A DNA stretch of 64,000 nt from Comamonas testosteroni (GTDB lineage: Bacteria; Pseudomonadota; Gammaproteobacteria; Burkholderiales; Burkholderiaceae_C): contig NZ_CP129673.1 in NCBI RefSeq assembly GCF_030505195.1, forward strand, positions 111,836 through 175,835, written 5' to 3'. The position numbers and the translations under genes are program-made. The notes under the pieces are model-generated. The model was given only the letters and a program-made list of their open reading frames with translations. It was not told the origin of the DNA and searched no databases. The stretch's first letter is position 1; every line of letters begins with the position of its first letter. Below, one piece after another: positions 1 to 64,000 of the stretch.

Positions 1-171
1 TGCTTGTTCAGCAATTGGTGTCTTTTGAACCTTGATCTGATACTCGCACTTGGCCAGTGCCGACTGCGTAGCATGAGCCGATGCGCCCTCTTTGATGTAA
101 GCATAACGGGGTTGTGACGCACATGCACAAAGTAAAACTGCGGCCCCTAAGGCGATGATTAAAGATTTCAT
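1..171 (-). CDS. Partial lipoprotein-like gene (N-terminus only)
   Basis: An ATG at 169-171 opens 57 codons that run leftwards off the edge of the window, so only the N-terminus is visible. It begins MKSLIIALGAAVLLCACA: a charged start, a hydrophobic run and a cysteine around residue 15-17 in a lipobox-like setting. This points to a lipoprotein signal peptide and an envelope location. The visible remainder (to ...TPIAEQA) matches no family I recognise. Many conjugative plasmids carry small lipoproteins for entry exclusion or secretion, but nothing here assigns this gene to either role. Confidence 0.6.
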   Translation of the reverse strand, partial: MKSLIIALGAAVLLCACASQPRYAYIKEGASAHATQSALAKCEYQIKVQKTPIAEQA

Positions 172-337
172 GTCTCTACTATTTCTATTGAAGGCCCCTT
201 CTGGGGATGAACCTTAGAGATTACCTCAGCTCGTTATTTTTCAAATGTCAAAATAGTCACACTCTTGATCGTCTGCTCATTGGCCGTTTCGGATGTTCAA
301 TCGCTGCAGTAGCTTTAAGCTTATCCCGCAGTCAAAT

Positions 338-1099
338 TTAGATGAAGAGTACTTTTTTCACTGCTGCGCGCCAAGATGCGTAAGCACTTCCCATAGTCCT
401 CAGCAACCTTAGCATTTCGTCTGCAAGAGGATCATATTTGTCACCATCCTCCCACTGCCCTGCTCGATCAACGTTCCATTGAGGTGCCAAACAGAGCCTG
501 TAGTTTTGCTCTCTCTGATGATACGGGTATGCGTCAAAATGTTCGTACTGAAATTTTAAGTAGTTGTCAATATCCTCTACTAATTTCAGTGTCGCACTTG
601 AAATTTCTGGTGATAAAAATTTGTTGCCAGCCTCTTTGTTAGCATTTACGAATGCTTCCAGGGTAGTCACTTGATTCGAATAGATTGCGTGATCGGTGGC
701 GGTATTTACAATAATATTATGCAAGTATTGCTCTTTTAATCTAGGCTCCAATTTCTGGTAAAGCTTTCTATCATGCTCCAATAGCAGATCTTGTTGCTCT
801 TTCCTTTCCTGCCTGTTTGCCTTCTCGTTGTAGGCACCGATGATGTTCAGGATGATGTTGTAGATCAGTGCTATGAGACATAGCATGAATCCCCAGAAAA
901 CGTCTTTCTCGCCGGTGACGGTAAAGTCAAACTGTTTTTTTAATACATGATTAACAATGTCCTCTAGCAAACTAGAGGTCATCAGCGAGATTCCAAAGAA
1001 AATCAAAACCCATGTGATTTTATTATGAAAGCTCGGTTTTATTACACGATATATCTTCAAGCCAATATCTAGGAATTTATTCAACTTATCTTCATTCAT
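338..1099 (-). CDS. Hypothetical two-TM membrane protein, 253 aa
   Basis: I do not recognise the family. The protein has two hydrophobic segments, about residues 29-46 (ITWVLIFFGISL) and 68-91 (VFWGFMLCLIALIYN). A charged, probably helical stretch rich in E, K and R follows at about 93-125, and then a soluble C-terminal half rich in aromatic residues. An inner-membrane protein with a cytoplasmic domain is the simplest topology. It stands alone: upstream (1100-1423) and downstream (172-337) are gene-free, and its base composition is more AT-rich than the rest of the backbone, which may mean separate acquisition. Confidence 0.65.
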   Translation of the reverse strand: MNEDKLNKFLDIGLKIYRVIKPSFHNKITWVLIFFGISLMTSSLLEDIVNHVLKKQFDFTVTGEKDVFWGFMLCLIALIYNIILNIIGAYNEKANRQERKEQQDLLLEHDRKLYQKLEPRLKEQYLHNIIVNTATDHAIYSNQVTTLEAFVNANKEAGNKFLSPEISSATLKLVEDIDNYLKFQYEHFDAYPYHQREQNYRLCLAPQWNVDRAGQWEDGDKYDPLADEMLRLLRTMGSAYASWRAAVKKVLFI

Positions 1100-1423
1100 C
1101 TTTATAAAATATCAGCACTAATACAGATAAAACCCAATTGGGAGGGTTAGGAACGACAATCAGTACACCCAGTTGGAACCAGACACTATGTTCAATCCAT
1201 ACGAAATACGCTGCATAGCTGCAAAACAGATGACGACGAACTTCTATGCCCGCCTCTCTGACCAGGGAAGCTGCACGGTCGCGTCAAACATGCCTCACAA
1301 GCTAGTATTCTGCCTGAGCTGGGCGTGAAATCACTGCCAGTGAGACAGAAGGTAAGCCGCTGCTCTAGCGGAGCATTCTGTGAGGTAATCCTATTTACAT
1401 GAGCGCAACTTAAAGGAATGGCA
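1100..1423. other. Gene-free stretch between divergent genes
   Basis: No convincing coding region is seen. The stretch must hold the promoters for the leftward gene starting at 1099 and the rightward gene at 1424, but no clear -35/-10 pair stands out. The only open frame of any length here (leftward, through 1443-1192) has a cysteine- and serine-rich composition unlike a protein and overlaps the start of the next gene. Confidence 0.4.
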
Positions 1424-1636
1424 ATGGAAATCACGATTTTCAAGGAACCCTATCATGGACAACTGGCAGTCAAGGTGAACCTCCACGAAGAAATTGACGG
1501 TCGCGGCACAGAAGTGGATGTGTCTGTCTGGGTCAAATACCAAGATTCGATATCTGCAATGCAAGCTGAAGCTAAGCAGAAGGCCTTAGAACAACTAAGA
1601 CGCGCGATCACTGCTCTGGAGGGCGGGGAGGTCTAG
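1424..1636 (+). CDS. Small hypothetical protein, 70 aa
   Basis: The ATG at 1424 was chosen over the one at 1418 because AAGGA at 1413-1417 then sits 6 nt away; from 1418 it would touch the start codon. The product (MEITIFKEPYHGQLAV...) is a small soluble protein with an alternating beta-like first half and a helical, Gln/Ala/Lys-rich second half ending ITALEGGEV. I recognise no family. A strong hairpin terminator follows within 20 bp, so this is a single-gene unit. Confidence 0.6.
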   Translation: MEITIFKEPYHGQLAVKVNLHEEIDGRGTEVDVSVWVKYQDSISAMQAEAKQKALEQLRRAITALEGGEV

Positions 1637-1654
1637 CCTGCTCGTTCGTTACAA

Positions 1655-1680
1655 GAGGGCCGCAATGGCCCTTTGTTTTT
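1655..1680 (+). terminator. Rho-independent terminator
   Basis: The hairpin AGGGCC / GGCCCT (1656-1661 with 1667-1672) is followed by TTGTTTTT. It closes the small gene ending at 1636. Confidence 0.7.
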
Positions 1681-1766
1681 CTTTGGTGACTGCAGTTCAA
1701 ATTCACTCGACCTGCACCATTGGTGGGTCTGTAGATCTTCTAGTCGCTTCGGCACTCCCGGCGAAC

Positions 1767-1793
1767 TTGCATTTTGGCAACCCCACGTAAGCT
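1767..1793 (+). promoter_or_regulatory. Promoter-like TTGCAT-15-TAAGCT
   Basis: TTGCAT at 1767-1772 and TAAGCT at 1788-1793 are separated by 15 bp. It lies 30 bp before the ATG at 1824. It is one of a repeated set with the same unusual spacing in this backbone (see findings). Confidence 0.5.
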
Positions 1794-1823
1794 CAATCAA
1801 AACGCCGTGAACACGAGTGCCAT

Positions 1824-2426
1824 ATGACCACCGCCCAAAACCGCTTTGTCGCCAACCTGCCACCCGAGCACCAGGAGATGTACGCCCTCATCCATCCTCT
1901 GCCTGATGCGGCATACACCATGGACTGTGCCATCGCTTCAATTGAAAAGACCCTGGCCACCATTGAGCGAGACTGCACCGATACGCCTAGCGGCTGCTTT
2001 GAGCTGGAACCGGACTTTCAGCGTGGCCATGTCTGGTCCCAGGCCCAGCAGGTTGCCTATGTGGAGGCGATTTTTCGAAAGACCGCGCCCAACCGAATCA
2101 TGTTCAACTGCCCCGGCTGGACACGCGAGTCCACCACGGCTGGCGACATCAACGACAACGAATTCCAGTGCATCGACGGCCTGCAACGCCTGACCGCTTG
2201 CCGGAAATTTATGGCTGGTGAGTTCGCAGTGTTCGGAAAGTACAAAGCACAGGATCTCAAGGGCACTCCCTTTGACCCACGTCGCTTCACGCTTCAGTTC
2301 TGCATCTACGAATTCAATTCGCGCGCAGATCTGCTCAACCACTACCTGAGAATCAATGCCGGTGGTTCTGTCCACACCCCAGAAGAGCTGGACCGCGTTC
2401 GCGCTCTGCTGGCGCTGGTCGCATGA
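1824..2426 (+). CDS. DUF262-domain (GmrSD N-terminal-like) protein, 200 aa
   Basis: The protein carries the marks of the DUF262 fold, which is related to the ParB/sulfiredoxin nuclease fold: PDFQRGHVWS near residue 63, IDGLQRLTA near 117, and a distal RINAGGSVHTPEELDR near 176. It is shorter than GmrSD-type restriction enzymes, which add a DUF1524 HNH nuclease that is absent here, so a stand-alone nucleotide- or DNA-binding role is more likely than restriction. It lies just before a small basic gene and an ADP-ribosyltransferase-like gene in the same direction and may be the first gene of that unit. The family call is fairly secure; the function is not known. Confidence 0.7.
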   Translation: MTTAQNRFVANLPPEHQEMYALIHPLPDAAYTMDCAIASIEKTLATIERDCTDTPSGCFELEPDFQRGHVWSQAQQVAYVEAIFRKTAPNRIMFNCPGWTRESTTAGDINDNEFQCIDGLQRLTACRKFMAGEFAVFGKYKAQDLKGTPFDPRRFTLQFCIYEFNSRADLLNHYLRINAGGSVHTPEELDRVRALLALVA

Positions 2427-2483
2427 GAGCCGCAACACGCAACGTAGGCTTGTCCAAGCCATTCAGCTGTCCTTTTTTTTCGT

Positions 2484-2771
2484 ATGTGGCAAACTATGAA
2501 CATGGCAAAAGCACACACTTCCTCCAAAGCAAAAGCGGGCACGAGCCGCGCTGGCGGTAGCGTGGTCGTTCAATCCGCTGAGAAGGCTCACAACGCCGAT
2601 GTCGTCGCACGCAGTTTCGAGAAGAAAATGGCTGCCGCGCGCAAAGCATCCGTGAACAGCCACCTCGGTTTTGTTGTGCCCAAGTTGACGGGCCAAGAGG
2701 CATTGCACTTCATGCGCAGCGTCGGCGGATTTGCTCTGTCTCACGCGAAGACTGCCAAGTCCAAAAACTGA
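2484..2771 (+). CDS. Small basic protein, possible antitoxin partner
   Basis: A 95-aa Lys/Ala/Ser-rich protein with no recognised domain. Three possible ATGs (2484, 2496, 2502) lie close together and none has a clear ribosome binding site; MAKAHTSSKAK from 2502 is equally likely. Its stop codon TGA (2769-2771) shares its last base with the ATG of the next gene, so the two are probably translationally coupled. A small gene directly upstream of, and fused by overlap to, an ADP-ribosyltransferase-like gene is the layout of a toxin-antitoxin pair. That role is inferred from layout only. Confidence 0.6.
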   Translation: MWQTMNMAKAHTSSKAKAGTSRAGGSVVVQSAEKAHNADVVARSFEKKMAAARKASVNSHLGFVVPKLTGQEALHFMRSVGGFALSHAKTAKSKN

Positions 2772-3583
2772 TGGGTCAGATCCTTATTGCGTATCACGGT
2801 TGTGACGCAACGGTGCGCGATTCGCTCGTGGCAAGGCGAAAGAATCCCTTACCCTCGTCCAATTCCTATGACTGGCTCTACGATGGGATGTACTTTTTCG
2901 AAGGCGACTCGGCCCGCGCCTTGAAACTTGCTACAGCATCCAGCACGCGGCCTCAACACAAGCTCACTCGCAACCCCATAGCTACGCCTGCTGTAGTTGG
3001 GGCAATTATTGAGATTGATCGCCTGTTTGACCTGACCACACAAAGCGGTATCGAGAACTTCTCTTCTGCGGCGGAAATCATGGTCAAGGCCTATGAAGTC
3101 GATGGAGAAGATCCTCCCAAGAATAAGCCCTCCTTTGAGGGCGACACTGAGAATCTTCACAGGGCCTTTGACCGAGAAGTGTGCAAGATGGTTCATGCCT
3201 TACGCAGGCATGCGAATACCGAGGCGATTGCCCTGGCCGCGCAGATTTCTCAATCGCTCGGGTTGAATGTGAGCGGTTCACCTATGTTGACCACTGCACA
3301 GATGAAGCTACTGGAAGAAGCCACACTTCAGATAGTCAACACTGCACCATTTCAAGCTTCGCGGGGTGCGTTTGAACAAGGCAAGCAAGTTGACCCATCA
3401 AGCGCGATCTTCGATGACACACACCTCCAGCTCGCGGTCCACGATCTTTCTTGCATCAAGGGCTGGTTCCTGTGTCCTGGTGACAAGCTACTAACCCCTG
3501 ACGAGTACAGCGCTGCTGAGGACGCCATGAATGCTGCCAAAGTGCAGCGCACAGCCCAGAAGCCTCGAAAACGTGCCCCCTGA
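2771..3583 (+). CDS. ADP-ribosyltransferase-like protein, 270 aa
   Basis: The N-terminus has features of the PARP-like ADP-ribosyltransferase fold (H-Y-E class): YHGCD at residues 8-12, then SYDWLYDGMYFFEGD at about 32-46, followed by ARALKLA. Near the C-terminus FDDTHLQLAVHDLSCIKG (about 214-231) fits the last conserved strand of this group. Such proteins include DarT-like and DUF3990-like toxins that modify nucleic acid or protein. The start codon overlaps the stop of the small gene upstream. The C-terminus is basic (RTAQKPRKRAP). The fold is inferred from motifs; neither the target nor toxicity is shown by the sequence. Confidence 0.5.
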   Translation: MGQILIAYHGCDATVRDSLVARRKNPLPSSNSYDWLYDGMYFFEGDSARALKLATASSTRPQHKLTRNPIATPAVVGAIIEIDRLFDLTTQSGIENFSSAAEIMVKAYEVDGEDPPKNKPSFEGDTENLHRAFDREVCKMVHALRRHANTEAIALAAQISQSLGLNVSGSPMLTTAQMKLLEEATLQIVNTAPFQASRGAFEQGKQVDPSSAIFDDTHLQLAVHDLSCIKGWFLCPGDKLLTPDEYSAAEDAMNAAKVQRTAQKPRKRAP

Positions 3584-3590
3584 TAGATCC

Positions 3591-3953
3591 ATGCGTTCCC
3601 TTCTTACTTTTGCTCTCGCCCTCTTTGTCTTCTACACAGGCCTCAACCTCGCAGCGCGGCTGCAGGTCCACGAGCAGGCCAAGCTTATCGATAAGAGCGG
3701 CCAAGTCTTCGAAGGCCGCATGAGCCGCGATATCCTGACTGGGGACTATCGAATCGACTCTCCGTCGAGCGTTGGCGAGGTCAGGATCATCCCGAAAGAA
3801 CAAATTGGTGGACTGGTCTATGTTGAGAGCGATGGCTTGCCCTGGCAGTCCACGGTCACTATGTACGGAACAATCGTTTTGATGCTGTTGCTCTTCGGAT
3901 ATGACATTTTCAGGAGCATGCGAAAGGGCGAGCGCCCTACCGATCGGGCCTAG
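3591..3953 (+). CDS. Small membrane protein with N- and C-terminal TM segments
   Basis: The ATG at 3591 is preferred because it puts a hydrophobic segment (LLTFALALFVFYTG) right at the N-terminus; an upstream in-frame ATG at 3531 lies inside the preceding gene. A beta-rich loop (about residues 25-80) separates this from a second TM segment, MYGTIVLMLLLFGYD, near 86-100, with a charged tail. The gene begins 7 bp after the ADP-ribosyltransferase-like gene and ends before a strong terminator, so it closes that unit. No family is recognised. Confidence 0.6.
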   Translation: MRSLLTFALALFVFYTGLNLAARLQVHEQAKLIDKSGQVFEGRMSRDILTGDYRIDSPSSVGEVRIIPKEQIGGLVYVESDGLPWQSTVTMYGTIVLMLLLFGYDIFRSMRKGERPTDRA

Positions 3954-3977
3954 AACCAGGTGCTCCCTTCCCGAACG

Positions 3978-4000
3978 ACCTGCCTTGGGCAGGTTTTTTT
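3978..4000 (+). terminator. Rho-independent terminator
   Basis: ACCTGCC (3978-3984) pairs with GGCAGGT (3988-3994), followed by a T run. It ends the unit that closes at 3953. The CCTGC...GCAGG stem recurs at 4616 and 62208. Confidence 0.8.
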
Positions 4001-4042
4001 ACGCTATTGCTGGCGCTGCCTACTTTCAGGTCCTGGAAAGGG

Positions 4043-4069
4043 TTGCAATTTATGAGGCACCCTTAAAGT
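4043..4069 (+). promoter_or_regulatory. Promoter-like TTGCAA-15-TAAAGT
   Basis: TTGCAA at 4043-4048, 15 bp, TAAAGT at 4064-4069, upstream of the gene at 4156. It has the same spacing as the other backbone copies. Confidence 0.45.
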
Positions 4070-4155
4070 GGATTTCAACTGGTTGGCTGAAGCCACGTTG
4101 TGACAACCATTAAGCAAGAATCGAACAACACATCAAGGAATATGAGGGAGCCGCT

Positions 4156-4521
4156 ATGAACTTCAAAGCAAAATTTCACGCCTATCGTCTCTTTGGACTG
4201 CACACATGCAGTTCGCTCTGGCCTCTCCTCTTCATTTTCACTGTTGGCTTGTTCTACGGAACCACAGCAGCTGATGTGTTCTTCGAGTCCACCAGGAGCA
4301 TCCGTTATTCCGCAATCATCATCGGTTCCTTCTTCGCGTATTTCGGCTCTCCAACTTTGATTGGCTTCATCCATGCTGCCAAATTACGTCGCATGTACGG
4401 ACAGGACGTGAGCGAAGCTATGACGGCAAAGTTTGCACATCTGAAGGATGGCGATACTGTAGATTTCACACTTGCTGAAGTCATCGACGGCGTTTCTCGC
4501 GCGCGGCGCACAGCTCGATAG
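4156..4521 (+). CDS. Hypothetical two-TM membrane protein, 121 aa
   Basis: GAGGGAG upstream of the ATG supports this start. Two hydrophobic segments, about residues 20-38 (SLWPLLFIFTVGLFYG) and 50-70 (YSAIIIGSFFAYFGSPTLIG), are followed by a charged cytoplasmic-like tail. It is a single-gene unit bounded by a promoter-like motif at 4043 and a terminator at 4616. No family is recognised. Confidence 0.6.
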   Translation: MNFKAKFHAYRLFGLHTCSSLWPLLFIFTVGLFYGTTAADVFFESTRSIRYSAIIIGSFFAYFGSPTLIGFIHAAKLRRMYGQDVSEAMTAKFAHLKDGDTVDFTLAEVIDGVSRARRTAR

Positions 4522-4615
4522 AACAAGAAATAGATCGACTTTGAGATTACCTACCGGGGGGCGCTTGAACTCAGCACCGCGTCTCAGGACTGAACAATCC
4601 AGCGCCACTTCAAGA

Positions 4616-4640
4616 AACCTGCCAAGTGCAGGTTTTTTTT
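4616..4640 (+). terminator. Rho-independent terminator
   Basis: AACCTGC (4616-4622), a 5-nt loop, GCAGGTT (4628-4634) and a run of eight T. It closes the gene ending at 4521. Confidence 0.8.
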
Positions 4641-4685
4641 GCGCCCCGAGGCTGAGCCTGCCCGTCCTGAGCCTACTGGAGAGGG

Positions 4686-4712
4686 TTGCATTTTCTGAAC
4701 TACCAGGAGACT
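4686..4712 (+). promoter_or_regulatory. Weak member of the TTGCAT promoter set
   Basis: TTGCAT at 4686-4691 is followed by TTT as in the other copies, but the hexamer 15 bp downstream (GAGACT) is a poor -10. A slightly shifted -10 at CTAGAA (4711) is possible. It precedes the gene at 4743. Confidence 0.3.
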
Positions 4713-4742
4713 AGAAGCGTACTCACTTCCTGAAAGAACTCC

Positions 4743-5249
4743 ATGGGACAAGCGAAGGCCAAGAACTCTGGCCGCTCTGTACTAACCGAGGCCATGCGCG
4801 CCAACATGCTGGGCAATGACCCTTTCAACATTGCATACAAGTTCCTGTATGAACAAGTCGAGCAGGTCTACACCTCCAAAGGTGGATTCCCCAATACGCT
4901 CATAGGCATGCATTTCGATAACGGTCTGCTTGATCGCCTCTACCCCACAGTCATTCGCCGCTTGGAGGATGTGCCAGGATTGCGCCATGCCATGCTGCAG
5001 TATTCCCCGATGGTGGCGCACGTCTTTGAGGCCTGGACAGCGCCACCGGATAGGCCAGATCTTTCCCCTAGCCAACATCCTGAACGCAAGGACTGCGTGA
5101 CCTTCATGCTCCACACGAGTGATCTGTGCGCAGTCGCCAGATGCATAGTTAACCCCGCTATGCGAACCATCCAGCATGACGAACTCTTTTACCCTGACAA
5201 AGTAGGCGGTCGATTGGGCCGAGATCTTCCCAACATGATTCACCACTGA
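4743..5249 (+). CDS. Hypothetical plasmid protein, 168 aa
   Basis: A soluble protein starting MGQAKAKNSGRSVLTEAMRA, with AAAGAA ahead of the ATG. It has no membrane segment and no motif I recognise; a run of conserved-looking Cys and His (DCVTFMLHTSDLCAVARC, about residues 117-134) could bind metal but is not a standard zinc finger. It is followed after 65 bp by a second small gene in the same direction. Confidence 0.55.
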   Translation: MGQAKAKNSGRSVLTEAMRANMLGNDPFNIAYKFLYEQVEQVYTSKGGFPNTLIGMHFDNGLLDRLYPTVIRRLEDVPGLRHAMLQYSPMVAHVFEAWTAPPDRPDLSPSQHPERKDCVTFMLHTSDLCAVARCIVNPAMRTIQHDELFYPDKVGGRLGRDLPNMIHH

Positions 5250-5314
5250 TTTCAGCTTTGTGCTGCTTTGACGATATAGCTTTGTGCGACACCACCACAA
5301 CGAAATGAGCTGAA

Positions 5315-5551
5315 ATGGAAATTGACGATAACGATTTGGTCACGCAATTCAACCTCTGGCGCGACTACGCTAACCGCGACTTCTGCTATGCAGACAGCCA
5401 TCATGCAGGTGAGTTTCTGAACACGCTGCAGACAGAGTGGCGCAGGCGCTATCCATCTCGCTACGTACCTAACCCGGTAAGTCCTCGTGATGGCAGATCT
5501 AACTGTCAGATTCTGTGGAGCCAAGCTGAAGAGGCGCGCTACAACAGCTAA
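5315..5551 (+). CDS. Small hypothetical protein, 78 aa
   Basis: An acidic start (MEIDDNDLVTQFNLWRDYA) is followed by a charged and aromatic-rich sequence with no membrane segment. It has the composition of a real small soluble protein and ends 50 bp before a strong hairpin. No family is recognised and the ribosome binding site is weak, so confidence is moderate. Confidence 0.5.
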   Translation: MEIDDNDLVTQFNLWRDYANRDFCYADSHHAGEFLNTLQTEWRRRYPSRYVPNPVSPRDGRSNCQILWSQAEEARYNS

Positions 5552-5601
5552 CGCTCTAGGTCCGAAGCCGCACCCTTAGATCTACCTGTCGCACCAATAC
5601 A

Positions 5602-5636
5602 AAAGCCCGCTGGCATGCCAAGCGGGCTTTTTCTTT
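5602..5636. terminator. Bidirectional terminator between convergent genes
   Basis: AAAGCCCGCT and AGCGGGCTTT flank an inner TGGCATGCCA, with A and T runs on the two sides. It serves the rightward gene ending at 5551 and the leftward gene ending at 5651. Confidence 0.75.
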
Positions 5637-5650
5637 TGAGCTGGCGCGGT

Positions 5651-5914
5651 TTAGCGCGAAGTGCCAGACCCTTCTGGACAGGCCTTGGTCACAAAGCGGC
5701 CCGTGGTGTTTGTTGCCCCGATAGGCTTCAGCTCCACCGTCAGACCATCTGGAGCTTCTGGACCTCTAAGCCCTTTCACGCTGCCATCTTCATAGAGCGC
5801 CCAGAGCACGACTGGGATCGTTGTTTTCCAGTTCTCATTGGGATCAGGCCTGTATTCATAGCACCAGTCTCCTGCAGGCGCGATCTGAACAATCTTCGGT
5901 TGCTTGTTTTCCAT
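5651..5914 (-). CDS. Small hypothetical protein, 87 aa
   Basis: Begins MENKQPKIVQIAPAGDWCYE. The middle (ENWKTTIPVVLWALYEDGSV) reads like a short beta-barrel fragment of the kind seen in small plasmid and phage proteins. There is no signal peptide or TM segment. It lies downstream of the split ASCH gene and in the same direction, so it could have been the last gene of that operon (47674 to 47166, then ASCH, then this gene) before the island inserted. Confidence 0.5.
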   Translation of the reverse strand: MENKQPKIVQIAPAGDWCYEYRPDPNENWKTTIPVVLWALYEDGSVKGLRGPEAPDGLTVELKPIGATNTTGRFVTKACPEGSGTSR

Positions 5915-5989
5915 AAAGGTCTTTCTGTGAGTTGGGATTTGCTGGTTGTCGGGCCTGGTTGCCTGCTTGAGCTGGCTCTATTGTGTGGA

Positions 5990-6288
5990 TTACGATATCG
6001 CGCTCACATCGATGGCATAGACATCTACCGGATCTGGCCCGAAATGAGGGTGCGTGATAGTTTTCCGTGTGTACCCACGCCAAGGAAGCACCAGGCGGCG
6101 CTCATGGTCGTCTGCGGCGGGGTAGCCCAGGGTCAGCACGATTTGAGCGTAGGAGCGCCCCTCCAGACGCTTTGACCAGTAGGGCTTGGCCAGCCGATAT
6201 TCCTCATGCTTTGAACCGTCCCGGATGGCCTCGAAATATGCTCCTTTGAGCGATAGCGTCAGGACAGGCAATCGAGCTTGCGCGCCCT
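5990..6288 (-). pseudogene. ASCH-domain gene, 3' part, split by the island
   Basis: The protein reads SLKGAYFEAIRDGSKHEEYR, then KPYWSKRL and LTLGYP, the pattern of the ASCH (PUA-like) fold that binds RNA or modified nucleosides. In place there is only a TTG start at 6271. Removing the island and one copy of the GCCCT duplication joins this frame without a break to codons at 47169-47152 (ATG AAC GAT AGC CAG GGC), giving a 103-aa protein whose ATG overlaps the stop of the gene at 47166-47399. The gene is therefore cut at codon 6. The remnant may still be translated from TTG, but it has lost its coupled start. Confidence 0.85.
6284..6288. repeat. Target-site duplication, left copy (GCCCT)
   Basis: GCCCT directly outside the left 38-bp inverted repeat, matching 47152-47156 outside the right repeat. 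Confidence 0.9.
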
Positions 6289-6326
6289 GGGGTCGTCTCA
6301 GAAAACGGAAAATAAAGCACGTTAAG
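6289..6326 (+). repeat. 38-bp Tn3-family inverted repeat, outer left
   Basis: Starts GGGGTCGTCTCAGAAAACGG and ends GCACGTTAAG. It is near-identical to 13750-13787 (reverse complement), and its outer 21 bp equal those of 47114-47151. Confidence 0.9.
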
Positions 6327-6364
6327 GCAAAACGGCTCCACCGTTGGGCATCAATACGGCTTTG

Positions 6365-6700
6365 TCATTGACGCTCTGTTGCGCATTCCTGGCAGAACAC
6401 AACAGCAGGATCGGCGTTCAACCGTTCCGGCTCCAAATCACTGTGACAGGCGCAGCACAGCCCATAGGTGCCAGAGTCGAGGCGGGCCAGCGCAGCTTCG
6501 ACCTTGCGCTTGCGAATGGTCAGCCGCTCCCGCAATCCTTGGGCGAGAGCCTGCTGTTGGAGGGCGTCGATACGCGACACCCTACCGACACAGGATTGAT
6601 CCAGCTCGACCGGCGCGGCGGACTGTTGAGCCTGCTGGATTGCCTCAACGGTTTCCCTTTGCTCGATCAGCAGTCGAGCGCGGAACTGTTCCATGTCCAT
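6365..6700 (-). CDS. DksA/TraR-family zinc-finger protein
   Basis: 111 aa with an N-terminal coiled-coil (residues 5-60, rich in Q, E, R and L) and a C-terminal C4 zinc finger, CCACHSDLEP...CQEC, at about 82-107. This is the DksA/TraR fold, which enters the RNA polymerase secondary channel and alters promoter kinetics. It is shorter than chromosomal DksA (about 150 aa). It is the last gene of a leftward sulP-usp-dksA unit, a fixed passenger set of Tn1403-like transposons. Confidence 0.85.
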   Translation of the reverse strand: MDMEQFRARLLIEQRETVEAIQQAQQSAAPVELDQSCVGRVSRIDALQQQALAQGLRERLTIRKRKVEAALARLDSGTYGLCCACHSDLEPERLNADPAVVFCQECATERQ

Positions 6701-6716
6701 TGAGGCGACTCCTTCG

Positions 6717-7580
6717 CTATCGCAGTAGAAGCGTGGGGACGGTCGAGGAACGCAGCAGGTCAGCGGTCTTGCTGCCGAACATCAAAGTGCGCAGCGGCGA
6801 GTGACCGAATGCGCCCATGATGAGCATGTCGATGGACTGCTCCTTGACCGTCTTGGCGATGATGTTTTCCGCATCGCCGGGGATCAGCGAGGCGGTCACA
6901 TTGAAGCCAGAGGCCTCCAAGGTGGTCTTGGCCCAATCAAGCTGCTTGGGTGCGTCCTGGCTTTCCTTTCCCGACATCAGCAGGGTGATTGGCAAGCCAC
7001 GGAACAGCGGGCTGCCTGCGACCATTTCGACGCCACGCCGGGTCACGGTACTACCGTCGAAGGCGATCATCACGCGCTGCGGCTCTTTGAAGCCTTCGGT
7101 CACGGTCAGGATCGGTTTGTGCAGGGACCGCACTACCTGTTCCACATTGCGGCCCAAGTCGCGCTGTGTCGTTTCTGCGGCTTCGCCACGGCGTCCGAGT
7201 ACCAGCAGGCGCACGCCGTCTTCCTGTTCGGCCAGCGTGGCTTCCAGCTCACCATGACGCTGGCGAACATCGACCAGCGCGGCACCGGCAGCGGTGGCCC
7301 GTTCGCGCAGGCGGTTCAGGAAGATGCGGCCTTGTTCACGAGCATTCTTGGTGCGGGCCTCGTCTTCTGCGGAGAGCTTGGTCAGCAGGTTTTCTTGGGC
7401 GTCGATGCCGATGGCCCCGCTGTGATCTTCGCCTGATCCCTGCTCGGGGTGGCGGTCGATGACGTGTAGGAACTCCAGCGGCGCGTCCATGCGGCGAGCG
7501 GCCCATGCGGCGTAGTCAGCCACGTATTCGGCGAAGTGGGATTGATCCACGCAGGCCAGCACTTTGTTTTCGTTCTTCAT
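6717..7580 (-). CDS. Universal stress protein, tandem Usp domains
   Basis: 287 aa with two Usp domains. The first (from MKNENKVLACVDQSHFAE) has a degenerate nucleotide site, LGRRGEAAETTQ. The second, starting at about 155, ends with MGAFGHSPLRTLMFGS, the G-x2-G-x9-G-S ATP-binding loop. AGGAAACAGGATC precedes the ATG. It lies 14 bp after sulP and 16 bp before dksA in one leftward operon, a passenger set thought to aid stress or sulfate-linked adaptation. Confidence 0.85.
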   Translation of the reverse strand: MKNENKVLACVDQSHFAEYVADYAAWAARRMDAPLEFLHVIDRHPEQGSGEDHSGAIGIDAQENLLTKLSAEDEARTKNAREQGRIFLNRLRERATAAGAALVDVRQRHGELEATLAEQEDGVRLLVLGRRGEAAETTQRDLGRNVEQVVRSLHKPILTVTEGFKEPQRVMIAFDGSTVTRRGVEMVAGSPLFRGLPITLLMSGKESQDAPKQLDWAKTTLEASGFNVTASLIPGDAENIIAKTVKEQSIDMLIMGAFGHSPLRTLMFGSKTADLLRSSTVPTLLLR

Positions 7581-7594
7581 GATCCTGTTTCCTC

Positions 7595-9070
7595 TCAGTG
7601 GCCCATCAGCATGTCGTCGGCACCGTCTTTGTCATGCACGGCGAACTTGTCCACTAGCGTGGCGCTAGCCTCGTTCAAGCCGATGACTTCTACCTCGGTG
7701 GCTTCACGGCGGAACTTGATGACCACCTTGTCCAAGGCACTGACAGCGGTGATGTCCCAGAAGTGGGCACGGCTCACGTCAATGCGCACCTTCTCGATGA
7801 CCTCCTTGTAGTCGAAGGCATTGATGAAGCGTTCCGACGAGGCGAAGAACACCTGGCCGGTGATGGTGTAGGTGCGCACGCGGCCTTCGTCCTCAGTGCG
7901 AGAGGTGACGCGCAGAATCTGGCCCACCTTGTGCGCGAAGAAAAAGCCTGACAACAACACGCCGACCAGCACGCCCTTGGCCAAGTCGTGGGTGCCGACC
8001 GTCACCACCACGGTGGCCAGCATCACCACGCTGGAGCTTTTGGGGTGCTCGCGCAGATTGCGGATCGAGGCCCAGTTGAAGGTGCCGATGGACACCATGA
8101 TCATCACCGCGACCAGTGCGGCCATCGGAATGCGGGCCACCCAGTCACCGATGAACACCACCATCAGCAGCAGGAACACGCCAGCGGCCAGCGTGGAGAG
8201 TCGGCCACGGCCGCCGGATTTCACGTTAATGACCGACTGGCCAATCATGGCGCAACCGGCCATGCCACCGAGGAAGCCGGAGGCGATATTGGCGACACCC
8301 TGGCCCACGCATTCACGGTTCTTGTTGCTGTTGGAGTCGGTCAGATCATCGACGATGGAAGCCGTCATCATGGATTCCAGCAGGCCGACGACTGCCAAGG
8401 TGGCCGAGACAGGGAAGATGATCTTGAGCGTTTCGAGGTTCAACGGCACATCAGGCAGCAGGAACACCGGCAGGCTGTCGGGCAGCTTGCCCATGTCGCC
8501 CACGGTGCGAATGTCGAGACCGAGGAAGATCGCTACGGCAGTCAGTACGACGATGGCGACCAGCGGCGACGGCACCGCCTTTGTGATGTAGGGGAAGCCG
8601 TAGATGATGCCCAGACCTGCCGCCGTCATGGCATAGACATGCCACGTCACGTTGGTCAGCTCGGGCAACTGAGCCATGAAGATCAGGATGGCCAGCGCGT
8701 TGACAAAGCCCGTGATGACCGAGCGAGAGACAAAGCGCATCAATGCGCCGAGCTTGAGCCAGCCCGCGAGAATTTGCAGCACGCCGGTCAGCACGGTGGC
8801 AGCCAGCAGATATTGCAGGCCGTGGTCTTTGACCAAGGTCACCATCAGCAGCGCCATTGCACCTGTGGCCCCAGACACCATGCCAGGGCGACCACCGGCA
8901 AAGGCAATGATTGCGGCAATGCTGAATGAGGCGTAAAGGCCGACCTTGGGATCGACGCCCGCAATGATCGAGAAGGCAATCGCCTCGGGGATCAGTGCCA
9001 GCGCGACGACGATGCCCGCTAGTAGGTCGTTTCGGACATTGGAAAGCCAGTCCTGGCGTAAGGATTTCAT
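7595..9070 (-). CDS. SulP-family anion permease with STAS domain
   Basis: 491 aa from the start at 9070 ([19 protein letters not shown]), chosen because AGAAG lies 5 nt upstream; an upstream frame extension begins with non-protein-like sequence. The membrane part (residues 15-380) carries the SulP signature [20 protein letters not shown] and the [14 protein letters not shown] loop. A C-terminal STAS domain (about 390-480) contains the [20 protein letters not shown] strand-helix. It probably imports sulfate or a related anion, or bicarbonate. It is the first gene of the sulP-usp-dksA passenger operon. Confidence 0.85.
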
Positions 9071-9339
9071 CATTCTTCTATTCCGTTGTGGTTGCCAGCC
9101 AGTGGTGGCAGTTGGGGCGAGCGCAAGCGCGTCTTCCCGGCCAGCGGAATAGAGAACGAACCCCGAGTGATCCGGGGCCAGCAAGACGCAGTGAATCGGA
9201 CGTGCAGCCTCGTGCGAGCGTGGTGAGTGGTTGAAGCTGGCTCGCAGCGAGAAAGAGGCTTACACGGGTAGGAACTCCGATAGTTGGCTTGCTGATTTTT
9301 TGGAAGGGGTATTTTACCTTCTTTGCGGCGGCGCAGCAA

Positions 9340-9486
9340 TAATAATGTCAGTCTGAGCTATACCCTAACTTGGCGTCAGACCATCCGGCGCTAAATCGTC
9401 AGAATAGAGTTGCCTTCCGAATTGATTGACATGCGCCGTCAAGGGTCATAGATTTCTTCCTGACACATTTCCCTCAGGAGGATACC
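9340..9486. promoter_or_regulatory. Putative res site and divergent promoters of tnpR
   Basis: This is the AT-richer region between sulP and tnpR where Tn21-type transposons keep the three-part resolution site. Short dyads, including GTCAGTCTGAGC...GCGTCAGAC and GACATGCGCCGTC, are visible, but I cannot assign subsites I-III by eye. Confidence 0.5.
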
Positions 9487-10047
9487 TTGCACGGTCAGCG
9501 CATCGGTTACGTCCGCGTCAGCAGCTTCGACCAGAACCCAGAACGGCAGCTCGAACAGATCCAGGTGGATAAAGTGTTCACCGACAAGGCGTCGGGCAAG
9601 GACACACGGCGGCCCGAACTGGAACGGCTGCTCGCCTTCGTGCGCGAAGGCGACACGGTCGTGGTGCACAGCATGGATCGTCTGGCGCGCAACCTCGACG
9701 ACCTGCGCCGCCTGGTGCAGGGCCTCACCCAGCGCGGCGTACGCATCGAGTTCCTTAAGGAGCATTTGACCTTCACCGGCGAGGACTCGCCGATGGCGAA
9801 CCTGATGCTGTCGGTAATGGGCGCGTTCGCCGAGTTCGAACGCGCCTTGATCCGCGAGCGGCAGCGCGAGGGCATCGCGCTCGCCAAGCAGCGCGGGGCC
9901 TACCGTGGCAGGAAGAAATCCCTGTCGTCTGAGCGTATTGCCGAACTGCGCCAACGTGTCGAGGCTGGCGAGCAAAAGACCAAGCTGGCTCGTGAATTCG
10001 GAATCAGTCGCGAAACCCTGTATCAATACTTGAGAACGGATCAGTAA
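9487..10047 (+). CDS. tnpR: TnpR serine resolvase of a Tn3-family transposon
   Basis: The TTG start at 9487 is preceded by AGGAGG. 186 aa: [19 protein letters not shown] holds the catalytic serine (about residue 10). [11 protein letters not shown] and the [20 protein letters not shown] helix follow, and a C-terminal helix-turn-helix ([16 protein letters not shown]) binds res. It resolves transposition cointegrates. It is intact although the adjoining tnpA is destroyed, and lies 2 bp upstream of it. Confidence 0.93.
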
Positions 10048-10049
10048 AT

Positions 10050-10310
10050 ATGCCACGTCGTTCAATCCTGTCCGCCGCCGAGCGCGAAAGCCTGCTGGCG
10101 TTGCCGGACACCAAGGATGAGTTGATCCGTCACTACACGTTCAGCGAAACCGACCTCTCCATCATCCGGCAGCGGCGCGGGCCTGCGAACCGCTTGGGCT
10201 TTGCAGTTCAGCTCTGCTACCTGCGCTTTCCCGGCATCCTCCTTGGCGTCGATGAGCCGCCGTTTCCGCCCTTGCTGAAACTGGTCGCCGACCAGCTCAA
10301 GGTCAGTGTC
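10050..10310 (+). pseudogene. tnpA: tnpA 5' fragment (residues 1-87)
   Basis: [20 protein letters not shown] and the following residues closely match the N-terminus of the intact transposase at 44152-47118. The match stops at codon 87, where IS1071 begins. The matching C-terminus resumes at 13515. About 822 codons between are missing, so this transposase is dead. Confidence 0.92.
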
Positions 10311-10420
10311 GGGGTCTCCTCGTTTTCAGTGCAATAAGTGACGGTACGCAAAGCTAGCACTGGCGCGGGGGTGGTCTGGGTAGACCGTTGATTTCATTGA
10401 CTTTCCTGTTCGCTTTGTAA
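10311..10420 (+). repeat. IS1071 left inverted repeat (~110 bp)
   Basis: Pairs with 13405-13514 with few mismatches; for example GGTACGCAAAGC here against GGTACGAAAAGC on the other end. Confidence 0.85.
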
Positions 10421-10455
10421 ACGGGTATGGTGGCCTCCCACTTTTGAGGTTCACG

Positions 10456-13371
10456 ATGCAGGGTTGGCACACAACGTTTTTGGGGATGCGTGGGCTCCCC
10501 CGCGATATCAGCGACTTCGAGATGAAGGCATTTTTCACCTTCGATGGTGCCGAGCGCGACGCAATCAATGCACGCCGAGGTGATTCCCACAAGCTTGGTC
10601 TGGCGCTCCATATTGGTTTCCTGCGCATGAGTGGGCGTTTGCTCGGTGCCTTTCGGGTAATTCCAGTAGCCTTGTGGCGCCACCTTGGCAACGAGCTTGG
10701 CATTGCAGCACCAGAAGTCGCCTCGCTGAGAGCCATGTATGAACGCGGGCGCACGCTATTCGATCACCAACAAGTAGCCTGCACGGTCCTTGGATTCCAG
10801 TGGATGAGCGAGCACCAGCGCCGCTCACTGGTACGTGAACTGCGCGACGAAGTGGCGCGCTGCGCCGACCGCGATCAGCTACTCGTGCGGGCGCGTCAAT
10901 GGCTGTACAAGAACAAGCTGGTGATCGTGCACGAGCGGGCAATTCGGACACTGATTGCGGCGGCACTTGCCCAGCTTGAAGTTGAAACAGGCACCGCCAT
11001 CGCCGCCAGCGTTGATCCAGCAACACTTGATCGCTGGCGAGCCTCAGTTTCAGAGCTGCGCCCAGATGGACAAACCCAGCAGAGTTGGCTATGGGCTGCA
11101 CCGGCGAAACACTCAACCCGCCAAATCAGCGAGGTACTGGAGCGCATCGACCTGCTTTACACGCTGGACGTTCATAAGCACCTGGCAGACATCCCCGATC
11201 TCATCTTGCGCCGCTACGCGCGCCGACTTGTCTCCAGGCCGCCCTCAGCCGGAGCCAAGATCAAAGAGCCAGCGCGCACCGTGGAGGTCGCATGCTTTCT
11301 TCGGTATTGCCTGTTCACCACCACAGACCAGTTGATCCTTATGGTGCAGCGCCGGATCGCCGATCTGTGGCGTCAGGCTGCCGCCGATGTCCCCGCTACC
11401 GTCAATTGGGCCGCAATGTACAAAACGCTGCTCGGCGAACTTGTTGCCTTGAGCGCGCAAGGTGCGGTGCCAGATGCTGAGTTGCGTGCCCGTCTTGAAG
11501 CCTTGATCACCGAAACCCAGAAACGCAAACCACCGAGCAGGGCCTCCCTGGTCCGCGAGGGATTGATTGATGGAATTCGCCCCGTGCGGTCGTTGCTCGT
11601 CGCCATTGCAAAGCTGCCCTGGCAGGCCACCGGCGAGCATCCTGCCATCGAGTACCTTGCCAAGCTGCAAGCTTTATATCTCAAAGGATCCAGAAAGCTG
11701 CCAGTTGAAGTGGTGGCACCAAGTCTGGGAATGATCTGGCAGGTTTCGATCTCCAGCCCAGACCGGGAACGGGCGTTTCAGGCGTTGGAGGTGGCCACCC
11801 TGTTTGCCCTGCGCCGCGCGGTGCGCAATGGCTCGGTCTGGATTGAGCACAGCCTGAGCTTTCGGGGTCGTGCGCGCTTGTTCTTCACGGACGAGCGTTG
11901 GCAGGCAGAGTCCAAGAAACACTATGCCCGTCTATCGTTACCCAGCAAGGCTGCCACTTTCTTGAAGCCTTTGCTGGCCAGAGTAACTGCCGGTGTCGAT
12001 GCGGTGGCCGCTGCAGCCCGCAGTGGCGTACTGCGCGTGGATGATGAACTCCATTTGTCGCCATTGCCCGCAGAGGACGAAGACCCAGAAGTGACCAAGC
12101 TGCGCGCGGCTTTGGATCACCGCATCGGTGAGGTTCAATTGCCGGAAGTGATTCTGGCCGTTGACGCCCAGGTGCGCTTTAGCTGGATCATGCTCGGACG
12201 TGAGCCGCGCTCTACCGACGAGCTGCTGATGGTCTATGCCGGCATCATGGCCCACGGCACCAGTCTGACTGCGGTCGAATGCGCGCGCATGATTCCGCAA
12301 TTGTCTGCCACCAGCATTCGCCAGGCCATGCGCTGGGCGCGGGACGAACGGCGTCTGAGCCAGGCCTGCCAGGCTGTGCTGGAATTCATGCAGCGACACC
12401 CGATTGCCGCCACCTGGGGGCGGTCCGATTTGGCATCTTCTGACATGATGACCATGGAGACCACCAAACGGGTGTGGCAAGCCCGGCTTGATCCTCGGCG
12501 CAACACACCTTCCATTGGAATCTACTCCCATGTAAAAGACCGGTGGGGCATCTTCCATGCGCAGCCCTTTGTGCTCAATGAGCGCCAGGCGGGCGTGGCC
12601 ATTGAAGGTGTCATCCGCCAAGAAAAGCTGGAGACCAGCCAGCTTGCTGTGGATACCCATGGCTACACCGACTTTGCCATGTCACATGCCCGTTTGCTTG
12701 GTTTTGATCTTTGCCCGCGGTTGAAGGAACTCAAACAGCGCCACCTCTTTGTGCCACGCGGCACCAAAGTGCCCGCAGAAATCGCTGCGGTGTGCGAAGC
12801 CAATGTCGACGTCGCTTTGATCGAAAAGCATTGGGATAGTCTGGTGCACCTGGCAGCCTCGGTCATGAGCGGACATGCCAGTGCGGTGGCAGCTCTTGCG
12901 CGGTTCGGTTCTGCCGCCCAGGGCGATCCAATCTATGAGGCTGGCGTGCAATTGGGGCGGTTGCTGCGTACGGCGTTTTTGGCTGACTACTTTGTCAAGG
13001 ACGCTTTCAGGAACGAGTTGCGCCGGGTGCTCAATCGGGGCGAGGCTGTTAACGCCCTCAAGCGCGCCATTTATACCGGCCGGATCAGCCCGGCGCAGGC
13101 CAAACGTGTCGATGAAATGCAGGCTGTGGCCGATGCGTTGAGCCTGATGGCCAACATCGTGATGGCGTGGAATACCTCACAGATGCAGGCGGTCCTGGAT
13201 CGCTGGTCGAACCGCCGCCAGGTCATTCCACCGGAACTGATCGGGAAGATTGCGCCCACCAGGCTGGAGAGCATCAACTTGCGGGGTGTGTTTCGCTTCC
13301 CGGTTGACCGCTATGCTGACCAAATCCTGCCTTCGCGGCCAAATGCATCGATAACTGGCACCAATGGATGA
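10456..13371 (+). CDS. tnpA: IS1071 transposase, Tn3 family, 971 aa
   Basis: The ATG at 10456 follows GAGG and gives 971 aa, the known IS1071 TnpA length; the frame extends four codons upstream from a TTG. It has the DDE-type Tn3 transposase layout: an N-terminal DNA-binding part (DISDFEMKAFFTFDGAERD) and a C-terminal catalytic part with IGIYSHVKDRWGIF, LAVDTHGYTD and FGSAAQGDPIYEAG. IS1071 has no resolvase. Its divergence from the Tn21-type TnpA at 44152 is large. It is intact here, so further IS1071-driven rearrangement is possible. Confidence 0.95.
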   Translation: MQGWHTTFLGMRGLPRDISDFEMKAFFTFDGAERDAINARRGDSHKLGLALHIGFLRMSGRLLGAFRVIPVALWRHLGNELGIAAPEVASLRAMYERGRTLFDHQQVACTVLGFQWMSEHQRRSLVRELRDEVARCADRDQLLVRARQWLYKNKLVIVHERAIRTLIAAALAQLEVETGTAIAASVDPATLDRWRASVSELRPDGQTQQSWLWAAPAKHSTRQISEVLERIDLLYTLDVHKHLADIPDLILRRYARRLVSRPPSAGAKIKEPARTVEVACFLRYCLFTTTDQLILMVQRRIADLWRQAAADVPATVNWAAMYKTLLGELVALSAQGAVPDAELRARLEALITETQKRKPPSRASLVREGLIDGIRPVRSLLVAIAKLPWQATGEHPAIEYLAKLQALYLKGSRKLPVEVVAPSLGMIWQVSISSPDRERAFQALEVATLFALRRAVRNGSVWIEHSLSFRGRARLFFTDERWQAESKKHYARLSLPSKAATFLKPLLARVTAGVDAVAAAARSGVLRVDDELHLSPLPAEDEDPEVTKLRAALDHRIGEVQLPEVILAVDAQVRFSWIMLGREPRSTDELLMVYAGIMAHGTSLTAVECARMIPQLSATSIRQAMRWARDERRLSQACQAVLEFMQRHPIAATWGRSDLASSDMMTMETTKRVWQARLDPRRNTPSIGIYSHVKDRWGIFHAQPFVLNERQAGVAIEGVIRQEKLETSQLAVDTHGYTDFAMSHARLLGFDLCPRLKELKQRHLFVPRGTKVPAEIAAVCEANVDVALIEKHWDSLVHLAASVMSGHASAVAALARFGSAAQGDPIYEAGVQLGRLLRTAFLADYFVKDAFRNELRRVLNRGEAVNALKRAIYTGRISPAQAKRVDEMQAVADALSLMANIVMAWNTSQMQAVLDRWSNRRQVIPPELIGKIAPTRLESINLRGVFRFPVDRYADQILPSRPNASITGTNG

Positions 13372-13404
13372 AACCGACCACGGTTTGACGCCACGAATCG
13401 CAGA

Positions 13405-13514
13405 TTTGAAAGTGAACAGGAAAGTCAATGAAATCAACGATCTACCAACACCACCTCCGCGCCAGTGCTAGCTTTTCGTACCGTCACTTATTGCACTGAA
13501 AACGAGGAGACCCC
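13405..13514 (-). repeat. IS1071 right inverted repeat (~110 bp)
   Basis: The reverse complement begins GGGGTCTCCTCGTTTTCAGT and mirrors 10311-10420. Confidence 0.85.
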
Positions 13515-13754
13515 TACCGGGCTAGCGGCCTCAATCTGGTAACGGCTGCCGTCGTGTTGTGGAACACGGTCTATCTGGAACGGGCTGCGCACGCGCTGCG
13601 TGGCAACGGCCATGCCGTTGATGACGCGCTGTTGCAGTACCTGTCGCCGCTCGGTTGGGAGCACATCAACCTCACCGGCGATTACCTCTGGCGCAGCAGC
13701 GCCAAGATCGGCGCGGGCAAGTTCAGGCCGCTACGACCGCTGCAACCGGCTTAG
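13515..13754 (+). pseudogene. tnpA: tnpA 3' fragment (last 79 codons)
   Basis: [20 protein letters not shown] through [14 protein letters not shown] matches residues 910-988 of the transposase at 44152-47118. Its stop lies inside the 38-bp right repeat, as usual for this subgroup. It is the other half of the remnant at 10050. Confidence 0.92.
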
Positions 13755-13787
13755 CGTGCTTTATTTTCCGTTTTCTGAGGCGACCCC
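13750..13787 (-). repeat. 38-bp Tn3-family inverted repeat, inner right
   Basis: The reverse complement starts GGGGTCGCCTCAGAAAACGG and ends GCACGCTAAG. It is the partner of 6289-6326 by sequence. Confidence 0.9.
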
Positions 13788-13815
13788 TTGGTGAAAACTT
13801 TGCCAAGTTGGTGAA

Positions 13816-13841
13816 AAAAAGGGGGCTCATGCCCCCTTTTT
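13816..13841. terminator. Strong bidirectional terminator
   Basis: AAAAAGGGGGC (13816-13826), loop TCAT, GCCCCCTTTTT (13831-13841). Read leftwards it ends the gene fragment at 13857. Confidence 0.8.
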
Positions 13842-13856
13842 CCTTGATTTCCTTGG

Positions 13857-14047
13857 TCACTTGACGGGATGAAGCACTGCCGGTAGTGGCTCATTCTCTT
13901 TGACGTTCACAGCCACAGGCGGAAGCCAACGCAAATCAAAGGTTCGATCCCCATCCCTGGGGCCAAGCCAGTACCCGTGCCAATGAGCACGCCTTATGTG
14001 AGGCCGCACCGTCCCCTGGCTACTTTGGCTATCCCCAGATGGGCAAG
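13857..14047 (-). pseudogene. C-terminal fragment resembling the AcrVA2-type family
   Basis: The last roughly 50 codons read VRPHIRRAHWHGYWLGP, then LRWLPPVAVNV and LPAVLHPVK. This HIRRAHWH...WLPP ending is one I associate with proteins annotated as AcrVA2-family anti-CRISPR homologues on plasmids. No start or N-terminal domain is present upstream; sequence between 14048 and 14268 has no recognisable content. A terminator at 13816-13841 follows in the leftward sense, as for a former gene end. The family link is from memory of the motif and is uncertain. Confidence 0.4.
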
Positions 14048-14268
14048 ATTCAGTTTTTAGTGCGGATTCCGGTTGCATTGACCGCCTGTGCCGGTCGCGG
14101 CTGACCAGCCTGCTGGTCGTGACCGGCTTGGGATCGGCCAGAAGCTGGCGTCCGGTCGGTAGCAGTGAGCGGCAGGTCTAGGCTGAACTGAGTCATTCGG
14201 TTCTGGCCTGCCCAATTCCGCTCTGACCGACTTCGGACATGGACTGATCCCGTAGACAAAACCCAGCC

Positions 14269-16923
14269 TCACGTCCGGGCCCGCGTCAACTCCTGCGCGA
14301 GAAACGGCGCAGTCCGGCTGTCGGGCATTCGCGCCACCTGTCCCGGAGAACCGGCTATCACGATGCGGCCGCCGGCATCGCCTGCGCCCGGCCCCACATC
14401 AATCACCCAGTCGGCCTGGGCCACCGCACGCATGTCATGCTCGATCATCACCACGGTATTGCCGGCATCGACCAGGCGCTGCAACTGCACTAGCAGCCGG
14501 TCCGCATCCGATGCATGCAGACCGGTGGTCGGCTCGTCGAGCACGTACAGGTTGCGTCCGCGCTGACTGCGCTGAAGCTCGGTAGCCAGCTTAATGCGCT
14601 GCGCCTCACCACCGGAAAGCTCTGTGGCTGGTTGCCCCAGGCGAAGATAGCCCAGTCCGATATCACGCAGCAGTTGTAGTGTCCTTGCCACTGCGCCTTC
14701 ATCCGTGAAGAATTCGCTGGCCTCGTCCACGGTCATCTGCAGCACTTCAGCGATATTGCGCCCGTGCCATTGCACCTTCAGCGTGGCCTGGTTGTAGCGT
14801 GCGCCATGGCATGTCGGGCACGGCGCGTACACGCTGGGCATGAACAGCAGTTCCACGCTGACGAAACCCTCGCCCTCGCAAGTTTCGCAGCGCCCCTTGG
14901 CAACATTGAATGAGAACCGTCCGGCGTCATAGCGTCGGCGTCGAGCATCGGGCGTGGCGGCGAACAGCTTGCGCACGTGGTCGAACAGGCCGGTGTAGGT
15001 AGCCAGGTTCGAGCGCGGCGTACGCCCAATCGGCTTCTGGTCCACTTGCACCAGGCGCTGAATGGCGTCCACGTCGCCCGCCAGACGACCGCCGGTCGCT
15101 TCGATTACGGCCGGCCCTTCGCTGGAGGCGTTTTCGGCCGCATCGTCTTCAGGCTCGTGGCCCAGGTGCAGCAGCATCAACTCCGGCAAGGCCTGCGCTA
15201 CAAGGCTAGACTTGCCGGAGCCGGAGATGCCGGTGACGGCTGTCAGCACGCCCAGCGGAATCCGTGCATCCACACCATGCAGATTGTGGCGGTGGATGCC
15301 CTGTAGCTCCAGCCAGCTCGTCGCTTCGCGTGCCCGGCTCCCCGGCGCGGGGATCTCGTCGAACAGATATCGGGCGGTGCGCGATTCGGCAATCTTGCGC
15401 AGGCCATCCGGCTCGCCGCTGTAGAGCACGTGGCCGCCACGCTCTCCGGCATCCGGCCCGACATCCACCAGCCATTGCGCGCGGCGCATCAGGTCCAGAT
15501 CGTGCTCCACCACGAACACCGAGTTGCCGGCGTCGCGCAGCCGGTCGAGCGCGTCGTACAGGGCTTGGCTGTCGGAGGGGTGAAGCCCCGCCGAGGGTTC
15601 GTCGAGGACATACACGACGCCAAACAGCAGGGAACTCAGCTGCGTGGCCAGCCGCAGGCGTTGCAATTCGCCAGCCGAAAGCGTCGGCGTGGCCCGGTCC
15701 AGCGTCAGGTAGCCTAGGCCCAGCCCGCGCAGCTGACGCAGTCGTGCCATCACGCCACCGGCCAAGCGCTGCGCGGCGAGACGCTTTTCTTCCGACAGCG
15801 CGGAGGTGCGGCGCACGTCGGGCGATACCGCATGCACGGCACGGCCGGAGGTCGCGCGTTCTGCACGGTCGCGCCGGGTTGCCTCTTTGTCCGTGGCCGC
15901 TCCCGCTGCATGGGCGCGGAAATCGCCCTGGGCGATGGGTTCGAGCAAGGCCGCCAGTCGGTCCAGCGGCATCTGCATGAACGCGCCGATGTCCACACCG
16001 GCGAAAGTGATCGACAGTGCCTCAGGCTTGAGCCGCTTGCCTTGGCACGTGGGGCACGGCTTGCCCTCCATGAACCGGGACACACGCTTTCTCATTAGCG
16101 CGCTCTGGGTGTTCGCGAAGGTGTGTAGCACATACCGACGGGCGCCGGTGAAGGTACCCATGTAGCTCGGCTCCATCTTGCGCTTGAGCGCGGCGCGGGT
16201 CTCAGCAGGTGTGAAGCCCGCGTACACCGGCACCGTCGGTGTTTCCTCGGTGAACAGAATCCAGTCACGATCCGTCTTCGGCAAGTCCTTCCACGGTCGG
16301 TCCACGTCGTAGCCCATACTGACCAGGATGTCGCGCAGGTTCTGCCCCTGCCAGGCGGGCGGCCACGAGGCAATCGCCCGCTCGCGGATGGTGAGCGATG
16401 GATCGGGCACCATGATGGCCTCGGTCACCTCGTACACATGACCCAGGCCGTGGCAGGTCGGACATGCCCCCTGCGGCGTGTTGGGGGAAAAATCCTCGGC
16501 GTACAGCATCGGCTGACCGGCCGGATAGGCTCCGGCGCGGGAATACATCATCCGGACCAGGCTGGACAATGTCGTGACGCTGCCCACAGAAGAACGCGCA
16601 TTACTGGCTCCGCGCTGCTGCTGCAGCGCCACCGCTGGAGGCAGGCCGTCGATCGCATCGACATCGGGTACGCCGGCCTGGTCGATCAGGCGTCGTGCAT
16701 AGGGAGCCACCGACTCGAAGTAGCGCCGCTGGGCTTCTGCATAGATGGTGCCGAAGGCCAGCGAGGACTTCCCGGAGCCGGACACACCCGAGAACACAAC
16801 CAGCGCGTTGCGCGGGATGTCGACGTCCACGTCCTTGAGATTGTGCTCACGCGCTCCCCGCACCTGCACGAGGCCGCTGGCGGCGGCAGTACAAGAGGAT
16901 TCACCGAAAGAAGGGTTGGGCAT
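14269..16923 (-). CDS. UvrA-like excinuclease ABC ATPase, 884 aa
   Basis: Start at 16923 (MPNPSFGESSC) because AGGATAAGAAC lies just upstream; an in-frame TTG at 16971 overlaps the end of rarA. It has two ABC modules with Walker A GVSGSGKSSLA near residue 48 and GISGSGKSSLV in the second half. ABC signatures are LSAGELQRLRLA and LSGGEAQRIKLA, and zinc knuckles are CPTCHGLGHVY, CPTCQGKRL and CETCEGEGFVSVE. It lacks the first UvrA zinc module and is shorter than canonical UvrA (about 940 aa), resembling the UvrA2 class, which often lacks the UvrB-binding domain. It recognises DNA lesions. It lies 44 bp after rarA in the same direction. Confidence 0.88.
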   Translation of the reverse strand: MPNPSFGESSCTAAASGLVQVRGAREHNLKDVDVDIPRNALVVFSGVSGSGKSSLAFGTIYAEAQRRYFESVAPYARRLIDQAGVPDVDAIDGLPPAVALQQQRGASNARSSVGSVTTLSSLVRMMYSRAGAYPAGQPMLYAEDFSPNTPQGACPTCHGLGHVYEVTEAIMVPDPSLTIRERAIASWPPAWQGQNLRDILVSMGYDVDRPWKDLPKTDRDWILFTEETPTVPVYAGFTPAETRAALKRKMEPSYMGTFTGARRYVLHTFANTQSALMRKRVSRFMEGKPCPTCQGKRLKPEALSITFAGVDIGAFMQMPLDRLAALLEPIAQGDFRAHAAGAATDKEATRRDRAERATSGRAVHAVSPDVRRTSALSEEKRLAAQRLAGGVMARLRQLRGLGLGYLTLDRATPTLSAGELQRLRLATQLSSLLFGVVYVLDEPSAGLHPSDSQALYDALDRLRDAGNSVFVVEHDLDLMRRAQWLVDVGPDAGERGGHVLYSGEPDGLRKIAESRTARYLFDEIPAPGSRAREATSWLELQGIHRHNLHGVDARIPLGVLTAVTGISGSGKSSLVAQALPELMLLHLGHEPEDDAAENASSEGPAVIEATGGRLAGDVDAIQRLVQVDQKPIGRTPRSNLATYTGLFDHVRKLFAATPDARRRRYDAGRFSFNVAKGRCETCEGEGFVSVELLFMPSVYAPCPTCHGARYNQATLKVQWHGRNIAEVLQMTVDEASEFFTDEGAVARTLQLLRDIGLGYLRLGQPATELSGGEAQRIKLATELQRSQRGRNLYVLDEPTTGLHASDADRLLVQLQRLVDAGNTVVMIEHDMRAVAQADWVIDVGPGAGDAGGRIVIAGSPGQVARMPDSRTAPFLAQELTRART

Positions 16924-16967
16924 GTTCTTATCCTGTAGTTCATGAGCCGATTTCGGGGGGCGATCGG

Positions 16968-18281
16968 TCAAGATTCCGCCTCTGGCGGCATCTCATCGTC
17001 GAGCGAACGTAGCCAAGTGAGCCGTTCTCCCAGCTTGCGCTCAACGCCTCTGTCGGTTGGTTGATACCAACCCGGCCGCGCCACCCCTTCAGGAAAATAG
17101 GTTTGCCCAGCGGCATAGCCATTGGGCTCATCATGGGCGTAGCGGTAGCCTTCGCGATATCCCATCTGCTTCATCAGCTTCGTCGGCGCATTGCGAAGAT
17201 GAAGTGGTACAGGCTGGGAGCCGCTGCGCTTGACGAACGCCTTGGCCTGGTCCCACGCGGCATATGCGGCATTCGACTTGGGGGCCAGAGCAAGGTAAGT
17301 CACCGCCTGGGCCAGCGGTATCTCGCCTTCGGGCGAGCCCAACCTGTCGTAGGCCAACGCGGCATTGAGTGCCAATTGCAGCGCCTGCGGGTCTGCATTG
17401 CCGATGTCTTCGCTGGCCATCACCACCATGCGACGGGTCACCTGACTCACATCACCGCTGCCATCGAGGATGCGAGCCAGCCAATACAGGGCCGCATCGG
17501 GGTCGGAACCCCGCAGCGATTTGTGAAATGCCGAGAGCTGCCAGTAGAACTCGTCGCCGCCCTTATCGAAGCGGCGCAGCGACGGACTGGTGGACAACCT
17601 GGTGAACTCGCCATCGACCAGAGGTTTGCCGGCGCCCGCCGCCGCATTTGTCACCTGCTCAAGCAGATTGAGGAAGCGCCTGCCATCGCCATCGGCGAAG
17701 CCCTTGAGCAAGTCCAGCGCGTCCGCATCCAACCTGATGCCCTGCAGATGCGGCAGTGCGCGTGCATAGAGCTGCTGCATCTCTTCGCCAGACAGCGGCT
17801 CCAGTGTGTAGACCTGAGCACGAGAGAGAAGGGCGGAATTGACAGCCAACCCCGGATGCTCCGTAGTCCCTCCCACCAGGGTAAGCAGACCCGACTCGAC
17901 ATGGGGTAACAACGCATCCTGCTGCGCCTTGTTGAAGCGATGGATTTCATCAACGAAAAGGACTGTAGAACGACCGTGGTTGTCCAGTTCAGCCTGGGCT
18001 TCGTCGATGGCTTGCCGAATGTCCTTCACCCCGGCCAGCACGGCGGAGATGGCGATGAAGCGGCTGTCGGTCACGCTGGCGGCTAGGCGGCCCAGGGTGG
18101 TCTTGCCCACGCCCGGTGGCCCCCAGAGGATGAACGAGTGCAGCTTGCACGACTCGAATGCGAGGCGCAGCGGCTTGCCGGGGCCAAGCAAGTGCCTTTG
18201 CCCGACGAATTCATCCAGCGTCTTGGGGCGCAGGAGTTCGGCCAAGGGAGGCTTGGGCTTTGTCGTGAATAGATCGGTCAA
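16968..18281 (-). CDS. rarA: Replication-associated recombination AAA+ ATPase RarA/MgsA
   Basis: 437 aa, the family length. Walker A GPPGVGKTTLGRL near residue 53, Walker B LFVDEIHRFNKAQQDALLPH near 107, sensor GGTTEHPGLAVNSALLSR, and the C-terminal tetramerisation part (SGDVSQVTRRMVVMASEDIG...YPFPEG-like TYFPEGVARPGW). RarA acts at stalled replication forks. It is a second, mobile copy of what is normally a chromosomal gene and is placed with uvrA-like and formaldehyde genes, suggesting selection for damage tolerance. Confidence 0.92.
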   Translation of the reverse strand: MTDLFTTKPKPPLAELLRPKTLDEFVGQRHLLGPGKPLRLAFESCKLHSFILWGPPGVGKTTLGRLAASVTDSRFIAISAVLAGVKDIRQAIDEAQAELDNHGRSTVLFVDEIHRFNKAQQDALLPHVESGLLTLVGGTTEHPGLAVNSALLSRAQVYTLEPLSGEEMQQLYARALPHLQGIRLDADALDLLKGFADGDGRRFLNLLEQVTNAAAGAGKPLVDGEFTRLSTSPSLRRFDKGGDEFYWQLSAFHKSLRGSDPDAALYWLARILDGSGDVSQVTRRMVVMASEDIGNADPQALQLALNAALAYDRLGSPEGEIPLAQAVTYLALAPKSNAAYAAWDQAKAFVKRSGSQPVPLHLRNAPTKLMKQMGYREGYRYAHDEPNGYAAGQTYFPEGVARPGWYQPTDRGVERKLGERLTWLRSLDDEMPPEAES

Positions 18282-18412
18282 GTTCGTCTCCCAGGCATTT
18301 CAAGAAAATGATTCCGATGGCGCAGGTTCTTGTGTAAGTACGCGTATTTCTTCAAACCCAACATTTGAGTTGACTGGAACCAGCCAGCGACTGCGCTGGA
18401 TCACCCCTTGGT

Positions 18413-19186
18413 TCACAAGGCGCTATTGCCATGAGACAGCGAGCTCACTACGGCAACTATCGCGATCCCAAGCAGAAGCCAAGCCACTTGTATCGTGGCG
18501 TCCTTCGCCGTTCGGCGTTGCTGCATCCGAGGTATTACGTCTGAGAGCGCCACATAGATAAAGCTGCTCCCAGCCACAGCCATCAAGAATGGTTGCCAAT
18601 GCTGTAGCTTTGCAAGCAGAAGATATCCACTTACACCTCCTAATGCTGTCATCCCGCCAGCCATGGTGAGTTTCAGAACCGCAGAACCTCGATAACTCCC
18701 CTCCCGTAGAACGGCCAGATCACCCATGTGGTGAGGTATCTCATGCGCTAATACTGATGCGGCAGCAATCGCGCCCAATCGAATGTCCACGATGAACATA
18801 GAAGCGATCAGAACGCCGTCACCGAAACAATGAACACCATCGCCAATCAGCAATGCCCAACTGGAGCCTCTGTGAGAAGGGCTTGTATGTTCATGGTCGT
18901 GCGGGTGATGCCATAGCTCTGCCTTGCCCAAAAGAAAAAAGAAAACCAAGCCCGCCAGAATGACCAAGAAGAGCTCATGCGCATCTACATTGCTTTCAAG
19001 CGCTTCAGGCAGCAGATGAGTGAGGCTTGTAGTTAAAAGTGCGCCAGCTGCCAAACCAAGAAAGCCTTGCTGCGCGTAACTAGTCTGTCCATTGCTTGCC
19101 CTGGTACGGGCGACCAACAGATAGGCTATCCAGACGCTCCCTATGCCCGCGGCCAGCGTTGCCAGGATGACGATCATCAGTGACAT
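18413..19186 (-). CDS. ZIP-family metal transporter
   Basis: 257 aa with about seven to eight TM segments, a His-rich loop (WHHPHDHEHTSPSH, about 91-104) and the ZIP TM4-TM5 motifs HCFGDGVLIASMF and LAHEIPHHMGDLAVL that form the metal site. It probably imports or exports Zn2+ or a related divalent ion. Zinc is the cofactor of the class III alcohol dehydrogenase encoded nearby, so a supply role is possible but only inferred. Confidence 0.85.
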   Translation of the reverse strand: MSLMIVILATLAAGIGSVWIAYLLVARTRASNGQTSYAQQGFLGLAAGALLTTSLTHLLPEALESNVDAHELFLVILAGLVFFFLLGKAELWHHPHDHEHTSPSHRGSSWALLIGDGVHCFGDGVLIASMFIVDIRLGAIAAASVLAHEIPHHMGDLAVLREGSYRGSAVLKLTMAGGMTALGGVSGYLLLAKLQHWQPFLMAVAGSSFIYVALSDVIPRMQQRRTAKDATIQVAWLLLGIAIVAVVSSLSHGNSAL

Positions 19187-19399
19187 AGATTTTGTACGTA
19201 GTTAGTAGGCCAATGGATGTGAAAGAGCAGCTGTCTTGCCTGAATTGCCTGCTGGCTACTTAACTGCGCGGCCTTGCGCGCTGTTTAGAACAACCAGCTG
19301 TCTTATCCAGGCTACTGACGATCAACGTCGATTAAGCAAGACGATCAAGAATCCGTACTGCACCCAAACGTGGTCTTGCCTACTCCGGAGCATGGTCCT

Positions 19400-20719
19400 C
19401 TAATCCGAAGGTCCGGATTTACCCAACGCCATAGGCTTAGGGGGGTGGTCCTTGTCCGGGCTTGTCCGAAGGATGATGCGAGAGCCTCGGTAGCCAATGC
19501 TGTGGTTCCATACCCAACTCAAGGCAACGCTAAGGCGATTTCGAGTACCAATAAGAAAGTAGATATGCGCGAGTTTCCAAATCCACCATGCAAACGCTCC
19601 GCGCAGCTTCACTCGTCCCATGTCAATGACCGCCAGGCTACGGCCTATGGTTGCTAGGTTCCCCTGATGTCGGTATTTAAAGGCACCATCGCTGGGCTTA
19701 CCCTTCAAGCGTCGCCCAATCAGGCTAGCAACGTACTTGCCTTGCTGTTTTGCTGCTGGTGCAATTCCTGGGACAGGCTTTCCATCAGGCATAGTGCACG
19801 AGGCCGTATCGCCGATGGCAAAGATCTCAGGGTATCCCGCCACCGTCAGGTCGGCCCCTACGACAACTCGGCCAGCACGATCAGATGCAGCACCCAACCA
19901 GCGGGCTGCAGGAGACGCTTGGACTCCGGCGGCCCAGACGATGGTCTTGGCCGAAAGGGGGTTGCCGCCATACACCACGCCGTCCGCCGAGCATTCGGTG
20001 ACCGGCGTACCCAGCACGACCTCGACCCCGAGCTTTTCGAGCGCCTGGCGCGTATAGGCCGAAAGATCCTCTGGAAAGACGGACAACAGGCGTTGACCAG
20101 CCTCGATCAGTACAACCCGCGACGTGCTTGGATCGATGGAGCGAAAGTCTCGCGCCAGCGTGTCTCGTGCAAGCTCCGCGATGGTGCCCGCCAATTCCAC
20201 CCCGGTGGGGCCGCCACCGATGATGACGAAGGTCTGCAACGCAGCGCGTCGTTGCGGATCGCTCGTGCGCTCGGCTTCTTCGAATGCAGCGAGAATTCGG
20301 CCTCGGATGGTCGTGGCATCCTCAAGAGTTTTCAGGCCTGGGGCAAAAGGCTCCCATTCGTCATGCCCGAAATAAGCGTGGGTCGCGCCTGTAGCGAGCA
20401 CGAGCGTGTCATAGGGCTGGCGCGATCCATTGCTGAGAATGACTTCACGTGCGTCAGTGTCTACACCTTCCACTTCGGCCATCAACGTGTTCACTTCCGG
20501 CCGATTGCGGAAGAGATAGCGTATAGGCCAAGCGATCTCCGAGGTAGATAGGGACGCCCCTGCGACTTGGTAAAGCAATGGCTGGAACAGATGATGATTG
20601 CGCCGATCAATGATCGTCACATCGACCTCGGTGCCAGCTAGCTCGTTGGCAACTTCGATCCCACCGAAGCCTGCCCCAATGATGACGACGTGATGTCGGT
20701 CTGTAGAGGTCCTTAACAT
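19400..20719 (-). CDS. ndh: Type II NADH dehydrogenase (Ndh-like)
   Basis: 439 aa. FAD-binding GAGFGGIEVANELA at residues 15-28, the NADH-binding Rossmann motif IIGGGPTGVELAGTIAEL near 165, and the C-terminal FAIGDTASC FAD contact followed by an amphipathic membrane-anchoring tail. It oxidises NADH and reduces quinone without proton pumping. GAGGAG precedes the ATG. Next to frmA, which generates NADH from S-hydroxymethylglutathione, it could re-oxidise the NADH produced during formaldehyde oxidation; this coupling is inferred. Confidence 0.88.
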   Translation of the reverse strand: MLRTSTDRHHVVIIGAGFGGIEVANELAGTEVDVTIIDRRNHHLFQPLLYQVAGASLSTSEIAWPIRYLFRNRPEVNTLMAEVEGVDTDAREVILSNGSRQPYDTLVLATGATHAYFGHDEWEPFAPGLKTLEDATTIRGRILAAFEEAERTSDPQRRAALQTFVIIGGGPTGVELAGTIAELARDTLARDFRSIDPSTSRVVLIEAGQRLLSVFPEDLSAYTRQALEKLGVEVVLGTPVTECSADGVVYGGNPLSAKTIVWAAGVQASPAARWLGAASDRAGRVVVGADLTVAGYPEIFAIGDTASCTMPDGKPVPGIAPAAKQQGKYVASLIGRRLKGKPSDGAFKYRHQGNLATIGRSLAVIDMGRVKLRGAFAWWIWKLAHIYFLIGTRNRLSVALSWVWNHSIGYRGSRIILRTSPDKDHPPKPMALGKSGPSD

Positions 20720-20737
20720 GATCTGATCTCCTCTTAG

Positions 20738-21568
20738 TCAGCGGTTCAACGCTGACGCATGGTGTGCCATGTGTTCGCCGATGAAGCTGGCAATGAAGTA
20801 GTAGCTGTGGTCGTGGCCCGGCCGCAGGTTCAATGTCAGCGGATGCCCCGTTTCTTCACACACTTTGCGCAGCAGTTCGGGACGCAATTGACTTTCAATG
20901 AACTCATCGTTCAAGCCCTGGTCTACCAGTAACGGCAAACGTTCCCGTGCGGTACGGATCAATTCCACCGAGTCGTATTGCTTCCATGCCTCCTGATCAC
21001 CGCCCAGGTAGGCTCCAAAGGCCTTTTGTCCCCAGGGCACTTGAGTGGGAGCCACGATGGGGGAGAAGGCAGATACGCTGCGATAACGGCCAGGATTGCG
21101 CAGGGCGATGACTAGAGCCCCATGTCCACCCATGGAATGGCCACTGATGCCGCGTTCCGTCGTTACAGGAAACTGCGCCTCGATACGTGCAGGCAACTCA
21201 TGCACCACGTAGTCATACATCCGATAGTTCGCCGCCCAGGGCTCCTGTGTCGCATTGACATAGAAGCCTGCCCCTTGCCCGAGGTCATAGGCCGCATCGT
21301 TGGCAACACCTTCACCGCGAGGACTAGTATCCGGTGCGACAACGGCAATGCCATACTCAGCAGCGAAGCGCTGGACAGCGGACTTGGTGATGAAGTTTTG
21401 CTCCGTACAGGTGAGGCCCGATAGCCAGTAAAGCACCGGCACTTTGCCGTGCTGCGCCTGTGGAGGCAGATAGACACCGACCTTCATCGTGCAACCGAGT
21501 GTCGTCGATGCGTGCTGATAGACGTCCTGCCAGCCTTCAGAGCTGGCGTGATGTTCAATGCGTTCCAT
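20738..21568 (-). CDS. fghA: S-formylglutathione hydrolase
   Basis: Start MERIEHHASSEGWQDVYQHA at 21568 with GGAAAC upstream, giving 276 aa, the family length; two earlier in-frame starts lack support. Nucleophile elbow GISGHSMGGHGALV, oxyanion region WLSGLTCTEQNFITK, and C-terminal PGHDHSYYFIASFI with the catalytic His. It hydrolyses S-formylglutathione to formate and glutathione, the second step of formaldehyde detoxification after FrmA (23578-24687). Confidence 0.93.
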   Translation of the reverse strand: MERIEHHASSEGWQDVYQHASTTLGCTMKVGVYLPPQAQHGKVPVLYWLSGLTCTEQNFITKSAVQRFAAEYGIAVVAPDTSPRGEGVANDAAYDLGQGAGFYVNATQEPWAANYRMYDYVVHELPARIEAQFPVTTERGISGHSMGGHGALVIALRNPGRYRSVSAFSPIVAPTQVPWGQKAFGAYLGGDQEAWKQYDSVELIRTARERLPLLVDQGLNDEFIESQLRPELLRKVCEETGHPLTLNLRPGHDHSYYFIASFIGEHMAHHASALNR

Positions 21569-21623
21569 GTTGTTTCCAATATTCATAACTGCGCAGCCAT
21601 TGCGCACCAAGACAGCTGCGCTG

Positions 21624-22955
21624 TCAGGAGGATTTCACTTCTGCTGCCGGGTCGCCGTGGGCGTGCCTAATCCTGCGGACCGTCCACCAGATGGCCAGCA
21701 TCACCACAGGCACCAGGACAGCCCTTACTGGCGCAACCACGTCGTGAATGACGGGAATGCCTTTGAGCAGATAGCCCAGCAGACTCACGACGTAATAAGA
21801 AATTGCCGCGACCGACAGACCTTCAACCGTTTGCTGAAGGCGCAGCTGCATCTTGGCCCGGTCATTCATCGACGCGAGTAGGTCCCGATTTTGTCGTTCG
21901 AGCTCAACGTCTATCCAGGAACGCAGTAGCGAAATGGATCGATTCAACTTGTCTGAGAGCTTTGCCTGGCGCTCCTTTACGGACTGGCAGGTCCGCATCG
22001 CTGGAGCGATGCGACGCTGTAGAAAATCTGCCCATGTGCAGTAACCGGACACTGCCTCTTCCGAAAGAGAAGCCAGTCTTTCCTCGACGATCTCGTAGTA
22101 AGCACGGCTTGCGCCAAAACGATAGAGGTTTGCCGCAACACCGGCTTCCAGTTCCGCAGCTAGGCGAGTCAATTCGGCCAGCAAAACGTCACTGTCCCTC
22201 CGTCCGGCCAAACTGGTGCACATCTCGTCTGTGATGGCTGCCAGTCTTGACTCCATGCGTCGAAGTTCGTGCGTCATCGAACGAGTCAACGGAAGGGATA
22301 ACAATGCCAACGTCCGATAAGTCTCTATCTCCAACAGACGTTGAGAAAGTGCTCCAGCACGCGCAGGATTCAAATCTCGAGCGAGTATGAGAATGTGCGT
22401 TAGACCATCCTCATCCTGACGAAAGTCGGTCAAGACAGCGGCAGAGCCATTCTCCACCAGCGAGTAGCACAAGCTGGCTGGATCAAAGCGCTCAGCTTCC
22501 TTCTCAGTTTCCGAAGTCCATGGAAGTAGCCTCAAGCTAATGCCGGACACCACCGGACCGGGAGGAACAAATCCGTGCTTGAAGGGGTTTGCACCGCATG
22601 GCTCACCACTCTCAGCATCCAGCGCTGCGCACCAGAGGTACGTAGAAAATTCAGTGTGTTTTTCGCAGTGCAGATCTCCCTCGTCCCATGTCAATCCGTG
22701 AAGAGGAGTGGCATGATCGGGCTCTGCAACGCCGAAGCGATGAGACAGCTCACTCATCGCAGCTTGGTCCTTTGCAGCGTCGCCTTCGGTCATGAAGGCG
22801 AACTGCAATATGCCCCGAGGGGCTTCTATCAGCAGATGTGGGCGCGCATGCACTTCACCGACCGCAGCATCACGATCGGCATAAGCTGGCATGCCATACA
22901 CGGTGGCGGTGTGAGTGGGTTCTGCGGTCGCATTGACGTTTGCTGGATCTTTCAT
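21624..22955 (-). CDS. DUF3422-family membrane-anchored protein
   Basis: Start at 22955 (MKDPANVNATAEPTHTATVY) because GAGG lies 6 nt upstream. The N-terminal YGMPAYADRDAAVGEVHARP is the DUF3422 signature. The middle is a long helical region, and the C-terminus has two hydrophobic segments (VAAISYYVVSLLGYLLKG and VRAVLVPVVMLAIWWTV, about residues 380-430). The function of DUF3422 is not established. It often sits beside glutathione-dependent formaldehyde genes, as here between fghA and the VOC gene. Confidence 0.82.
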   Translation of the reverse strand: MKDPANVNATAEPTHTATVYGMPAYADRDAAVGEVHARPHLLIEAPRGILQFAFMTEGDAAKDQAAMSELSHRFGVAEPDHATPLHGLTWDEGDLHCEKHTEFSTYLWCAALDAESGEPCGANPFKHGFVPPGPVVSGISLRLLPWTSETEKEAERFDPASLCYSLVENGSAAVLTDFRQDEDGLTHILILARDLNPARAGALSQRLLEIETYRTLALLSLPLTRSMTHELRRMESRLAAITDEMCTSLAGRRDSDVLLAELTRLAAELEAGVAANLYRFGASRAYYEIVEERLASLSEEAVSGYCTWADFLQRRIAPAMRTCQSVKERQAKLSDKLNRSISLLRSWIDVELERQNRDLLASMNDRAKMQLRLQQTVEGLSVAAISYYVVSLLGYLLKGIPVIHDVVAPVRAVLVPVVMLAIWWTVRRIRHAHGDPAAEVKSS

Positions 22956-23127
22956 ACCGACCTCATCTCTCATAGTTTGAAAATCACCACGCTTCACATT
23001 TATTGCCCAGGACCAAGCACAAGGTGCGTGGCCATGGGCCAGTCTTCAGATGCTTCATGCTCTGGGATTTGGCCGGTACCGGCGCTACAAGTAGACCCAG
23101 TACCGGCTTTGTCAGAGCTATTTCAGC

Positions 23128-23526
23128 TTAGATGAAGGTGTAAGAGCAGACCTTGTTGCCAGCGGGATCGCGCAGATACGCCGCATAAGCGCCAGGCAGA
23201 TGTCCGCGAGGACCAGGTTGACCCTCGTCAGTGCCACCAGCTGCAAGGCCGGCTGCATGGAAAGCATCCACTTCAGCAGGAGAGGCAGCTGCGAAGCCTA
23301 CTGTCACGCCATTGCTGGAGGGAGCTTCGCCATTGCCGGGGCGGGCAATGATGAAGGCTGGCTTTTCGCGGCCATAGAGTACCCAGCCATTGCCGAAAGG
23401 ACCGAGGTTATTGATGCCGAGAGCACCCAGCGCTGCATCGTAAAACGCGGCCGACTTTTGAACATCGGCTGCACCGATAAAGACGTGGGAGAAAATGCCG
23501 TCACCGGAGATAACAGGAGTAGACAT
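23128..23526 (-). CDS. VOC-superfamily (glyoxalase-like) protein
   Basis: 132 aa with the beta-alpha-beta-beta-beta VOC pattern: FSHVFIGAADVQKSAAFYDA at about 12-31, NGVTVGFAAASPAEVDAFH in the middle, and YAAYLRDPAGNKVCSYTFI at the C-terminus. Glyoxalase/dioxygenase family members bind metal and often glutathione adducts. It lies 51 bp downstream of frmA in the same direction; a role with glutathione-linked aldehydes is an inference from position. Confidence 0.85.
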   Translation of the reverse strand: MSTPVISGDGIFSHVFIGAADVQKSAAFYDAALGALGINNLGPFGNGWVLYGREKPAFIIARPGNGEAPSSNGVTVGFAAASPAEVDAFHAAGLAAGGTDEGQPGPRGHLPGAYAAYLRDPAGNKVCSYTFI

Positions 23527-23577
23527 GGAAGTTTTCCTTGATATTTGCTGTTGAAAAGATCGTTATTGATCCGTGGG

Positions 23578-24970
<1,393 letters not shown>

Positions 24971-25876
24971 ATGAACAAGGAAATTGAACTGCTGCGTATC
25001 TTTCGAGTGGCGGCCGAAAGCAGCAGTTTTCGCGATGCGGCCGTCCGGCTCAGTACTTCCCCGCAAGGCGTTACACGCGCCATCCAGCAACTGGAGCAAC
25101 ACTACGGCGAGGTGTTGTTTCATAGAAGCACGCGCCAGGTACGCATCAGTGCGTTTGGTGAAGGTTTGTTAGACCAGGTGCGCCCCGCATTGGAGCGGTT
25201 CGAGGAACTCTGGCGAGTTCCTGGGCGTGACGAACAGACATCCCTCTCTGGCACGGTTCGCATCACGGCACCGCTCAGCTTAGGCACCCGGGCGGTTCTG
25301 CCTGCACTGGAGCGCGTGGCCGCGCGTCATCCCGCAATCACACTGGATGTCCGTCTGTCCGATCGCATCAGCAATACGGTTGAAGAAGGGATTGACGTTG
25401 GCGTCAGGCTCGGATTTATGCGCGATAGCCGCTTCGTCGCGCGAAAGGCCGCCGACATGAAATTTCCAATCGTTGCCGCACCGCATTTGATTAGAAAAGT
25501 TGGCGTACCTGACACCATTGATGCCCTCAGCAGACTGCCGACCACTGCGTCTATGGATCTCAATACCGGCCGCCCCTGGCCTTGGTATTTCAAAGCGGGA
25601 CGCCAGTGGACACCCATTGCTGCCGCAATCGTCGTCGACAATGCCGACATGGAATTGGGGGCGGCGTTGGCAGGCATCGCCTTTGCACAACTGCCAGACT
25701 ACGTAGTCGCCCCATACATTGCCAGCGGAAAGCTCGTGCGCGTGCTGGAGAAAGAAGAATCTTCAGCATGGGGTTTGTACGTTTATCGGCCGCAGCGCGG
25801 CCCGGTCTCGGGAAGAGTTCGGGCGGTATTTGATGAAATGCTGGCTGCCGTTAAATCGTTGCCGGCATTGAGGTGA
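24971..25876 (+). CDS. LysR-family regulator, divergent from frmA
   Basis: The ATG at 24971 follows AGGTGAGG and gives 301 aa with the helix-turn-helix at residues 1-60 (ELLRIFRVAAESSSFRDAAV, then QGVTRAIQQLEQHYGEVLFH), then a LysR substrate-binding domain (GTVRITAPLSLGTRAVLPAL onward). An upstream extension of the frame to 24806 has no domain. Position and orientation suggest it controls the leftward frmA operon. Formaldehyde operons of enterics use FrmR instead, so a LysR control gene is a difference worth noting. Confidence 0.9.
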   Translation: MNKEIELLRIFRVAAESSSFRDAAVRLSTSPQGVTRAIQQLEQHYGEVLFHRSTRQVRISAFGEGLLDQVRPALERFEELWRVPGRDEQTSLSGTVRITAPLSLGTRAVLPALERVAARHPAITLDVRLSDRISNTVEEGIDVGVRLGFMRDSRFVARKAADMKFPIVAAPHLIRKVGVPDTIDALSRLPTTASMDLNTGRPWPWYFKAGRQWTPIAAAIVVDNADMELGAALAGIAFAQLPDYVVAPYIASGKLVRVLEKEESSAWGLYVYRPQRGPVSGRVRAVFDEMLAAVKSLPALR

Positions 25877-26037
25877 CACGCGACCAAGCGTCGTAGGGCA
25901 TCAGCTTCGGAAAGCAAAGCACCGAGCCTTGGTGGCTCATTACGTATGCCCGAATTGTTAGTCGACCTTCTGCTCGCTTAAACTAGATGCAGATCGGTCG
26001 ACCGTACAACTTAGTTGCTATTAAAGCCGGCTAAAGA

Positions 26038-28014
26038 TTAGATATAAATGAATTGCCGGTACAAAACATCCAATTGACTACGGATTTCTTCCACGTGTTG
26101 CTCGTCACCAGCGTCGGTAAATTCGAGTAGTAATTGTTCCTTGGCAGTGATTTGGTCGCAAAGGTCGGACAAACTCTTGCAGAAAGCCTCGGAGTGAACT
26201 GTGGGTTCCTCCGCATTCGTCTCTTTTCCTGCCAGCTTTCGCACAGAAGAGGTCGGAGAGATTCCGTTTTCTTCGTTAAAGGCAATTTGAAGTTCCCTGC
26301 GCCGATTTGTCTCATCAATTGCTTGCTGCATCGCAGGAGTCATCGCATCCGCATACAAGATCGCTTTTCCGTTCTCATTCCGGGCGACTCGGCCTATCAT
26401 CTGAATGAGCGCCTGGGCCGACCTCAGGAAGCCCGCACGGTCCGCATCGAGAATGGCTACCAATGACGCCTCGGGGATATCCAGCCCCTCGCGCAAAAGG
26501 CTCACGCCGATCAGAACATCAAACTCCCCAGCGCGCAGGCCATTGATGATTTCAACACGATCCTCCGCCTTGATGTCCGAATGCATGTAGCGCGCTCGGA
26601 TTCCGCTGTCCGTCAAGAAATCCGTCAACTCTTCCGCGCCGACCTTTGTCAGCGTGGTCACGAGCACGCGGTCTTTTCTCTTCACGCACGTCGATATTTC
26701 GGCAAGCAGATCGTTCATGCGCCCGTCCGCCTTTCGCACCTCCACCTTGGGATCAAGCAGCCCTGTGGGCCGGATGATCTGCTCGACAACCCGGCCTTTC
26801 GATACCCTCAACTCGTATTCACCAGGAGTGGCCGAAACAAAGATGGTCTGTGGCTTGACCTTCTCGAATTCGCCAAAGTTCAATGGCCGGTTGTTCTTCG
26901 ATGAAGGCAAACGGAACCCGTAATCGATCAACGTATCCTTGCGTGCCTGATCCCCCCGGTACATTGCGGATATCTGCGGCACCATGACGTGGGATTCATC
27001 AACGAACAGGAGCCCGTCTTTCGGCAGGTAATCCAGCAAGGTGATCGGAGGCGCAGCCGAGTCCCGGTCACTGAAGTAGCAGGAATAATTCTCCATCCCC
27101 GAGCAGTAGCCAAGCTCCCGCATCATCTCTACGTCGTTTGTGATCCGCTCGTACAGACGGTTGGCCTCGACCAAGCGATTGTCCCTGTTTAGTTGGGCAA
27201 CGCGCTCTTCCATTTCAGCGAGAATCTTCTCGGACGCGGATTCGATCTTGTTCGTAGGTGTCGCGAAAAGCGTCTTTGGAGAAACCAAGTAGTGGTCAAT
27301 TTTCCCCAGTGTTTTACCCGTAACAGGGTCTAGCCATTGAACAGACTCAACAGAGTCGTCCAGCAGTTCCACCCGAACCGCCCTGTGTTCTGAATCGGCA
27401 GGGAAAATATCAATCACCTCACCTCGAACTCGGAACGTTGCACGCTTGAGGGTGCGCTCAGTACGCTCATATTGCAGTAGAACCAGGCGACGAATCAGCT
27501 CCCGCTGATTTAGGTTGGCCCCAGGGGACAGAGCCATCTGCAGCGCTCGGTATGCATCTGGATCACCCAGGCCGTAGATTGAAGAAACCGAAGCAACGAC
27601 AATCACGTCGCGGCGCTCAATCAAGGATTTGGTCGTGGATAGACGCAGACGCTCAAGATGATCATTGATCGCCGAGTCCTTTTGAATGAAGCGATCACTG
27701 CCCGGTATATAGACCTCGGGCTGGAAATAGTCATAGTAGGAAACAAAATACTCGACCGCATTTTCTGGGAAGAAATGCTTCATTTCACTATAAAGCTGCG
27801 CGGTCAATGTCTTGTTAGGAGCCAAGATCAATGTAGGCCGCTTCAGACGATGGATCACATTGGCCATCGTAAAGGTCTTGCCTGAGCCAGTGATCCCCTT
27901 CAGCGTTTGGTGTGTCGCACCTTCTTCTAGGTCAGATAGCAGGCGCGCTATCGCTTCTGGCTGGTCCCCCGCCGGCGTATAGTTGGAGTGCAGTATGAAC
28001 ATACCGGTTGACAT
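26038..28014 (-). CDS. uvrB: Excinuclease ABC subunit UvrB
   Basis: 658 aa. Walker [11 protein letters not shown] near residue 40, the beta-hairpin region [23 protein letters not shown]-like [14 protein letters not shown], helicase motifs [22 protein letters not shown] and [14 protein letters not shown], and a C-terminal UVR motif from about 615 ([19 protein letters not shown]) that would contact UvrC. AGGAG precedes the ATG by 7 nt. It loads onto damaged DNA after UvrA. A mobile uvrB is unusual; no uvrC is present in the window. Confidence 0.95.
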
Positions 28015-28490
28015 GGAACATCTCCTAATTGAAGCACTTCAACTTGGCCTGATGCGTCAGCTATTTCAGAAGACCTATAGCAGTGCCAAACCGAGACGCG
28101 AATGGCGGTGATCCGGACGAGCCCCATGTGGGCCTAGGCGTCGCTCATGATAGCCCACACATGGGTCGATCTCCTAGTGCATCCTAGGAGTGCCACGACA
28201 TTTGCGAGCAGCTTTCTGAGAGCTGTCTGTACCTGGGGCTGCATGCCTCATGAACCGTCGAGATCGAGCTGTGATTGGAGGCCCCGAGCTTGATGCGAAA
28301 TGTGTGATGTACTTCCATTCACGATACGTGCCTTCGGCCCTAAAGATGCACGATTTCGACATTCGACCACTTGCCAGCAAGGTACTCGGCCACAAGTCTC
28401 CGATGGCAGTGATGGGGCCTGTCTTCGCTGCAAAGCAGGCAACTATTGTTAAGTTTTTCTTTATCAATTGATTCAATTTTTCTGGAGGAC
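28015..28490. other. Gene-free stretch with dyads between uvrB and the IS256-type element
   Basis: No convincing gene. Dyads at 28171-28190 (CTCCTAG / CTAGGAG) and a looser one around 28124-28163 (CATGTGGGC...GCCCACACATG) are visible. The stretch includes the uvrB promoter. Short open frames on both strands here lack start signals and protein-like composition. Confidence 0.4.
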
Positions 28491-28493
28491 AGA

Positions 28494-29823
28494 GGGTGTG
28501 CAGAATTTTGTGTAAACGGACAATCAACCGCCGGCGCAAGCCGGCCTGTCCGTAAGCACAATGAGCACCAAGAAACACGACGTACCCGAAGAACTGCTGT
28601 CTGGCCTGCTGGCCAACTACAAGAAGCCCGAAGACCTCATCGGCGAGAACGGCCTGCTCAAGCAGTTGACCAAGCTGCTGGTGGAGCGAGCCCTAGACGC
28701 CGAACTGACCGAGCATCTGGGCCACGAACGCAACGAAGCGGTAGCCAACACCACTGGCAACACCCGCAATGGCAAGAGCAAGAAGACCCTCAAGGGCGAT
28801 TTCGGCGAGTTGCCCATCGAGGTGCCACGTGACCGCCATGGCAGCTTCGAGCCCCAGCTCATCCCCAAGCACCAGACCCGCTGGGCCGGCTTCGACGACA
28901 AAATCATCTCGCTGTACGCCCGCGGCATGACGGTGCGCGAGATACAGGCCCACCTGGAGGAGATGTACGGCACCGAGGTCTCGCCCAGCCTGATTTCCTC
29001 GGTGACCGACGCCGTGGCCGATGAGGTCAAGACCTGGCAAGCCCGCCCGCTCGATGCAATCTACCCCATCGTCTATCTGGACTGCATCCATGTGAAGGTG
29101 CGCGAGGGCGCTGTGCGGGTCAAGGCGGTGTACTTGGCCATCGGCATCACCATGACGGGTGACAAGGAGGTGCTGGGCCTGTGGCTGGCGCAAACCGAGG
29201 GTGCCAAGTTCTGGCTGCAGGTCGTCACCGAACTTCGCAACCGGGGCGTGCAGGACATCTTCATCGCCTGCGTCGACGGGCTTAAAGGCTTCCCCGACGC
29301 CATTGAGGCGGTATTCCCCAAGGCGGTGGTGCAACTGTGCATCGTGCACATGGTGCGCCACAGCCTGAACTACGTCTCGTGGAAGCGTCGCAAAGAAGTG
29401 GCCGCCGACCTGCGACGCATCTACACGGCAACCACCGCCGAGGAGGCCGAGCTGATGCTCGGTGAATTCGAGGCCCGCTGGGATGCCGAGTACCAACCCA
29501 TCGGCCAGTCCTGGCGCAGGAACTGGAGCCGGCTGATTCCGTTCTTTGACTACCCACCCGAAATCCGCAAGGTCATCTACACCACCAACGCCATCGAGTC
29601 GGTCAACATGAGCCTGAGGAAGCTGACCAAGAACCGGGGCTCGTTCCCCAGTGACGAAGCGCTGACCAAACTGTTCTATCTGGCCCTGCGCAACATCAGT
29701 CAGAAGTGGACCATGCCCATCCGGGATTGGAAGGCTGCGCTGACCCGCTTTACCATTCAGTTCGGAGACCGCATCTCCGTCAATTGAAGTCCGAACCGTT
29801 TACACAAAAATTCGGACACGCCC
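28494..29823 (+). mobile_element. IS256-family insertion sequence (~1.33 kb)
   Basis: Ends are imperfect inverted repeats: left GTGTGCAGAATTTTGTGTAA (from about 28497), right reverse complement GTGTCCGAATTTTTGTGTAA (ending about 29820), both continuing ACGG. One transposase gene fills it. I see no matching 8-9 bp duplication outside. Its right end truncates the leftward gene at 29824-30091. Confidence 0.8.
28561..29787 (+). CDS. IS256-family transposase, 408 aa
   Basis: Contains the IS256 DDE core: IYPIVYLDCIHVKVREGAVR with the first Asp, FIACVDGLKGFPDAIEAVFP with the second, and YTTNAIESVNMSLRKLTKNRG with the Glu. It also has the typical C-H box CIVHMVRHSLNYVSWK. Length is standard. It appears intact with no frameshift. 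Confidence 0.93.
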   Translation: MSTKKHDVPEELLSGLLANYKKPEDLIGENGLLKQLTKLLVERALDAELTEHLGHERNEAVANTTGNTRNGKSKKTLKGDFGELPIEVPRDRHGSFEPQLIPKHQTRWAGFDDKIISLYARGMTVREIQAHLEEMYGTEVSPSLISSVTDAVADEVKTWQARPLDAIYPIVYLDCIHVKVREGAVRVKAVYLAIGITMTGDKEVLGLWLAQTEGAKFWLQVVTELRNRGVQDIFIACVDGLKGFPDAIEAVFPKAVVQLCIVHMVRHSLNYVSWKRRKEVAADLRRIYTATTAEEAELMLGEFEARWDAEYQPIGQSWRRNWSRLIPFFDYPPEIRKVIYTTNAIESVNMSLRKLTKNRGSFPSDEALTKLFYLALRNISQKWTMPIRDWKAALTRFTIQFGDRISVN

Positions 29824-30091
29824 AGATGACCTTGCCACTGTCAACATAAGAGCCGAAAACTTGGATGTTCACCGCCTCGCTTTGCAGCGGGCCTGGCCCT
29901 TGTTCCCTCCCTAAATTGACTGCAGCGGTGCGCAGCAATGGCAGCAATTGCCTTTTCACAAAGGCAATGCGGGCCTCTTCGCCTCGTTTACTTGCTGCGA
30001 CATAAGCCTTACTGATAGGCACTGCAAAAGGCCTTGTTGCCTCATAGCGAATAGGTGCATAGGCGCTGCGTCTGTTGATCTTGATTTGCAT
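29824..30091 (-). pseudogene. Truncated hypothetical gene, cut by the IS256-type element
   Basis: MQIKINRRSAYAPIRYEATR starts at 30091; the frame continues for about 89 codons (through QVFGSYVDSGKVIWA) and runs into the right end of the insertion sequence, then stops inside it. The basic N-terminus and AFVKRQLLPLLRTAAVNLG helix look protein-like, but I do not recognise the family. The missing C-terminus was not found on the other side of the element. Confidence 0.5.
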
Positions 30092-30276
30092 ATTCGGTGT
30101 CCCTATGAGCCCAATTTTTTTCATCATCTGTGGCAAAGCACAGTATTTTTTTCACCATCCATGGCATTTGTGCAGATTCCACTTTATATGGACACCCGTT
30201 CCAATATTTCGTGGACAGCGAACCAATTTAACTGGAATCTGCAGCATTTGCTTGTTGACCAGTGCCACACAAGATG

Positions 30277-30309
30277 AAAAAAGCCTTATGAATCAAGCAG
30301 GCGGCTTTT
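30277..30309 (-). terminator. Terminator downstream of the recombinase gene
   Basis: Read leftwards, AAAAGCC (30309 side) pairs with GGCTTTTTT (30277 side) around a 15-nt loop. It lies 33 bp after the recombinase stop. Confidence 0.55.
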
Positions 30310-30341
30310 CATGAGTCGTGGCACCTGTCAAAAATTTTTCG

Positions 30342-31277
30342 CTACTCGGTCTTCTTCTTGTGCTCGGCCCATACCCGCTTGACCTGAGCTGTGCTGCTCT
30401 CCGTCATGTCTGCGGTCTTCTGGATGCTGTAGCCAGCCAGGCGCAGGGCAACAATCCGCGCATGTTGTGCCTGGTTGGGCTGGCGGCCTTTGTAGCGGCC
30501 TGCACTCTTGGCCAGCTCGATCCCCTGGGCCTGCCGCTCTCGGCGTGTCTCGTACTCTTCCCGCGCGATCTGCAGCGCCATGCGCAGCAACATCCCTTGC
30601 AAGGCCTCCAGAACGATTTTGGCCGTCCCCTGGGCGTCGGTCGCCAGCTCCGACAGGTCAAACACGCCAGGCACGGCTAGGCGCGCGCCTTTGGCCTGAA
30701 TGGTATGGATCAGCTTTTCGGCGTCGGCCAACGGCAAGCGGCTGATACGGTCGATGCGCTCCGATATGACTACTTCACCGGCCTGCAGATCGGCAACCAT
30801 GCGCAGCAGCTCGGGCCGGTCTGCGCGGGCTCCTGATGCCTTCTCGCGGTACACCCCGGCCACGTAGTACCCGCTGGCTTTCGCCTGCAAGACGATGGCC
30901 TCTTGCCGCTCTAAATCCTGGGCTTCTGTGCTCACCCGCAGGTAAACGCGGGCAATCTTCTGGAGAGATTGCGGGGCCTTGGCCATGGTTCTTTTTTTCG
31001 CCCCCCTGGGGGCGGCGGGTTGGTGGTGGTTGGCCTTCCAAGCCTCTTCGCATTCACGCGAACAGCAGCCGCCATGCTTTAGCGCCAATGATGGCGAGTC
31101 CTCGTAGAAGGCCACAGGCTTGCCGCAGCCGTTCGCACAGCTCTTATGCTTGTCTAGCCATGCCAGCTGCGCAGCCTGGCGCTCTCGGCGCTTCTGTGCC
31201 TGCCCTTGGGCCTTCTTCTTATCTTCCGGTGTTTTGGGGTCGTATGGCCCCCATCGGCCAGTCAGTTTTTCGGACAT
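30342..31277 (-). CDS. Serine recombinase with an N-terminal Cys cluster
   Basis: From MSEKLTGRWGPYDPKTPEDK (31277) the protein is about 311 aa. Residues 1-95 are a charged region with CANGCGKPVAFYE and GGCCSRECEEAW, spacing that suits zinc binding. From about 100 a resolvase domain begins: IARVYLRVSTEAQDLERQE carries the catalytic Ser, then SERIDRISRLPLADAEKL, and a C-terminal HTH (LRLAGYSIQKTADM). The recombinase could also start at an internal ATG (MAKAPQSLQK), which would make two in-frame products. It follows two small membrane-protein genes and overlaps neither. Confidence 0.8.
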   Translation of the reverse strand: MSEKLTGRWGPYDPKTPEDKKKAQGQAQKRRERQAAQLAWLDKHKSCANGCGKPVAFYEDSPSLALKHGGCCSRECEEAWKANHHQPAAPRGAKKRTMAKAPQSLQKIARVYLRVSTEAQDLERQEAIVLQAKASGYYVAGVYREKASGARADRPELLRMVADLQAGEVVISERIDRISRLPLADAEKLIHTIQAKGARLAVPGVFDLSELATDAQGTAKIVLEALQGMLLRMALQIAREEYETRRERQAQGIELAKSAGRYKGRQPNQAQHARIVALRLAGYSIQKTADMTESSTAQVKRVWAEHKKKTE

Positions 31278-31284
31278 GCAGCCC

Positions 31285-31644
31285 CTACCTTGCAAGCAAG
31301 TAAAACCCAATCGCTGCGATGGCACCGGCAATGGCGCTACCTATTGCGCGGAAATACAGGGCATCAACATAGAAGCGATGAAAGCCGCCCGCTATGCGCC
31401 TGGTAAAGATCAGCAATCCAATGGCATACAAGAGCCCTGCAAGCCCAGCTGGAGCCGCATTTAACAGGGTATCGCTCAATGCATGAATGAGTGGTTCATT
31501 CGTGCCTGGCACAAGCCGCACATAGATGGCCACAGACACAAACGCACCAATAGCAAGCAGAAAGTTTCCCAGCATCATGCGGCGGCAAAGCACTTGCCAC
31601 TGCACTTTTTGAGGCTCTGAGAGGGGTTCAGTTATCGGCAGCAT
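31285..31644 (-). CDS. Small three-TM membrane protein
   Basis: Start MLPITEPLSEPQKVQWQVLC at 31644 overlaps the end of the preceding gene (stop at 31628), giving 119 aa. Three hydrophobic segments: LGNFLLAIGAFVSVAIYV, APAGLAGLLYAIGLLIF and AIGSAIAGAIAAIGFYLLA. It belongs to a three-gene leftward unit with the gene before it and the recombinase after it. Function unknown. Confidence 0.6.
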   Translation of the reverse strand: MLPITEPLSEPQKVQWQVLCRRMMLGNFLLAIGAFVSVAIYVRLVPGTNEPLIHALSDTLLNAAPAGLAGLLYAIGLLIFTRRIAGGFHRFYVDALYFRAIGSAIAGAIAAIGFYLLAR

Positions 31645-31933
31645 GTTGGCCTCTCCACTTGCGAATAACGAGTAGCAGGACTGCCAGCAAAACCCCATCG
31701 ACTACCCAAATCAACCCCCAAGGGATTGATTGCAAGAATGCTGTTGCTGGGCCTGCGCTGCCTTCCGGCGCATCAAGCGCTTGCACCATCACCCATGCCA
31801 AGCCAGAAACCATGCCGACTAGCGCAAGCATGTCTTTCATGCTGTCGATATAGCTCTGCTGCAGCATCTTGCGTATCAGCCATATCACGCCAATGACAAC
31901 AAACCCCGAGGCCAAACCATAGAAGAGCGCCAT
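31628..31933 (-). CDS. Small three-TM membrane protein
   Basis: 101 aa: MALFYGLASGFVVIGVIWLI, then MLALVGMVSGLAWVMVQAL and IPWGLIWVVDGVLLAVLLLV. It is the first gene of a leftward unit whose second gene overlaps its end by 17 bp. No family is recognised. The pair could form a membrane complex. Confidence 0.6.
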   Translation of the reverse strand: MALFYGLASGFVVIGVIWLIRKMLQQSYIDSMKDMLALVGMVSGLAWVMVQALDAPEGSAGPATAFLQSIPWGLIWVVDGVLLAVLLLVIRKWRGQHAADN

Positions 31934-32016
31934 ACGTTCCTTTCATAGATACATAGGGTATAGACAAAAGAGCCATGCTCCCCGGCATAGCTCTTTGAAT
32001 GAATCTGCAATGTATA

Positions 32017-32041
32017 TGTCGTTTTCAGAAGACGGCTGCAC
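32017..32041 (+). repeat. IRi of the Tn402-type element
   Basis: TGTCGTTTTCAGAAGACGGC plus TGCAC. A second internal copy-like repeat (GTCAGAAGCCGACTGCAC) lies at 32045-32062, as expected for TniA binding sites. Confidence 0.92.
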
Positions 32042-32218
32042 TGAACGTCAGAAGCCGACTGCACTATAGCAGCGGAGGGGTTGGATCCATCAGGCAACGA
32101 CGGGCTGCTGCCGGCCATCAGCGGACGCAGGGAGGACTTTCCGCAACCGGCCGTTCGATGCGGCACCGATGGCCTTCGCGCAGGGGTAGTGAATCCGCCA
32201 GGATTGACTTGCGCTGCC

Positions 32219-33232
32219 CTACCTCTCACTAGTGAGGGGCGGCAGCGCATCAAGCGGTGAGCGCACTCCGGCACCGCCAACTTTCAGCACATGCGTGTAA
32301 ATCATCGTCGTAGAGACGTCGGAATGGCCGAGCAGATCCTGCACGGTTCGAATGTCGTAACCGCTGCGGAGCAAGGCCGTCGCGAACGAGTGGCGGAGGG
32401 TGTGCGGTGTGGCGGGCTTCGTGATGCCTGCTTGTTCTACGGCACGTTTGAAGGCGCGCTGAAAGGTCTGGTCATACATGTGATGGCGACGCACGACACC
32501 GCTCCGTGGATCGGTCGAATGCGTGTGCTGCGCAAAAACCCAGAACCACGGCCAGGAATGCCCGGCGCGCGGATACTTCCGCTCAAGGGCGTCGGGAAGC
32601 GCAACGCCGCTGCGGCCCTCGGCCTGGTCCTTCAGCCACCATGCCCGTGCACGCGACAGCTGCTCGCGCAGGCTGGGTGCCAAGCTCTCGGGTAACATCA
32701 AGGCCCGATCCTTGGAGCCCTTGCCCTCCCGCACGATGATCGTGCCGTGATCGAAATCCAGATCCTTGACCCGCAGTTGCAAACCCTCACTGATCCGCAT
32801 GCCCGTTCCATACAGAAGCTGGGCGAACAAACGATGCTCGCCTTCCAGAAAACCGAGGATGCGAACCACTTCATCCGGGGTCAGCACCACCGGCAAGCGC
32901 CGCGACGGCCGAGGTCTTCCGATCTCCTGAAGCCAGGGCAGATCCGTGCACAGCACCTTGCCGTAGAAGAACAGCAAGGCCGCCAATGCCTGACGATGCG
33001 TGGAGACCGAAACCTTGCGCTCGTTCGCCAGCCAGGACAGAAATGCCTCGACTTCGCTGCTGCCCAAGGTTGCCGGGTGACGCACACCGTGGAAACGGAT
33101 GAAGGCACGAACCCAGTGGACATAAGCCTGTTCGGTTCGTAAGCTGTAATGCAAGTAGCGTATGCGCTCACGCAACTGGTCCAGAACCTTGACCGAACGC
33201 AGCGGTGGTAACGGCGCAGTGGCGGTTTTCAT
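32219..33232 (-). CDS. intI1: Class 1 integron integrase IntI1
   Basis: 337 aa tyrosine recombinase. Catalytic motifs [35 protein letters not shown] and [14 protein letters not shown] (Tyr nucleophile), plus the integron-integrase-specific insert between the second and third motifs ([20 protein letters not shown] region). Residues 32 and 39 are Arg and His, the pairing known to go with the weak cassette promoter PcW and a highly active integrase. It is complete. Confidence 0.97.
33117..33145 (+). promoter_or_regulatory. Cassette promoter Pc, weak variant (PcW)
   Basis: TGGACA at 33117-33122, 17 bp, TAAGCT at 33140-33145, inside intI1 and pointing to the cassettes. The second promoter P2 has only 14 bp between TTGTTA and TACAGT and lacks the GGG insertion, so it should be inactive. 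Confidence 0.9.
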
Positions 33233-33244
33233 GGCTTGTTATGA

Positions 33245-33260
33245 CTGTTTTTTTGTACAG
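33245..33260. promoter_or_regulatory. LexA box upstream of intI1
   Basis: CTGTTTTTTTGTACAG fits CTG-N10-CAG and lies 12 bp before the intI1 start. SOS induction of intI1 through this site is established for class 1 integrons. Confidence 0.85.
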
Positions 33261-33309
33261 TCTATGCCTCGGGCATCCAAGCAGCAAGCGCGTTACGCCG
33301 TGGGTCGAT

Positions 33310-33374
33310 GTTTGATGTTATGGAGCAGCAACGATGTTACGCAGCAGGGCAGTCGCCCTAAAACAAAGTTAGGC
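33310..33374 (+). other. attI1 recombination site
   Basis: The typical attI1 sequence runs to the core GTTAGGC at 33368-33374, which joins the first cassette. Confidence 0.88.
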
Positions 33375-33704
33375 CTATTTGTTCAGAGCTTTAAAAATTG
33401 GCTTCGGTCAGGAAAAGCAAAAAACAACGTTTTTGCAGAAGTTTTTCACGGTATTGGCTTCTTCAGCACAAGGCGCGCATTTTTCTGGTTGTGTCTCAAG
33501 AAACATTCTCGGCCAAATGCGCGCCAGAACATCCTTGGCTTCGTTCAAGGTCGCGGGTTGAAAACCTCCGTTCTTGCACAGGTTTAAACCCATCGCTTCG
33601 GTCAGGTTGTTGTTTCGGTGCACCAGTTTTTGCAGTCAGAAATTCGATTGTTCCTGGTCAGTTTGCTGCGGCGCAAAGCGCTGGTATTCTTGCGAAAAGC
33701 ACTG

Positions 33705-33776
33705 GCCTAACCCATCAATCAACAGGGACGGTCCAAAGCTAGCGCTTTGTCCCGCCCCTTATTTCAAACGTTAGGC
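33705..33776 (+). other. attC of cassette copy 1
   Basis: GCCTAAC at the left and GTTAGGC at the right, 72 bp apart end to end, with inner arms AAGCTAGCGCTTT. Typical attC hairpin. Confidence 0.85.
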
Positions 33777-34106
33777 CTATTTGTTCAGAGCTTTAAAAAT
33801 TGGCTTCGGTCAGGAAAAGCAAAAAACAACGTTTTTGCAGAAGTTTTTCACGGTATTGGCTTCTTCAGCACAAGGCGCGCATTTTTCTGGTTGTGTCTCA
33901 AGAAACATTCTCGGCCAAATGCGCGCCAGAACATCCTTGGCTTCGTTCAAGGTCGCGGGTTGAAAACCTCCGTTCTTGCACAGGTTTAAACCCATCGCTT
34001 CGGTCAGGTTGTTGTTTCGGTGCACCAGTTTTTGCAGTCAGAAATTCGATTGTTCCTGGTCAGTTTGCTGCGGCGCAAAGCGCTGGTATTCTTGCGAAAA
34101 GCACTG

Positions 34107-34178
34107 GCCTAACCCATCAATCAACAGGGACGGTCCAAAGCTAGCGCTTTGTCCCGCCCCTTATTTCAAACGTTAGGC
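34107..34178 (+). other. attC of cassette copy 2
   Basis: Identical to the site at 33705-33776. Confidence 0.85.
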
Positions 34179-34508
34179 CTATTTGTTCAGAGCTTTAAAA
34201 ATTGGCTTCGGTCAGGAAAAGCAAAAAACAACGTTTTTGCAGAAGTTTTTCACGGTATTGGCTTCTTCAGCACAAGGCGCGCATTTTTCTGGTTGTGTCT
34301 CAAGAAACATTCTCGGCCAAATGCGCGCCAGAACATCCTTGGCTTCGTTCAAGGTCGCGGGTTGAAAACCTCCGTTCTTGCACAGGTTTAAACCCATCGC
34401 TTCGGTCAGGTTGTTGTTTCGGTGCACCAGTTTTTGCAGTCAGAAATTCGATTGTTCCTGGTCAGTTTGCTGCGGCGCAAAGCGCTGGTATTCTTGCGAA
34501 AAGCACTG

Positions 34509-34580
34509 GCCTAACCCATCAATCAACAGGGACGGTCCAAAGCTAGCGCTTTGTCCCGCCCCTTATTTCAAACGTTAGGC
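34509..34580 (+). other. attC of cassette copy 3
   Basis: Identical to the site at 33705-33776. Confidence 0.85.
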
Positions 34581-34910
34581 CTATTTGTTCAGAGCTTTAA
34601 AAATTGGCTTCGGTCAGGAAAAGCAAAAAACAACGTTTTTGCAGAAGTTTTTCACGGTATTGGCTTCTTCAGCACAAGGCGCGCATTTTTCTGGTTGTGT
34701 CTCAAGAAACATTCTCGGCCAAATGCGCGCCAGAACATCCTTGGCTTCGTTCAAGGTCGCGGGTTGAAAACCTCCGTTCTTGCACAGGTTTAAACCCATC
34801 GCTTCGGTCAGGTTGTTGTTTCGGTGCACCAGTTTTTGCAGTCAGAAATTCGATTGTTCCTGGTCAGTTTGCTGCGGCGCAAAGCGCTGGTATTCTTGCG
34901 AAAAGCACTG

Positions 34911-34982
34911 GCCTAACCCATCAATCAACAGGGACGGTCCAAAGCTAGCGCTTTGTCCCGCCCCTTATTTCAAACGTTAGAC
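34911..34982 (+). other. attC of cassette copy 4, joined to aadA
   Basis: As the other three, but the right core is GTTAGAC because the last bases belong to the aadA cassette. Confidence 0.85.
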
Positions 34983-34985
34983 ATC

Positions 34986-35831
34986 ATGAGTAACGCAGTA
35001 CCCGCCGAGATTTCGGTACAGCTATCACTGGCTCTCAACGCCATCGAGCGTCATCTGGAATCAACGTTGCTGGCCGTGCATTTGTACGGCTCTGCACTGG
35101 ACGGTGGCCTGAAGCCATACAGTGATATTGATTTGCTGGTTACTGTGGCTGCACAGCTCGATGAGACTGTCCGACAAGCCCTGGTCGTAGATCTCTTGGA
35201 AATTTCTGCCTCCCCTGGCCAAAGTGAGGCTCTCCGCGCCTTGGAAGTTACCATCGTCGTGCATGGTGATGTTGTCCCTTGGCGTTATCCGGCCAGACGG
35301 GAACTGCAATTCGGGGAGTGGCAGCGTAAGGACATTCTTGCGGGCATCTTCGAGCCCGCCACAACCGATGTTGATCTGGCTATTCTGCTAACTAAAGTAA
35401 GGCAGCATAGCCTTGCATTGGCAGGTTCGGCCGCAGAGGATTTCTTTAACCCAGTTCCGGAAGGCGATCTATTCAAGGCATTGAGCGACACTCTGAAACT
35501 ATGGAATTCGCAGCCGGATTGGGAAGGCGATGAGCGGAATGTAGTGCTTACCTTGTCTCGCATTTGGTACAGCGCAGCAACCGGCAAGATCGCACCGAAG
35601 GATATCGTTGCCAACTGGGCAATTGAGCGTCTGCCAGATCAACATAAGCCCGTACTGCTTGAAGCCCGGCAGGCTTATCTTGGACAAGGAGAAGATTGCT
35701 TGGCCTCACGCGCGGATCAGTTGGCGGCGTTCGTTCACTTCGTGAAACATGAAGCCACTAAATTGCTTGGTGCCATGCCAGTGATGTCTAACAATTCATT
35801 CAAGCCGAACCCGCTTCGCGGGTCGGCTTAA
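34986..35831 (+). CDS. aadA: Aminoglycoside (3'')(9) adenylyltransferase, aadA6/aadA10-like
   Basis: 281 aa from MSNAVPAEISVQLSLALNAI. It contains the nucleotidyltransferase motif LYGSALDGGLKPYSDIDLLV at about 33-52 and the AadA core VVLTLSRIWYSAATGKIAPK. It transfers AMP to streptomycin and spectinomycin. The protein reads through into its attC, ending NNSFKPNPLRGSA, a trait I associate with the aadA6/aadA10 group; the exact allele needs alignment. It is the last cassette, about 1.8 kb from the weak promoter PcW, so expression may be low. Confidence 0.93.
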   Translation: MSNAVPAEISVQLSLALNAIERHLESTLLAVHLYGSALDGGLKPYSDIDLLVTVAAQLDETVRQALVVDLLEISASPGQSEALRALEVTIVVHGDVVPWRYPARRELQFGEWQRKDILAGIFEPATTDVDLAILLTKVRQHSLALAGSAAEDFFNPVPEGDLFKALSDTLKLWNSQPDWEGDERNVVLTLSRIWYSAATGKIAPKDIVANWAIERLPDQHKPVLLEARQAYLGQGEDCLASRADQLAAFVHFVKHEATKLLGAMPVMSNNSFKPNPLRGSA

Positions 35832-35845
35832 TTCAGGTGTTGAAC
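35786..35845 (+). other. attC of the aadA cassette
   Basis: GTCTAAC at 35786 and GTTGAAC at 35839-35845, 60 bp, with inner arms around CCCGCTTCGCGGGT. The right core GTTGAAC fits GTTRRRY but is unusual. Confidence 0.8.
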
Positions 35846-35941
35846 GACAGCTTTCCCAAAAGCTCTACGGCTGCTCTGGGTCGACACCGGTAATCGGATC
35901 GTTGCCGCACTGAACAGCGCCCCGTTCCAGGTCGCCTCCAT

Positions 35942-36580
35942 TTATGCGGCTGAACCGAGGGAGAGCAGCTTTACGCCGTCTGGCCGCAGTTCGCCCTTGG
36001 GCGACACGTGCCGGTAGAGCGTCTGCCGGGTAATCCCGAGTTCTTCGCAGAGATCGCCCACCTTGGTTTCCGGTTGCCCCATGCTGGCCATCGCCAGGCG
36101 TAGCTTGGCGGCGGTCATCTTGAAGGGGCGCCCCCCTTTCCTGCCGCGAGCGCGCGCCGAGATAAGTCCAGCGACTGTTCGCTCGGAAATCAACTCACGC
36201 TCGAACTCGGCCAGCGCGGCAAAAATACCGAACACAAGCTTGCCGGCGGCAGTCGTCGTGTCGACCGCCGCACCGTGACCGGTCAGGACCTTCAGGCCCA
36301 CGCTACGCGCAGTTAGGTCGTGCACGGTGTTGATCAGGTGGCGCAGATCACGGCCAAGCCGATCGAGCTTCCACACGATCAGCGTGTCCCCTTCACGAAG
36401 CGCCTTCAGGCAAGCAGCCAACCCTGGGCGATCATCGCGCCTGCCCGAGGCCAGATCCTCGTAAAGGTGCGCAAGGCTCACACCAGCGGCGATGAGCGCA
36501 TCGCGTTGCAAATTGGTGGACTGGGATCCGTCCGCCTTCGATACCCGCATGTAGCCGATCAGCACCTTTTCACCCGTCAC
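35942..36580 (-). CDS. tniR: TniR serine resolvase
   Basis: 212 aa. LIGYMRVSKADGSQSTNLQR with the catalytic Ser, KLDRLGRDLRHLINTV, AALAEFERELISERTVAGL and a C-terminal HTH (LCEELGITRQTLYRHV). It resolves Tn402-type cointegrates at the res site just upstream (36581-36650). It is complete, and the gene order tniR-Q-B-A on the minus strand is that of Tn402/Tn5053. Confidence 0.93.
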   Translation of the reverse strand: MTGEKVLIGYMRVSKADGSQSTNLQRDALIAAGVSLAHLYEDLASGRRDDRPGLAACLKALREGDTLIVWKLDRLGRDLRHLINTVHDLTARSVGLKVLTGHGAAVDTTTAAGKLVFGIFAALAEFERELISERTVAGLISARARGRKGGRPFKMTAAKLRLAMASMGQPETKVGDLCEELGITRQTLYRHVSPKGELRPDGVKLLSLGSAA

Positions 36581-36650
36581 GTATACGTTCGATTATGTGA
36601 CAGTGTGAGCCGGAAAGCTCTATCCGTCAAAATTTGTCACTTAACCCGTC
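36581..36650. promoter_or_regulatory. res site of the tni module
   Basis: Lies between tniR and the end of tniQ. It has paired GTGACAGTGTGA and TTTGTCACTTAAC half-sites and AT-rich sequence, as in Tn402/Tn5053 elements. Exact subsites are not resolved. Confidence 0.55.
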
Positions 36651-37844
36651 ATTTTGTTTAAGACATGCAAAGGGTGCATCAGGCAGGTAATGTGACAGAA
36701 ATTCCGGCGGGATGCCTTCCTTCACGAAGGTGGCGCGCAACCGTTCCAAGGAAGCGGGATCGCGCCGACCATAGGAAGCCAACGCGAACAGCGAGCGTGC
36801 CGTCTCGGGGTTGTGTCGCGCTTCAATGATGGCCTCGTCGATGGCCTGGACTGCACGCTGCCAGTGATTGATGGGCTCGGGCTTCGGCGCTTTCGTCGGC
36901 AGGCCACTGGTGAACCCGGTTTGGGGCTCGGACCAGAATAGCTTTGCCTGCTCGCCTGGCGGGCTGATGTCCCTCACCTCAATCAAGCTGATTGCCGTTG
37001 CCGCCGCCTCCAGCATCTGTAACCGTACTATCGGATTCAGGGTTTCATACGGTCGCCACAGACTTTGCCCAGCACGCAGCGGATGCCCGCAGCCTTCCCA
37101 GACTTGGCGGGGATACCCCGCGCAGGTTCCGCACGCGGAAAGCGGGGTGTTCAGCTCATCGAGCAGCGTGCGAAGAAGTCGAAACCACAATCCGGCGTGG
37201 ATGCGTCGGCGCGGCAGCTCCACGTGACCGGTTGTCAGTGCCTGCCAGGTACGCTGGTCCATCGCCGCAATCGCGTCGCTGGCGGTGCGCGGTTCGGCGT
37301 CGGCGTTCTCCCAGCCGAGAAACCGCCCTGGCACGCCCCAATAGGATTCCAGCCAGCAGCCATGCAGCGGGCAGCTCAGCATCAGGGGCAGCTTCCACGC
37401 GAGCAGTACGGCTTGGTTCTCCGGATCGCTCAGGCAGAGCGGACAGGCGCGGTTTATCGGCTGGCTGGGCAGCCAGGCACGCCAGCTCGTGATGGATCGC
37501 GTCTTACGGCGGAGTCTTGGCAGCAACACCGAGAGCTGAAACGCATAGGTTTCCAAGGCGTCTGGAATCTGGTCATCAAGGCTGTCCAGTAGCCAAGGCA
37601 CCCATCCGGCGAAACTCATACAGCGCAGCCGGTCCAGCTCGATGCCGCTCCGCTGGGAAAGCAACGCCAGCAGCGAGAGTGGTGGCGCGGTGTCCAGGTC
37701 ATCGACCTGGCCGTGACCAAGATCGTGCTCCAGCAGGTCGGGCTCCTCCATGTGATAGCAAAGGGCCACGCGGTTGAGCCATGAGGACAGCGCCTCGCCT
37801 TCTTTCGGGGCGGGATGCAGCGGCCAGCGCGGCGCAGGCTTCAC
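36627..37844 (-). CDS. tniQ: Transposition protein TniQ
   Basis: The GTG start at 37844 (VKPAPRWPLHPAPKEGEALS) overlaps the tniB stop by 4 bp and gives 405 aa, the known length. The upstream extension of the frame is a shadow of tniB. It has TniQ/TnsD-type zinc motifs CPLCLSDPENQ...CPLHGCWL and CGTCAGYPRQVWEGCGHPL. It helps target and assemble the TniA/TniB transpososome. Confidence 0.93.
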   Translation of the reverse strand: MKPAPRWPLHPAPKEGEALSSWLNRVALCYHMEEPDLLEHDLGHGQVDDLDTAPPLSLLALLSQRSGIELDRLRCMSFAGWVPWLLDSLDDQIPDALETYAFQLSVLLPRLRRKTRSITSWRAWLPSQPINRACPLCLSDPENQAVLLAWKLPLMLSCPLHGCWLESYWGVPGRFLGWENADAEPRTASDAIAAMDQRTWQALTTGHVELPRRRIHAGLWFRLLRTLLDELNTPLSACGTCAGYPRQVWEGCGHPLRAGQSLWRPYETLNPIVRLQMLEAAATAISLIEVRDISPPGEQAKLFWSEPQTGFTSGLPTKAPKPEPINHWQRAVQAIDEAIIEARHNPETARSLFALASYGRRDPASLERLRATFVKEGIPPEFLSHYLPDAPFACLKQNDGLSDKF

Positions 37845-38749
37845 ATCAGTTCCCGCTCGAATTGCCGCCGCCGCTCGCTGGGTCCGGTGTAAACGGCCAT
37901 GCTGAGTGTGCGATGGTTGATCGCTTCCTCGCCGCTCTCCACGGCGACGATGGCCGCCGCCATCAGCAAGTGCGCCAGTTCCCCTATGGTGCCCTCGCTG
38001 CGTGTGAGCAGGTAGCGAGCCATGTCCAGCGTGGCAATTGGGGAAGGCCGGCGCAGCGGGAGCGAAGCGGCGAAGCTGGCCAGCAGTGAGCAGCAATCGT
38101 CGTTGGCCTCCCATACCGGCAGCATCATCGGCTCGAAGCGATTTTCCAACTGGTCATCGGAGCGGATGGCTAGGTAGGCGTCGCGCGTGCCTACCCCAAC
38201 CAACGGGATGCGCAGTTCGTTGCCGAGGAAGCGCAGCAGGTTGAGGAATTCCCGGCGGTTGACGCTGTTGCCGGCCAGCACGTTGTGCAGCTCGTCGATC
38301 ACCAGCATGCGCACGCCGACCTTGCGCAGCAGTGCCAGAGCCAGTTGCTCCATTTCCGGCAACCGTGGGCGTGGGCGCAGCGGCGCGCCCATCGCGGCGA
38401 GCAGCGCGACGTAGAAGCGGATCACGGACGGCTCGGACGGCATCTGCACGACCAACACCGGGATGTGCTCCTGGTCGGCGTCGGAGCTGGCCGGGTGGGT
38501 GCGGCGGAACTTCTCGACGATCATCGACTTGCCATTGTTGGTCGGGCCAACCAGCAGCAGGTTGGGCATGCGTTGCTTGTTTGGCCACGCATAAAGGGCT
38601 TCCAGCCGGTTCAGCGCCTCGACTGCGCGCGGATAGCCGATCCAGCGGTCGGCGCGAAGGCGCTGGATGCGCTCGTCCGCCGGAAGACGGGCCAAGCCCT
38701 GGGCCGCCGGCAGCAGGTGGGACAGGTCGATGATGGGATATTCGTCCAC
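37841..38749 (-). CDS. tniB: Transposition ATPase TniB
   Basis: 302 aa from a GTG at 38749 (VDEYPIIDLSHLLPAAQGLA). AAA+ ATPase with Walker A GPTNNGKSMIVEKF, Walker B MLVIDELHNVLAG and sensor LVGVGTRDAYLAI. It is the TnsC/MuB-like regulator that captures target DNA for TniA. It is coupled to tniQ by a 4-bp overlap; its start lies at the end of tniA. Confidence 0.94.
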   Translation of the reverse strand: MDEYPIIDLSHLLPAAQGLARLPADERIQRLRADRWIGYPRAVEALNRLEALYAWPNKQRMPNLLLVGPTNNGKSMIVEKFRRTHPASSDADQEHIPVLVVQMPSEPSVIRFYVALLAAMGAPLRPRPRLPEMEQLALALLRKVGVRMLVIDELHNVLAGNSVNRREFLNLLRFLGNELRIPLVGVGTRDAYLAIRSDDQLENRFEPMMLPVWEANDDCCSLLASFAASLPLRRPSPIATLDMARYLLTRSEGTIGELAHLLMAAAIVAVESGEEAINHRTLSMAVYTGPSERRRQFERELM

Positions 38750-38751
38750 GG

Positions 38752-40431
38752 CTACCACTCCTCAATCTGGTCGAACGGTTTGGCGGGTGGCAAGTTGTCT
38801 GCCTGCGGGTCGGCAATATCCGTATCCGGCGGAACGGGCTTGTCCGGCCGAGCTGATGTCTTGAGGTGCTGGCGGCGATCCGCGTCACGCCGCGCCTTGC
38901 GTGTGGCCTTCTGCGCGCTGGTCACAATCTCACGCATCTGGCCGATCATGCGGAACAGCGCCGACTCATCCACCTGTTCGCGCCCTTGCTGCCGCAGTTT
39001 CGCCAGCGCCTGCCGTTGTTCCCAGAGGGTGACAGCCGGATGCGACAAGGTACGGTAGGGAATTTCCAGGTAATGCTGTCCCTCCGGTTCCAGGACCCAG
39101 ATACGGCTGATGTCGCGCGGATCGCGCCGGATCAGAAAGGACGGCCAGCGTTCACGCCGTGCAATCCACGGCTTGAGCGCATCGGCGTAGTAGTGGATGT
39201 GGTCGATGACAAAGCCGGTGCGGGTCAGCGTGCGCCGGAGGATCGGCAGAAAATCGACCAGGAACGAAGTAGCGCGTGTGACGACGGCCGGTACGCCGAC
39301 ACGCGCCACGGCCTCGGCCCAGCGCGCGGCCGGCGGTTGGAGCAGGCCGTTGTGCACCGAACCGTGGTAGGTGCCGACCGCCAATGTGAGCCAGCGCTCT
39401 AGCTCGCGCAGCGTCAGGGCGGCCTTGTTTTCGGAATCGTAGTCGCCGCGCTGGTCAGGGTTGGAGAAGGTCGTTCCCGGCAGTTCGTCGTGAATCATCT
39501 GCATCGCCGTGCCGATGATCCGTTCCACGATGCCGCCATAGTGCGGCTGTCCCAGCGGGCGATAGTCCAGCCGGATGCCATGCTGCTCGCAACCCCGGCG
39601 CAGGGCCTCGCTCTTGAACTCGGCCGCGTTGTCTAGGTAGAGCAGCAAGGGCTTGCCGCTCATCTGCCAATCCATTTCCACGTTCAGTCCTTCCAGCCAA
39701 GGGCGCTTGTCGCAGGCGACATGCACGAGGCACAGGCCAACCGAAACGGCAGACGGCGCTTCCAGCGTGACGACCATGCCGAGCACGCAGCGGGTGAACA
39801 CGTCGATGGCGAGGGTCAGGTACGGGCGGCCAATAGGTTGCCGGTCGCGGTCATCGACCACGATCAGGTCGATGACCGTATGGTCTATCTGCACCTGCTC
39901 CAGCGGCGCGGTCACGGCAGGAGGCTCGCCGCCCACACCTTGTAGGTCACGAGCGGCATCCTGGCCTTCCCGCCGGCGGATGACCTTGCGCGGGTCAAGG
40001 CTAGCGATCCGTAAGGCCACGGTATTGCGCGCCGGCACTCGCAGTTTTTGAGCCTTGCACACCTGAGTGACTTCGCGGTGAAAGGCCGCTAGGCTGCGCT
40101 TCTGCTTGGTCAGGAACCGCTTTTGCAGTAGCTCGTGGATGACGCGCTCGACCGGTTCCGGCAAGCGCCCCTTACCTTTACCTCCACCGGACTGGCCGGG
40201 CACCAGATCCGTCACGAGGCCGCTGCCTTGCCGGGCACGCCGGATCAGAACGTATACCTGGCGCCGAGACAAGCCCAGCGCCTGAGCCGCCATATCGGCC
40301 GCTTCGTGCCCGACCGTCTCCGACTGCGCCAACGGACTGATGATCTCCGCACGACGGCGCGCACGCTCCCAAGCCTCATCAGGCAGAGTGGCCACGCCTT
40401 GTTCTGGAATCCGTGGGGTGTCCGTCGCCAT
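38752..40431 (-). CDS. tniA: TniA DDE transposase
   Basis: 559 aa from MATDTPRIPEQGVATLPDEA (40431), the family length; an ATG 12 codons upstream is less likely. N-terminal HTH (AAQALGLSRRQVYVLIRRAR), rve-type DDE core with VQIDHTVIDLIVVDDRDRQ, LLLYLDNAAEFKSEALRRGC and PHYGGIVERIIGTAM, and a Mu-type C-terminal part. It cuts and joins the 25-bp IRi and IRt ends. It is complete. Confidence 0.95.
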   Translation of the reverse strand: MATDTPRIPEQGVATLPDEAWERARRRAEIISPLAQSETVGHEAADMAAQALGLSRRQVYVLIRRARQGSGLVTDLVPGQSGGGKGKGRLPEPVERVIHELLQKRFLTKQKRSLAAFHREVTQVCKAQKLRVPARNTVALRIASLDPRKVIRRREGQDAARDLQGVGGEPPAVTAPLEQVQIDHTVIDLIVVDDRDRQPIGRPYLTLAIDVFTRCVLGMVVTLEAPSAVSVGLCLVHVACDKRPWLEGLNVEMDWQMSGKPLLLYLDNAAEFKSEALRRGCEQHGIRLDYRPLGQPHYGGIVERIIGTAMQMIHDELPGTTFSNPDQRGDYDSENKAALTLRELERWLTLAVGTYHGSVHNGLLQPPAARWAEAVARVGVPAVVTRATSFLVDFLPILRRTLTRTGFVIDHIHYYADALKPWIARRERWPSFLIRRDPRDISRIWVLEPEGQHYLEIPYRTLSHPAVTLWEQRQALAKLRQQGREQVDESALFRMIGQMREIVTSAQKATRKARRDADRRQHLKTSARPDKPVPPDTDIADPQADNLPPAKPFDQIEEW

Positions 40432-40547
40432 GCTCACCTCGCTTTGGTGCACACGAGTATTGAGCATAGTCGAGATTGGTGCAGATCACTTCTGATATTG
40501 AACTGTCAGGAGCTGGCTGCACAACAGCCATTACGCCCAATCAACTG

Positions 40548-40572
40548 GTGCAGTCGTCTTCTGAAAATGACA
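40548..40572 (-). repeat. IRt of the Tn402-type element
   Basis: The reverse complement begins TGTCATTTTCAGAAGACGAC and ends TGCAC. An internal repeat (TGTCAGGAGCTGGCTGCAC) lies at 40504-40522. Confidence 0.92.
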
Positions 40573-40712
40573 GATGCGCATGATTGCTTATTCCTATTGC
40601 CATTTGTTTTTATTTTGCAATACGTTTTAGCAACGCACAACACCTTATGGGTGTGCTGCCTCCATTGTGATTGCGCAAATGACCGTTTTTGCAATCTACT
40701 CAAGACTTTATT

Positions 40713-40751
40713 TTGTAGATCTTATCTCATTATTGTAGTAACATCTACGAA
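40713..40751. promoter_or_regulatory. Putative operator of the chromate operon
   Basis: TTGTAGAT (40713-40720) and ATCTACGAA (40743-40751) form a dyad, and GTAG-N6-CTAC (40735-40748) a tighter one, abutting the chrB start. It is likely the ChrB or ChrF binding site and promoter region; this is inferred from position. Confidence 0.45.
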
Positions 40752-41690
40752 ATGAATTTGCTTTCGCTTATCCTTTCCTTGCCTACTGAAAACGCGACCG
40801 TCCGGCAACGGACGTGGCGTGCCCTCAAAGCCTCCGGCGCTGCGGTGCTGCGCGACGGCGTGTACCTGATGCCCGACCGCGACGAATGCCGCGCGGTGCT
40901 GGATAACTTGGCCTCCGATGTGCGTGAAGGCGGTGGGGTCGCTCATGTGCTGCGTATGGAAGACCCTGAAGGGGTCAACTTCGTCGCATTATTCGACCGC
41001 AGCAACGATTTTGCTGCCTTGCTAGTCGATGTCCATCATCTCAGGCAGACGCTGACATTGGATACCGTGCAAGACGTGCTGCGGCAGGTGCGTAAGCTTC
41101 GCAAATCCTTTACTACGCTGGTTGAAATCGACTTCTACCCCGGCGAGGCTCAGCGTCAAGCGGACAGTGCGTTGTGTGAACTGGAACAAGCTTGCGCCCG
41201 CACGCTGTCGCCGGACGAGCCGCACGCTGTAGAGGGGACTATTACCCGCTTGGATCGTTTGGATTACCAGGCCCGTACCTGGGCCACTCGCGCACGTCCT
41301 TGGGTTGATCGGCTCGCCAGCGCATGGCTGATCCGGCGCTTCATCGACCCGCAGGCGCGCATCCTTTGGTTGGCAACCCCTGCGGACTGCCCGCCGGATG
41401 CGTTGGGCTTCGACTTCGATGGCGCGACGTTCAGCCATGTCGGCAGCCGTGTCACGTTCGAGGTCCTGGCGGCGAGCTTTGGGCTGGAACAGCCCGCCAT
41501 CACAAGGATTGGCCTTGTGGTGCATTACCTCGACGTGGGCGGCATCCAGCCGCCAGAGGCCACTGGTATCGAAAGCGTACTGGCCGGTTTGCGGGAAACG
41601 GTTGACCACGACGATCAACTATTGGCCATCGCCTCCACTGTGTTCGATGGCTTACTGGCCAGCTTTGAAAAAGGGACCCTCACCGTATGA
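40752..41690 (+). CDS. chrB: ChrB, chromate-sensing regulator
   Basis: 312 aa, the usual length. The N-terminal half (LLSLILSLPTENATVRQRTW) matches ChrB regulators. The C-terminal chromate-resistance domain begins near RARPWVDRLASAWLIRRFID and includes GFDFDGATFSHVGSRVTFEV and RIGLVVHYLDVGG. ChrB is needed for chromate-induced expression of chrA. Its stop overlaps the chrA start (GTATGA). It is the first gene of chrB-A-C-F. Confidence 0.93.
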   Translation: MNLLSLILSLPTENATVRQRTWRALKASGAAVLRDGVYLMPDRDECRAVLDNLASDVREGGGVAHVLRMEDPEGVNFVALFDRSNDFAALLVDVHHLRQTLTLDTVQDVLRQVRKLRKSFTTLVEIDFYPGEAQRQADSALCELEQACARTLSPDEPHAVEGTITRLDRLDYQARTWATRARPWVDRLASAWLIRRFIDPQARILWLATPADCPPDALGFDFDGATFSHVGSRVTFEVLAASFGLEQPAITRIGLVVHYLDVGGIQPPEATGIESVLAGLRETVDHDDQLLAIASTVFDGLLASFEKGTLTV

Positions 41691-43054
41691 CTCAAACCGT
41701 CGTAACCAAGGAGGCTGTGGCAGTGCCTCCCTCCCCACAAGTTGTCAGCTTTTGGCAAGCGTTTCGCCTGTGGTTAAAGATCGGGTTCATAGGCTTCGGC
41801 GGCCCCGCCGGACAGATCGCGATCATGCACCGCGAATTGGTCGAACAGCGGCGCTGGATCAGCGAGCGTCGCTTTCTGCATGCGCTCAACTTCTGCATGC
41901 TGCTTCCGGGCCCGGAGGGGCAGCAACTCGCCACATACATGGGCTGGCTAATGCACCGAACTTGGGGAGGCATAGTTGCAGGTGTCCTGTTTGTGCTGCC
42001 TTCGCTCTTCTTTCTGATCGCGCTGTCGTGGATTTACATTGCGTTCGGTGACACGCCGCTGGTTTCCGGCCTGTTCTACGGCATCAAACCTGCCATCACC
42101 GCGGTTGTCGTGCAGGCCGTGCATCGGATCGGCTCGCGTGCTCTCAAGAACGGCCTGATGTGGGCGATTGCCGCTGGGGCATTCGTCGCCATCTTCGCGA
42201 TGAATGTGCCGTTTCCGGCCATCGTCGCCGGGGCCGCGCTGATAGGGTATATCGGCGGTCGCGTTACCCCGGACAAATTCAGGGCCGGCGGCGCGCATCG
42301 TGCGGCCGATAAATCCTATGGCCCCGCGCTGATCGATGACAACACCCCCATACCGTCGCACGCCCTGTTCCGCTGGTCTGGCTCGCTGCGGGTTGCCGCG
42401 ATGGGTTGCCTGTTGTGGCTGATCCCCATGGCATTCCTTCTCGGCACCTATGGCTGGGACCACACCCTGACCCAGATGGGCTGGTTCTTTACGAAAGCCG
42501 CATTACTGACCTTTGGGGGGGCCTATGCAGTATTGCCGTACATCTATCAGGGTGCGGTCGGCCATTACAGTTGGCTCACCCCCACGCAGATGGTCGATGG
42601 GTTGGCGCTCGGCGAGGCCAATCCGGGGCCGCTCATTATGGTGGTGGCCTTCGTCGGCTTTGTGGGGGCCTATGTACAGGCACTATTCGGCCCCGATATG
42701 TTGTTCGTTGCCGGTGCGGTCGCAGCCGCGCTGGTGACCTGGTTCACTTTCCTGCCGTCCTTCATTTTCATCCTCGCCGGAGGGCCGTTCGTAGAGTCGA
42801 CGCGCGGAGATCTCCGGTTTACCGCGCCGCTGACTGCGATAACGGCAGCGGTGGTCGGTGTGATCCTGAACCTGGCCGTGTTTTTCGCCTATCACGTGCT
42901 CTGGCCCAAAGGCCTCGCCGGGCACTTCGACTGGGTGTCGGCACTGATCACCATCGGTGCGGCAGTGGCCTTGTTCCGCTTCAAGCGAAACGTGATTCAC
43001 GTCATCGCGGCATGTGCGGTGCTGGGCCTGATATTGAAGACCTTGATCTTGTGA
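41687..43054 (+). CDS. chrA: ChrA, chromate efflux transporter (CHR family)
   Basis: 455 aa with two homologous halves, the long-chain CHR type. The first has IGFIGFGGPAGQIAIMHREL and LPGPEGQQLATYMGW; the second has FGGAYAVLPYIYQGAV and ALGEANPGPLIMVVAFVGFV. It exports chromate from the cytoplasm at the inner membrane. It overlaps chrB by 4 bp, showing tight coupling. Confidence 0.95.
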   Translation: MTQTVVTKEAVAVPPSPQVVSFWQAFRLWLKIGFIGFGGPAGQIAIMHRELVEQRRWISERRFLHALNFCMLLPGPEGQQLATYMGWLMHRTWGGIVAGVLFVLPSLFFLIALSWIYIAFGDTPLVSGLFYGIKPAITAVVVQAVHRIGSRALKNGLMWAIAAGAFVAIFAMNVPFPAIVAGAALIGYIGGRVTPDKFRAGGAHRAADKSYGPALIDDNTPIPSHALFRWSGSLRVAAMGCLLWLIPMAFLLGTYGWDHTLTQMGWFFTKAALLTFGGAYAVLPYIYQGAVGHYSWLTPTQMVDGLALGEANPGPLIMVVAFVGFVGAYVQALFGPDMLFVAGAVAAALVTWFTFLPSFIFILAGGPFVESTRGDLRFTAPLTAITAAVVGVILNLAVFFAYHVLWPKGLAGHFDWVSALITIGAAVALFRFKRNVIHVIAACAVLGLILKTLIL

Positions 43055-43063
43055 GGTGACACC

Positions 43064-43672
43064 ATGTCCTTCGACATTAAACCGCTGCCTTTCCCCGCAA
43101 GTACCCTAAATGGTCTGTCCGAAAAGCTGATCGCCAGCCATCACGAAAACAACTATTCCGGGGCCGTCAAACGCCTGAACGCCATCCACACCAAGCTCGG
43201 CACCCTTGACTTCACGCAGGAAGCCGGCTTCCTGCTGAACGGTCTCAAACGCGAAGAACTGATCGCCTACAACTCGATGCTGCTGCATGAGATCTACTTC
43301 GACTCGCTGGGCGGCAACGGCGTGTTGCCCGTAGGCCCGCTGTGCGAGGCGATCGAGCGCGACTTTGGCAGCGTCGAGCGCTGGCAGGCCGAATTCTCGG
43401 CGATGGGCAAGGCGCTCGGCGGCGGTTCCGGCTGGGTGCTGCTGGTCCAATCAGCGCGCGACGGCAAGTTGAGCAACCAGTGGGCCGCCGATCACTGCCA
43501 CACCTTGGCTGGCGCTTTGCCAATCCTGGCGCTTGATATGTATGAACACGCGTATCACATCGACTATGGCGCCAAGGCCGGTGCCTATGTAGATGCATTC
43601 ATGGCCAACATCGACTGGCAACGAGCGGCTATTCGCTGGGCTAGTCACCAACCCTCAGGAGGACTCTCATGA
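43064..43672 (+). CDS. chrC: ChrC, Fe/Mn-type superoxide dismutase
   Basis: 202 aa. Metal ligands are visible: SHHENNYSG near residue 26, LLHEIYFDSLGG near 75, and LDMYEHAYHIDYGAKAGAY with Asp and His near 158-162. The fold is that of Fe-SOD. In chromate operons such as that of TnOtChr it removes superoxide formed by chromate reduction. GAGGTGACACC precedes the ATG, 9 bp after chrA. Confidence 0.9.
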   Translation: MSFDIKPLPFPASTLNGLSEKLIASHHENNYSGAVKRLNAIHTKLGTLDFTQEAGFLLNGLKREELIAYNSMLLHEIYFDSLGGNGVLPVGPLCEAIERDFGSVERWQAEFSAMGKALGGGSGWVLLVQSARDGKLSNQWAADHCHTLAGALPILALDMYEHAYHIDYGAKAGAYVDAFMANIDWQRAAIRWASHQPSGGLS

Positions 43673-44121
43673 AATGGATTACCCGCGAACGCCCGAAGAT
43701 CGATCGCATTGCCTGCCCGTGGATGGTGACGCGGTTCATCGACACGGATGCCGAGTTCCTCTACGTCCCGGCAGGCGACGTGCTGCGCATCGCTCAGGAG
43801 ACCGGCGCGGTCCCGTATGACATTCCTGGAGTGGAACTTTCCCATGACGGTGAGCTTTGCAGCTTCGATGCCTTCCTGGCCAAGTACGCGATGGATGACC
43901 CTGCCCTCAAACAGCTCGCCGTGATTGTTCGCGGTGCCGATACATCCCGACTTGACCTGACGCCGCAGTCGACAGGGTTGTACGCGCTATCTCTTGGCTT
44001 GTCGCAGAACTTCAGCGACGACCATGAAATGCTCAAGCACGGCATGGTGATGTACGACGCGTTCTATGCATGGTGCAAGCACTGCCAGAGTGAGACGCAT
44101 AACTGGCCGCCGAAGATGTAA
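43669..44121 (+). CDS. chrF: ChrF-like, stand-alone chromate-resistance domain
   Basis: 150 aa: ERPKIDRIACPWMVTRFIDT at the start, DVLRIAQETGAVPYDIPGVE, and a His/Cys-rich tail (HGMVMYDAFYAWCKHCQSET). This corresponds to the C-terminal domain of ChrB alone and to the fourth gene (chrF) of the TnOtChr operon. It overlaps chrC by 4 bp. The role is probably regulatory or metal-binding. The gene name is by operon position. Confidence 0.8.
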   Translation: MKWITRERPKIDRIACPWMVTRFIDTDAEFLYVPAGDVLRIAQETGAVPYDIPGVELSHDGELCSFDAFLAKYAMDDPALKQLAVIVRGADTSRLDLTPQSTGLYALSLGLSQNFSDDHEMLKHGMVMYDAFYAWCKHCQSETHNWPPKM

Positions 44122-44151
44122 CCAAGCGAATTCGAGAGGGAGTCGCCGGAC

Positions 44152-47118
44152 ATGCCGCGCCGTTCGATCCTGTCCGCCGCCGAGCGCGAGAGCCTGCTGG
44201 CGTTGCCGGACACCATGGAGGACTTGATCCGCTACTACACGTTCAGCGAATCCGACCTCTCGATCATCCGGCAACGGCGCGGTCCAGCCAACCTCCTGGG
44301 CTTCGCCGTGCAGCTCTGCTACATGCGCTATCCCGGCATGATGCTCGCGGTAGATACGGAGCCGTTTCCGCCGTTGCTGCGTCTGGTAGCCACGCAACTG
44401 AAGGTGCCACCCGAAGCCTGGGCGGACTACGGCCAGCGCGCCGAGACGCGCCGCGAGCACCTGCTGGAACTGCAATCGATCTTTGGTTTCCAGGCCTTCG
44501 CAACGCGGCACTATCGCCCCAGCGTGCACAGCCTGGATGAACTGGCTTGGCAGACCGACAAAGGCATCGTGTTGGCGACGGAGTTGATCGAAGGGCTGCG
44601 ACAAAAGAGCGTGCTGCTCCCGTCACCGGGCGTCATTGAACGCATCTGCGCCGAGGCCATTACTCGCGCCAACCGGCGCATCTACGAAGCGCTGTCCGAG
44701 CCGCTGACAGACCCCCACCGGCATCGCCTCGATGATCTGCTCAAGCGCCGCGAGTTCGGCAAGACGACCTGGCTGGCCTGGCTGCGCCAGTCGCCCGTCA
44801 AGCCGAACTCGCGCCACATGCTCGAACACATCGAGCGCCTGAAAGCCTGGCAAGCGCTCGACCTGCCTACTGGCATCGAACGGCTGCTTCACCAGAACCG
44901 GCTGCTCAAGATCGCCCGCGAGGGTGGCCAGATGACGCCCGCTGATCTGGCCAAGTTCGAGCCGCAACGGCGCTACGCCACCCTCGTCGCGCTGGCCATC
45001 GAGGGTATGGCCACCGTCATCGACGAAATCATCGACCTGCACGACCGCATTCTGGGCAAGCTGTTCAACGCCGCCAAACACAAGCATCAGCAACAGTTCC
45101 AGGCGTCCGGCAAAGCGATCAACGCCAAGGTGCGACTGTACGGACGCATCGGCCAGGCGCTGATCGACGCCAAGCAGTCGGGCGGCAACCCGTTCGCCGC
45201 CATCGAGGCCGTCATGTCCTGGGATGCCTTCGCCCAGAGCGTCACCGAGGCGCAGAAGCTCGCGCAGCCCGATGACTTCGATTTCCTGCACCGCATCGGC
45301 GAGAGCTACGCTACCTTGCGCCGCTACGCGCCGGAATTCCTGGCCGTGCTCAAGCTGCGGGCCGCGCCCGCCGCCAAGGGCGTGCTCGACGCCGTCGACG
45401 TACTGCGCGGCATGAACACTGACAACGTCCGCAAGGTGCCCACTGATGCCCCGACCGACTTCATCAAGCCTCGTTGGCAGAAGCTGGTGATGACCGACGC
45501 CGGCATCGACCGGCGCTACTATGAACTGTGCGCGCTGTCGGAACTCAAGAACTCGCTGCGCTCGGGCGACATCTGGGTGCAGGGCTCGCGTCAGTTCAAG
45601 GATTTCGAGGATTACCTGGTGCCGCACGAGAAGTTCGCCAGCCTCAAGCAGGGCAGCGAATTGCCGCTGGACGTGGCCACCGACTGCGACCAGTACCTGT
45701 ACGAGCGGCTGACACTGCTAGAAGCGCAGCTTGCCACCGTCAACCGCATGGCGGCGGCCAACGACTTGCCGGATGCCATCATCACCGAGTCGGGCCTGAA
45801 GATCACGCCGCTGGACGCGGCGGTGCCCGACACCGCGCAGGCGCTGATCGACCAGACAGCAATGATCCTGCCGCACGTCAAGATCACCGAACTACTGCTC
45901 GAAGTCGATGAGTGGACGGGCTTCACCCGGTACTTCACGCACTTGAAATCCGGCGACCTGGCCAAGGACAAGAACCTGCTGCTGACCACGATCCTGGCCG
46001 ATGCGATCAACCTGGGCTTGAGCAAGATGGCCGAGTCCTGCCCCGGCACGACCTACGCCAAGCTGGCCTGGCTGCAAGCCTGGCACATCCGCGACGAGAC
46101 CTATTCAACGGCGCTGGCAGAACTGGTCAACACCCAGTTCCGGCATCCCTTCGCCTGTCACTGGGGCGACGGCACCACGTCATCGTCGGACGGTCAGAAC
46201 TTCCGAACAGGCAGCAAGGCCAAAAGCACCGGCCATATCAACCCGAAGTATGGCAGCAGCCCAGGACGGACTTTCTACACCCACATCTCTGACCAGTACG
46301 CGCCGTTCCACGCCAAGGTGGTCAACGTCGGCGTGCGCGACTCGACCTACGTGCTCGACGGCCTCCTTTACCACGAATCCGACCTGCGGATCGAGGAGCA
46401 CTACACCGACACGGCGGGCTTTACCGATCACGTCTTCGCGCTCATGCACCTGCTGGGCTTCCGCTTCGCGCCGCGCATCCGCGACCTGGGCGACACTAAG
46501 CTCTACCTCCCCAAGGGCGATACCGCCTATGAGGCGCTCAAGCCGATGGTCGGCGGCACGCTCAACATCAAGCATGTCCGTGCCCATTGGGATGAAATCC
46601 TGCGGCTGGCTACCTCGATCAAACATGGCACGGTGACGGCCTCACTAATGCTGCGCAAGCTCGGCAGCTATCCACGCCAGAACGGCCTGGCCGTCGCCCT
46701 GCGTGAGCTGGGACGCATCGAGCGCACGCTGTTCATCCTCGACTGGCTGCAAAGCGTGGAGCTGCGCCGCCGTGTCCACGCCGGACTCAACAAGGGGGAA
46801 GCGCGGAACGCGTTGGCCCGCGCCGTGTTCTTCAACCGGCTGGGTGAAATTCGCGACCGCAGTTTCGAGCAGCAGCGCTACCGGGCCAGCGGCCTAAACT
46901 TGGTGACGGCGGCTGTCGTGTTATGGAACACGGTCTACCTGGAGCGCGCAGCGCATGCGCTGCGTGGAAACGGTCTCGGCGTCGATGATGCGCTGTTGCA
47001 GTACCTGTCGCCGCTGGGCTGGGAGCACATCAACCTGACCGGCGATTACCTCTGGCGCAGCAGCGCCAAGATCGGAGCTGGCAAATTCAGGCCCCTACGA
47101 CCGCTGCAGCCGCCTTAG
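44152..47118 (+). CDS. tnpA: TnpA, full-length Tn3-family (Tn21-subgroup) transposase
   Basis: 988 aa, standard length. DUF4158-type N-terminus ([20 protein letters not shown]) and the DDE catalytic half with [40 protein letters not shown] and [29 protein letters not shown] lies just before the ATG, 30 bp after chrF. Its stop falls inside the 38-bp right repeat. It is the only intact Tn21-type transposase in the island and the likely driver of the whole 40.9-kb unit; the resolvase would be the tnpR at 9487. Confidence 0.95.
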
Positions 47119-47151
47119 CGTACTTTGCGGTCCGTTTTCTGAGACGACCCC
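47114..47151 (-). repeat. 38-bp Tn3-family inverted repeat, outer right
   Basis: The reverse complement begins GGGGTCGTCTCAGAAAACGG and ends GTACGCTAAG. Its outer 21 bp match 6289-6309; the inner part differs. Confidence 0.9.
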
Positions 47152-47156
47152 GCCCT
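47152..47156. repeat. Target-site duplication, right copy (GCCCT)
   Basis: Directly outside the right repeat, matching 6284-6288. Confidence 0.9.
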
Positions 47157-47169
47157 GGCTATCGTTCAT
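47152..47169 (-). pseudogene. ASCH-domain gene, first six codons
   Basis: ATG AAC GAT AGC CAG GGC (MNDSQG), with the ATG overlapping the TGA stop of the upstream gene (47166-47168). The frame continues at 6283 after the island is removed. It is the detached 5' end of the gene at 5990-6288. Confidence 0.85.
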
Positions 47170-47399
47170 GCGCGGATCAGTGTGCATTTCTCAGCCAGCT
47201 GGGCTTTGATCTTTCCCACCTTGGAGTGGGGCACTATCCAGCCTTCGTAGCTCGGGTTGCGCTTACCGTCCCACCGGCACACATCAAATACGATCTGCTC
47301 AAGTGGTCCATTGCTGGGGCTGGACACCGCCATGTCGCCACTGGGCAATGCGGTTGTGACAATCTCTCCATGCACACCATTCAGTCGATAAATGCTCAT
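47166..47399 (-). CDS. Small hypothetical protein, 77 aa
   Basis: MSIYRLNGVHGEIVTTALPS... is a small beta-rich soluble protein with WDGKRNPSYEGWIVPHSKVG and a helical C-terminus. It overlaps the upstream membrane gene by 4 bp (ATGA) and its stop overlaps the original ATG of the split ASCH gene, so the three formed one coupled operon. No family is recognised. The island inserted 9 bp after its stop. Confidence 0.65.
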   Translation of the reverse strand: MSIYRLNGVHGEIVTTALPSGDMAVSSPSNGPLEQIVFDVCRWDGKRNPSYEGWIVPHSKVGKIKAQLAEKCTLIRA

Positions 47400-47674
47400 T
47401 TGGCTGTGGCCCTTTCTAAGCTGTCATGGAGCATTTTCACTCCTGCCCCGATGTTCCATGCATACAGGATGGCGCCCAGTCCAACCAGCAATGTGAGCAA
47501 CCACGGCCAGATGCCGAATGCTGTCACCACAGTATCAAAGGGCAGTTCTGTCTTGCTCGCTTCTATGCAAGAGTGCAACCCAAAGCTTCCTGCCAGGAAC
47601 AATGTGAGGCCCAAAATCAACTCAATGGGTGCGTATCGCACTACCCAAAGAATCGCCCACTTCTTCTTCAACAT
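47396..47674 (-). CDS. Small two-TM membrane protein, 92 aa
   Basis: TM segments VRYAPIELILGLTLFLAGSF and ITAFGIWPWLLTLLVGLGAI-like (about residues 12-32 and 50-71), then an amphipathic tail (GAGVKMLHDSLERATAK). It is the first gene of the leftward ATGA-coupled operon. A TTTCGCATGCGAAA palindrome sits 27 bp before its start, so it is probably under the plasmid-wide control described in the findings. Confidence 0.65.
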   Translation of the reverse strand: MLKKKWAILWVVRYAPIELILGLTLFLAGSFGLHSCIEASKTELPFDTVVTAFGIWPWLLTLLVGLGAILYAWNIGAGVKMLHDSLERATAK

Positions 47675-47700
47675 ACTTCCTCTTTTTCTATCTCTTAGGT

Positions 47701-47714
47701 TTTCGCATGCGAAA
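47701..47714. promoter_or_regulatory. Plasmid palindrome site 1 (TTTCGCATGCGAAA)
   Basis: A perfect 14-bp dyad, 27 bp before the leftward gene starting at 47674. One of five copies in the backbone. Confidence 0.7.
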
Positions 47715-47807
47715 CAGTTAGCGCGTCAGATGCATTTTGTAACAAGTTGGCATCGTGACATAACTCACCTGTCCTAACCTGACAACTTGACTCCCGCGCC
47801 TCAGTTG

Positions 47808-48269
47808 CTAACGGTGTGCTTTGCTCCGGCGATATCCGTTCGCTTGAACATCAGGCGGACACCGCAGGAATTGCTGGCGCAGCACGCCTATGCCAAGGAC
47901 TTTCAAGACCATCAGCCGCGCACCCGGATTCAGGCCGGAGATAGCGCCCGAGGCGTAAAGACCTATCATCAGGACATCAACGGCGGCGCTAAAGCCCAGG
48001 GCCGCGCAAACCAAGCTGGAGCTGCGAGTCCGTCGCTCAAGACAGATCACAATGCACAGGTAGAACAGCACCAGATTGATGAGCATGTGTGGCCAGTCCG
48101 CGCCACCGGACAAGTACAGCCTGCTCCAGCCAGCAACAAAGAACACCAGACTGAAGGAACTCACAGTCGCTATCGAGTCGGCCAAAAGCGCGAACATTGG
48201 CCGCAAGGTGATGAGCCTGCACAGATGCCACGCCATAGCGCAGACCCACAATCCCAGTAGTCGAACCAT
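47808..48269 (-). CDS. Polytopic membrane protein, 153 aa
   Basis: About four hydrophobic segments: LLGLWVCAMAWHLCRLITL, IATVSSFSLVFFVAGWSRLY, MLINLVLFYLCIVICLE and VCAALGFSAAVDVLMIGLYA, with a basic tail. The ATG follows the stop codon of the preceding gene directly (TAGATG), so the two are co-translated. The layout resembles small phage or plasmid holin-like membrane proteins, but no family is recognised. Confidence 0.6.
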   Translation of the reverse strand: MVRLLGLWVCAMAWHLCRLITLRPMFALLADSIATVSSFSLVFFVAGWSRLYLSGGADWPHMLINLVLFYLCIVICLERRTRSSSLVCAALGFSAAVDVLMIGLYASGAISGLNPGARLMVLKVLGIGVLRQQFLRCPPDVQANGYRRSKAHR

Positions 48270-48524
48270 CTACTTTGTTGCTCCGTTGCAATCTACGCAT
48301 GCTATGCCGCGCTTCACGTCCGTCACGCTGTCGAAGCTCAGCCAGCCTGTAGAGATGCCGCAGCGCCGACATGACATGACTGCGATGTACTGACCAGACT
48401 CGCTGGTTCCAGCGTCCGACACATGCATCAGCACGCGGCGAGACGCGCGCTTGGCCTTGGCTTTTTCCACTGGCAAGGGGACGCTCTCTGGGAACAGATC
48501 TCCGGTCATTTCATCCTTTGTCAT
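48270..48524 (-). CDS. Small Cys-rich protein, possible zinc ribbon, 84 aa
   Basis: MTKDEMTGDLFPESVPLPVE from the ATG at 48524, with GGAAGGGCAGGGG upstream; a longer frame from 48566 would start inside a terminator. The C-terminal part contains MSCRRCGISTGWLSF and GIACVDCNGATK, a CxxC-CxxC arrangement suited to one zinc. Similar small proteins occur in phage and plasmid genomes. It is followed without a gap by the membrane-protein gene at 47808. Confidence 0.6.
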   Translation of the reverse strand: MTKDEMTGDLFPESVPLPVEKAKAKRASRRVLMHVSDAGTSESGQYIAVMSCRRCGISTGWLSFDSVTDVKRGIACVDCNGATK

Positions 48525-48538
48525 CCCCTGCCCTTCCC

Positions 48539-48564
48539 AAAAAAAAGGCCCATGAAACTGGGCC
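48539..48564 (-). terminator. Terminator of the kla-like operon
   Basis: Read leftwards, GGCCCA (48564-48559), a 6-nt loop, TGGGCC (48552-48547) and eight T. It lies 17 bp after the stop at 48581. Confidence 0.8.
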
Positions 48565-48580
48565 AAGCCTCAAAGTGATT

Positions 48581-49609
48581 TCAGGTATTGGCTGACACGC
48601 CAGACAGCCTGTAAATCGTCTTTAGGTTCTTGCGCATGTATTGCTCAAGAGCAAACACAAAACCGGACAGCAGTGCCATCAGCCCACATACAGCCAGAAC
48701 CAAATTCGCCCATAGGTTGAGTCTGCTCTTGGCCTCAGCTTCCTGCTGCTCATGATTGAAGGAGCGAAGACTTCGGCTCATACCCCATGCCTTGTTCTCC
48801 ATCATGGCTAGCACGTCTGCGGAGTACTGCAGTTCGGGCGTTGCATTCGATGCCCTTTCCAGTGCCAAATCCAGGTTGGCACGGTAGGCATCCCAGTTGA
48901 TCTCAGAATCCTTCTGTTTCAGCTGTGCCTGCGCAACAAGATATGGCCCGAACTCTTGGGCATCAGCAGATGCATTGCCTATCAACTCGGTGACGCGTGC
49001 AGGCAGGCCGAAGCTGATGGCCTCCTCGATCTGCTTTTGTCTTGCATCGCTCTTGGACTGGCGGTGCTCTGCTCGCTCGGAGCTTGATGAAAACAAGCTG
49101 CTTTCGAGTCCATCGTGTTGAGGAGCAATCCCTTCGATGACATTCTGGAAAACAAAGGATGCGGGGATCAGCATCAACCCCATGAACACACGAGCGAATT
49201 GACCAAATATCAATCCGCTAATGGCCAGAGCTGTCGCGGACAATACTCCAACGACTTTGACTAGGTTGCTCAGGGTGACAAAGGTGGAAAAAGAGTTCAT
49301 TCCGGTTCGAATCCCATCCACCGCCCCGCTAGTCTCTGCGGGTCCGCTCGCCTCCAAGGCTTTGGCCAGTGCCTTCGGAATATCGGGACTGCCGATGCTC
49401 CGCAGTGGCTCATGCCCCATTCCCAACCAAGCCAGGACAGCTGCAACTGCTGCCGCTACGAAGACAACAATGGCCGCCATTTGCCAAACGCGCTTGAGGC
49501 GATTCGCACGTTGGAACAATGTGCCCGATACCTCTTCAATCCAGCTCGTTTCAAGCACGGTCTTCTCAACCCCTTTAGCGCCCCAATTTTTGGTACGTGT
49601 CTCGCTCAT
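48581..49609 (-). CDS. KlaC/TelB-like membrane protein, 342 aa
   Basis: Four hydrophobic segments: WQMAAIVVFVAAAVAAVLAW (about 43-62), VVGVLSATALAISGLIFG and FMGLMLIPASFVFQNVI (about 117-158), and LVLAVCGLMALLSGFVFALE near the C-terminus. Between them is a charged helical region. It is third in a leftward operon whose second gene is telA-like, the order klaA-klaB-klaC of IncP plasmids. Homology to KlaC is inferred from order, size and topology only. Confidence 0.5.
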   Translation of the reverse strand: MSETRTKNWGAKGVEKTVLETSWIEEVSGTLFQRANRLKRVWQMAAIVVFVAAAVAAVLAWLGMGHEPLRSIGSPDIPKALAKALEASGPAETSGAVDGIRTGMNSFSTFVTLSNLVKVVGVLSATALAISGLIFGQFARVFMGLMLIPASFVFQNVIEGIAPQHDGLESSLFSSSSERAEHRQSKSDARQKQIEEAISFGLPARVTELIGNASADAQEFGPYLVAQAQLKQKDSEINWDAYRANLDLALERASNATPELQYSADVLAMMENKAWGMSRSLRSFNHEQQEAEAKSRLNLWANLVLAVCGLMALLSGFVFALEQYMRKNLKTIYRLSGVSANT

Positions 49610-49612
49610 GAT

Positions 49613-50761
49613 TTAGGCTCCTGTGGCTGCGCTTGCGCGAGAGATGCCCAGATTCTGGCTATTGGTCGAAATTTGCTTTTTCATCTGCGCACACATGTGC
49701 TCAATCTGCATACTCGACTGCTCGCGTTCCCTCTTGCCTTCCAGCTGGATCTGGCTCACATCGTTTGCGGTCTTCACCAACATGTCCTGCACGTACTGCA
49801 GAGTCTTGACATCGATAGGCAAGCGCTGATTTGACTTAGCCGTGGCCACCGCGTTCTTGTGCAGCAAATCAGCACCGCGTGTGAGCATGCTGTTCGTGAA
49901 ATCATCGATGGCCACAGTCAGCTCTGCGGCATTTTTCGATTCATTCAGGCCCATGGCCAGCACAAACTGCCGCTTCCAGATTGGGATCGTCAGCGTAGTG
50001 ATGGTGTTGAACTTGTCCACCAGGACGAAGTTCGTGGACTGGATCACACGGATCTGGGGGAGCATCTGCAGGGACGATTGCTGAAGCGCTTCGAGGTTGC
50101 CGATACGCAGCCCCAGGTTGCTCGCAAAAGCCTGCATATCGGACAACTCCTGCAGCTCCGCAGGATTGCTCGCAATTTGCTGGCGCTGCTCGATCAGCTG
50201 ATGCACGCGCGCCAATGCAACGCGGCCAGCTACGATGTGCACGCTCAGCTCGTAATACTCTTTGCGAACGTTGTCGAACATCACTTCCAGCGTTTCATTG
50301 CGTTTGCTCAGCCCCGCCACGGTCGTTTGAACTTCGGTGATCACCTTGTCGATCTGCTCCTTGGATGTTTCGAACTGGTTCTGCAGGCGCATTCCGCGCA
50401 TCTTCAGCTTGTCGATCCATGGCCCAATCACCGGGAGGTTAGAGCGCCGTCCTGTCAGTACGTTCATGTTGGTTTTCTGGGCAATGCCGACGACTTCAAC
50501 CAGCTGGTCGCCCATTTGCCCCACTTCACCGTTCCGAACCTGGCTCAACAGTTCGTCGGCATATGCCGTAGTCTGTTCACCCGCTCGCTTTCCGAAGGTG
50601 TTGACCGTTCCCGGATTCATCGGATCGATGTCTTGCACCAGCTGCGCGATGTGCTCCAGATCGCCATTACCCAGACCCATGACCTTCAGTTGCTTGTCGC
50701 TCAGCTGATGGACTTCAACGGGATATGTAGATGTCGGTGTCTTTGTCGCAATCGTGTTCAT
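49613..50761 (-). CDS. klaB: TelA/KlaB-family protein
   Basis: 382 aa, close to RK2 KlaB (about 378). Soluble and largely helical. The core NMNVLTGRRSNLPVIGPWID and IVAGRVALARVHQLIEQRQQ, then TTLTIPIWKRQFVLAMGL and SKNAAELTVAIDDFTNSMLT, match the TelA toxic-anion-resistance family. In IncP plasmids the kla operon confers cryptic tellurite resistance and is lethal when derepressed. It lies 14 bp from the gene before and 3 bp from the gene after. Confidence 0.82.
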   Translation of the reverse strand: MNTIATKTPTSTYPVEVHQLSDKQLKVMGLGNGDLEHIAQLVQDIDPMNPGTVNTFGKRAGEQTTAYADELLSQVRNGEVGQMGDQLVEVVGIAQKTNMNVLTGRRSNLPVIGPWIDKLKMRGMRLQNQFETSKEQIDKVITEVQTTVAGLSKRNETLEVMFDNVRKEYYELSVHIVAGRVALARVHQLIEQRQQIASNPAELQELSDMQAFASNLGLRIGNLEALQQSSLQMLPQIRVIQSTNFVLVDKFNTITTLTIPIWKRQFVLAMGLNESKNAAELTVAIDDFTNSMLTRGADLLHKNAVATAKSNQRLPIDVKTLQYVQDMLVKTANDVSQIQLEGKREREQSSMQIEHMCAQMKKQISTNSQNLGISRASAATGA

Positions 50762-50775
50762 GATTCTTTTCCCTG

Positions 50776-51543
50776 TTACTGAGTGACCGAAATGGACTTG
50801 AGGTTGTCTGCGAAGCTCTTGCGCAGGTTTTCATGGGCTTGGATAGCCATGGCCAGCTGCTCGCCCGTAACGTGGTTTTGCACGCCCAGGCCCAGCATGT
50901 TCTGACGCCACAGCGGCACCAGCACCTGAGCGGTTTCGTCAAACCGATCCAGCACATCGATCAACTGGTACTTGAGCAGTTGGAGCTGCTGGCCTGTTTG
51001 TGCGTGGGAAACCTGCATGGCTTGAAGGTTGATCAACCGGCGAGAAAAGCGCTCTCGGCTCGTTTCCAGGTCAAATGCCAATGCACCACCCTGGCTATCT
51101 GGCGTTTGAGCCAGATATTTCTGACCCGCTTCAATGTGGTTGCTGATGATTTGGGCCTCGGCTCCATAGGTAGAGCACAGAGACTCAATCACATCGATGA
51201 CATCGCGCACCAGCGCGGCTTCCTTGGTCGCTGCATTGAGCAGTTGATCCATGTTGATCTTGGCCACCTCAAAGCGCACACGCTTTGTCTGGGCCAGCCC
51301 AGTGAATCTCGACCACTTAGACGGCTTCTCCGAGATGGCTTTCGGGTCTGCATCTTCTAAACACATCACCACTCCGCGAATGCTTCGTGCAAGTCCAGCA
51401 GAGGGATTGCTCCCCAGTAGCTTGTCCAGCTTGACATCGATCTCAGGATCTCGGACGAGCTTGCCAAAGTCACCGATACCCAGTGGGTTACGGAACAACT
51501 CTGGTATTTGCTCTGAAGTGATGACCTCGATGGAATCCATCAT
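50776..51543 (-). CDS. KlaA/KilA-like protein, 255 aa
   Basis: First gene of the kla-like operon, close in size to RK2 KlaA (about 257). Helical and soluble. The C-terminal half is a distant relative of the TelA-like gene next to it (ALAFDLETSRERFSRRLINL, then QVLVPLWRQNMLGLGVQ against LTIPIWKRQFVLAMGL), so the two may be old paralogues. The operon promoter is probably the TTGCAT motif at 51610-51636. Confidence 0.55.
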   Translation of the reverse strand: MMDSIEVITSEQIPELFRNPLGIGDFGKLVRDPEIDVKLDKLLGSNPSAGLARSIRGVVMCLEDADPKAISEKPSKWSRFTGLAQTKRVRFEVAKINMDQLLNAATKEAALVRDVIDVIESLCSTYGAEAQIISNHIEAGQKYLAQTPDSQGGALAFDLETSRERFSRRLINLQAMQVSHAQTGQQLQLLKYQLIDVLDRFDETAQVLVPLWRQNMLGLGVQNHVTGEQLAMAIQAHENLRKSFADNLKSISVTQ

Positions 51544-51609
51544 TAATCGGCCCTCTCAATTTGTATTGTTCAAACAGAATGAAGGGCAACTTCAAATGTT
51601 GCCCGACTA

Positions 51610-51636
51610 AAACTACCAGCACTTCAAAAAATGCAA
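51610..51636 (-). promoter_or_regulatory. Promoter-like TTGCAT-15-TAGTTT (kla operon)
   Basis: Reading leftwards, TTGCAT at 51636-51631, 15 bp, TAGTTT at 51615-51610, 67 bp before the klaA-like start. It is the only minus-strand member of the set. Confidence 0.5.
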
Positions 51637-51807
51637 GCTGCTGCGCAAAGCATATTTGGAAGCACTCATAGCCTCGAACGGGCAATTGCCCAGGAAGGGC
51701 CAAATCAGCGACGGAGCACCTGTAACTTTTGGTATCATCGTCAATCGATTTTGAACACCATTAGTAATTCTTAATCGATATTCAACTGATACCAAACTAA
51801 GGCATCC

Positions 51808-52359
51808 ATGAAATTCAAAAATAAACTTGTCACTCTTGCAGTGATTGCTTTCCTGCAAGGATGTGGAGGGGGAGATTCATCTGCTTCATCTGGGAAACCG
51901 GAAGAACCTGAAAAGCCTTTGACCGTTGCCCAAAAGATTGCTGCATTGGAAGAATCAGGCCAACTGCCAAAATTGAATCGAGACGATACATTGACGGGTA
52001 TTGATTCTGACAGCAATGGTGTCCGCGACGATATCGACGCCTATATTTCTCAAGTATTCCCTGCAGAAATACGTCAAGCGGCCACCAAAGCCGCTCAAGT
52101 TGAGCAGTCTATGCTCACTGTGGATGTGAACGATAAAGATGCTGTGCGCGACATCAACAACGCATACACCCGTGCCAATGGATGCATTTTCGAAACAGCA
52201 AGAAATAAGGACCTTGAAATAAAGCCTTACTTCGTCAGCAAGCAGATATCGGCCATTACTGCTAATACCAAAAAACGACTCCTAGCGATGGTGGATTTCA
52301 GCCATGCTTCAAACGGGATGGTGTTTACAGGCCAACTTAACGGTAACTGCGATGAATAA
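51808..52359 (+). CDS. Lipoprotein, 183 aa
   Basis: Signal peptide MKFKNKLVTLAVIAFLQGCG with the lipobox Cys at about residue 19, followed by GGGDSSASSGKPEEPEKP, a typical flexible tether. The mature domain has NRDDTLTGIDSDSNGVRDDI, a calcium-loop-like D-x-D-x-D-G pattern, and one free Cys pair (C131 region and C180). It overlaps the next gene by 8 bp. Upstream at 51744 and 51774 two ATCGAT sites 30 bp apart may be an operator. Confidence 0.7.
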   Translation: MKFKNKLVTLAVIAFLQGCGGGDSSASSGKPEEPEKPLTVAQKIAALEESGQLPKLNRDDTLTGIDSDSNGVRDDIDAYISQVFPAEIRQAATKAAQVEQSMLTVDVNDKDAVRDINNAYTRANGCIFETARNKDLEIKPYFVSKQISAITANTKKRLLAMVDFSHASNGMVFTGQLNGNCDE

Positions 52360-53737
52360 GAATATTTTCCAAAAAGCAATTTCGGTTGTCCTGGCAAGCG
52401 CTATCGCGCTCTCTTCCACAGCAGGCCTAGCCGCAACTGGCCTTCCAGCGCCCGCCCAGTGCCAGACGCTTGATGGCTACACCATTGGCTATTTCAACGG
52501 TGTTCTCAACACCCGCCAAGATGCTGAGCGCTCTGCGGCTTTGCTACGCGCGCAACAGTATGAGAAGCGTTTTGCGGTCCCTACGGGCGAAACCTTGATC
52601 GTGCAAAACTACTTCAACGACTCCAAGGGCTGGCGAGACTTCATCGAAGTCTTTGAACAGCGCGTTCTGCAGCAGGACGAAAACCTGTCTGGTCGTTGGG
52701 AGTTGTTTCAGCAAGCCATTAGTGGCGATCTTAATAAGCCTGGTGATAGCTGGTTCGATAAGCTTGGTACAGTCTTCAACGGCTTCACCGACTGGATTAA
52801 TTCCTATCAGGATTACTTAATTACTCAAGTCCCTTCAGCTATTGCTGCACGGTTTGGCATCGCAAACCTTGCTTCATTGATTATTGGTGATGAAACCGAA
52901 GCAATCTGGCAAACCGAGGTCGAACACCGCCAACGACTCGAAACCACGATCAATGAGGGTCGAAAACTGGTAATGGTCGCCCATTCCCAGGGAAATTTAT
53001 TCGTTCACGAGGCATATAAAAATGCCCTCAAACTGACCACTTCTAACTTTGTCAAAGTGGTTCATATTGCCTCTGCGTCACCCTTCACGCATGGCCCACA
53101 TGTTGTGGCTGACAAAGATCTGGTGATTAAGGGCCTGAACCTATTTTTTACCAATCCACCAGTTTATACGGTCATCCCAGGGTTGCTTGAGCGTCTAAAT
53201 CCTGGCCCAACTGACTGGAAAGGCCATTCACTTGAAATGATATATTTGAATGAGTTGATTCCCACAAAGCCGCTGATTGACGGACATATCATTAACGCAC
53301 TCAGCTCTATCCAAGCTCCTCCTAAAGTTGCGCAACCAGGTCTGTTTACTGTGACTCTGGACTGGGATGGTCCTGGTGATGTCGATCTGCACACCTACGA
53401 GCCGAACGGCAACAAGGTGTACTTCAGCAACAAAATCGGCTCCAGTGGTCGCCTTGATGTGGACAACATCTCTGGCTATGGCCCTGAGCACTTCTATGCC
53501 TCCTGCGACACCAACAGAATCATGGATGGAGACTACAACATCGGTGTGGCCAACTACAGCAGAGCCGATGGGCGTCGAGCCAACATTCAAGTAGCTACTC
53601 CCGATGGAGGCGTTATCGCCACCGAGTCTGTGACGCTGGGAACTGCCACTGGCACACAGACCTACCTCATGCCCATACGTATCAATGTCAAACGTGACCA
53701 GACCACTGGTGCGGTAAAGGTAAAGAAGGTCGGTTGA
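52352..53737 (+). CDS. Secreted alpha/beta-hydrolase-like protein with C-terminal beta-domain
   Basis: 461 aa from the ATG at 52352 inside the end of the lipoprotein gene. Signal peptide ISVVLASAIALSSTAGLAA (residues 10-28). GRKLVMVAHSQGNLFVHEAY holds a nucleophile-elbow-like A-H-S-Q-G (Ser about 212). From about 355 a beta-sandwich domain starts, GLFTVTLDWDGPGDVDLHTY, a pattern seen in YfaP/DUF2135-type domains. A secreted lipase or esterase working with the preceding lipoprotein is likely. A terminator follows. Confidence 0.7.
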   Translation: MNKNIFQKAISVVLASAIALSSTAGLAATGLPAPAQCQTLDGYTIGYFNGVLNTRQDAERSAALLRAQQYEKRFAVPTGETLIVQNYFNDSKGWRDFIEVFEQRVLQQDENLSGRWELFQQAISGDLNKPGDSWFDKLGTVFNGFTDWINSYQDYLITQVPSAIAARFGIANLASLIIGDETEAIWQTEVEHRQRLETTINEGRKLVMVAHSQGNLFVHEAYKNALKLTTSNFVKVVHIASASPFTHGPHVVADKDLVIKGLNLFFTNPPVYTVIPGLLERLNPGPTDWKGHSLEMIYLNELIPTKPLIDGHIINALSSIQAPPKVAQPGLFTVTLDWDGPGDVDLHTYEPNGNKVYFSNKIGSSGRLDVDNISGYGPEHFYASCDTNRIMDGDYNIGVANYSRADGRRANIQVATPDGGVIATESVTLGTATGTQTYLMPIRINVKRDQTTGAVKVKKVG

Positions 53738-53770
53738 GAATCGCTTAGATCCTGAGCGTATCCATAACCC

Positions 53771-53800
53771 AAGGGCACTATTTATTAGTGCCCTTTTCTT
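53771..53800 (+). terminator. Rho-independent terminator
   Basis: AAGGGCACTA (53771-53780), loop TTTAT, TAGTGCCCTT (53786-53795), then TTCTTT. Confidence 0.8.
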
Positions 53801-53805
53801 TGGGC

Positions 53806-53832
53806 TTGCATTTTTCTCCATTCAAGTATTCT
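53806..53832 (+). promoter_or_regulatory. Promoter-like TTGCAT-15-TATTCT
   Basis: TTGCAT at 53806-53811, 15 bp, TATTCT at 53827-53832, right after a terminator. The next gene starts only at 54068; the 235 bp between hold no evident gene. Confidence 0.45.
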
Positions 53833-54067
53833 TTTCTGAGGAAACACGACTTGTAGGTTCCTCTGTTCCATGTTGATCACCGTTGGTAGGCGGCTCAGGG
53901 AGTCGAAGTTACTTGAAAGCGATCTAGAAGTAGATTCAGCAATGAAAGACAACAGAATCGCATGATTTCTTATTTAGAAGTCGCCTGTAAGTCGCTATCT
54001 GGCCGCGCCACAAGAGTGTCTTGCAACCTAGACACCACTTGTAAGTTACATCAAAACAATCTGAAAA

Positions 54068-54556
54068 ATGACAAATCATCTGGAAGCGACTTTGAAAGAG
54101 GCTTCTATAGCCTGCCCAACCTTGCCGATCATGCCCTCGCCCTATCAAGAATGGCTTGAAGAGGCGGAACTTGGCCTTCTGGCCTTAGATGATTGCCGAA
54201 TTGAGTGCGACAACATGACATGGGTTATTTCGTACTTATTCAACAGAATAAAGCTGCCTCATAAATGCATGTCCGGGCACTTGATGCTGAGCAATCGGAA
54301 GAAGTACGTCACACCGCACTACTGGATTCAACTGCCTGCTGGATATGTTGTCGATCTCCGACTTCGCATGTGGTTCGGGGATGACGAAGCAATCCCACAT
54401 GGCATCTTCCAACCAGGCATGCACCCCAGGTTCATCTACTCCGGCAAGGAAGTTGAGCCATACAAGCTCACAGCTTCACTTGCCTCCATCCTCACAGACG
54501 GATTGATCTCTAACGTCAAACTGCCCAGCAAACAAAACCGTCCCCTGTGTAAATAG
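54068..54556 (+). CDS. Hypothetical protein, 162 aa
   Basis: A soluble protein with CRIECDNMTWVISYLFNRI, then HYWIQLPAGYVVDLRLRMWF (about 91-110). The spaced H-x-W...V-D-L pattern recalls the His-Asp part of transglutaminase or NAT-like folds, and CMSGH (about 67-71) could supply a Cys, but the order Cys-His-Asp is only suggestive. It lies 29 bp before the nuclease-like gene, in the same direction. Confidence 0.55.
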   Translation: MTNHLEATLKEASIACPTLPIMPSPYQEWLEEAELGLLALDDCRIECDNMTWVISYLFNRIKLPHKCMSGHLMLSNRKKYVTPHYWIQLPAGYVVDLRLRMWFGDDEAIPHGIFQPGMHPRFIYSGKEVEPYKLTASLASILTDGLISNVKLPSKQNRPLCK

Positions 54557-54585
54557 GGACAGGTCAACAGCACCAAGAGGGATAC

Positions 54586-55047
54586 ATGGACACCTCAACT
54601 AAATTCCTGATCGTCGTCTTCGGCGTTCCTCTCGCGCTCTCCGCATTCGAGCAACTGATGCACAGGATTGCAGGTGGCGCGCATTTCTGGCAGCAAGGCG
54701 AGAACATGCCGCGAGAACTCCGCAGGTCATCTGTGCTGATGAATGAGGAAGCAATCTCATGCACTCACCCCATCCCTATCCAAGGGCGTGTCGATCAAGT
54801 ATTCCTCGCCCCAGGTGGAGAAGTCATTCCTCTTGATACCAAGACACGTTCGGCCCACCGGGTCATGGAATCAGACGTTGTTCAGTTGTCTGTCTACGCT
54901 GTAGCTCTACGTCAGAAGTACCCTACCGCGAACGTTAGCCACGGCTATATCAGAACAGTTGTTGGCTCCGTCAATGACAAAACTGTGGTCTATCACCGGG
55001 TTCGGTTGCTCAGCGACCGGGCTGTCGTTCGGATCGCTACAGGCTGA
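54586..55047 (+). CDS. Membrane-anchored PD-(D/E)xK (RecB/Cas4-like) nuclease, 153 aa
   Basis: One N-terminal TM segment (FLIVVFGVPLALSAFEQL, about 7-24), then a small domain with IQGRVDQVFL (Asp about 70), VIPLDTKTR (Asp 84, Lys 86) and VQLSVYAVAL (Gln 100, Tyr 104). This D...DxK...QxxxY series is the signature of RecB/Cas4-type nucleases of the PD-(D/E)xK superfamily. No iron-sulfur Cys set is present. No CRISPR genes are nearby. A membrane-tethered DNA-processing role on this plasmid is inferred. Confidence 0.6.
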   Translation: MDTSTKFLIVVFGVPLALSAFEQLMHRIAGGAHFWQQGENMPRELRRSSVLMNEEAISCTHPIPIQGRVDQVFLAPGGEVIPLDTKTRSAHRVMESDVVQLSVYAVALRQKYPTANVSHGYIRTVVGSVNDKTVVYHRVRLLSDRAVVRIATG

Positions 55048-55060
55048 GCTGTGGCCTGTT

Positions 55061-55084
55061 CGCTTTTTCGCATGCGAAAAAGCG
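55061..55084. promoter_or_regulatory. Plasmid palindrome site 2 (24-bp perfect dyad)
   Basis: CGC and GCG flank a central TTTTTCGCATGCGAAAAA. It is the longest of the five copies, 15 bp before the next one. Confidence 0.75.
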
Positions 55085-55098
55085 GCATGTTGTGGCTA

Positions 55099-55118
55099 CT
55101 TTTTCGCATGCGAAAAAG
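55099..55118. promoter_or_regulatory. Plasmid palindrome site 3 (20-bp perfect dyad)
   Basis: C-TTTTTCGCATGCGAAAAA-G. Centre-to-centre distance from site 2 is 36 bp. Confidence 0.75.
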
Positions 55119-55154
55119 GTGTCCCTGCGGTCCTACTCTGTCCTCTCAGAACAA

Positions 55155-55168
55155 TTTAAGCGCTTAAA
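55155..55168. promoter_or_regulatory. Palindrome TTTAAGCGCTTAAA
   Basis: A perfect 14-bp dyad with a different sequence, 37 bp after site 3 and 47 bp before the promoter-like motif at 55215. It recalls the TTTAGC-GCTAAA shape of the IncP KorB operator. Single copy. Confidence 0.45.
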
Positions 55169-55214
55169 CCGGCCTTCGTAGGTGCATCGGCCCTTTTGGG
55201 GCATTGCTGAAAAC

Positions 55215-55241
55215 TTGCATTTTTTTAAAGGCGCATAGGAT
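55215..55241 (+). promoter_or_regulatory. Promoter-like TTGCAT-15-TAGGAT
   Basis: TTGCAT at 55215-55220 and TAGGAT at 55236-55241, 37 bp before the ATG at 55279 and downstream of three palindromes. Confidence 0.5.
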
Positions 55242-55278
55242 TTAAACAAACCGAAACATTCACTCACAAGGGGGCTGT

Positions 55279-55596
55279 ATGCCTAACTCACCGTCATACC
55301 AAGAGCTGCAAACCGAGAGCTTCAAGCTGTCTACTCAGGAGGAAGCTACTCTGCGCCGATACAGCACCGTCACAGGTGTGCTGGTGTGTGCCCAAGCTGT
55401 ATTCATCCCTGAGCTGGGAATTGCAGGCTCGGCGCTTGCTGGGGTGATCGGCATCGCACCTCTCGCCTACAAATTCTTCTGTGCTGAAGAAAACGCCAAG
55501 GGATTCACCACCCTCGTTTCCACTTTGATTCTCAGCCCCTTGCTGGGCCTTGTGATCGATTTGCTCATGCGCCTGCTCAAGCTCAACCTGATCTGA
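55279..55596 (+). CDS. Small membrane protein, 105 aa
   Basis: AAGGGGG precedes the ATG. A charged N-terminal part (residues 1-28) is followed by two to three hydrophobic segments: VTGVLVCAQAVFIPELGIAG, LAGVIGIAPLAYKFF and TLVSTLILSPLLGLVIDLLM. It is the first gene of a rightward series including an S49 peptidase and a DsbA-like protein, all envelope-linked. No family is recognised. Confidence 0.6.
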   Translation: MPNSPSYQELQTESFKLSTQEEATLRRYSTVTGVLVCAQAVFIPELGIAGSALAGVIGIAPLAYKFFCAEENAKGFTTLVSTLILSPLLGLVIDLLMRLLKLNLI

Positions 55597-55670
55597 GCTA
55601 GCGGACCCCTGGCATGAAGACCCAAGACTGAAAGCAAGGTCTGCGTCGTCGCCAATATAGAAAGTAATCC

Positions 55671-56636
55671 ATGAAGTTCAAGCTGTTTTCAAGGTCAGCT
55701 CCTACCCCTCCTTTGTCCGTCGATCAAGCCATCTGGGAAATACACAGCCAGTATCGCCGCCACAATCGCTGGAACATTCTGGCCAACATGATGAGGGCCA
55801 TAGGTGTTCTTCTCTTTCCGTTGGCCTTCATCGTCCTCTCAATGAATGGCGGCAACTGGCCATGGTCTTCATCGGAAGAGTCAAAGGCGCACACCGCCTT
55901 CGTCAACGTGCGAGGGGAAATTGCTGCTGGCTCTTTGGCTGATTCTGACCGCCTGATCCCGGCCATTCAGAAAGCATTCAAGAATGAGCATTCCAAGGCC
56001 ATCATCATCAAAATCAACTCGCCAGGTGGTAGCCCGGTTCCCTCCGGGCGTATCCACGATGAAATCTTGGTCCAACGCGCCAAGTTCCCTGAGAAGAAGG
56101 TTTATGCGGTCATTGACGACATCGGTGCATCTGGCGGCTACTACATCGCTGTTTCGGCCAATGAAATTTATGCAGACCGGGCGAGCCTGGTAGGCTCCAT
56201 CGGAGTGATCAGCTCCACCTTCGGTTTCACCGGCCTCATGGACAAGCTAGGCATTGAACGTCGCGCGATAACCGCTGGCGAGCACAAGGCACTGCTTGAC
56301 CCCTTCTCTCCCCTCTCGCCCGAGATCAAGAAATTCTGGGAGGCATTGTTGGCCCAGACCAATGAGCAGTTTGTCTCACGCGTAAAAACTGGTCGTGGTG
56401 ATCGCCTTCAAGACGACCCCAAGATCTTCTCGGGCCTGATCTGGAACGGGGAGCAAGCCAAGAACCTGGGCCTTATCGATGGCCTGGGTAGCATGGAGCA
56501 GGTCGCCAGTGACGTTATTGGCGTCAGCAAGCTCGTTGACTACACCCCAAGCGAAGATTTCTTCAAGCGCATGTCTCAGCGCGCCAAGGTTGAAGCTCGC
56601 GCATTACTCAGCAACGCCCTCCCCTCCCTTCGCTAA
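55671..56636 (+). CDS. S49-family (SppA/SohB-like) membrane peptidase
   Basis: 321 aa with one TM segment (IGVLLFPLAFIVLSMNG, about 44-60). KINSPGGSPVPSGRIHDEI, then VIDDIGASGGYYIAVSANEI with the catalytic Ser at about 154, SLVGSIGVISSTFG, and TAGEHKALLDPFSPLSPEIK with the catalytic Lys at about 206. It cleaves signal peptides or small membrane proteins. It is shorter than SppA and similar in size to SohB. A plasmid copy may process plasmid-encoded membrane proteins or lipoproteins. Confidence 0.9.
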   Translation: MKFKLFSRSAPTPPLSVDQAIWEIHSQYRRHNRWNILANMMRAIGVLLFPLAFIVLSMNGGNWPWSSSEESKAHTAFVNVRGEIAAGSLADSDRLIPAIQKAFKNEHSKAIIIKINSPGGSPVPSGRIHDEILVQRAKFPEKKVYAVIDDIGASGGYYIAVSANEIYADRASLVGSIGVISSTFGFTGLMDKLGIERRAITAGEHKALLDPFSPLSPEIKKFWEALLAQTNEQFVSRVKTGRGDRLQDDPKIFSGLIWNGEQAKNLGLIDGLGSMEQVASDVIGVSKLVDYTPSEDFFKRMSQRAKVEARALLSNALPSLR

Positions 56637-56650
56637 CTCCGTCGCTGGCA

Positions 56651-56734
56651 ATGAAGCACCTGCCAAAAAATGTCATCGCAGCCCTGATCGTTGTCATTCT
56701 CTTCCTGTGCTTGCTCAGCTCCGCTCAGATCTAA
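56651..56734 (+). CDS. Possible 27-aa single-TM peptide
   Basis: MKHLPKNVIAALIVVILFLC followed by LLSSAQI and a stop: a basic start and one hydrophobic span, filling most of the 113-bp gap between the peptidase and DsbA-like genes. The ribosome binding site is weak. It could be a small membrane peptide; confidence is limited by its length. Confidence 0.35.
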   Translation: MKHLPKNVIAALIVVILFLCLLSSAQI

Positions 56735-56749
56735 ATCAGCCGCTTCCAA

Positions 56750-57652
56750 ATGAACATGAACGCCCCTACTTCCGCTCAAACTTCTGAACCTAAAGCGGTT
56801 CAGTTCCGAAATGCATTCATCAACATCTTTCTACCCATCTTCGGTTTAATCATCGCTGGCTTCCTGGGCTGGCAACTCTACAAGCTCAACGACATCACAA
56901 GCTCATTCGGCAAAGGCTCGTCCGTGAGCTTCAAGACAGAAGACGAATTCAACAATGCAGTGGCCAAAGCCTTCAACAAGATCGTTGAAGACAAACAGAA
57001 AGCCATGGCCCAGAGCAAGCTGCAGAAGTTCACTGCCGCTCCCGAATTTGTGCCTGATGGCAAGCACATCTACGGCTCCATGGATGCGCGCTACACACTG
57101 GTGGAGTTCTCCGACCTGGAGTGCCCATATTGCAAACGCTTCCACAACACGCCCAAGCAGCTCGTGGACGCCAGCAAAGGCAATGTGAACTGGCAATGGA
57201 TGCACTACCCCCTGGACTTTCACAATCCTGCAGCTGCAGATCAGGCCATCGCATCTGAGTGCATCTCTGAACAACTGGGCAACCGCGCCTTCTGGGCTTT
57301 CTTAAACGATGTGTTTGTGCAGTCGCGTGGCAACGGTCAAGGCGTGCCCAATCTGGCTGAGCTGGCCACGGAAATTGGCGCTGACAGCAACAAGTTCCTC
57401 GAATGCGTCGGCTCTGGCAAATACCAGCAAAAAATCCAAGAGCACATGCAAAAGGCCGCGGCGCAAGGTATCAAGGCAACACCGGCAACTTTCGTTGTCG
57501 ATAACCACACCGGCAAGATGCAGCTCGTGGCTGGTGCCCAGCCCGTGCAAGCGTTGATGGCTGCTGTCTCCAAGCTCAAGGCAGAAGCTGAAGAGGAAGC
57601 AGAAAGCCAGAACGGCCCTGGTGAACAAAGCGCTGTGCAAGACAAGAGTTAA
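56750..57652 (+). CDS. DsbA-like thiol-disulfide protein, membrane-anchored
   Basis: 300 aa. N-terminal TM anchor (INIFLPIFGLIIAGFLGWQL, about 24-43), a helical linker, then a thioredoxin fold: TLVEFSDLECPYCKRFHNTP with C125-P-Y-C128, and the cis-Pro loop KATPATFVVDNHTG near 245. It ends with an acidic tail (AEAEEEAESQNGPGEQ). It most likely forms or shuffles disulfides in the periplasm. The N-terminus MNMNAP is shared with the next gene, suggesting local duplication of the start region. Confidence 0.85.
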   Translation: MNMNAPTSAQTSEPKAVQFRNAFINIFLPIFGLIIAGFLGWQLYKLNDITSSFGKGSSVSFKTEDEFNNAVAKAFNKIVEDKQKAMAQSKLQKFTAAPEFVPDGKHIYGSMDARYTLVEFSDLECPYCKRFHNTPKQLVDASKGNVNWQWMHYPLDFHNPAAADQAIASECISEQLGNRAFWAFLNDVFVQSRGNGQGVPNLAELATEIGADSNKFLECVGSGKYQQKIQEHMQKAAAQGIKATPATFVVDNHTGKMQLVAGAQPVQALMAAVSKLKAEAEEEAESQNGPGEQSAVQDKS

Positions 57653-57664
57653 AAGTCAGGAGCC

Positions 57665-58105
57665 ATGAACATGAATGCCCCTGGCGTAATCGCCGTTGCG
57701 AACGGACCCAAGAAACCCAAGCTTCAGCTCAAGAGGGCAGTTTTGGAATACGTCGAAGGAATGGCCCTGGATCTTGGCGAAGTGCTAATGCTTGAGGTTC
57801 TGGAGCCAGCCGACCGTAAGGCTCTCCAAGACGCACAGCGCGTTTGTCTCAAACTGACATTGCAAAAGCGCCTGCACGGTGTTGACTCTTTCGTATGGGA
57901 GCAATTGCAGGCTGCGATGAAGGACGACTATAAAAAGGACGCCTGGGCATTCGAAGAAGAAGCACTTCTACTGACTGCGATGGGTTCCATCTGTGCACCT
58001 GAGATCGACATCGCCTTGCTTTCAAAGCGCATGAATAGATCCCCTTACTCTGTCGCGCTCAAAGCCTTGGAATTGGGCTATCTGCGCGCTCCTTCTTCCG
58101 ACTGA
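57665..58105 (+). CDS. Hypothetical protein with C-terminal HTH-like motif, paralogue A
   Basis: 146 aa; GGAG precedes the ATG 12 bp after the DsbA-like gene. The C-terminus EIDIALLSKRMNRSPYSVAL, then KALELGYL, is closely similar to that of the next gene (EIDVHHLSTQLGRSPYSVAS, KLVQHGFL). This looks like a helix-turn-helix or SANT-like unit. The N-terminal halves also align loosely (VEGMALDLGEVLMLEVLE against TAGDLDEIVKIDGLT). Function unknown; DNA binding is possible. Confidence 0.6.
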   Translation: MNMNAPGVIAVANGPKKPKLQLKRAVLEYVEGMALDLGEVLMLEVLEPADRKALQDAQRVCLKLTLQKRLHGVDSFVWEQLQAAMKDDYKKDAWAFEEEALLLTAMGSICAPEIDIALLSKRMNRSPYSVALKALELGYLRAPSSD

Positions 58106-58155
58106 AGACCTCGGCCACTATCGCAGTGGCTTAGCCTCCCACTCAAGGAGTCACC

Positions 58156-58638
58156 ATGTCACGTATTAAAAATGCTCTGGTCCGCGCCCTGAAGGCTACG
58201 GCGGGTGATCTGGATGAAATCGTCAAAATAGACGGCCTAACCAAGCAGGAGCGTTTCGTCTTGCATTCGGCTCGGGAGATTTGTGAGCGCCTGATGACGG
58301 AACAGATACGAAGCCGCGTATCCAGCCCCCCTACCCCGTCCCAGGCCGAACGACATCACTCTGACAAGCCAAAGCCACCCCAGCAGTTGCCACGGAGTCA
58401 GAAAGGAAAGCCAGCTGAGCACAATCACCAGAAGCAATTCGCCAACCACGGCAAGCCCTGGTTGCCCAATGAGGTGGGCATCATCCAAAATGCTATCACC
58501 CTGGCCAGGGCTAAGGCGGTGGAGATCGATGTGCATCACCTCTCTACTCAACTAGGACGTTCGCCCTACTCTGTCGCGTCGAAGTTGGTACAGCACGGGT
58601 TCCTCAATGAAGATTGGGCGCAACAATTTCGCAAATAG
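58156..58638 (+). CDS. Hypothetical protein with C-terminal HTH-like motif, paralogue B
   Basis: 160 aa; AAGGAG precedes the ATG. An N-terminal helical part (ALVRALKATAGDLDEIVKID), a central basic Pro/Gln/His-rich linker (about 55-98), and a C-terminal WLPNEVGIIQNAITLARAKA plus EIDVHHLSTQLGRSPYSVAS unit shared with paralogue A. The linker is the main difference between the two. It is the last gene before the ParB-like gene and its control region. Confidence 0.6.
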   Translation: MSRIKNALVRALKATAGDLDEIVKIDGLTKQERFVLHSAREICERLMTEQIRSRVSSPPTPSQAERHHSDKPKPPQQLPRSQKGKPAEHNHQKQFANHGKPWLPNEVGIIQNAITLARAKAVEIDVHHLSTQLGRSPYSVASKLVQHGFLNEDWAQQFRK

Positions 58639-58689
58639 CGCAAAGATCACAACACAGACTCAATGACTAGATAGACTGCATAGCAAGGC

Positions 58690-58705
58690 TTTTCGCATGC
58701 GAAAA
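58690..58705. promoter_or_regulatory. Plasmid palindrome site 4 (TTTTCGCATGCGAAAA)
   Basis: A perfect 16-bp dyad, 18 bp upstream of the TTGCAT motif that serves the ParB-like gene. Confidence 0.75.
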
Positions 58706-58723
58706 AATCGGTAGCTGAAGTCC

Positions 58724-58750
58724 TTGCATTTTTCTTGATCGCAGTACCAT
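58724..58750 (+). promoter_or_regulatory. Promoter-like TTGCAT-15-TACCAT
   Basis: TTGCAT at 58724-58729 and TACCAT at 58745-58750, 32 bp before the ATG at 58783. Confidence 0.5.
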
Positions 58751-58782
58751 AAATTAAGTCTGTCAATTGGAGGGATACAACC

Positions 58783-59808
58783 ATGTCTACTGCAGCACCC
58801 AAGAAACAACCTCACCCCGACACCATCAATTCGCTCAAGGCACTGGAAAAGAGCCTCCCTCTTGAAGAGATGTCGCGCACCGATGGCTTCCTGCTTCATC
58901 ACTCTTTGGTGGTCCCTCAACCAGGGTTCAATGCTCGCACCGCCTTCATGGACGAGGATGAGTACTTTGCAATGCCCGAGAACGCTGCCCGCGTTCGGAT
59001 GTTTGCGGATGCCTATAAGGAAGGCAAGTACGTCCCGAACATCCTGGTGAAGGTCATTGGCGGCGTTGCCTATATCCGTGATGGCTACACACGCAAGCGC
59101 GGCTTGAATTTGGCCATTGCCGAAGGGGCGCTGATCCAGAAGATTTTCGTCACTGAGATGAAGGGTGACGACGCTGAACAGGCTTTGGTTGTCATCAACG
59201 GCAACAACGGCGCTCCTGTATCTGTTTTGTCCTGTGCGGTGCAATATCAGCTTCTTGAAAGCTGGGGCTGGAGCATTGCAGAGATGGCCAGACGCTCCAA
59301 CGTGACTCCAGAAGCTGTTCGTTTCGCACTCTCGCTGTTGGATCTGCCTTTGCCTGTCAAAGTGATGATCCAGAAAAATGAAGTCTCTGCGACAACGGCT
59401 TTGGAGCAGTTCAACGAACATGGAAATGACGTTGTAGAGATCCTGGCCGAAGCAGTCAAAACGGCTAAGGCTGCGCTGCCTGTGAAAGCTGCAGACGATT
59501 CCAAAAGTGGCGAGGGGGAGGGTGCCAACCCAGCGAAGAAAAAGCGCGCGCTTGTGACGAAGAAGCACCTGAAAGCGACTGCCGCCCCCAAGATGAACAA
59601 AAAGATGGTGACGGCCATGCACACCAGCCTCTCAGGCCTCACCAGCCGCCTGGATAGCATCACACCATCGGATGATGGACAGGCGTTCCTCATGAAGCTG
59701 ACCAGCGAAGATGTTGCTTTGCTGCGCGAACTGGCAGGAAAGCTGCCGCAGCTCACGCCCAAAGGCGAAGAAAAGAATGAAAATCAGGAAGAACTCAGTC
59801 TGGAATGA
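58783..59808 (+). CDS. ParB-like (ParB/Spo0J superfamily) protein, 341 aa
   Basis: GGAGG lies before the ATG. The N-terminal half (FMDEDEYFAMPENAARVRMF, then IRDGYTRKRGLNLAIAEG) resembles a degenerate ParB nuclease-like domain. The middle has a clear HTH, WSIAEMARRSNVTPEAVRFA, followed by LSLLDLPLPVKVMIQKNEVS, as in ParB/KorB. A basic linker (GANPAKKKRALVTKKHLKAT) and an acidic tail follow. It differs from the ParB at 60716. One of the two is the likely reader of the TTTTTCGCATGCGAAAAA sites, which flank this gene at 58690 and 59836. Confidence 0.7.
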   Translation: MSTAAPKKQPHPDTINSLKALEKSLPLEEMSRTDGFLLHHSLVVPQPGFNARTAFMDEDEYFAMPENAARVRMFADAYKEGKYVPNILVKVIGGVAYIRDGYTRKRGLNLAIAEGALIQKIFVTEMKGDDAEQALVVINGNNGAPVSVLSCAVQYQLLESWGWSIAEMARRSNVTPEAVRFALSLLDLPLPVKVMIQKNEVSATTALEQFNEHGNDVVEILAEAVKTAKAALPVKAADDSKSGEGEGANPAKKKRALVTKKHLKATAAPKMNKKMVTAMHTSLSGLTSRLDSITPSDDGQAFLMKLTSEDVALLRELAGKLPQLTPKGEEKNENQEELSLE

Positions 59809-59835
59809 GCCAGTAGGCCCAGACTTCCCCCAGCT

Positions 59836-59853
59836 TTTTTCGCATGCGAAAAA
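59836..59853. promoter_or_regulatory. Plasmid palindrome site 5 (TTTTTCGCATGCGAAAAA)
   Basis: A perfect 18-bp dyad, 38 bp before the parA start. Confidence 0.75.
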
Positions 59854-59891
59854 GACTGGACATAACACTCAAGAGGCCACCGGGCGATCTA

Positions 59892-60719
59892 ATGAACAAA
59901 GTCATCAAGCGCAAACACAAGGGTAAAGCCAAGGTCGTCAGCTTCTCCAACCAGAAGGGTGGGGTGGGGAAGTCAACGGTGTGCATCCAGACTGCCTTCT
60001 ATCTCGCTATCAAAGAACAAGCAAAGACTCTTGTGCTGGACTTCGATGCCCAGGGCAACACATCCTCCCGACTTGTTCCACATGAAACAAATTCTGAGGG
60101 TGAGCTGGTCCCCGTTTACAGCGGTACTCGTGTGGTGGATTTGTTTAAAAAGGACATCGGCCCCATCGAAGTCATTCACTGCCCATGCGGTGTTGACCTC
60201 ATTCACACACTAAAGAACGACCACGATCTCAGTGAGATCGAAACCGGCCTCACGCTTGTAGACGCATTGAATCCGCGTGAGAATTTGCGTGAACTCTTAC
60301 AGCAGTACGACTATGTTTTGATCGACTGCCCGCCTAGCCTCGGCCGCAAGCTTTATGCTGCCCTCGCCATGAGCACCCATGTCGTAGCACCCGTCAAGCT
60401 GTCTGGTTTTGCTTACGATGGTCTAGAGGGCCTGCTGAGAACGTTGATCGGTGTTCAGCACTCTACGAATCCCGATCTTGAGATCTTGGGCGTCTTCATC
60501 AACGACCGCACGTCTTCGCTCAGCCATGAGCGTGCTGAAGAGAAGATACGCGCGGCTATCCCGGATCTCGTGTTCAAAAATACCATCAGAAACCGTCCCC
60601 CCCTGGATACAGCAACATCTGATGGGGTCCCGATCTGGACGCTCCCTTACGCTCACGTTGCCGCCAAAGAAGTGCTGGCCGTGATTAAAGAGCTGCTGTC
60701 GAAAGTGAACAAGAAATGA
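59892..60719 (+). CDS. parA: ParA partition ATPase
   Basis: 275 aa from MNKVIKRKHKGKAKVVSFSN. An in-frame ATG at 59844 lies inside the palindrome and gives a less typical N-terminus. Deviant Walker A NQKGGVGKSTVCIQTAF near residue 20, LVLDFDAQGNTSSRL, Walker B YDYVLIDCPPSLGRKLYAAL, and VAPVKLSGFAYDGLEGLLRT. It has no long N-terminal HTH, so it is closer to type Ib/IncC2-like ParA. It drives plasmid segregation with ParB, which it overlaps by 4 bp. Confidence 0.93.
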   Translation: MNKVIKRKHKGKAKVVSFSNQKGGVGKSTVCIQTAFYLAIKEQAKTLVLDFDAQGNTSSRLVPHETNSEGELVPVYSGTRVVDLFKKDIGPIEVIHCPCGVDLIHTLKNDHDLSEIETGLTLVDALNPRENLRELLQQYDYVLIDCPPSLGRKLYAALAMSTHVVAPVKLSGFAYDGLEGLLRTLIGVQHSTNPDLEILGVFINDRTSSLSHERAEEKIRAAIPDLVFKNTIRNRPPLDTATSDGVPIWTLPYAHVAAKEVLAVIKELLSKVNKK

Positions 60720-61894
60720 AGAACATCACCTCATTAACCGAACTGGCCGCTGTTGCTACGCGCGGCATTCAACAAGAGGACGGCAAACCTCTGTCCGTGG
60801 ACATTGACGATATCGTCTCCAAGGCCCAGGTGCGCAAGCGCTTCAAGAACCTGGAAGAGCTTGCTGAAAGTCTCAAACTTGATGGCCAGATCAATGCCAT
60901 CAACGTTGCTCCCAAGAACAAGGATGGCAAGTATGTGATCCTCAAAGGAGAGCGTCGCTGGCGAGCAGGCAAAATTGCCAAGCTCAAACAGATGAAGATC
61001 GTCATCGATACGCGGATGCAGGATGATCTGGACCGCACTGCGGAAGAGCTGGCAGAGAACATCCAACGTGAAAACCTCACGCCTTTTGAAATCGCTGATG
61101 GACTGAGCCAGTTCAAGGAAGCAGGGTGGACCAATGGCCAGATCTCCAAACGTGTGTCTAAAACTCCAGCGTTTGTATCTTTGTACCTGTCTCTGCTGAG
61201 CATACCCAGCTTCATTCGCGCGCTGAACGATGAGGACGTCACGAACGATGCCGAGACGCTGTACAACCTGAGTCGCATTCATGATCTGGCTCCGCAAAGA
61301 GCCATCGAGATTGTTGCCCTGGCCAAGGAAGAAAAGAGCCTATCTCGCACTGCCACCCGCGCCATCTTGAAAGAGCTGACCGCTGATGATGGGAAGGAAC
61401 GTGGCAAGCGTGGACCTCAAGCCAAGGAGAGCAAGATAAAGCCCAACAGCAGCGACGACAGCAAGTCCGCAGCGGATAAGGCTCTCAATGCCAGCCAGGG
61501 CAAGCCTGATGCATCAAGTGCTGCCAGCGAGTCAGGCTCAACGGCCAGCTCTCAAGAGAGCACTGCCAAAGAGCTGGACAAGTCTGCAAAGATGAACAGT
61601 CCAGCAGCGCAAGATGCTGAGACGCAAACTACCGTGGCCAGCAAGCCCAACGATGCTCACAAGAAGCCAAGTCAACCAAGTGTTCAGAAGAATGTGAGCT
61701 TCAAAGCTGTCACACCAGGACAGATCATCCTGGCAGTTTCAGTCTCCATTGACGGCGTTGTTACAAATGCCGTGGTCATGAATGACCGGATTTCTCTTAA
61801 AGATGGCAGCGTTTGGGTGAAAACAGATGCTGGAAATGTAACTGAGGTGCTGGCCGAACAGATTACACTCCGGGGGGTTCAAGCAACCGACTAA
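60716..61894 (+). CDS. parB: ParB/KorB-like partition protein, 392 aa
   Basis: ParB N-terminal domain with VRKRFKNLEELAESLKLDGQ, then VILKGERRWRAGKIAKLKQM and ENIQRENLTPFEIADGLSQF. Central HTH WTNGQISKRVSKTPAFVSLY. A low-complexity Ser/Ala/Lys linker (about 225-315). A C-terminal beta-domain (PGQIILAVSVSIDGVVTNAV) sits where KorB has its SH3-like dimer domain. It binds parS; candidate sites are the TTTTTCGCATGCGAAAAA palindromes. Coupled to parA (ATGA overlap). Confidence 0.92.
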   Translation: MKNITSLTELAAVATRGIQQEDGKPLSVDIDDIVSKAQVRKRFKNLEELAESLKLDGQINAINVAPKNKDGKYVILKGERRWRAGKIAKLKQMKIVIDTRMQDDLDRTAEELAENIQRENLTPFEIADGLSQFKEAGWTNGQISKRVSKTPAFVSLYLSLLSIPSFIRALNDEDVTNDAETLYNLSRIHDLAPQRAIEIVALAKEEKSLSRTATRAILKELTADDGKERGKRGPQAKESKIKPNSSDDSKSAADKALNASQGKPDASSAASESGSTASSQESTAKELDKSAKMNSPAAQDAETQTTVASKPNDAHKKPSQPSVQKNVSFKAVTPGQIILAVSVSIDGVVTNAVVMNDRISLKDGSVWVKTDAGNVTEVLAEQITLRGVQATD

Positions 61895-61903
61895 CTGTGG
61901 CTC

Positions 61904-62176
61904 ATGACCATCTCGCGCGACACGAAGCGTAAATTCGATCTCATCAATGCGCTGTGTTCGCACGAGAAGCCTACCTTGCATGTTCTCCAAGAGACGACAA
62001 GCATCCCTTTGCAGACAATCAAACGCCAAATTGGCTTCCTACGGTCTGACTTTGGCATGCAGGTACGGTATGTCCGTGTCTCTGGGGGCGATAGAGGCTC
62101 CAACGGGTACTACACCATCGATGACTGGGGCATCATCGACATGAAGAACTTCCTGAAGCACTATGGAAAGTTCTGA
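61904..62176 (+). CDS. Small winged-helix-like regulator, 90 aa
   Basis: MTISRDTKRKFDLINALCSH, then TTSIPLQTIKRQIGFLRSDF, a helix-turn-helix followed by a beta-wing (MQVRYVRVSGGDRGSNGYYT) and a short C-terminal helix. It resembles small DeoR/HTH-type plasmid regulators. It is third in the parA-parB unit, 9 bp after parB, and is followed by a strong terminator. It could bind the dyad at 62301; this is not shown. Confidence 0.7.
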   Translation: MTISRDTKRKFDLINALCSHEKPTLHVLQETTSIPLQTIKRQIGFLRSDFGMQVRYVRVSGGDRGSNGYYTIDDWGIIDMKNFLKHYGKF

Positions 62177-62207
62177 CGGAACACTCTTCCGCCAAGGATT
62201 TCCTGCA

Positions 62208-62238
62208 AACCTGCGTATCTCCACGCAGGTTTTTTTTT
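62208..62238 (+). terminator. Rho-independent terminator of the par operon
   Basis: AACCTGCGT (62208-62216), a 6-nt loop, ACGCAGGTT (62223-62231), then a run of T. Confidence 0.85.
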
Positions 62239-62277
62239 GACAGAACTGGCATTGAATGAGGGCTGGCGCATGCCAGG

Positions 62278-62304
62278 TTGCATTTCTGGGAAGCAGGGTA
62301 GGGT
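62278..62304 (+). promoter_or_regulatory. Promoter-like TTGCAT-15-TAGGGT
   Basis: TTGCAT at 62278-62283 and TAGGGT at 62299-62304, 29 bp before the ATG at 62334. The -10 overlaps a dyad. Confidence 0.5.
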
Positions 62305-62316
62305 AGTGCACTACCC
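62301..62316. promoter_or_regulatory. Operator-like dyad GGGTAGTGCACTACCC
   Basis: A perfect 16-bp palindrome lying across the -10 and expected transcription start of the unit at 62334, the classic position for a repressor site. Confidence 0.6.
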
Positions 62317-62333
62317 CAAAGAAGAGCATCACC

Positions 62334-62804
62334 ATGAAATTCAAACGAATGGAACGTTTTGAGCGCGCGGCTTGGACACAGCGCGGACTCGCCATGGCCA
62401 CCTCAAAGCCAGCACGTTTGGCAAAGAAGCTCCAAGAGAAATATCCGCTTATTTCAGATCAACTCCCAGCTCCGAAGCCATTTGACGCTGATGCAGAGCT
62501 GTCACGCCGTCAATCTCTGCTCGACAGCACAGAGGCGCGGCAGCGGGCGCATGAAGCTCGCTGCTGGCGCAAAGCTCGGGGAAATTTCTTCCGCGCTACT
62601 CCTGATCAGCAGGAAGCCATTCGTAGCACCTGGAAGGGCTGGAGAGGCCCGCTGACGGCTTTCTACTTCGGCTATGTGGTGGACGTAGCCACAGGCGAAT
62701 ATGAAGCACGCTGCCAGCGCGCACGAGACAAAGAACGGGCAAGGTCCATGGAGATCAGAGCTAGGGAGCGTCAAGCTCAGACCCTGCAGCTCCAGTTCGC
62801 CTGA
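62334..62804 (+). CDS. Hypothetical basic protein, 156 aa, next to the origin
   Basis: A highly basic, Arg/Lys/Ala-rich helical protein: FERAAWTQRGLAMATSKPAR, KKLQEKYPLISDQLPAPKPF, and a C-terminal coiled region (ARCQRARDKERARSMEIRAR). An aromatic stretch GPLTAFYFGYVVDVATGEYE lies near 118-137. It could bind nucleic acid. An internal ATG (MATSKPARLA, 62394) is an alternative start. It is the last gene before the origin repeats and is under a dyad-covered promoter. Confidence 0.55.
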   Translation: MKFKRMERFERAAWTQRGLAMATSKPARLAKKLQEKYPLISDQLPAPKPFDADAELSRRQSLLDSTEARQRAHEARCWRKARGNFFRATPDQQEAIRSTWKGWRGPLTAFYFGYVVDVATGEYEARCQRARDKERARSMEIRARERQAQTLQLQFA

Positions 62805-62843
62805 AGCATGTGAAAGGCTGTGAGGATCGACATCGAGCACATC

Positions 62844-63010
62844 ACCCCAAAAATACCCCATGGATTTCGCTCTTCACGGAGCCGGTGAGGGGCAACCGCT
62901 GGTTGACCCCAAAAACCCCCCCAAAAATTGTCCGAATAGCCCATTTTGGGCAACCATGTCGGGCATGTGACACTCTCAACCCCAAAAACCCCCCCGAAAT
63001 TTTGACCGAT
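62844..63010. repeat. C-rich repeats, origin region
   Basis: Three related blocks: ACCCCAAAAATACCCC from about 62844, ACCCCAAAAACCCCCCC from about 62906, and ACCCCAAAAACCCCCCC from about 62979. The latter two are followed by AAAATTGTCCGA and GAAATTTTGACCGA. On the other strand they read as G7-T5-G4 tracts. Confidence 0.6.
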
Positions 63011-63538
63011 AGGTTTGCCGGGAGCCAGCAGAGGAGAGGCAGTGATCAGCACCCGCTTTCCACCCCCTATTTTTGTCCAATTAAGGCAATGCGCCTGTTT
63101 CACCCCTATCAAAAGCTCATTTTGAGTAGCTTTTCCCCGTTCTAGATCTCAGCTCATCCGTTGGAAAGGGAAAAAAACTGTCCAAACGTACCAATTGAGG
63201 GGGGATGAAGGGCATACCTGTTCAGCTCAGAACCGCACATACCAATTGAGGGGTGTTAAGGCCGATTTTTTCCCAGTGGAAGTGCTCAACGTACCAACTG
63301 AGGGGGGTTGAGGCCAATTTTTTTCCTAAAAGCACTCTGCACGCCTATGCGATAGCTCACCACTAGCACAGATGGGCATAGCCATCAGGCCACAGTTAAG
63401 CACCTCAACGTGCCGCCTCAGAGCAGAAGGCGTTGTACCAATCCAGGGGGGATAAACAGATTTTTTGGCGCGATAGCGAAAAAGCACACGTACCAACTGA
63501 AGGGGGGATACGTACCAAATGAGGGGGGATGAACACTG

Positions 63539-63608
63539 AAATTTGCTTGATAGTGCTCCAGAAAATGGAGCACCAAACTGTGAATAACAGGAGCTATCGA
63601 GCAAATTT
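63539..63608. repeat. Nested inverted repeat with DnaA box
   Basis: Outer arms of 15 bp (63539-63553 and 63594-63608; AAATTTGCT(T/C)GATAG, one mismatch) enclose a perfect hairpin GTGCTCCA / TGGAGCAC (63553-63560 and 63566-63573) and a DnaA box. It lies between the two iteron groups. Confidence 0.75.
63579..63587 (-). promoter_or_regulatory. DnaA box (TTATTCACA)
   Basis: Reverse complement of TGTGAATAA, matching TTATNCACA exactly. Confidence 0.65.
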
Positions 63609-63731
63609 GGGTGACACCAATGATCCCAAATTAAGGTGTGTAAGAGCCCAAATCGGGGGTGACACCCTACCAACCAGCGGATGTTATCGAACCAATGGAC
63701 GGGGCCTACCGTACCAATACGGGGGTGTTAT

Positions 63732-64000
63732 GCCTCTGCAACCCATTGTCAACAAACAGCTTTTCGCTCTCTTTATTGTAGTTAGCGTATTAAAGTTTTT
63801 ATTGTTTTTAACGGTGCGCTTTCGCGGTTTACAAAGGCAAAAAAATGCGGGACTCCCTGGGGTTCTAAAAACGTTGCAGCGGTAGAGCACAGAAGAAAAT
63901 TTTTCCCGATAGCTAACCAATGCAGCGACGACTCACGGAGTCAGACAGAAGACGTTCCACACGTACAAAACCACATGGTTAGATCAGGAACCAAAAAAAG
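63732..64000. other. AT-rich stretch at the right edge, no gene seen
   Basis: Follows the iterons; 63770-63850 is notably AT-rich (TTTATTGTAGTTAG, GTTTTTATTGTTTTTAA) and could be the unwinding element or the promoter of a gene beyond the edge. Short open frames here lack protein-like features. Confidence 0.4.

Follow-up and report, generated by a model that had tools for sequence, protein, structure and literature searches.

The palindromes that recur in the window, the 64-kb stretch of a Comamonas plasmid analyzed here, are very likely the parS sites of a ParABS system that the plasmid itself encodes and that has diverged from the related parAB-053 system of IncA/IncC plasmids. The 14-bp core TTTCGCATGCGAAA occurs in five exact copies, and no copies with one or two mismatches could be found in the window. 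An earlier note on this DNA had reported an identical core at five sites, start positions that correspond to the starts of maximal palindromes of 14, 24, 20, 16 and 18 bp, and a distance of 36 bp between the centers of the pair at 55061 and 55099, all of which was confirmed. The sites and the neighboring genes are as follows.

47701 to 47714: parS-like site 1, a 14-bp palindrome limited to the core TTTCGCATGCGAAA, ahead of the minus-strand gene at 47396-47674
55061 to 55084: parS-like site 2, a 24-bp perfect palindrome with its core at 55066-55079
55099 to 55118: parS-like site 3, a 20-bp perfect palindrome with its core at 55102-55115
58690 to 58705: parS-like site 4, a 16-bp palindrome with its core at 58691-58704, followed by the ParB-like gene at 58783
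58783 to 59808, plus strand: ParB1, a ParB-like protein with a weak HTH_ParB match, homologue of an IncC ParB-like gene
59836 to 59853: parS-like site 5, an 18-bp palindrome with its core at 59838-59851, situated 40 bp ahead of the start of parA
59892 to 60719, plus strand: parA, a Walker-type partition ATPase, 61% identical to IncC ParA
60716 to 61894, plus strand: parB, with ParB_N and KorB domains and GERRWRA and ENIQR motifs, the proposed palindrome binder
61904 to 62176, plus strand: '053', an HTH_43 protein encoded by the third operon gene, 54% identical to IncC 053

All five sites are intergenic, as had been claimed, given a parA start at 59892, which was adopted following the annotation of a relative; a longer alternative parA start, an ATG at 59844, falls within the palindrome of site 5. 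A promoter scan of positions 54900-60000 found no sigma-70-like promoter upstream of parA. The parB product is predicted to be a KorB-domain ParB with CTPase motifs: its Pfam scores were 60.4 bits for KorB (cut-off 22.3) and 48.4 bits for ParB_N (cut-off 26.3), with KorB_C under its cut-off (17.7 of 25 bits), and both ParB CTPase motifs could be recognized (GERRxRA as GERRWRA and ENxxR as ENIQR).

The whole 175.8-kb Comamonas plasmid contains 10 copies of TTTCGCATGCGAAA, five of them outside the window, and the chromosome of the same genome contains none. Sites were also identified ahead of tra genes, one upstream of traL and one at the dsbC start, preceding traC; in strain R5-28, a site is located upstream of traF. 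The earlier note had regarded absence of the sites from close relatives as evidence against such a system; three relative Comamonas plasmids carry 8, 10 and 9 copies of the core. The cores of sites 2-5 and the spacing between sites 2 and 3 were kept in all three relatives, and site 1 occupied the same place in two of them (L001 and L002); for the third (L003), the alignment to the window begins beyond site 1, adjoining an IS256 transposase gene. Within the half-sites of the ten plasmid copies, T was observed at position -1 in 18 of 20 and at position -2 in 16 of 20; site 1 has T at -1 on just one side, where -2 is G.

The Comamonas system resembles that of IncC plasmids in operon order (parA, KorB-domain parB and the 053 HTH gene) and in its multi-copy, scattered 14-bp palindromes, one of which lies in the parA promoter region. 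The Comamonas ParB is 36% identical to that of IncC, compared with the 61% and 54% given above for ParA and 053. The IncC parS core has been reported as TTTCACATGTGAAA, bound by the homologous ParB when flanks are present (Muranyi et al. 2024, PMC10954446). The same source describes ParB binding in EMSA, repression of the parA promoter and parS-dependent stabilization; the bare 14-bp core is described there as not bound, the flanks AAAC/GTTT being required, a single parS as enough to stabilize a replicon once ParA and ParB were provided, and plasmid R55 as having 14 scattered parS palindromes. In the 50 kb of an IncC plasmid scanned here, we found TTTCACATGTGAAA exactly 8 times, once 49 bp upstream of parA. 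Among 16 plasmids, a site was located 20-101 bp upstream of parA in 12; on three Pseudomonas plasmids the region just ahead of parA lacked a site, and the site nearest to parA on a Pseudoalteromonas plasmid was 1,225 bp away. The pair of sites 2 and 3, which the earlier note had put forward as a possible centromere, is no more than a candidate for this role, given that one parS sufficed in IncC.

However, the two cores differ symmetrically by one base per arm (G/C in Comamonas versus A/T in IncC at positions 5/10), and so do the flanks (T-T-C versus C-A-A-A). The IncC core was absent from the window at up to one mismatch and from the own genome, where a scan with the pattern TTTCNCATGNGAAA revealed the 10 G-type plasmid copies plus a single chromosomal TTTCGCATGAGAAA. 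The Comamonas sites do not have the IncC flanks AAAC/GTTT, as the prevalence of T at -1 indicates. Because the IncC ParB needs flanks and the Comamonas flanks are different, more than the core may be required to specify the site. No similarity to the IncC replication protein could be detected with the replication protein of relative L001 (best alignment E 0.35). The ParABS is of a known, IncC-like kind, and the palindrome, very probably the site that its ParB binds, has a new spelling with one changed letter per arm. The earlier proposal of a parS/operator system connected with parA-parB finds good support in the reported binding of IncC ParB to the sister sequence with flanks (PMC10954446) and in the site 40 bp upstream of parA.

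By spelling, the closest bound site is that of the IncP-9 plasmid NAH7, whose ParB was reported to bind the parS TTTCTCGCATGCGAGAAA (PMC12421886). It has the G form at core position 5, as in Comamonas, and differs symmetrically at core position 2 (C versus T); sites 2, 3 and 5 match it at 16 of 18 bases, and no site in the window comes closer than two mismatches. According to the same source, NAH7 carries six parS sites, some near T4SS genes, and its ParB activates T4SS genes from parS sites; the operon described has parR and parC in place of 053. The NAH7 spelling was also found by parAB on Xanthomonas pXAC64.

The site had previously been called unrelated to the IncP KorB operator and to chromosomal parS. 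This is too strong: the half-site TTTCGC is one base away from both TTTAGC of the IncP-1 operator and TTTCAC of chromosomal parS. Like the Comamonas system, IncP-1 (RK2/RP4) has a KorB-domain ParB and several operators able to serve partition and regulation, whereas its operator OB, TTTAGCSGCTAAA, has an odd 13-bp center and A at the fourth base. OB was seen on three IncP-1 or IncP-1-like plasmids, all without TTTCNCATGNGAAA, and is absent from the window at up to one mismatch; the classical KorB operator was accordingly rejected as the identity of the sites. Chromosomal parS, GTTTCACGTGAAAC, has its arms 2 bp closer together than the Comamonas palindrome, and TTTC-N-C is common also to the Noc site NBS. 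The chromosomal-type pattern GTTNCACGTGNAAC gave five matches (four perfect palindromes) clustered on the chromosome and none on the plasmid, compared with one match for the reversed control, and this identity was rejected as well. It should be noted that the flank base and base 6 (Jalal numbering) have been described as the specificity positions of parS and NBS for chromosomal ParB versus Noc (PMC7383237); the variable positions of Comamonas/IncC-type sites, the core base N and the flank base, are the same two.

A chance origin of the palindromes was rejected: 100 dinucleotide shuffles of the window averaged 0.54 matches with up to two mismatches allowed (maximum 4, none reaching five), no 14-bp palindrome appeared more than once in 200 first-order Markov simulations, and about 0.0004 copies would be expected on the plasmid from the base composition of the window, versus ten found. 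It is scarcely credible more generally that the palindromes are structural or chance repeats, such as terminators, mobile-element ends or low-complexity palindromes. A terminator-like stem (55039-55059) does adjoin site 2 (seven such stems versus 6.0 expected in the 5.1 kb scanned), and another genome of the family (G175) has five cores on a chromosome, apparently in duplicated stretches; but the 14-bp core is invariant and without near-misses, the chromosome of the Comamonas genome lacks it, relatives have it in the same places, and flanks are not common between sites beyond approximately 3 bp. We consider it possible, if on the doubtful side, that the sites are mainly transcriptional operators with one or two serving partition, a reading compatible with the parS explanation. 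The dispersal of ten copies in front of backbone and tra genes, the reported repression at a distance by RK2 KorB (PMC11790492) and the activation described for NAH7 ParB are in its favor, whereas the partition obtained with one IncC parS is not.

The ParB-like gene at 58783, which had been suggested as a candidate binder, did not hold up. ParB1 is probably not the protein that binds parS, because 11 of 15 plasmids bearing A- or G-type palindromes lack a match to it at E 0.001, a threshold under which remote ParB-like genes exist, and the match is only partial in two of the other four. In P. putida and P. rhodesiae, another ParB gene precedes parA and is 20% and 18% identical to ParB1, respectively. 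That the sites are operators of ParB1 as a plasmid-wide regulator, with parB having another centromere, is therefore very unlikely, even though its gene begins 78 bp after the end of one core, its weak ParB-type HTH is accompanied by an HTH_ParB domain in three database relatives, and it was found in IncC and Edwardsiella plasmids as well as in the three Comamonas relatives. Besides, the IncC binder was reported to be the KorB-domain ParB itself (PMC10954446).

If the sites are parS, the KorB-domain ParB (60716) would bind the palindromes as a dimer and nucleate there, and ParA (59892) would move the DNA once ParB is loaded on it. Site 5, just ahead of parA, most likely doubles as the operator for repression of the par operon by its own product ParB, and copies ahead of backbone units and tra genes may load ParB that affects those promoters. 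TTTCGCATGCGAAA would then be the IncC core altered symmetrically and matched by a diverged ParB. It is for relatives that such activities have been reported, namely binding for IncC (PMC10954446) and NAH7 (PMC12421886), and parA-promoter repression and stabilization for IncC (PMC10954446); from these we infer binding, partition and regulation on the Comamonas plasmid.

Multiple copies of the same core, letter for letter, are present on plasmids of Alcaligenes, Halomonas, Serratia and Pseudomonas whose KorB-like ParBs are diverged. A class-level search with a 9-row ParB alignment matched 341 of 369 genomes at E 1e-15, mostly other, much lower-scoring ParB homologues (own locus E 8.5e-168, second-best place E 1.1e-58), and plasmid records were used instead for this reason; genome contigs searched with one protein matched only in C. 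testosteroni JL40. The TTTCNCATGNGAAA scan covered 24 replicon sets (the own genome, JL40 and 22 records); for the Comamonas relatives W01-W03, the search over the whole record was for the G core. The G palindrome without A was found in 11 sets, A without G in six, a C form in one and no such palindrome in six, all with search-matching ParBs; A and G together occurred in no set. The comparison plasmids were hand-picked from hit lists and not random, and this split describes the rows examined. No 053-like gene is annotated beside parB in the records of P. rhodesiae, Alcaligenes and Serratia JSRIV001; thus, parA and a KorB-like parB are the elements seen in common. For the flank chi-square, eight of 13 G-type plasmids were used, leaving out three Comamonas relatives and one Pseudomonas (near-duplicates) and P. 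rhodesiae (three sites).

The HTH residue (T150 here) aligned with S172 of Caulobacter ParB, a residue that contacts parS, was Asn in all six A-type rows and Thr, Ser or Pro in all ten G-type rows. All A-type rows belong to a single clade, and the A/G difference is therefore tracked just as well by 18 gap-free columns (those with no more than two kinds of residue in A-type rows). Asn172 is not the whole explanation of the A/G choice, because chromosomal ParB combines Ser172 with A at base 6 (PMC7383237).

Slightly short of an even chance, in our estimate, is the idea that a TTTC-N-CATG-N-GAAA centromere core is common, almost to the letter, to large plasmids of different replicon types, with identity set mainly by a two-position code (N and flank). 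The plasmids it covers come from Comamonas, Alcaligenes, Halomonas, Serratia, Pseudomonas, Pseudoalteromonas, Photobacterium, Aeromonas and Enterobacteria, with ParBs down to approximately 25-30% identity, and the IncP-9/Xanthomonas form differs at core position 2 only. In such a code, N would be G ancestrally, A in the IncA/C and marine clade, and perhaps C in Paracidovorax, with the flanking base being T, C, A or G by plasmid; one G-to-A switch in the rows sampled would coincide with the change to Asn at the S172-aligned residue. If so, plasmids sharing a code may cross-load ParB, be mutually incompatible, or admit SGI1-like parS mimics.

Our data predict a centromere for a group of Comamonas plasmids that has no replicon type in PLSDB, and likewise suggest candidate centromeres on plasmids of Alcaligenes, Halomonas and Serratia and on large plasmids of Pseudomonas. 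The partition-site specificity of KorB-like ParBs may thereby be reduced to a small testable code of one core base, one flank base and a few HTH residues, from which it could be predicted where partition might cause interference between plasmids.

The 14-bp palindromic core TTTCGCATGCGAAA, which has G/C at core positions 5 and 10 (hereafter G-type), occurs in the window as five exact copies, and no copy with one or two mismatches could be found there. The sites (starts of the maximal palindromes) and the relevant genes are listed by window position:

47701, site 1, perfect symmetry over 14 bp
55061, site 2, perfect symmetry over 24 bp
55099, site 3, perfect symmetry over 20 bp
58690, site 4, perfect symmetry over 16 bp
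58783, gene of the ParB-like protein ParB1
59836, site 5, perfect symmetry over 18 bp
59892, parA
60716, parB (KorB domain)
61904, gene of a 053-like HTH protein

The palindrome lengths given in the earlier note thus hold. None of 100 shuffles of the window reached five matches to the core, and no 14-bp palindrome recurred within any of 200 Markov-simulated sequences modelled on the window. The window itself forms the end of a 175,835-bp plasmid contig (C2) in a two-contig genome; this genome contains 10 copies, all on C2, where approximately 0.0004 would be expected from the base composition of the window. Within the family, the core was present in 10 of 399 genomes: 10 copies in the own genome, five in G175 and one in each of the other eight. 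The five G175 cores (L188 and L189) lie on a chromosome-sized contig and may belong to a mobile element or mimic parS; two pairs of them, separated by approximately 3.05 kb, suggest that a stretch was duplicated.

Three Comamonas plasmids in PLSDB showed 96–98% identity across 94–99% of window positions 47000–64000. The earlier note had made its reading of the palindromes as a candidate parS/operator system depend on their presence in close relatives, and they are kept there (8, 10 and 9 core copies), with sites 2–5 at the same place in all three plasmids and site 1 in two. C. testosteroni JL40 has ten core copies on a single contig and a ParB 100% identical to that of the window; judging from these sequences its plasmid may be nearly the same, and therefore it was not counted as independent evidence. 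Further sites on R5-28 are located 5' of traL, at the dsbC start ahead of traC, 5' of traF and 5' of an acetyltransferase gene. On NZ_CP043574.1, the palindrome at 189136–189149 contains the annotated dsbC start codon. This record was classified by MOB-suite (via PLSDB) as non-mobilizable with no replicon; nevertheless, it has annotated TraC, TraD, TraL, TraV, TraA, TraF, TraH and TraG genes. An ATG at window position 59844, inside site 5, would extend the N-terminus of ParA, an extension not annotated in the relatives.

The product of the gene at 60716 contains ParB_N and KorB domains, both exceeding Pfam cut-offs, and intact GERRWRA and ENIQR motifs; parA lies 5' of this gene and a gene for a 90-aa HTH protein 3'. 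Among the database matches listed, the best 57 rows after the Comamonas plasmids were IncC plasmids and their kin. Identity to the proteins of an IncC plasmid was 61% for ParA, 54% for the 053-like protein, 62% for SppA, 54% for DsbA, 47% for ParB1 and 36% for ParB (by part: ParB_N 57%, HTH/KorB part 40%, linker 12%, C-terminal part 38%). The replication protein of one Comamonas relative (L001) had no detectable similarity to its IncC counterpart. For IncC plasmid R55, the text of Muranyi et al. (PMC10954446) describes 14 palindromes whose core, TTTCACATGTGAAA, is conserved throughout; in EMSA, ParB bound each of three sites examined but failed to bind the core by itself, IncC plasmids cut parA promoter activity approximately 8- to 11-fold, and ParA and ParB, without 053, stabilized a parS-bearing replicon. 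A scan of 50 kb from one IncC plasmid gave eight exact copies of TTTCACATGTGAAA, and 29 kb from an Edwardsiella plasmid gave five. The window palindrome equals this core except at positions 5 and 10, where IncC has A/T (A-type). Nearer in spelling is the parS of IncP-9 plasmid NAH7, TTTCTCGCATGCGAGAAA, described as a bound site (PMC12421886): sites 2, 3 and 5 match 16 of 18 bases, the two mismatches being core position 2 and the base symmetric to it.

The distribution of both forms was examined by scanning whole records for TTTCNCATGNGAAA, a pattern in which the other core bases are fixed, so that variants there (for example, the NAH7 form) would be missed.

Perfect core copies per site-bearing set
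G-type: own genome, 10; JL40, 10; Alcaligenes pGZAF1_VIM, 8; Halomonas, 6 and 8; Serratia JSRIV001, 9; P. putida, 5; S. marcescens, 8; S. proteamaculans, 7; P. aeruginosa, 5; P. rhodesiae, 3
A-type: IncC, 11; Edwardsiella, 10; IncA, 12; pAQU1, 13; pAsa4, 14; Pseudoalteromonas, 9

Both perfect forms occurred together in none of these 17 sets. One asymmetric exception, TTTCTCATGCGAAA, was found on a Halomonas plasmid, and the own genome and JL40 each had one half-matching site off the plasmid contig. An IncC plasmid (W04:C1:51665, L108) carries one hybrid site, TTTCACATGCGAAA, with an A-type and a G-type arm. On three Serratia plasmids (L095, L097 and L100), the 7–9 G-type sites are clustered within approximately 4.5–11 kb around parAB rather than plasmid-wide. 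In the KorB-like ParBs of these plasmids the CTPase motifs are degenerate, with GETRWRS in place of GERRWRA and ENIHQ/ENLHQ in place of ENIQR; possibly, loading there follows a different, less CTP-dependent mode.

Nine more distant plasmids were scanned, two of them being the S. marcescens and S. proteamaculans plasmids already listed as G-type. Paracidovorax citrulli pACM6 (L165–L167, L186) has three copies of TTTCCCATGGGAAA and an imperfect TTTCCCATGAGAAA in 53 kb, none near parAB, and its KorB domain scores below the Pfam cut-off; by their spelling, these sites are possibly a C-type of the same core. No match to TTTCNCATGNGAAA could be identified in six of the nine, among them pAsa8 and Nitrosomonas p2. 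Three of the six, IncP-1 or IncP-1-like, show TTTAGCSGCTAAA, and the Xanthomonas plasmid, also among them, has an NAH7-type palindrome three times around parAB. A 104-kb contig (G717:C3) carries GCTCGCATGCGAGC at 70409–70625 (L083), as two perfect copies and one imperfect copy approximately 100 bp apart, whose inner core is identical to that of the sites on Xanthomonas pXAC64 and NAH7; approximately 66 kb away, this contig also encodes a ParB that matches the alignment with an E of 1.1e-58.

In a ParB tree of 21 rows with KorB as outgroup, the six A-type rows formed a single clade (100/98) with the G-type Halomonas pair as its sister (83/92), and the deeper G-type branching order was poorly supported. 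A monophyletic A-type with a G-type sister implies one change, and thus the G form is ancestral among the sampled rows. Caulobacter ParB S172 is described as contacting parS (PMC7383237), and its alignment column holds the HTH residue following GK, T150 in Comamonas. This residue is Asn in 6/6 A-type rows, T, S or P in 10/10 G-type rows, and Asn also in the C-type Paracidovorax row. Since the sampled rows contain a single switch and 18 alignment columns separate the two groups, the agreement between Asn and A-type is a coincidence that deserves testing and proves nothing by itself.

The base adjoining the core, tallied over the sites of 20 plasmids (whole-record counts), was plasmid-specific.

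Preferred flank base (half-sites)
T: Comamonas, 18/20
C: IncC, 20/24; IncA, 21/24; Edwardsiella, 15/20; pAQU1, 26/26; Pseudoalteromonas, 13/18
A: pAsa4, 23/28; Alcaligenes, 13/16; weaker, Serratia JSRIV001, 10/18, Halomonas THAF12, 9/14, P. rhodesiae, 3/6
G: Halomonas PA16-9, 14/16; S. proteamaculans, 14/14; S. marcescens, 13/16; Paracidovorax, 6/8; weaker, P. putida, 6/10, P. aeruginosa, 6/10

Among eight G-type plasmids, the flank differences gave a chi-square of 141 on half-sites and of 70 with counts halved, because each site contributes two half-sites. As numbered by Jalal et al., the variable core base is position 6 and the flank base position 1, the two positions that they describe as distinguishing chromosomal parS from the Noc site (PMC7383237); the palindrome arms are 2 bp wider apart than those of chromosomal parS.

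ParB1 scored below every Pfam cut-off and matched none of the NCBIfam families, and its nearest match among ParBs of solved structure had an E of 0.39. It was matched in only 4 of 15 site-bearing plasmids, two matches being partial, and therefore the sites do not require a recognizable ParB1; remote ParB-like genes below the match threshold are present on Pseudomonas plasmids. A homolog is present on IncC, whose authors inferred an extra parA-promoter regulator outside the par operon (PMC10954446), and ParB1 would be a candidate for it.

The literal TTTCGCATGCGAAA was absent from open-access papers (subscription papers, figures and supplements being outside this scope), where a string search with the IncC core recovered PMC10954446 as positive control, the only one of nine papers with related strings to have partition as its title subject; a topic search of the same scope led to the papers on IncC, NAH7 and KorB, none of the listed items being a description of this core. 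Most likely, ParB would load at the ten sites and ParA would segregate the ParB-loaded plasmid, whereby the site 40 bp 5' of parA would most likely mediate autorepression. Of 16 plasmids, 12 have a site 20–101 bp 5' of parA; the three from Pseudomonas do not, and on the Pseudoalteromonas plasmid the distance is 1,225 bp. KorB is described as a repressor (PMC11790492) and NAH7 ParB as an activator (PMC12421886); by analogy, the sites near tra and other genes may serve either KorB-like repression or NAH7 ParB-like activation.
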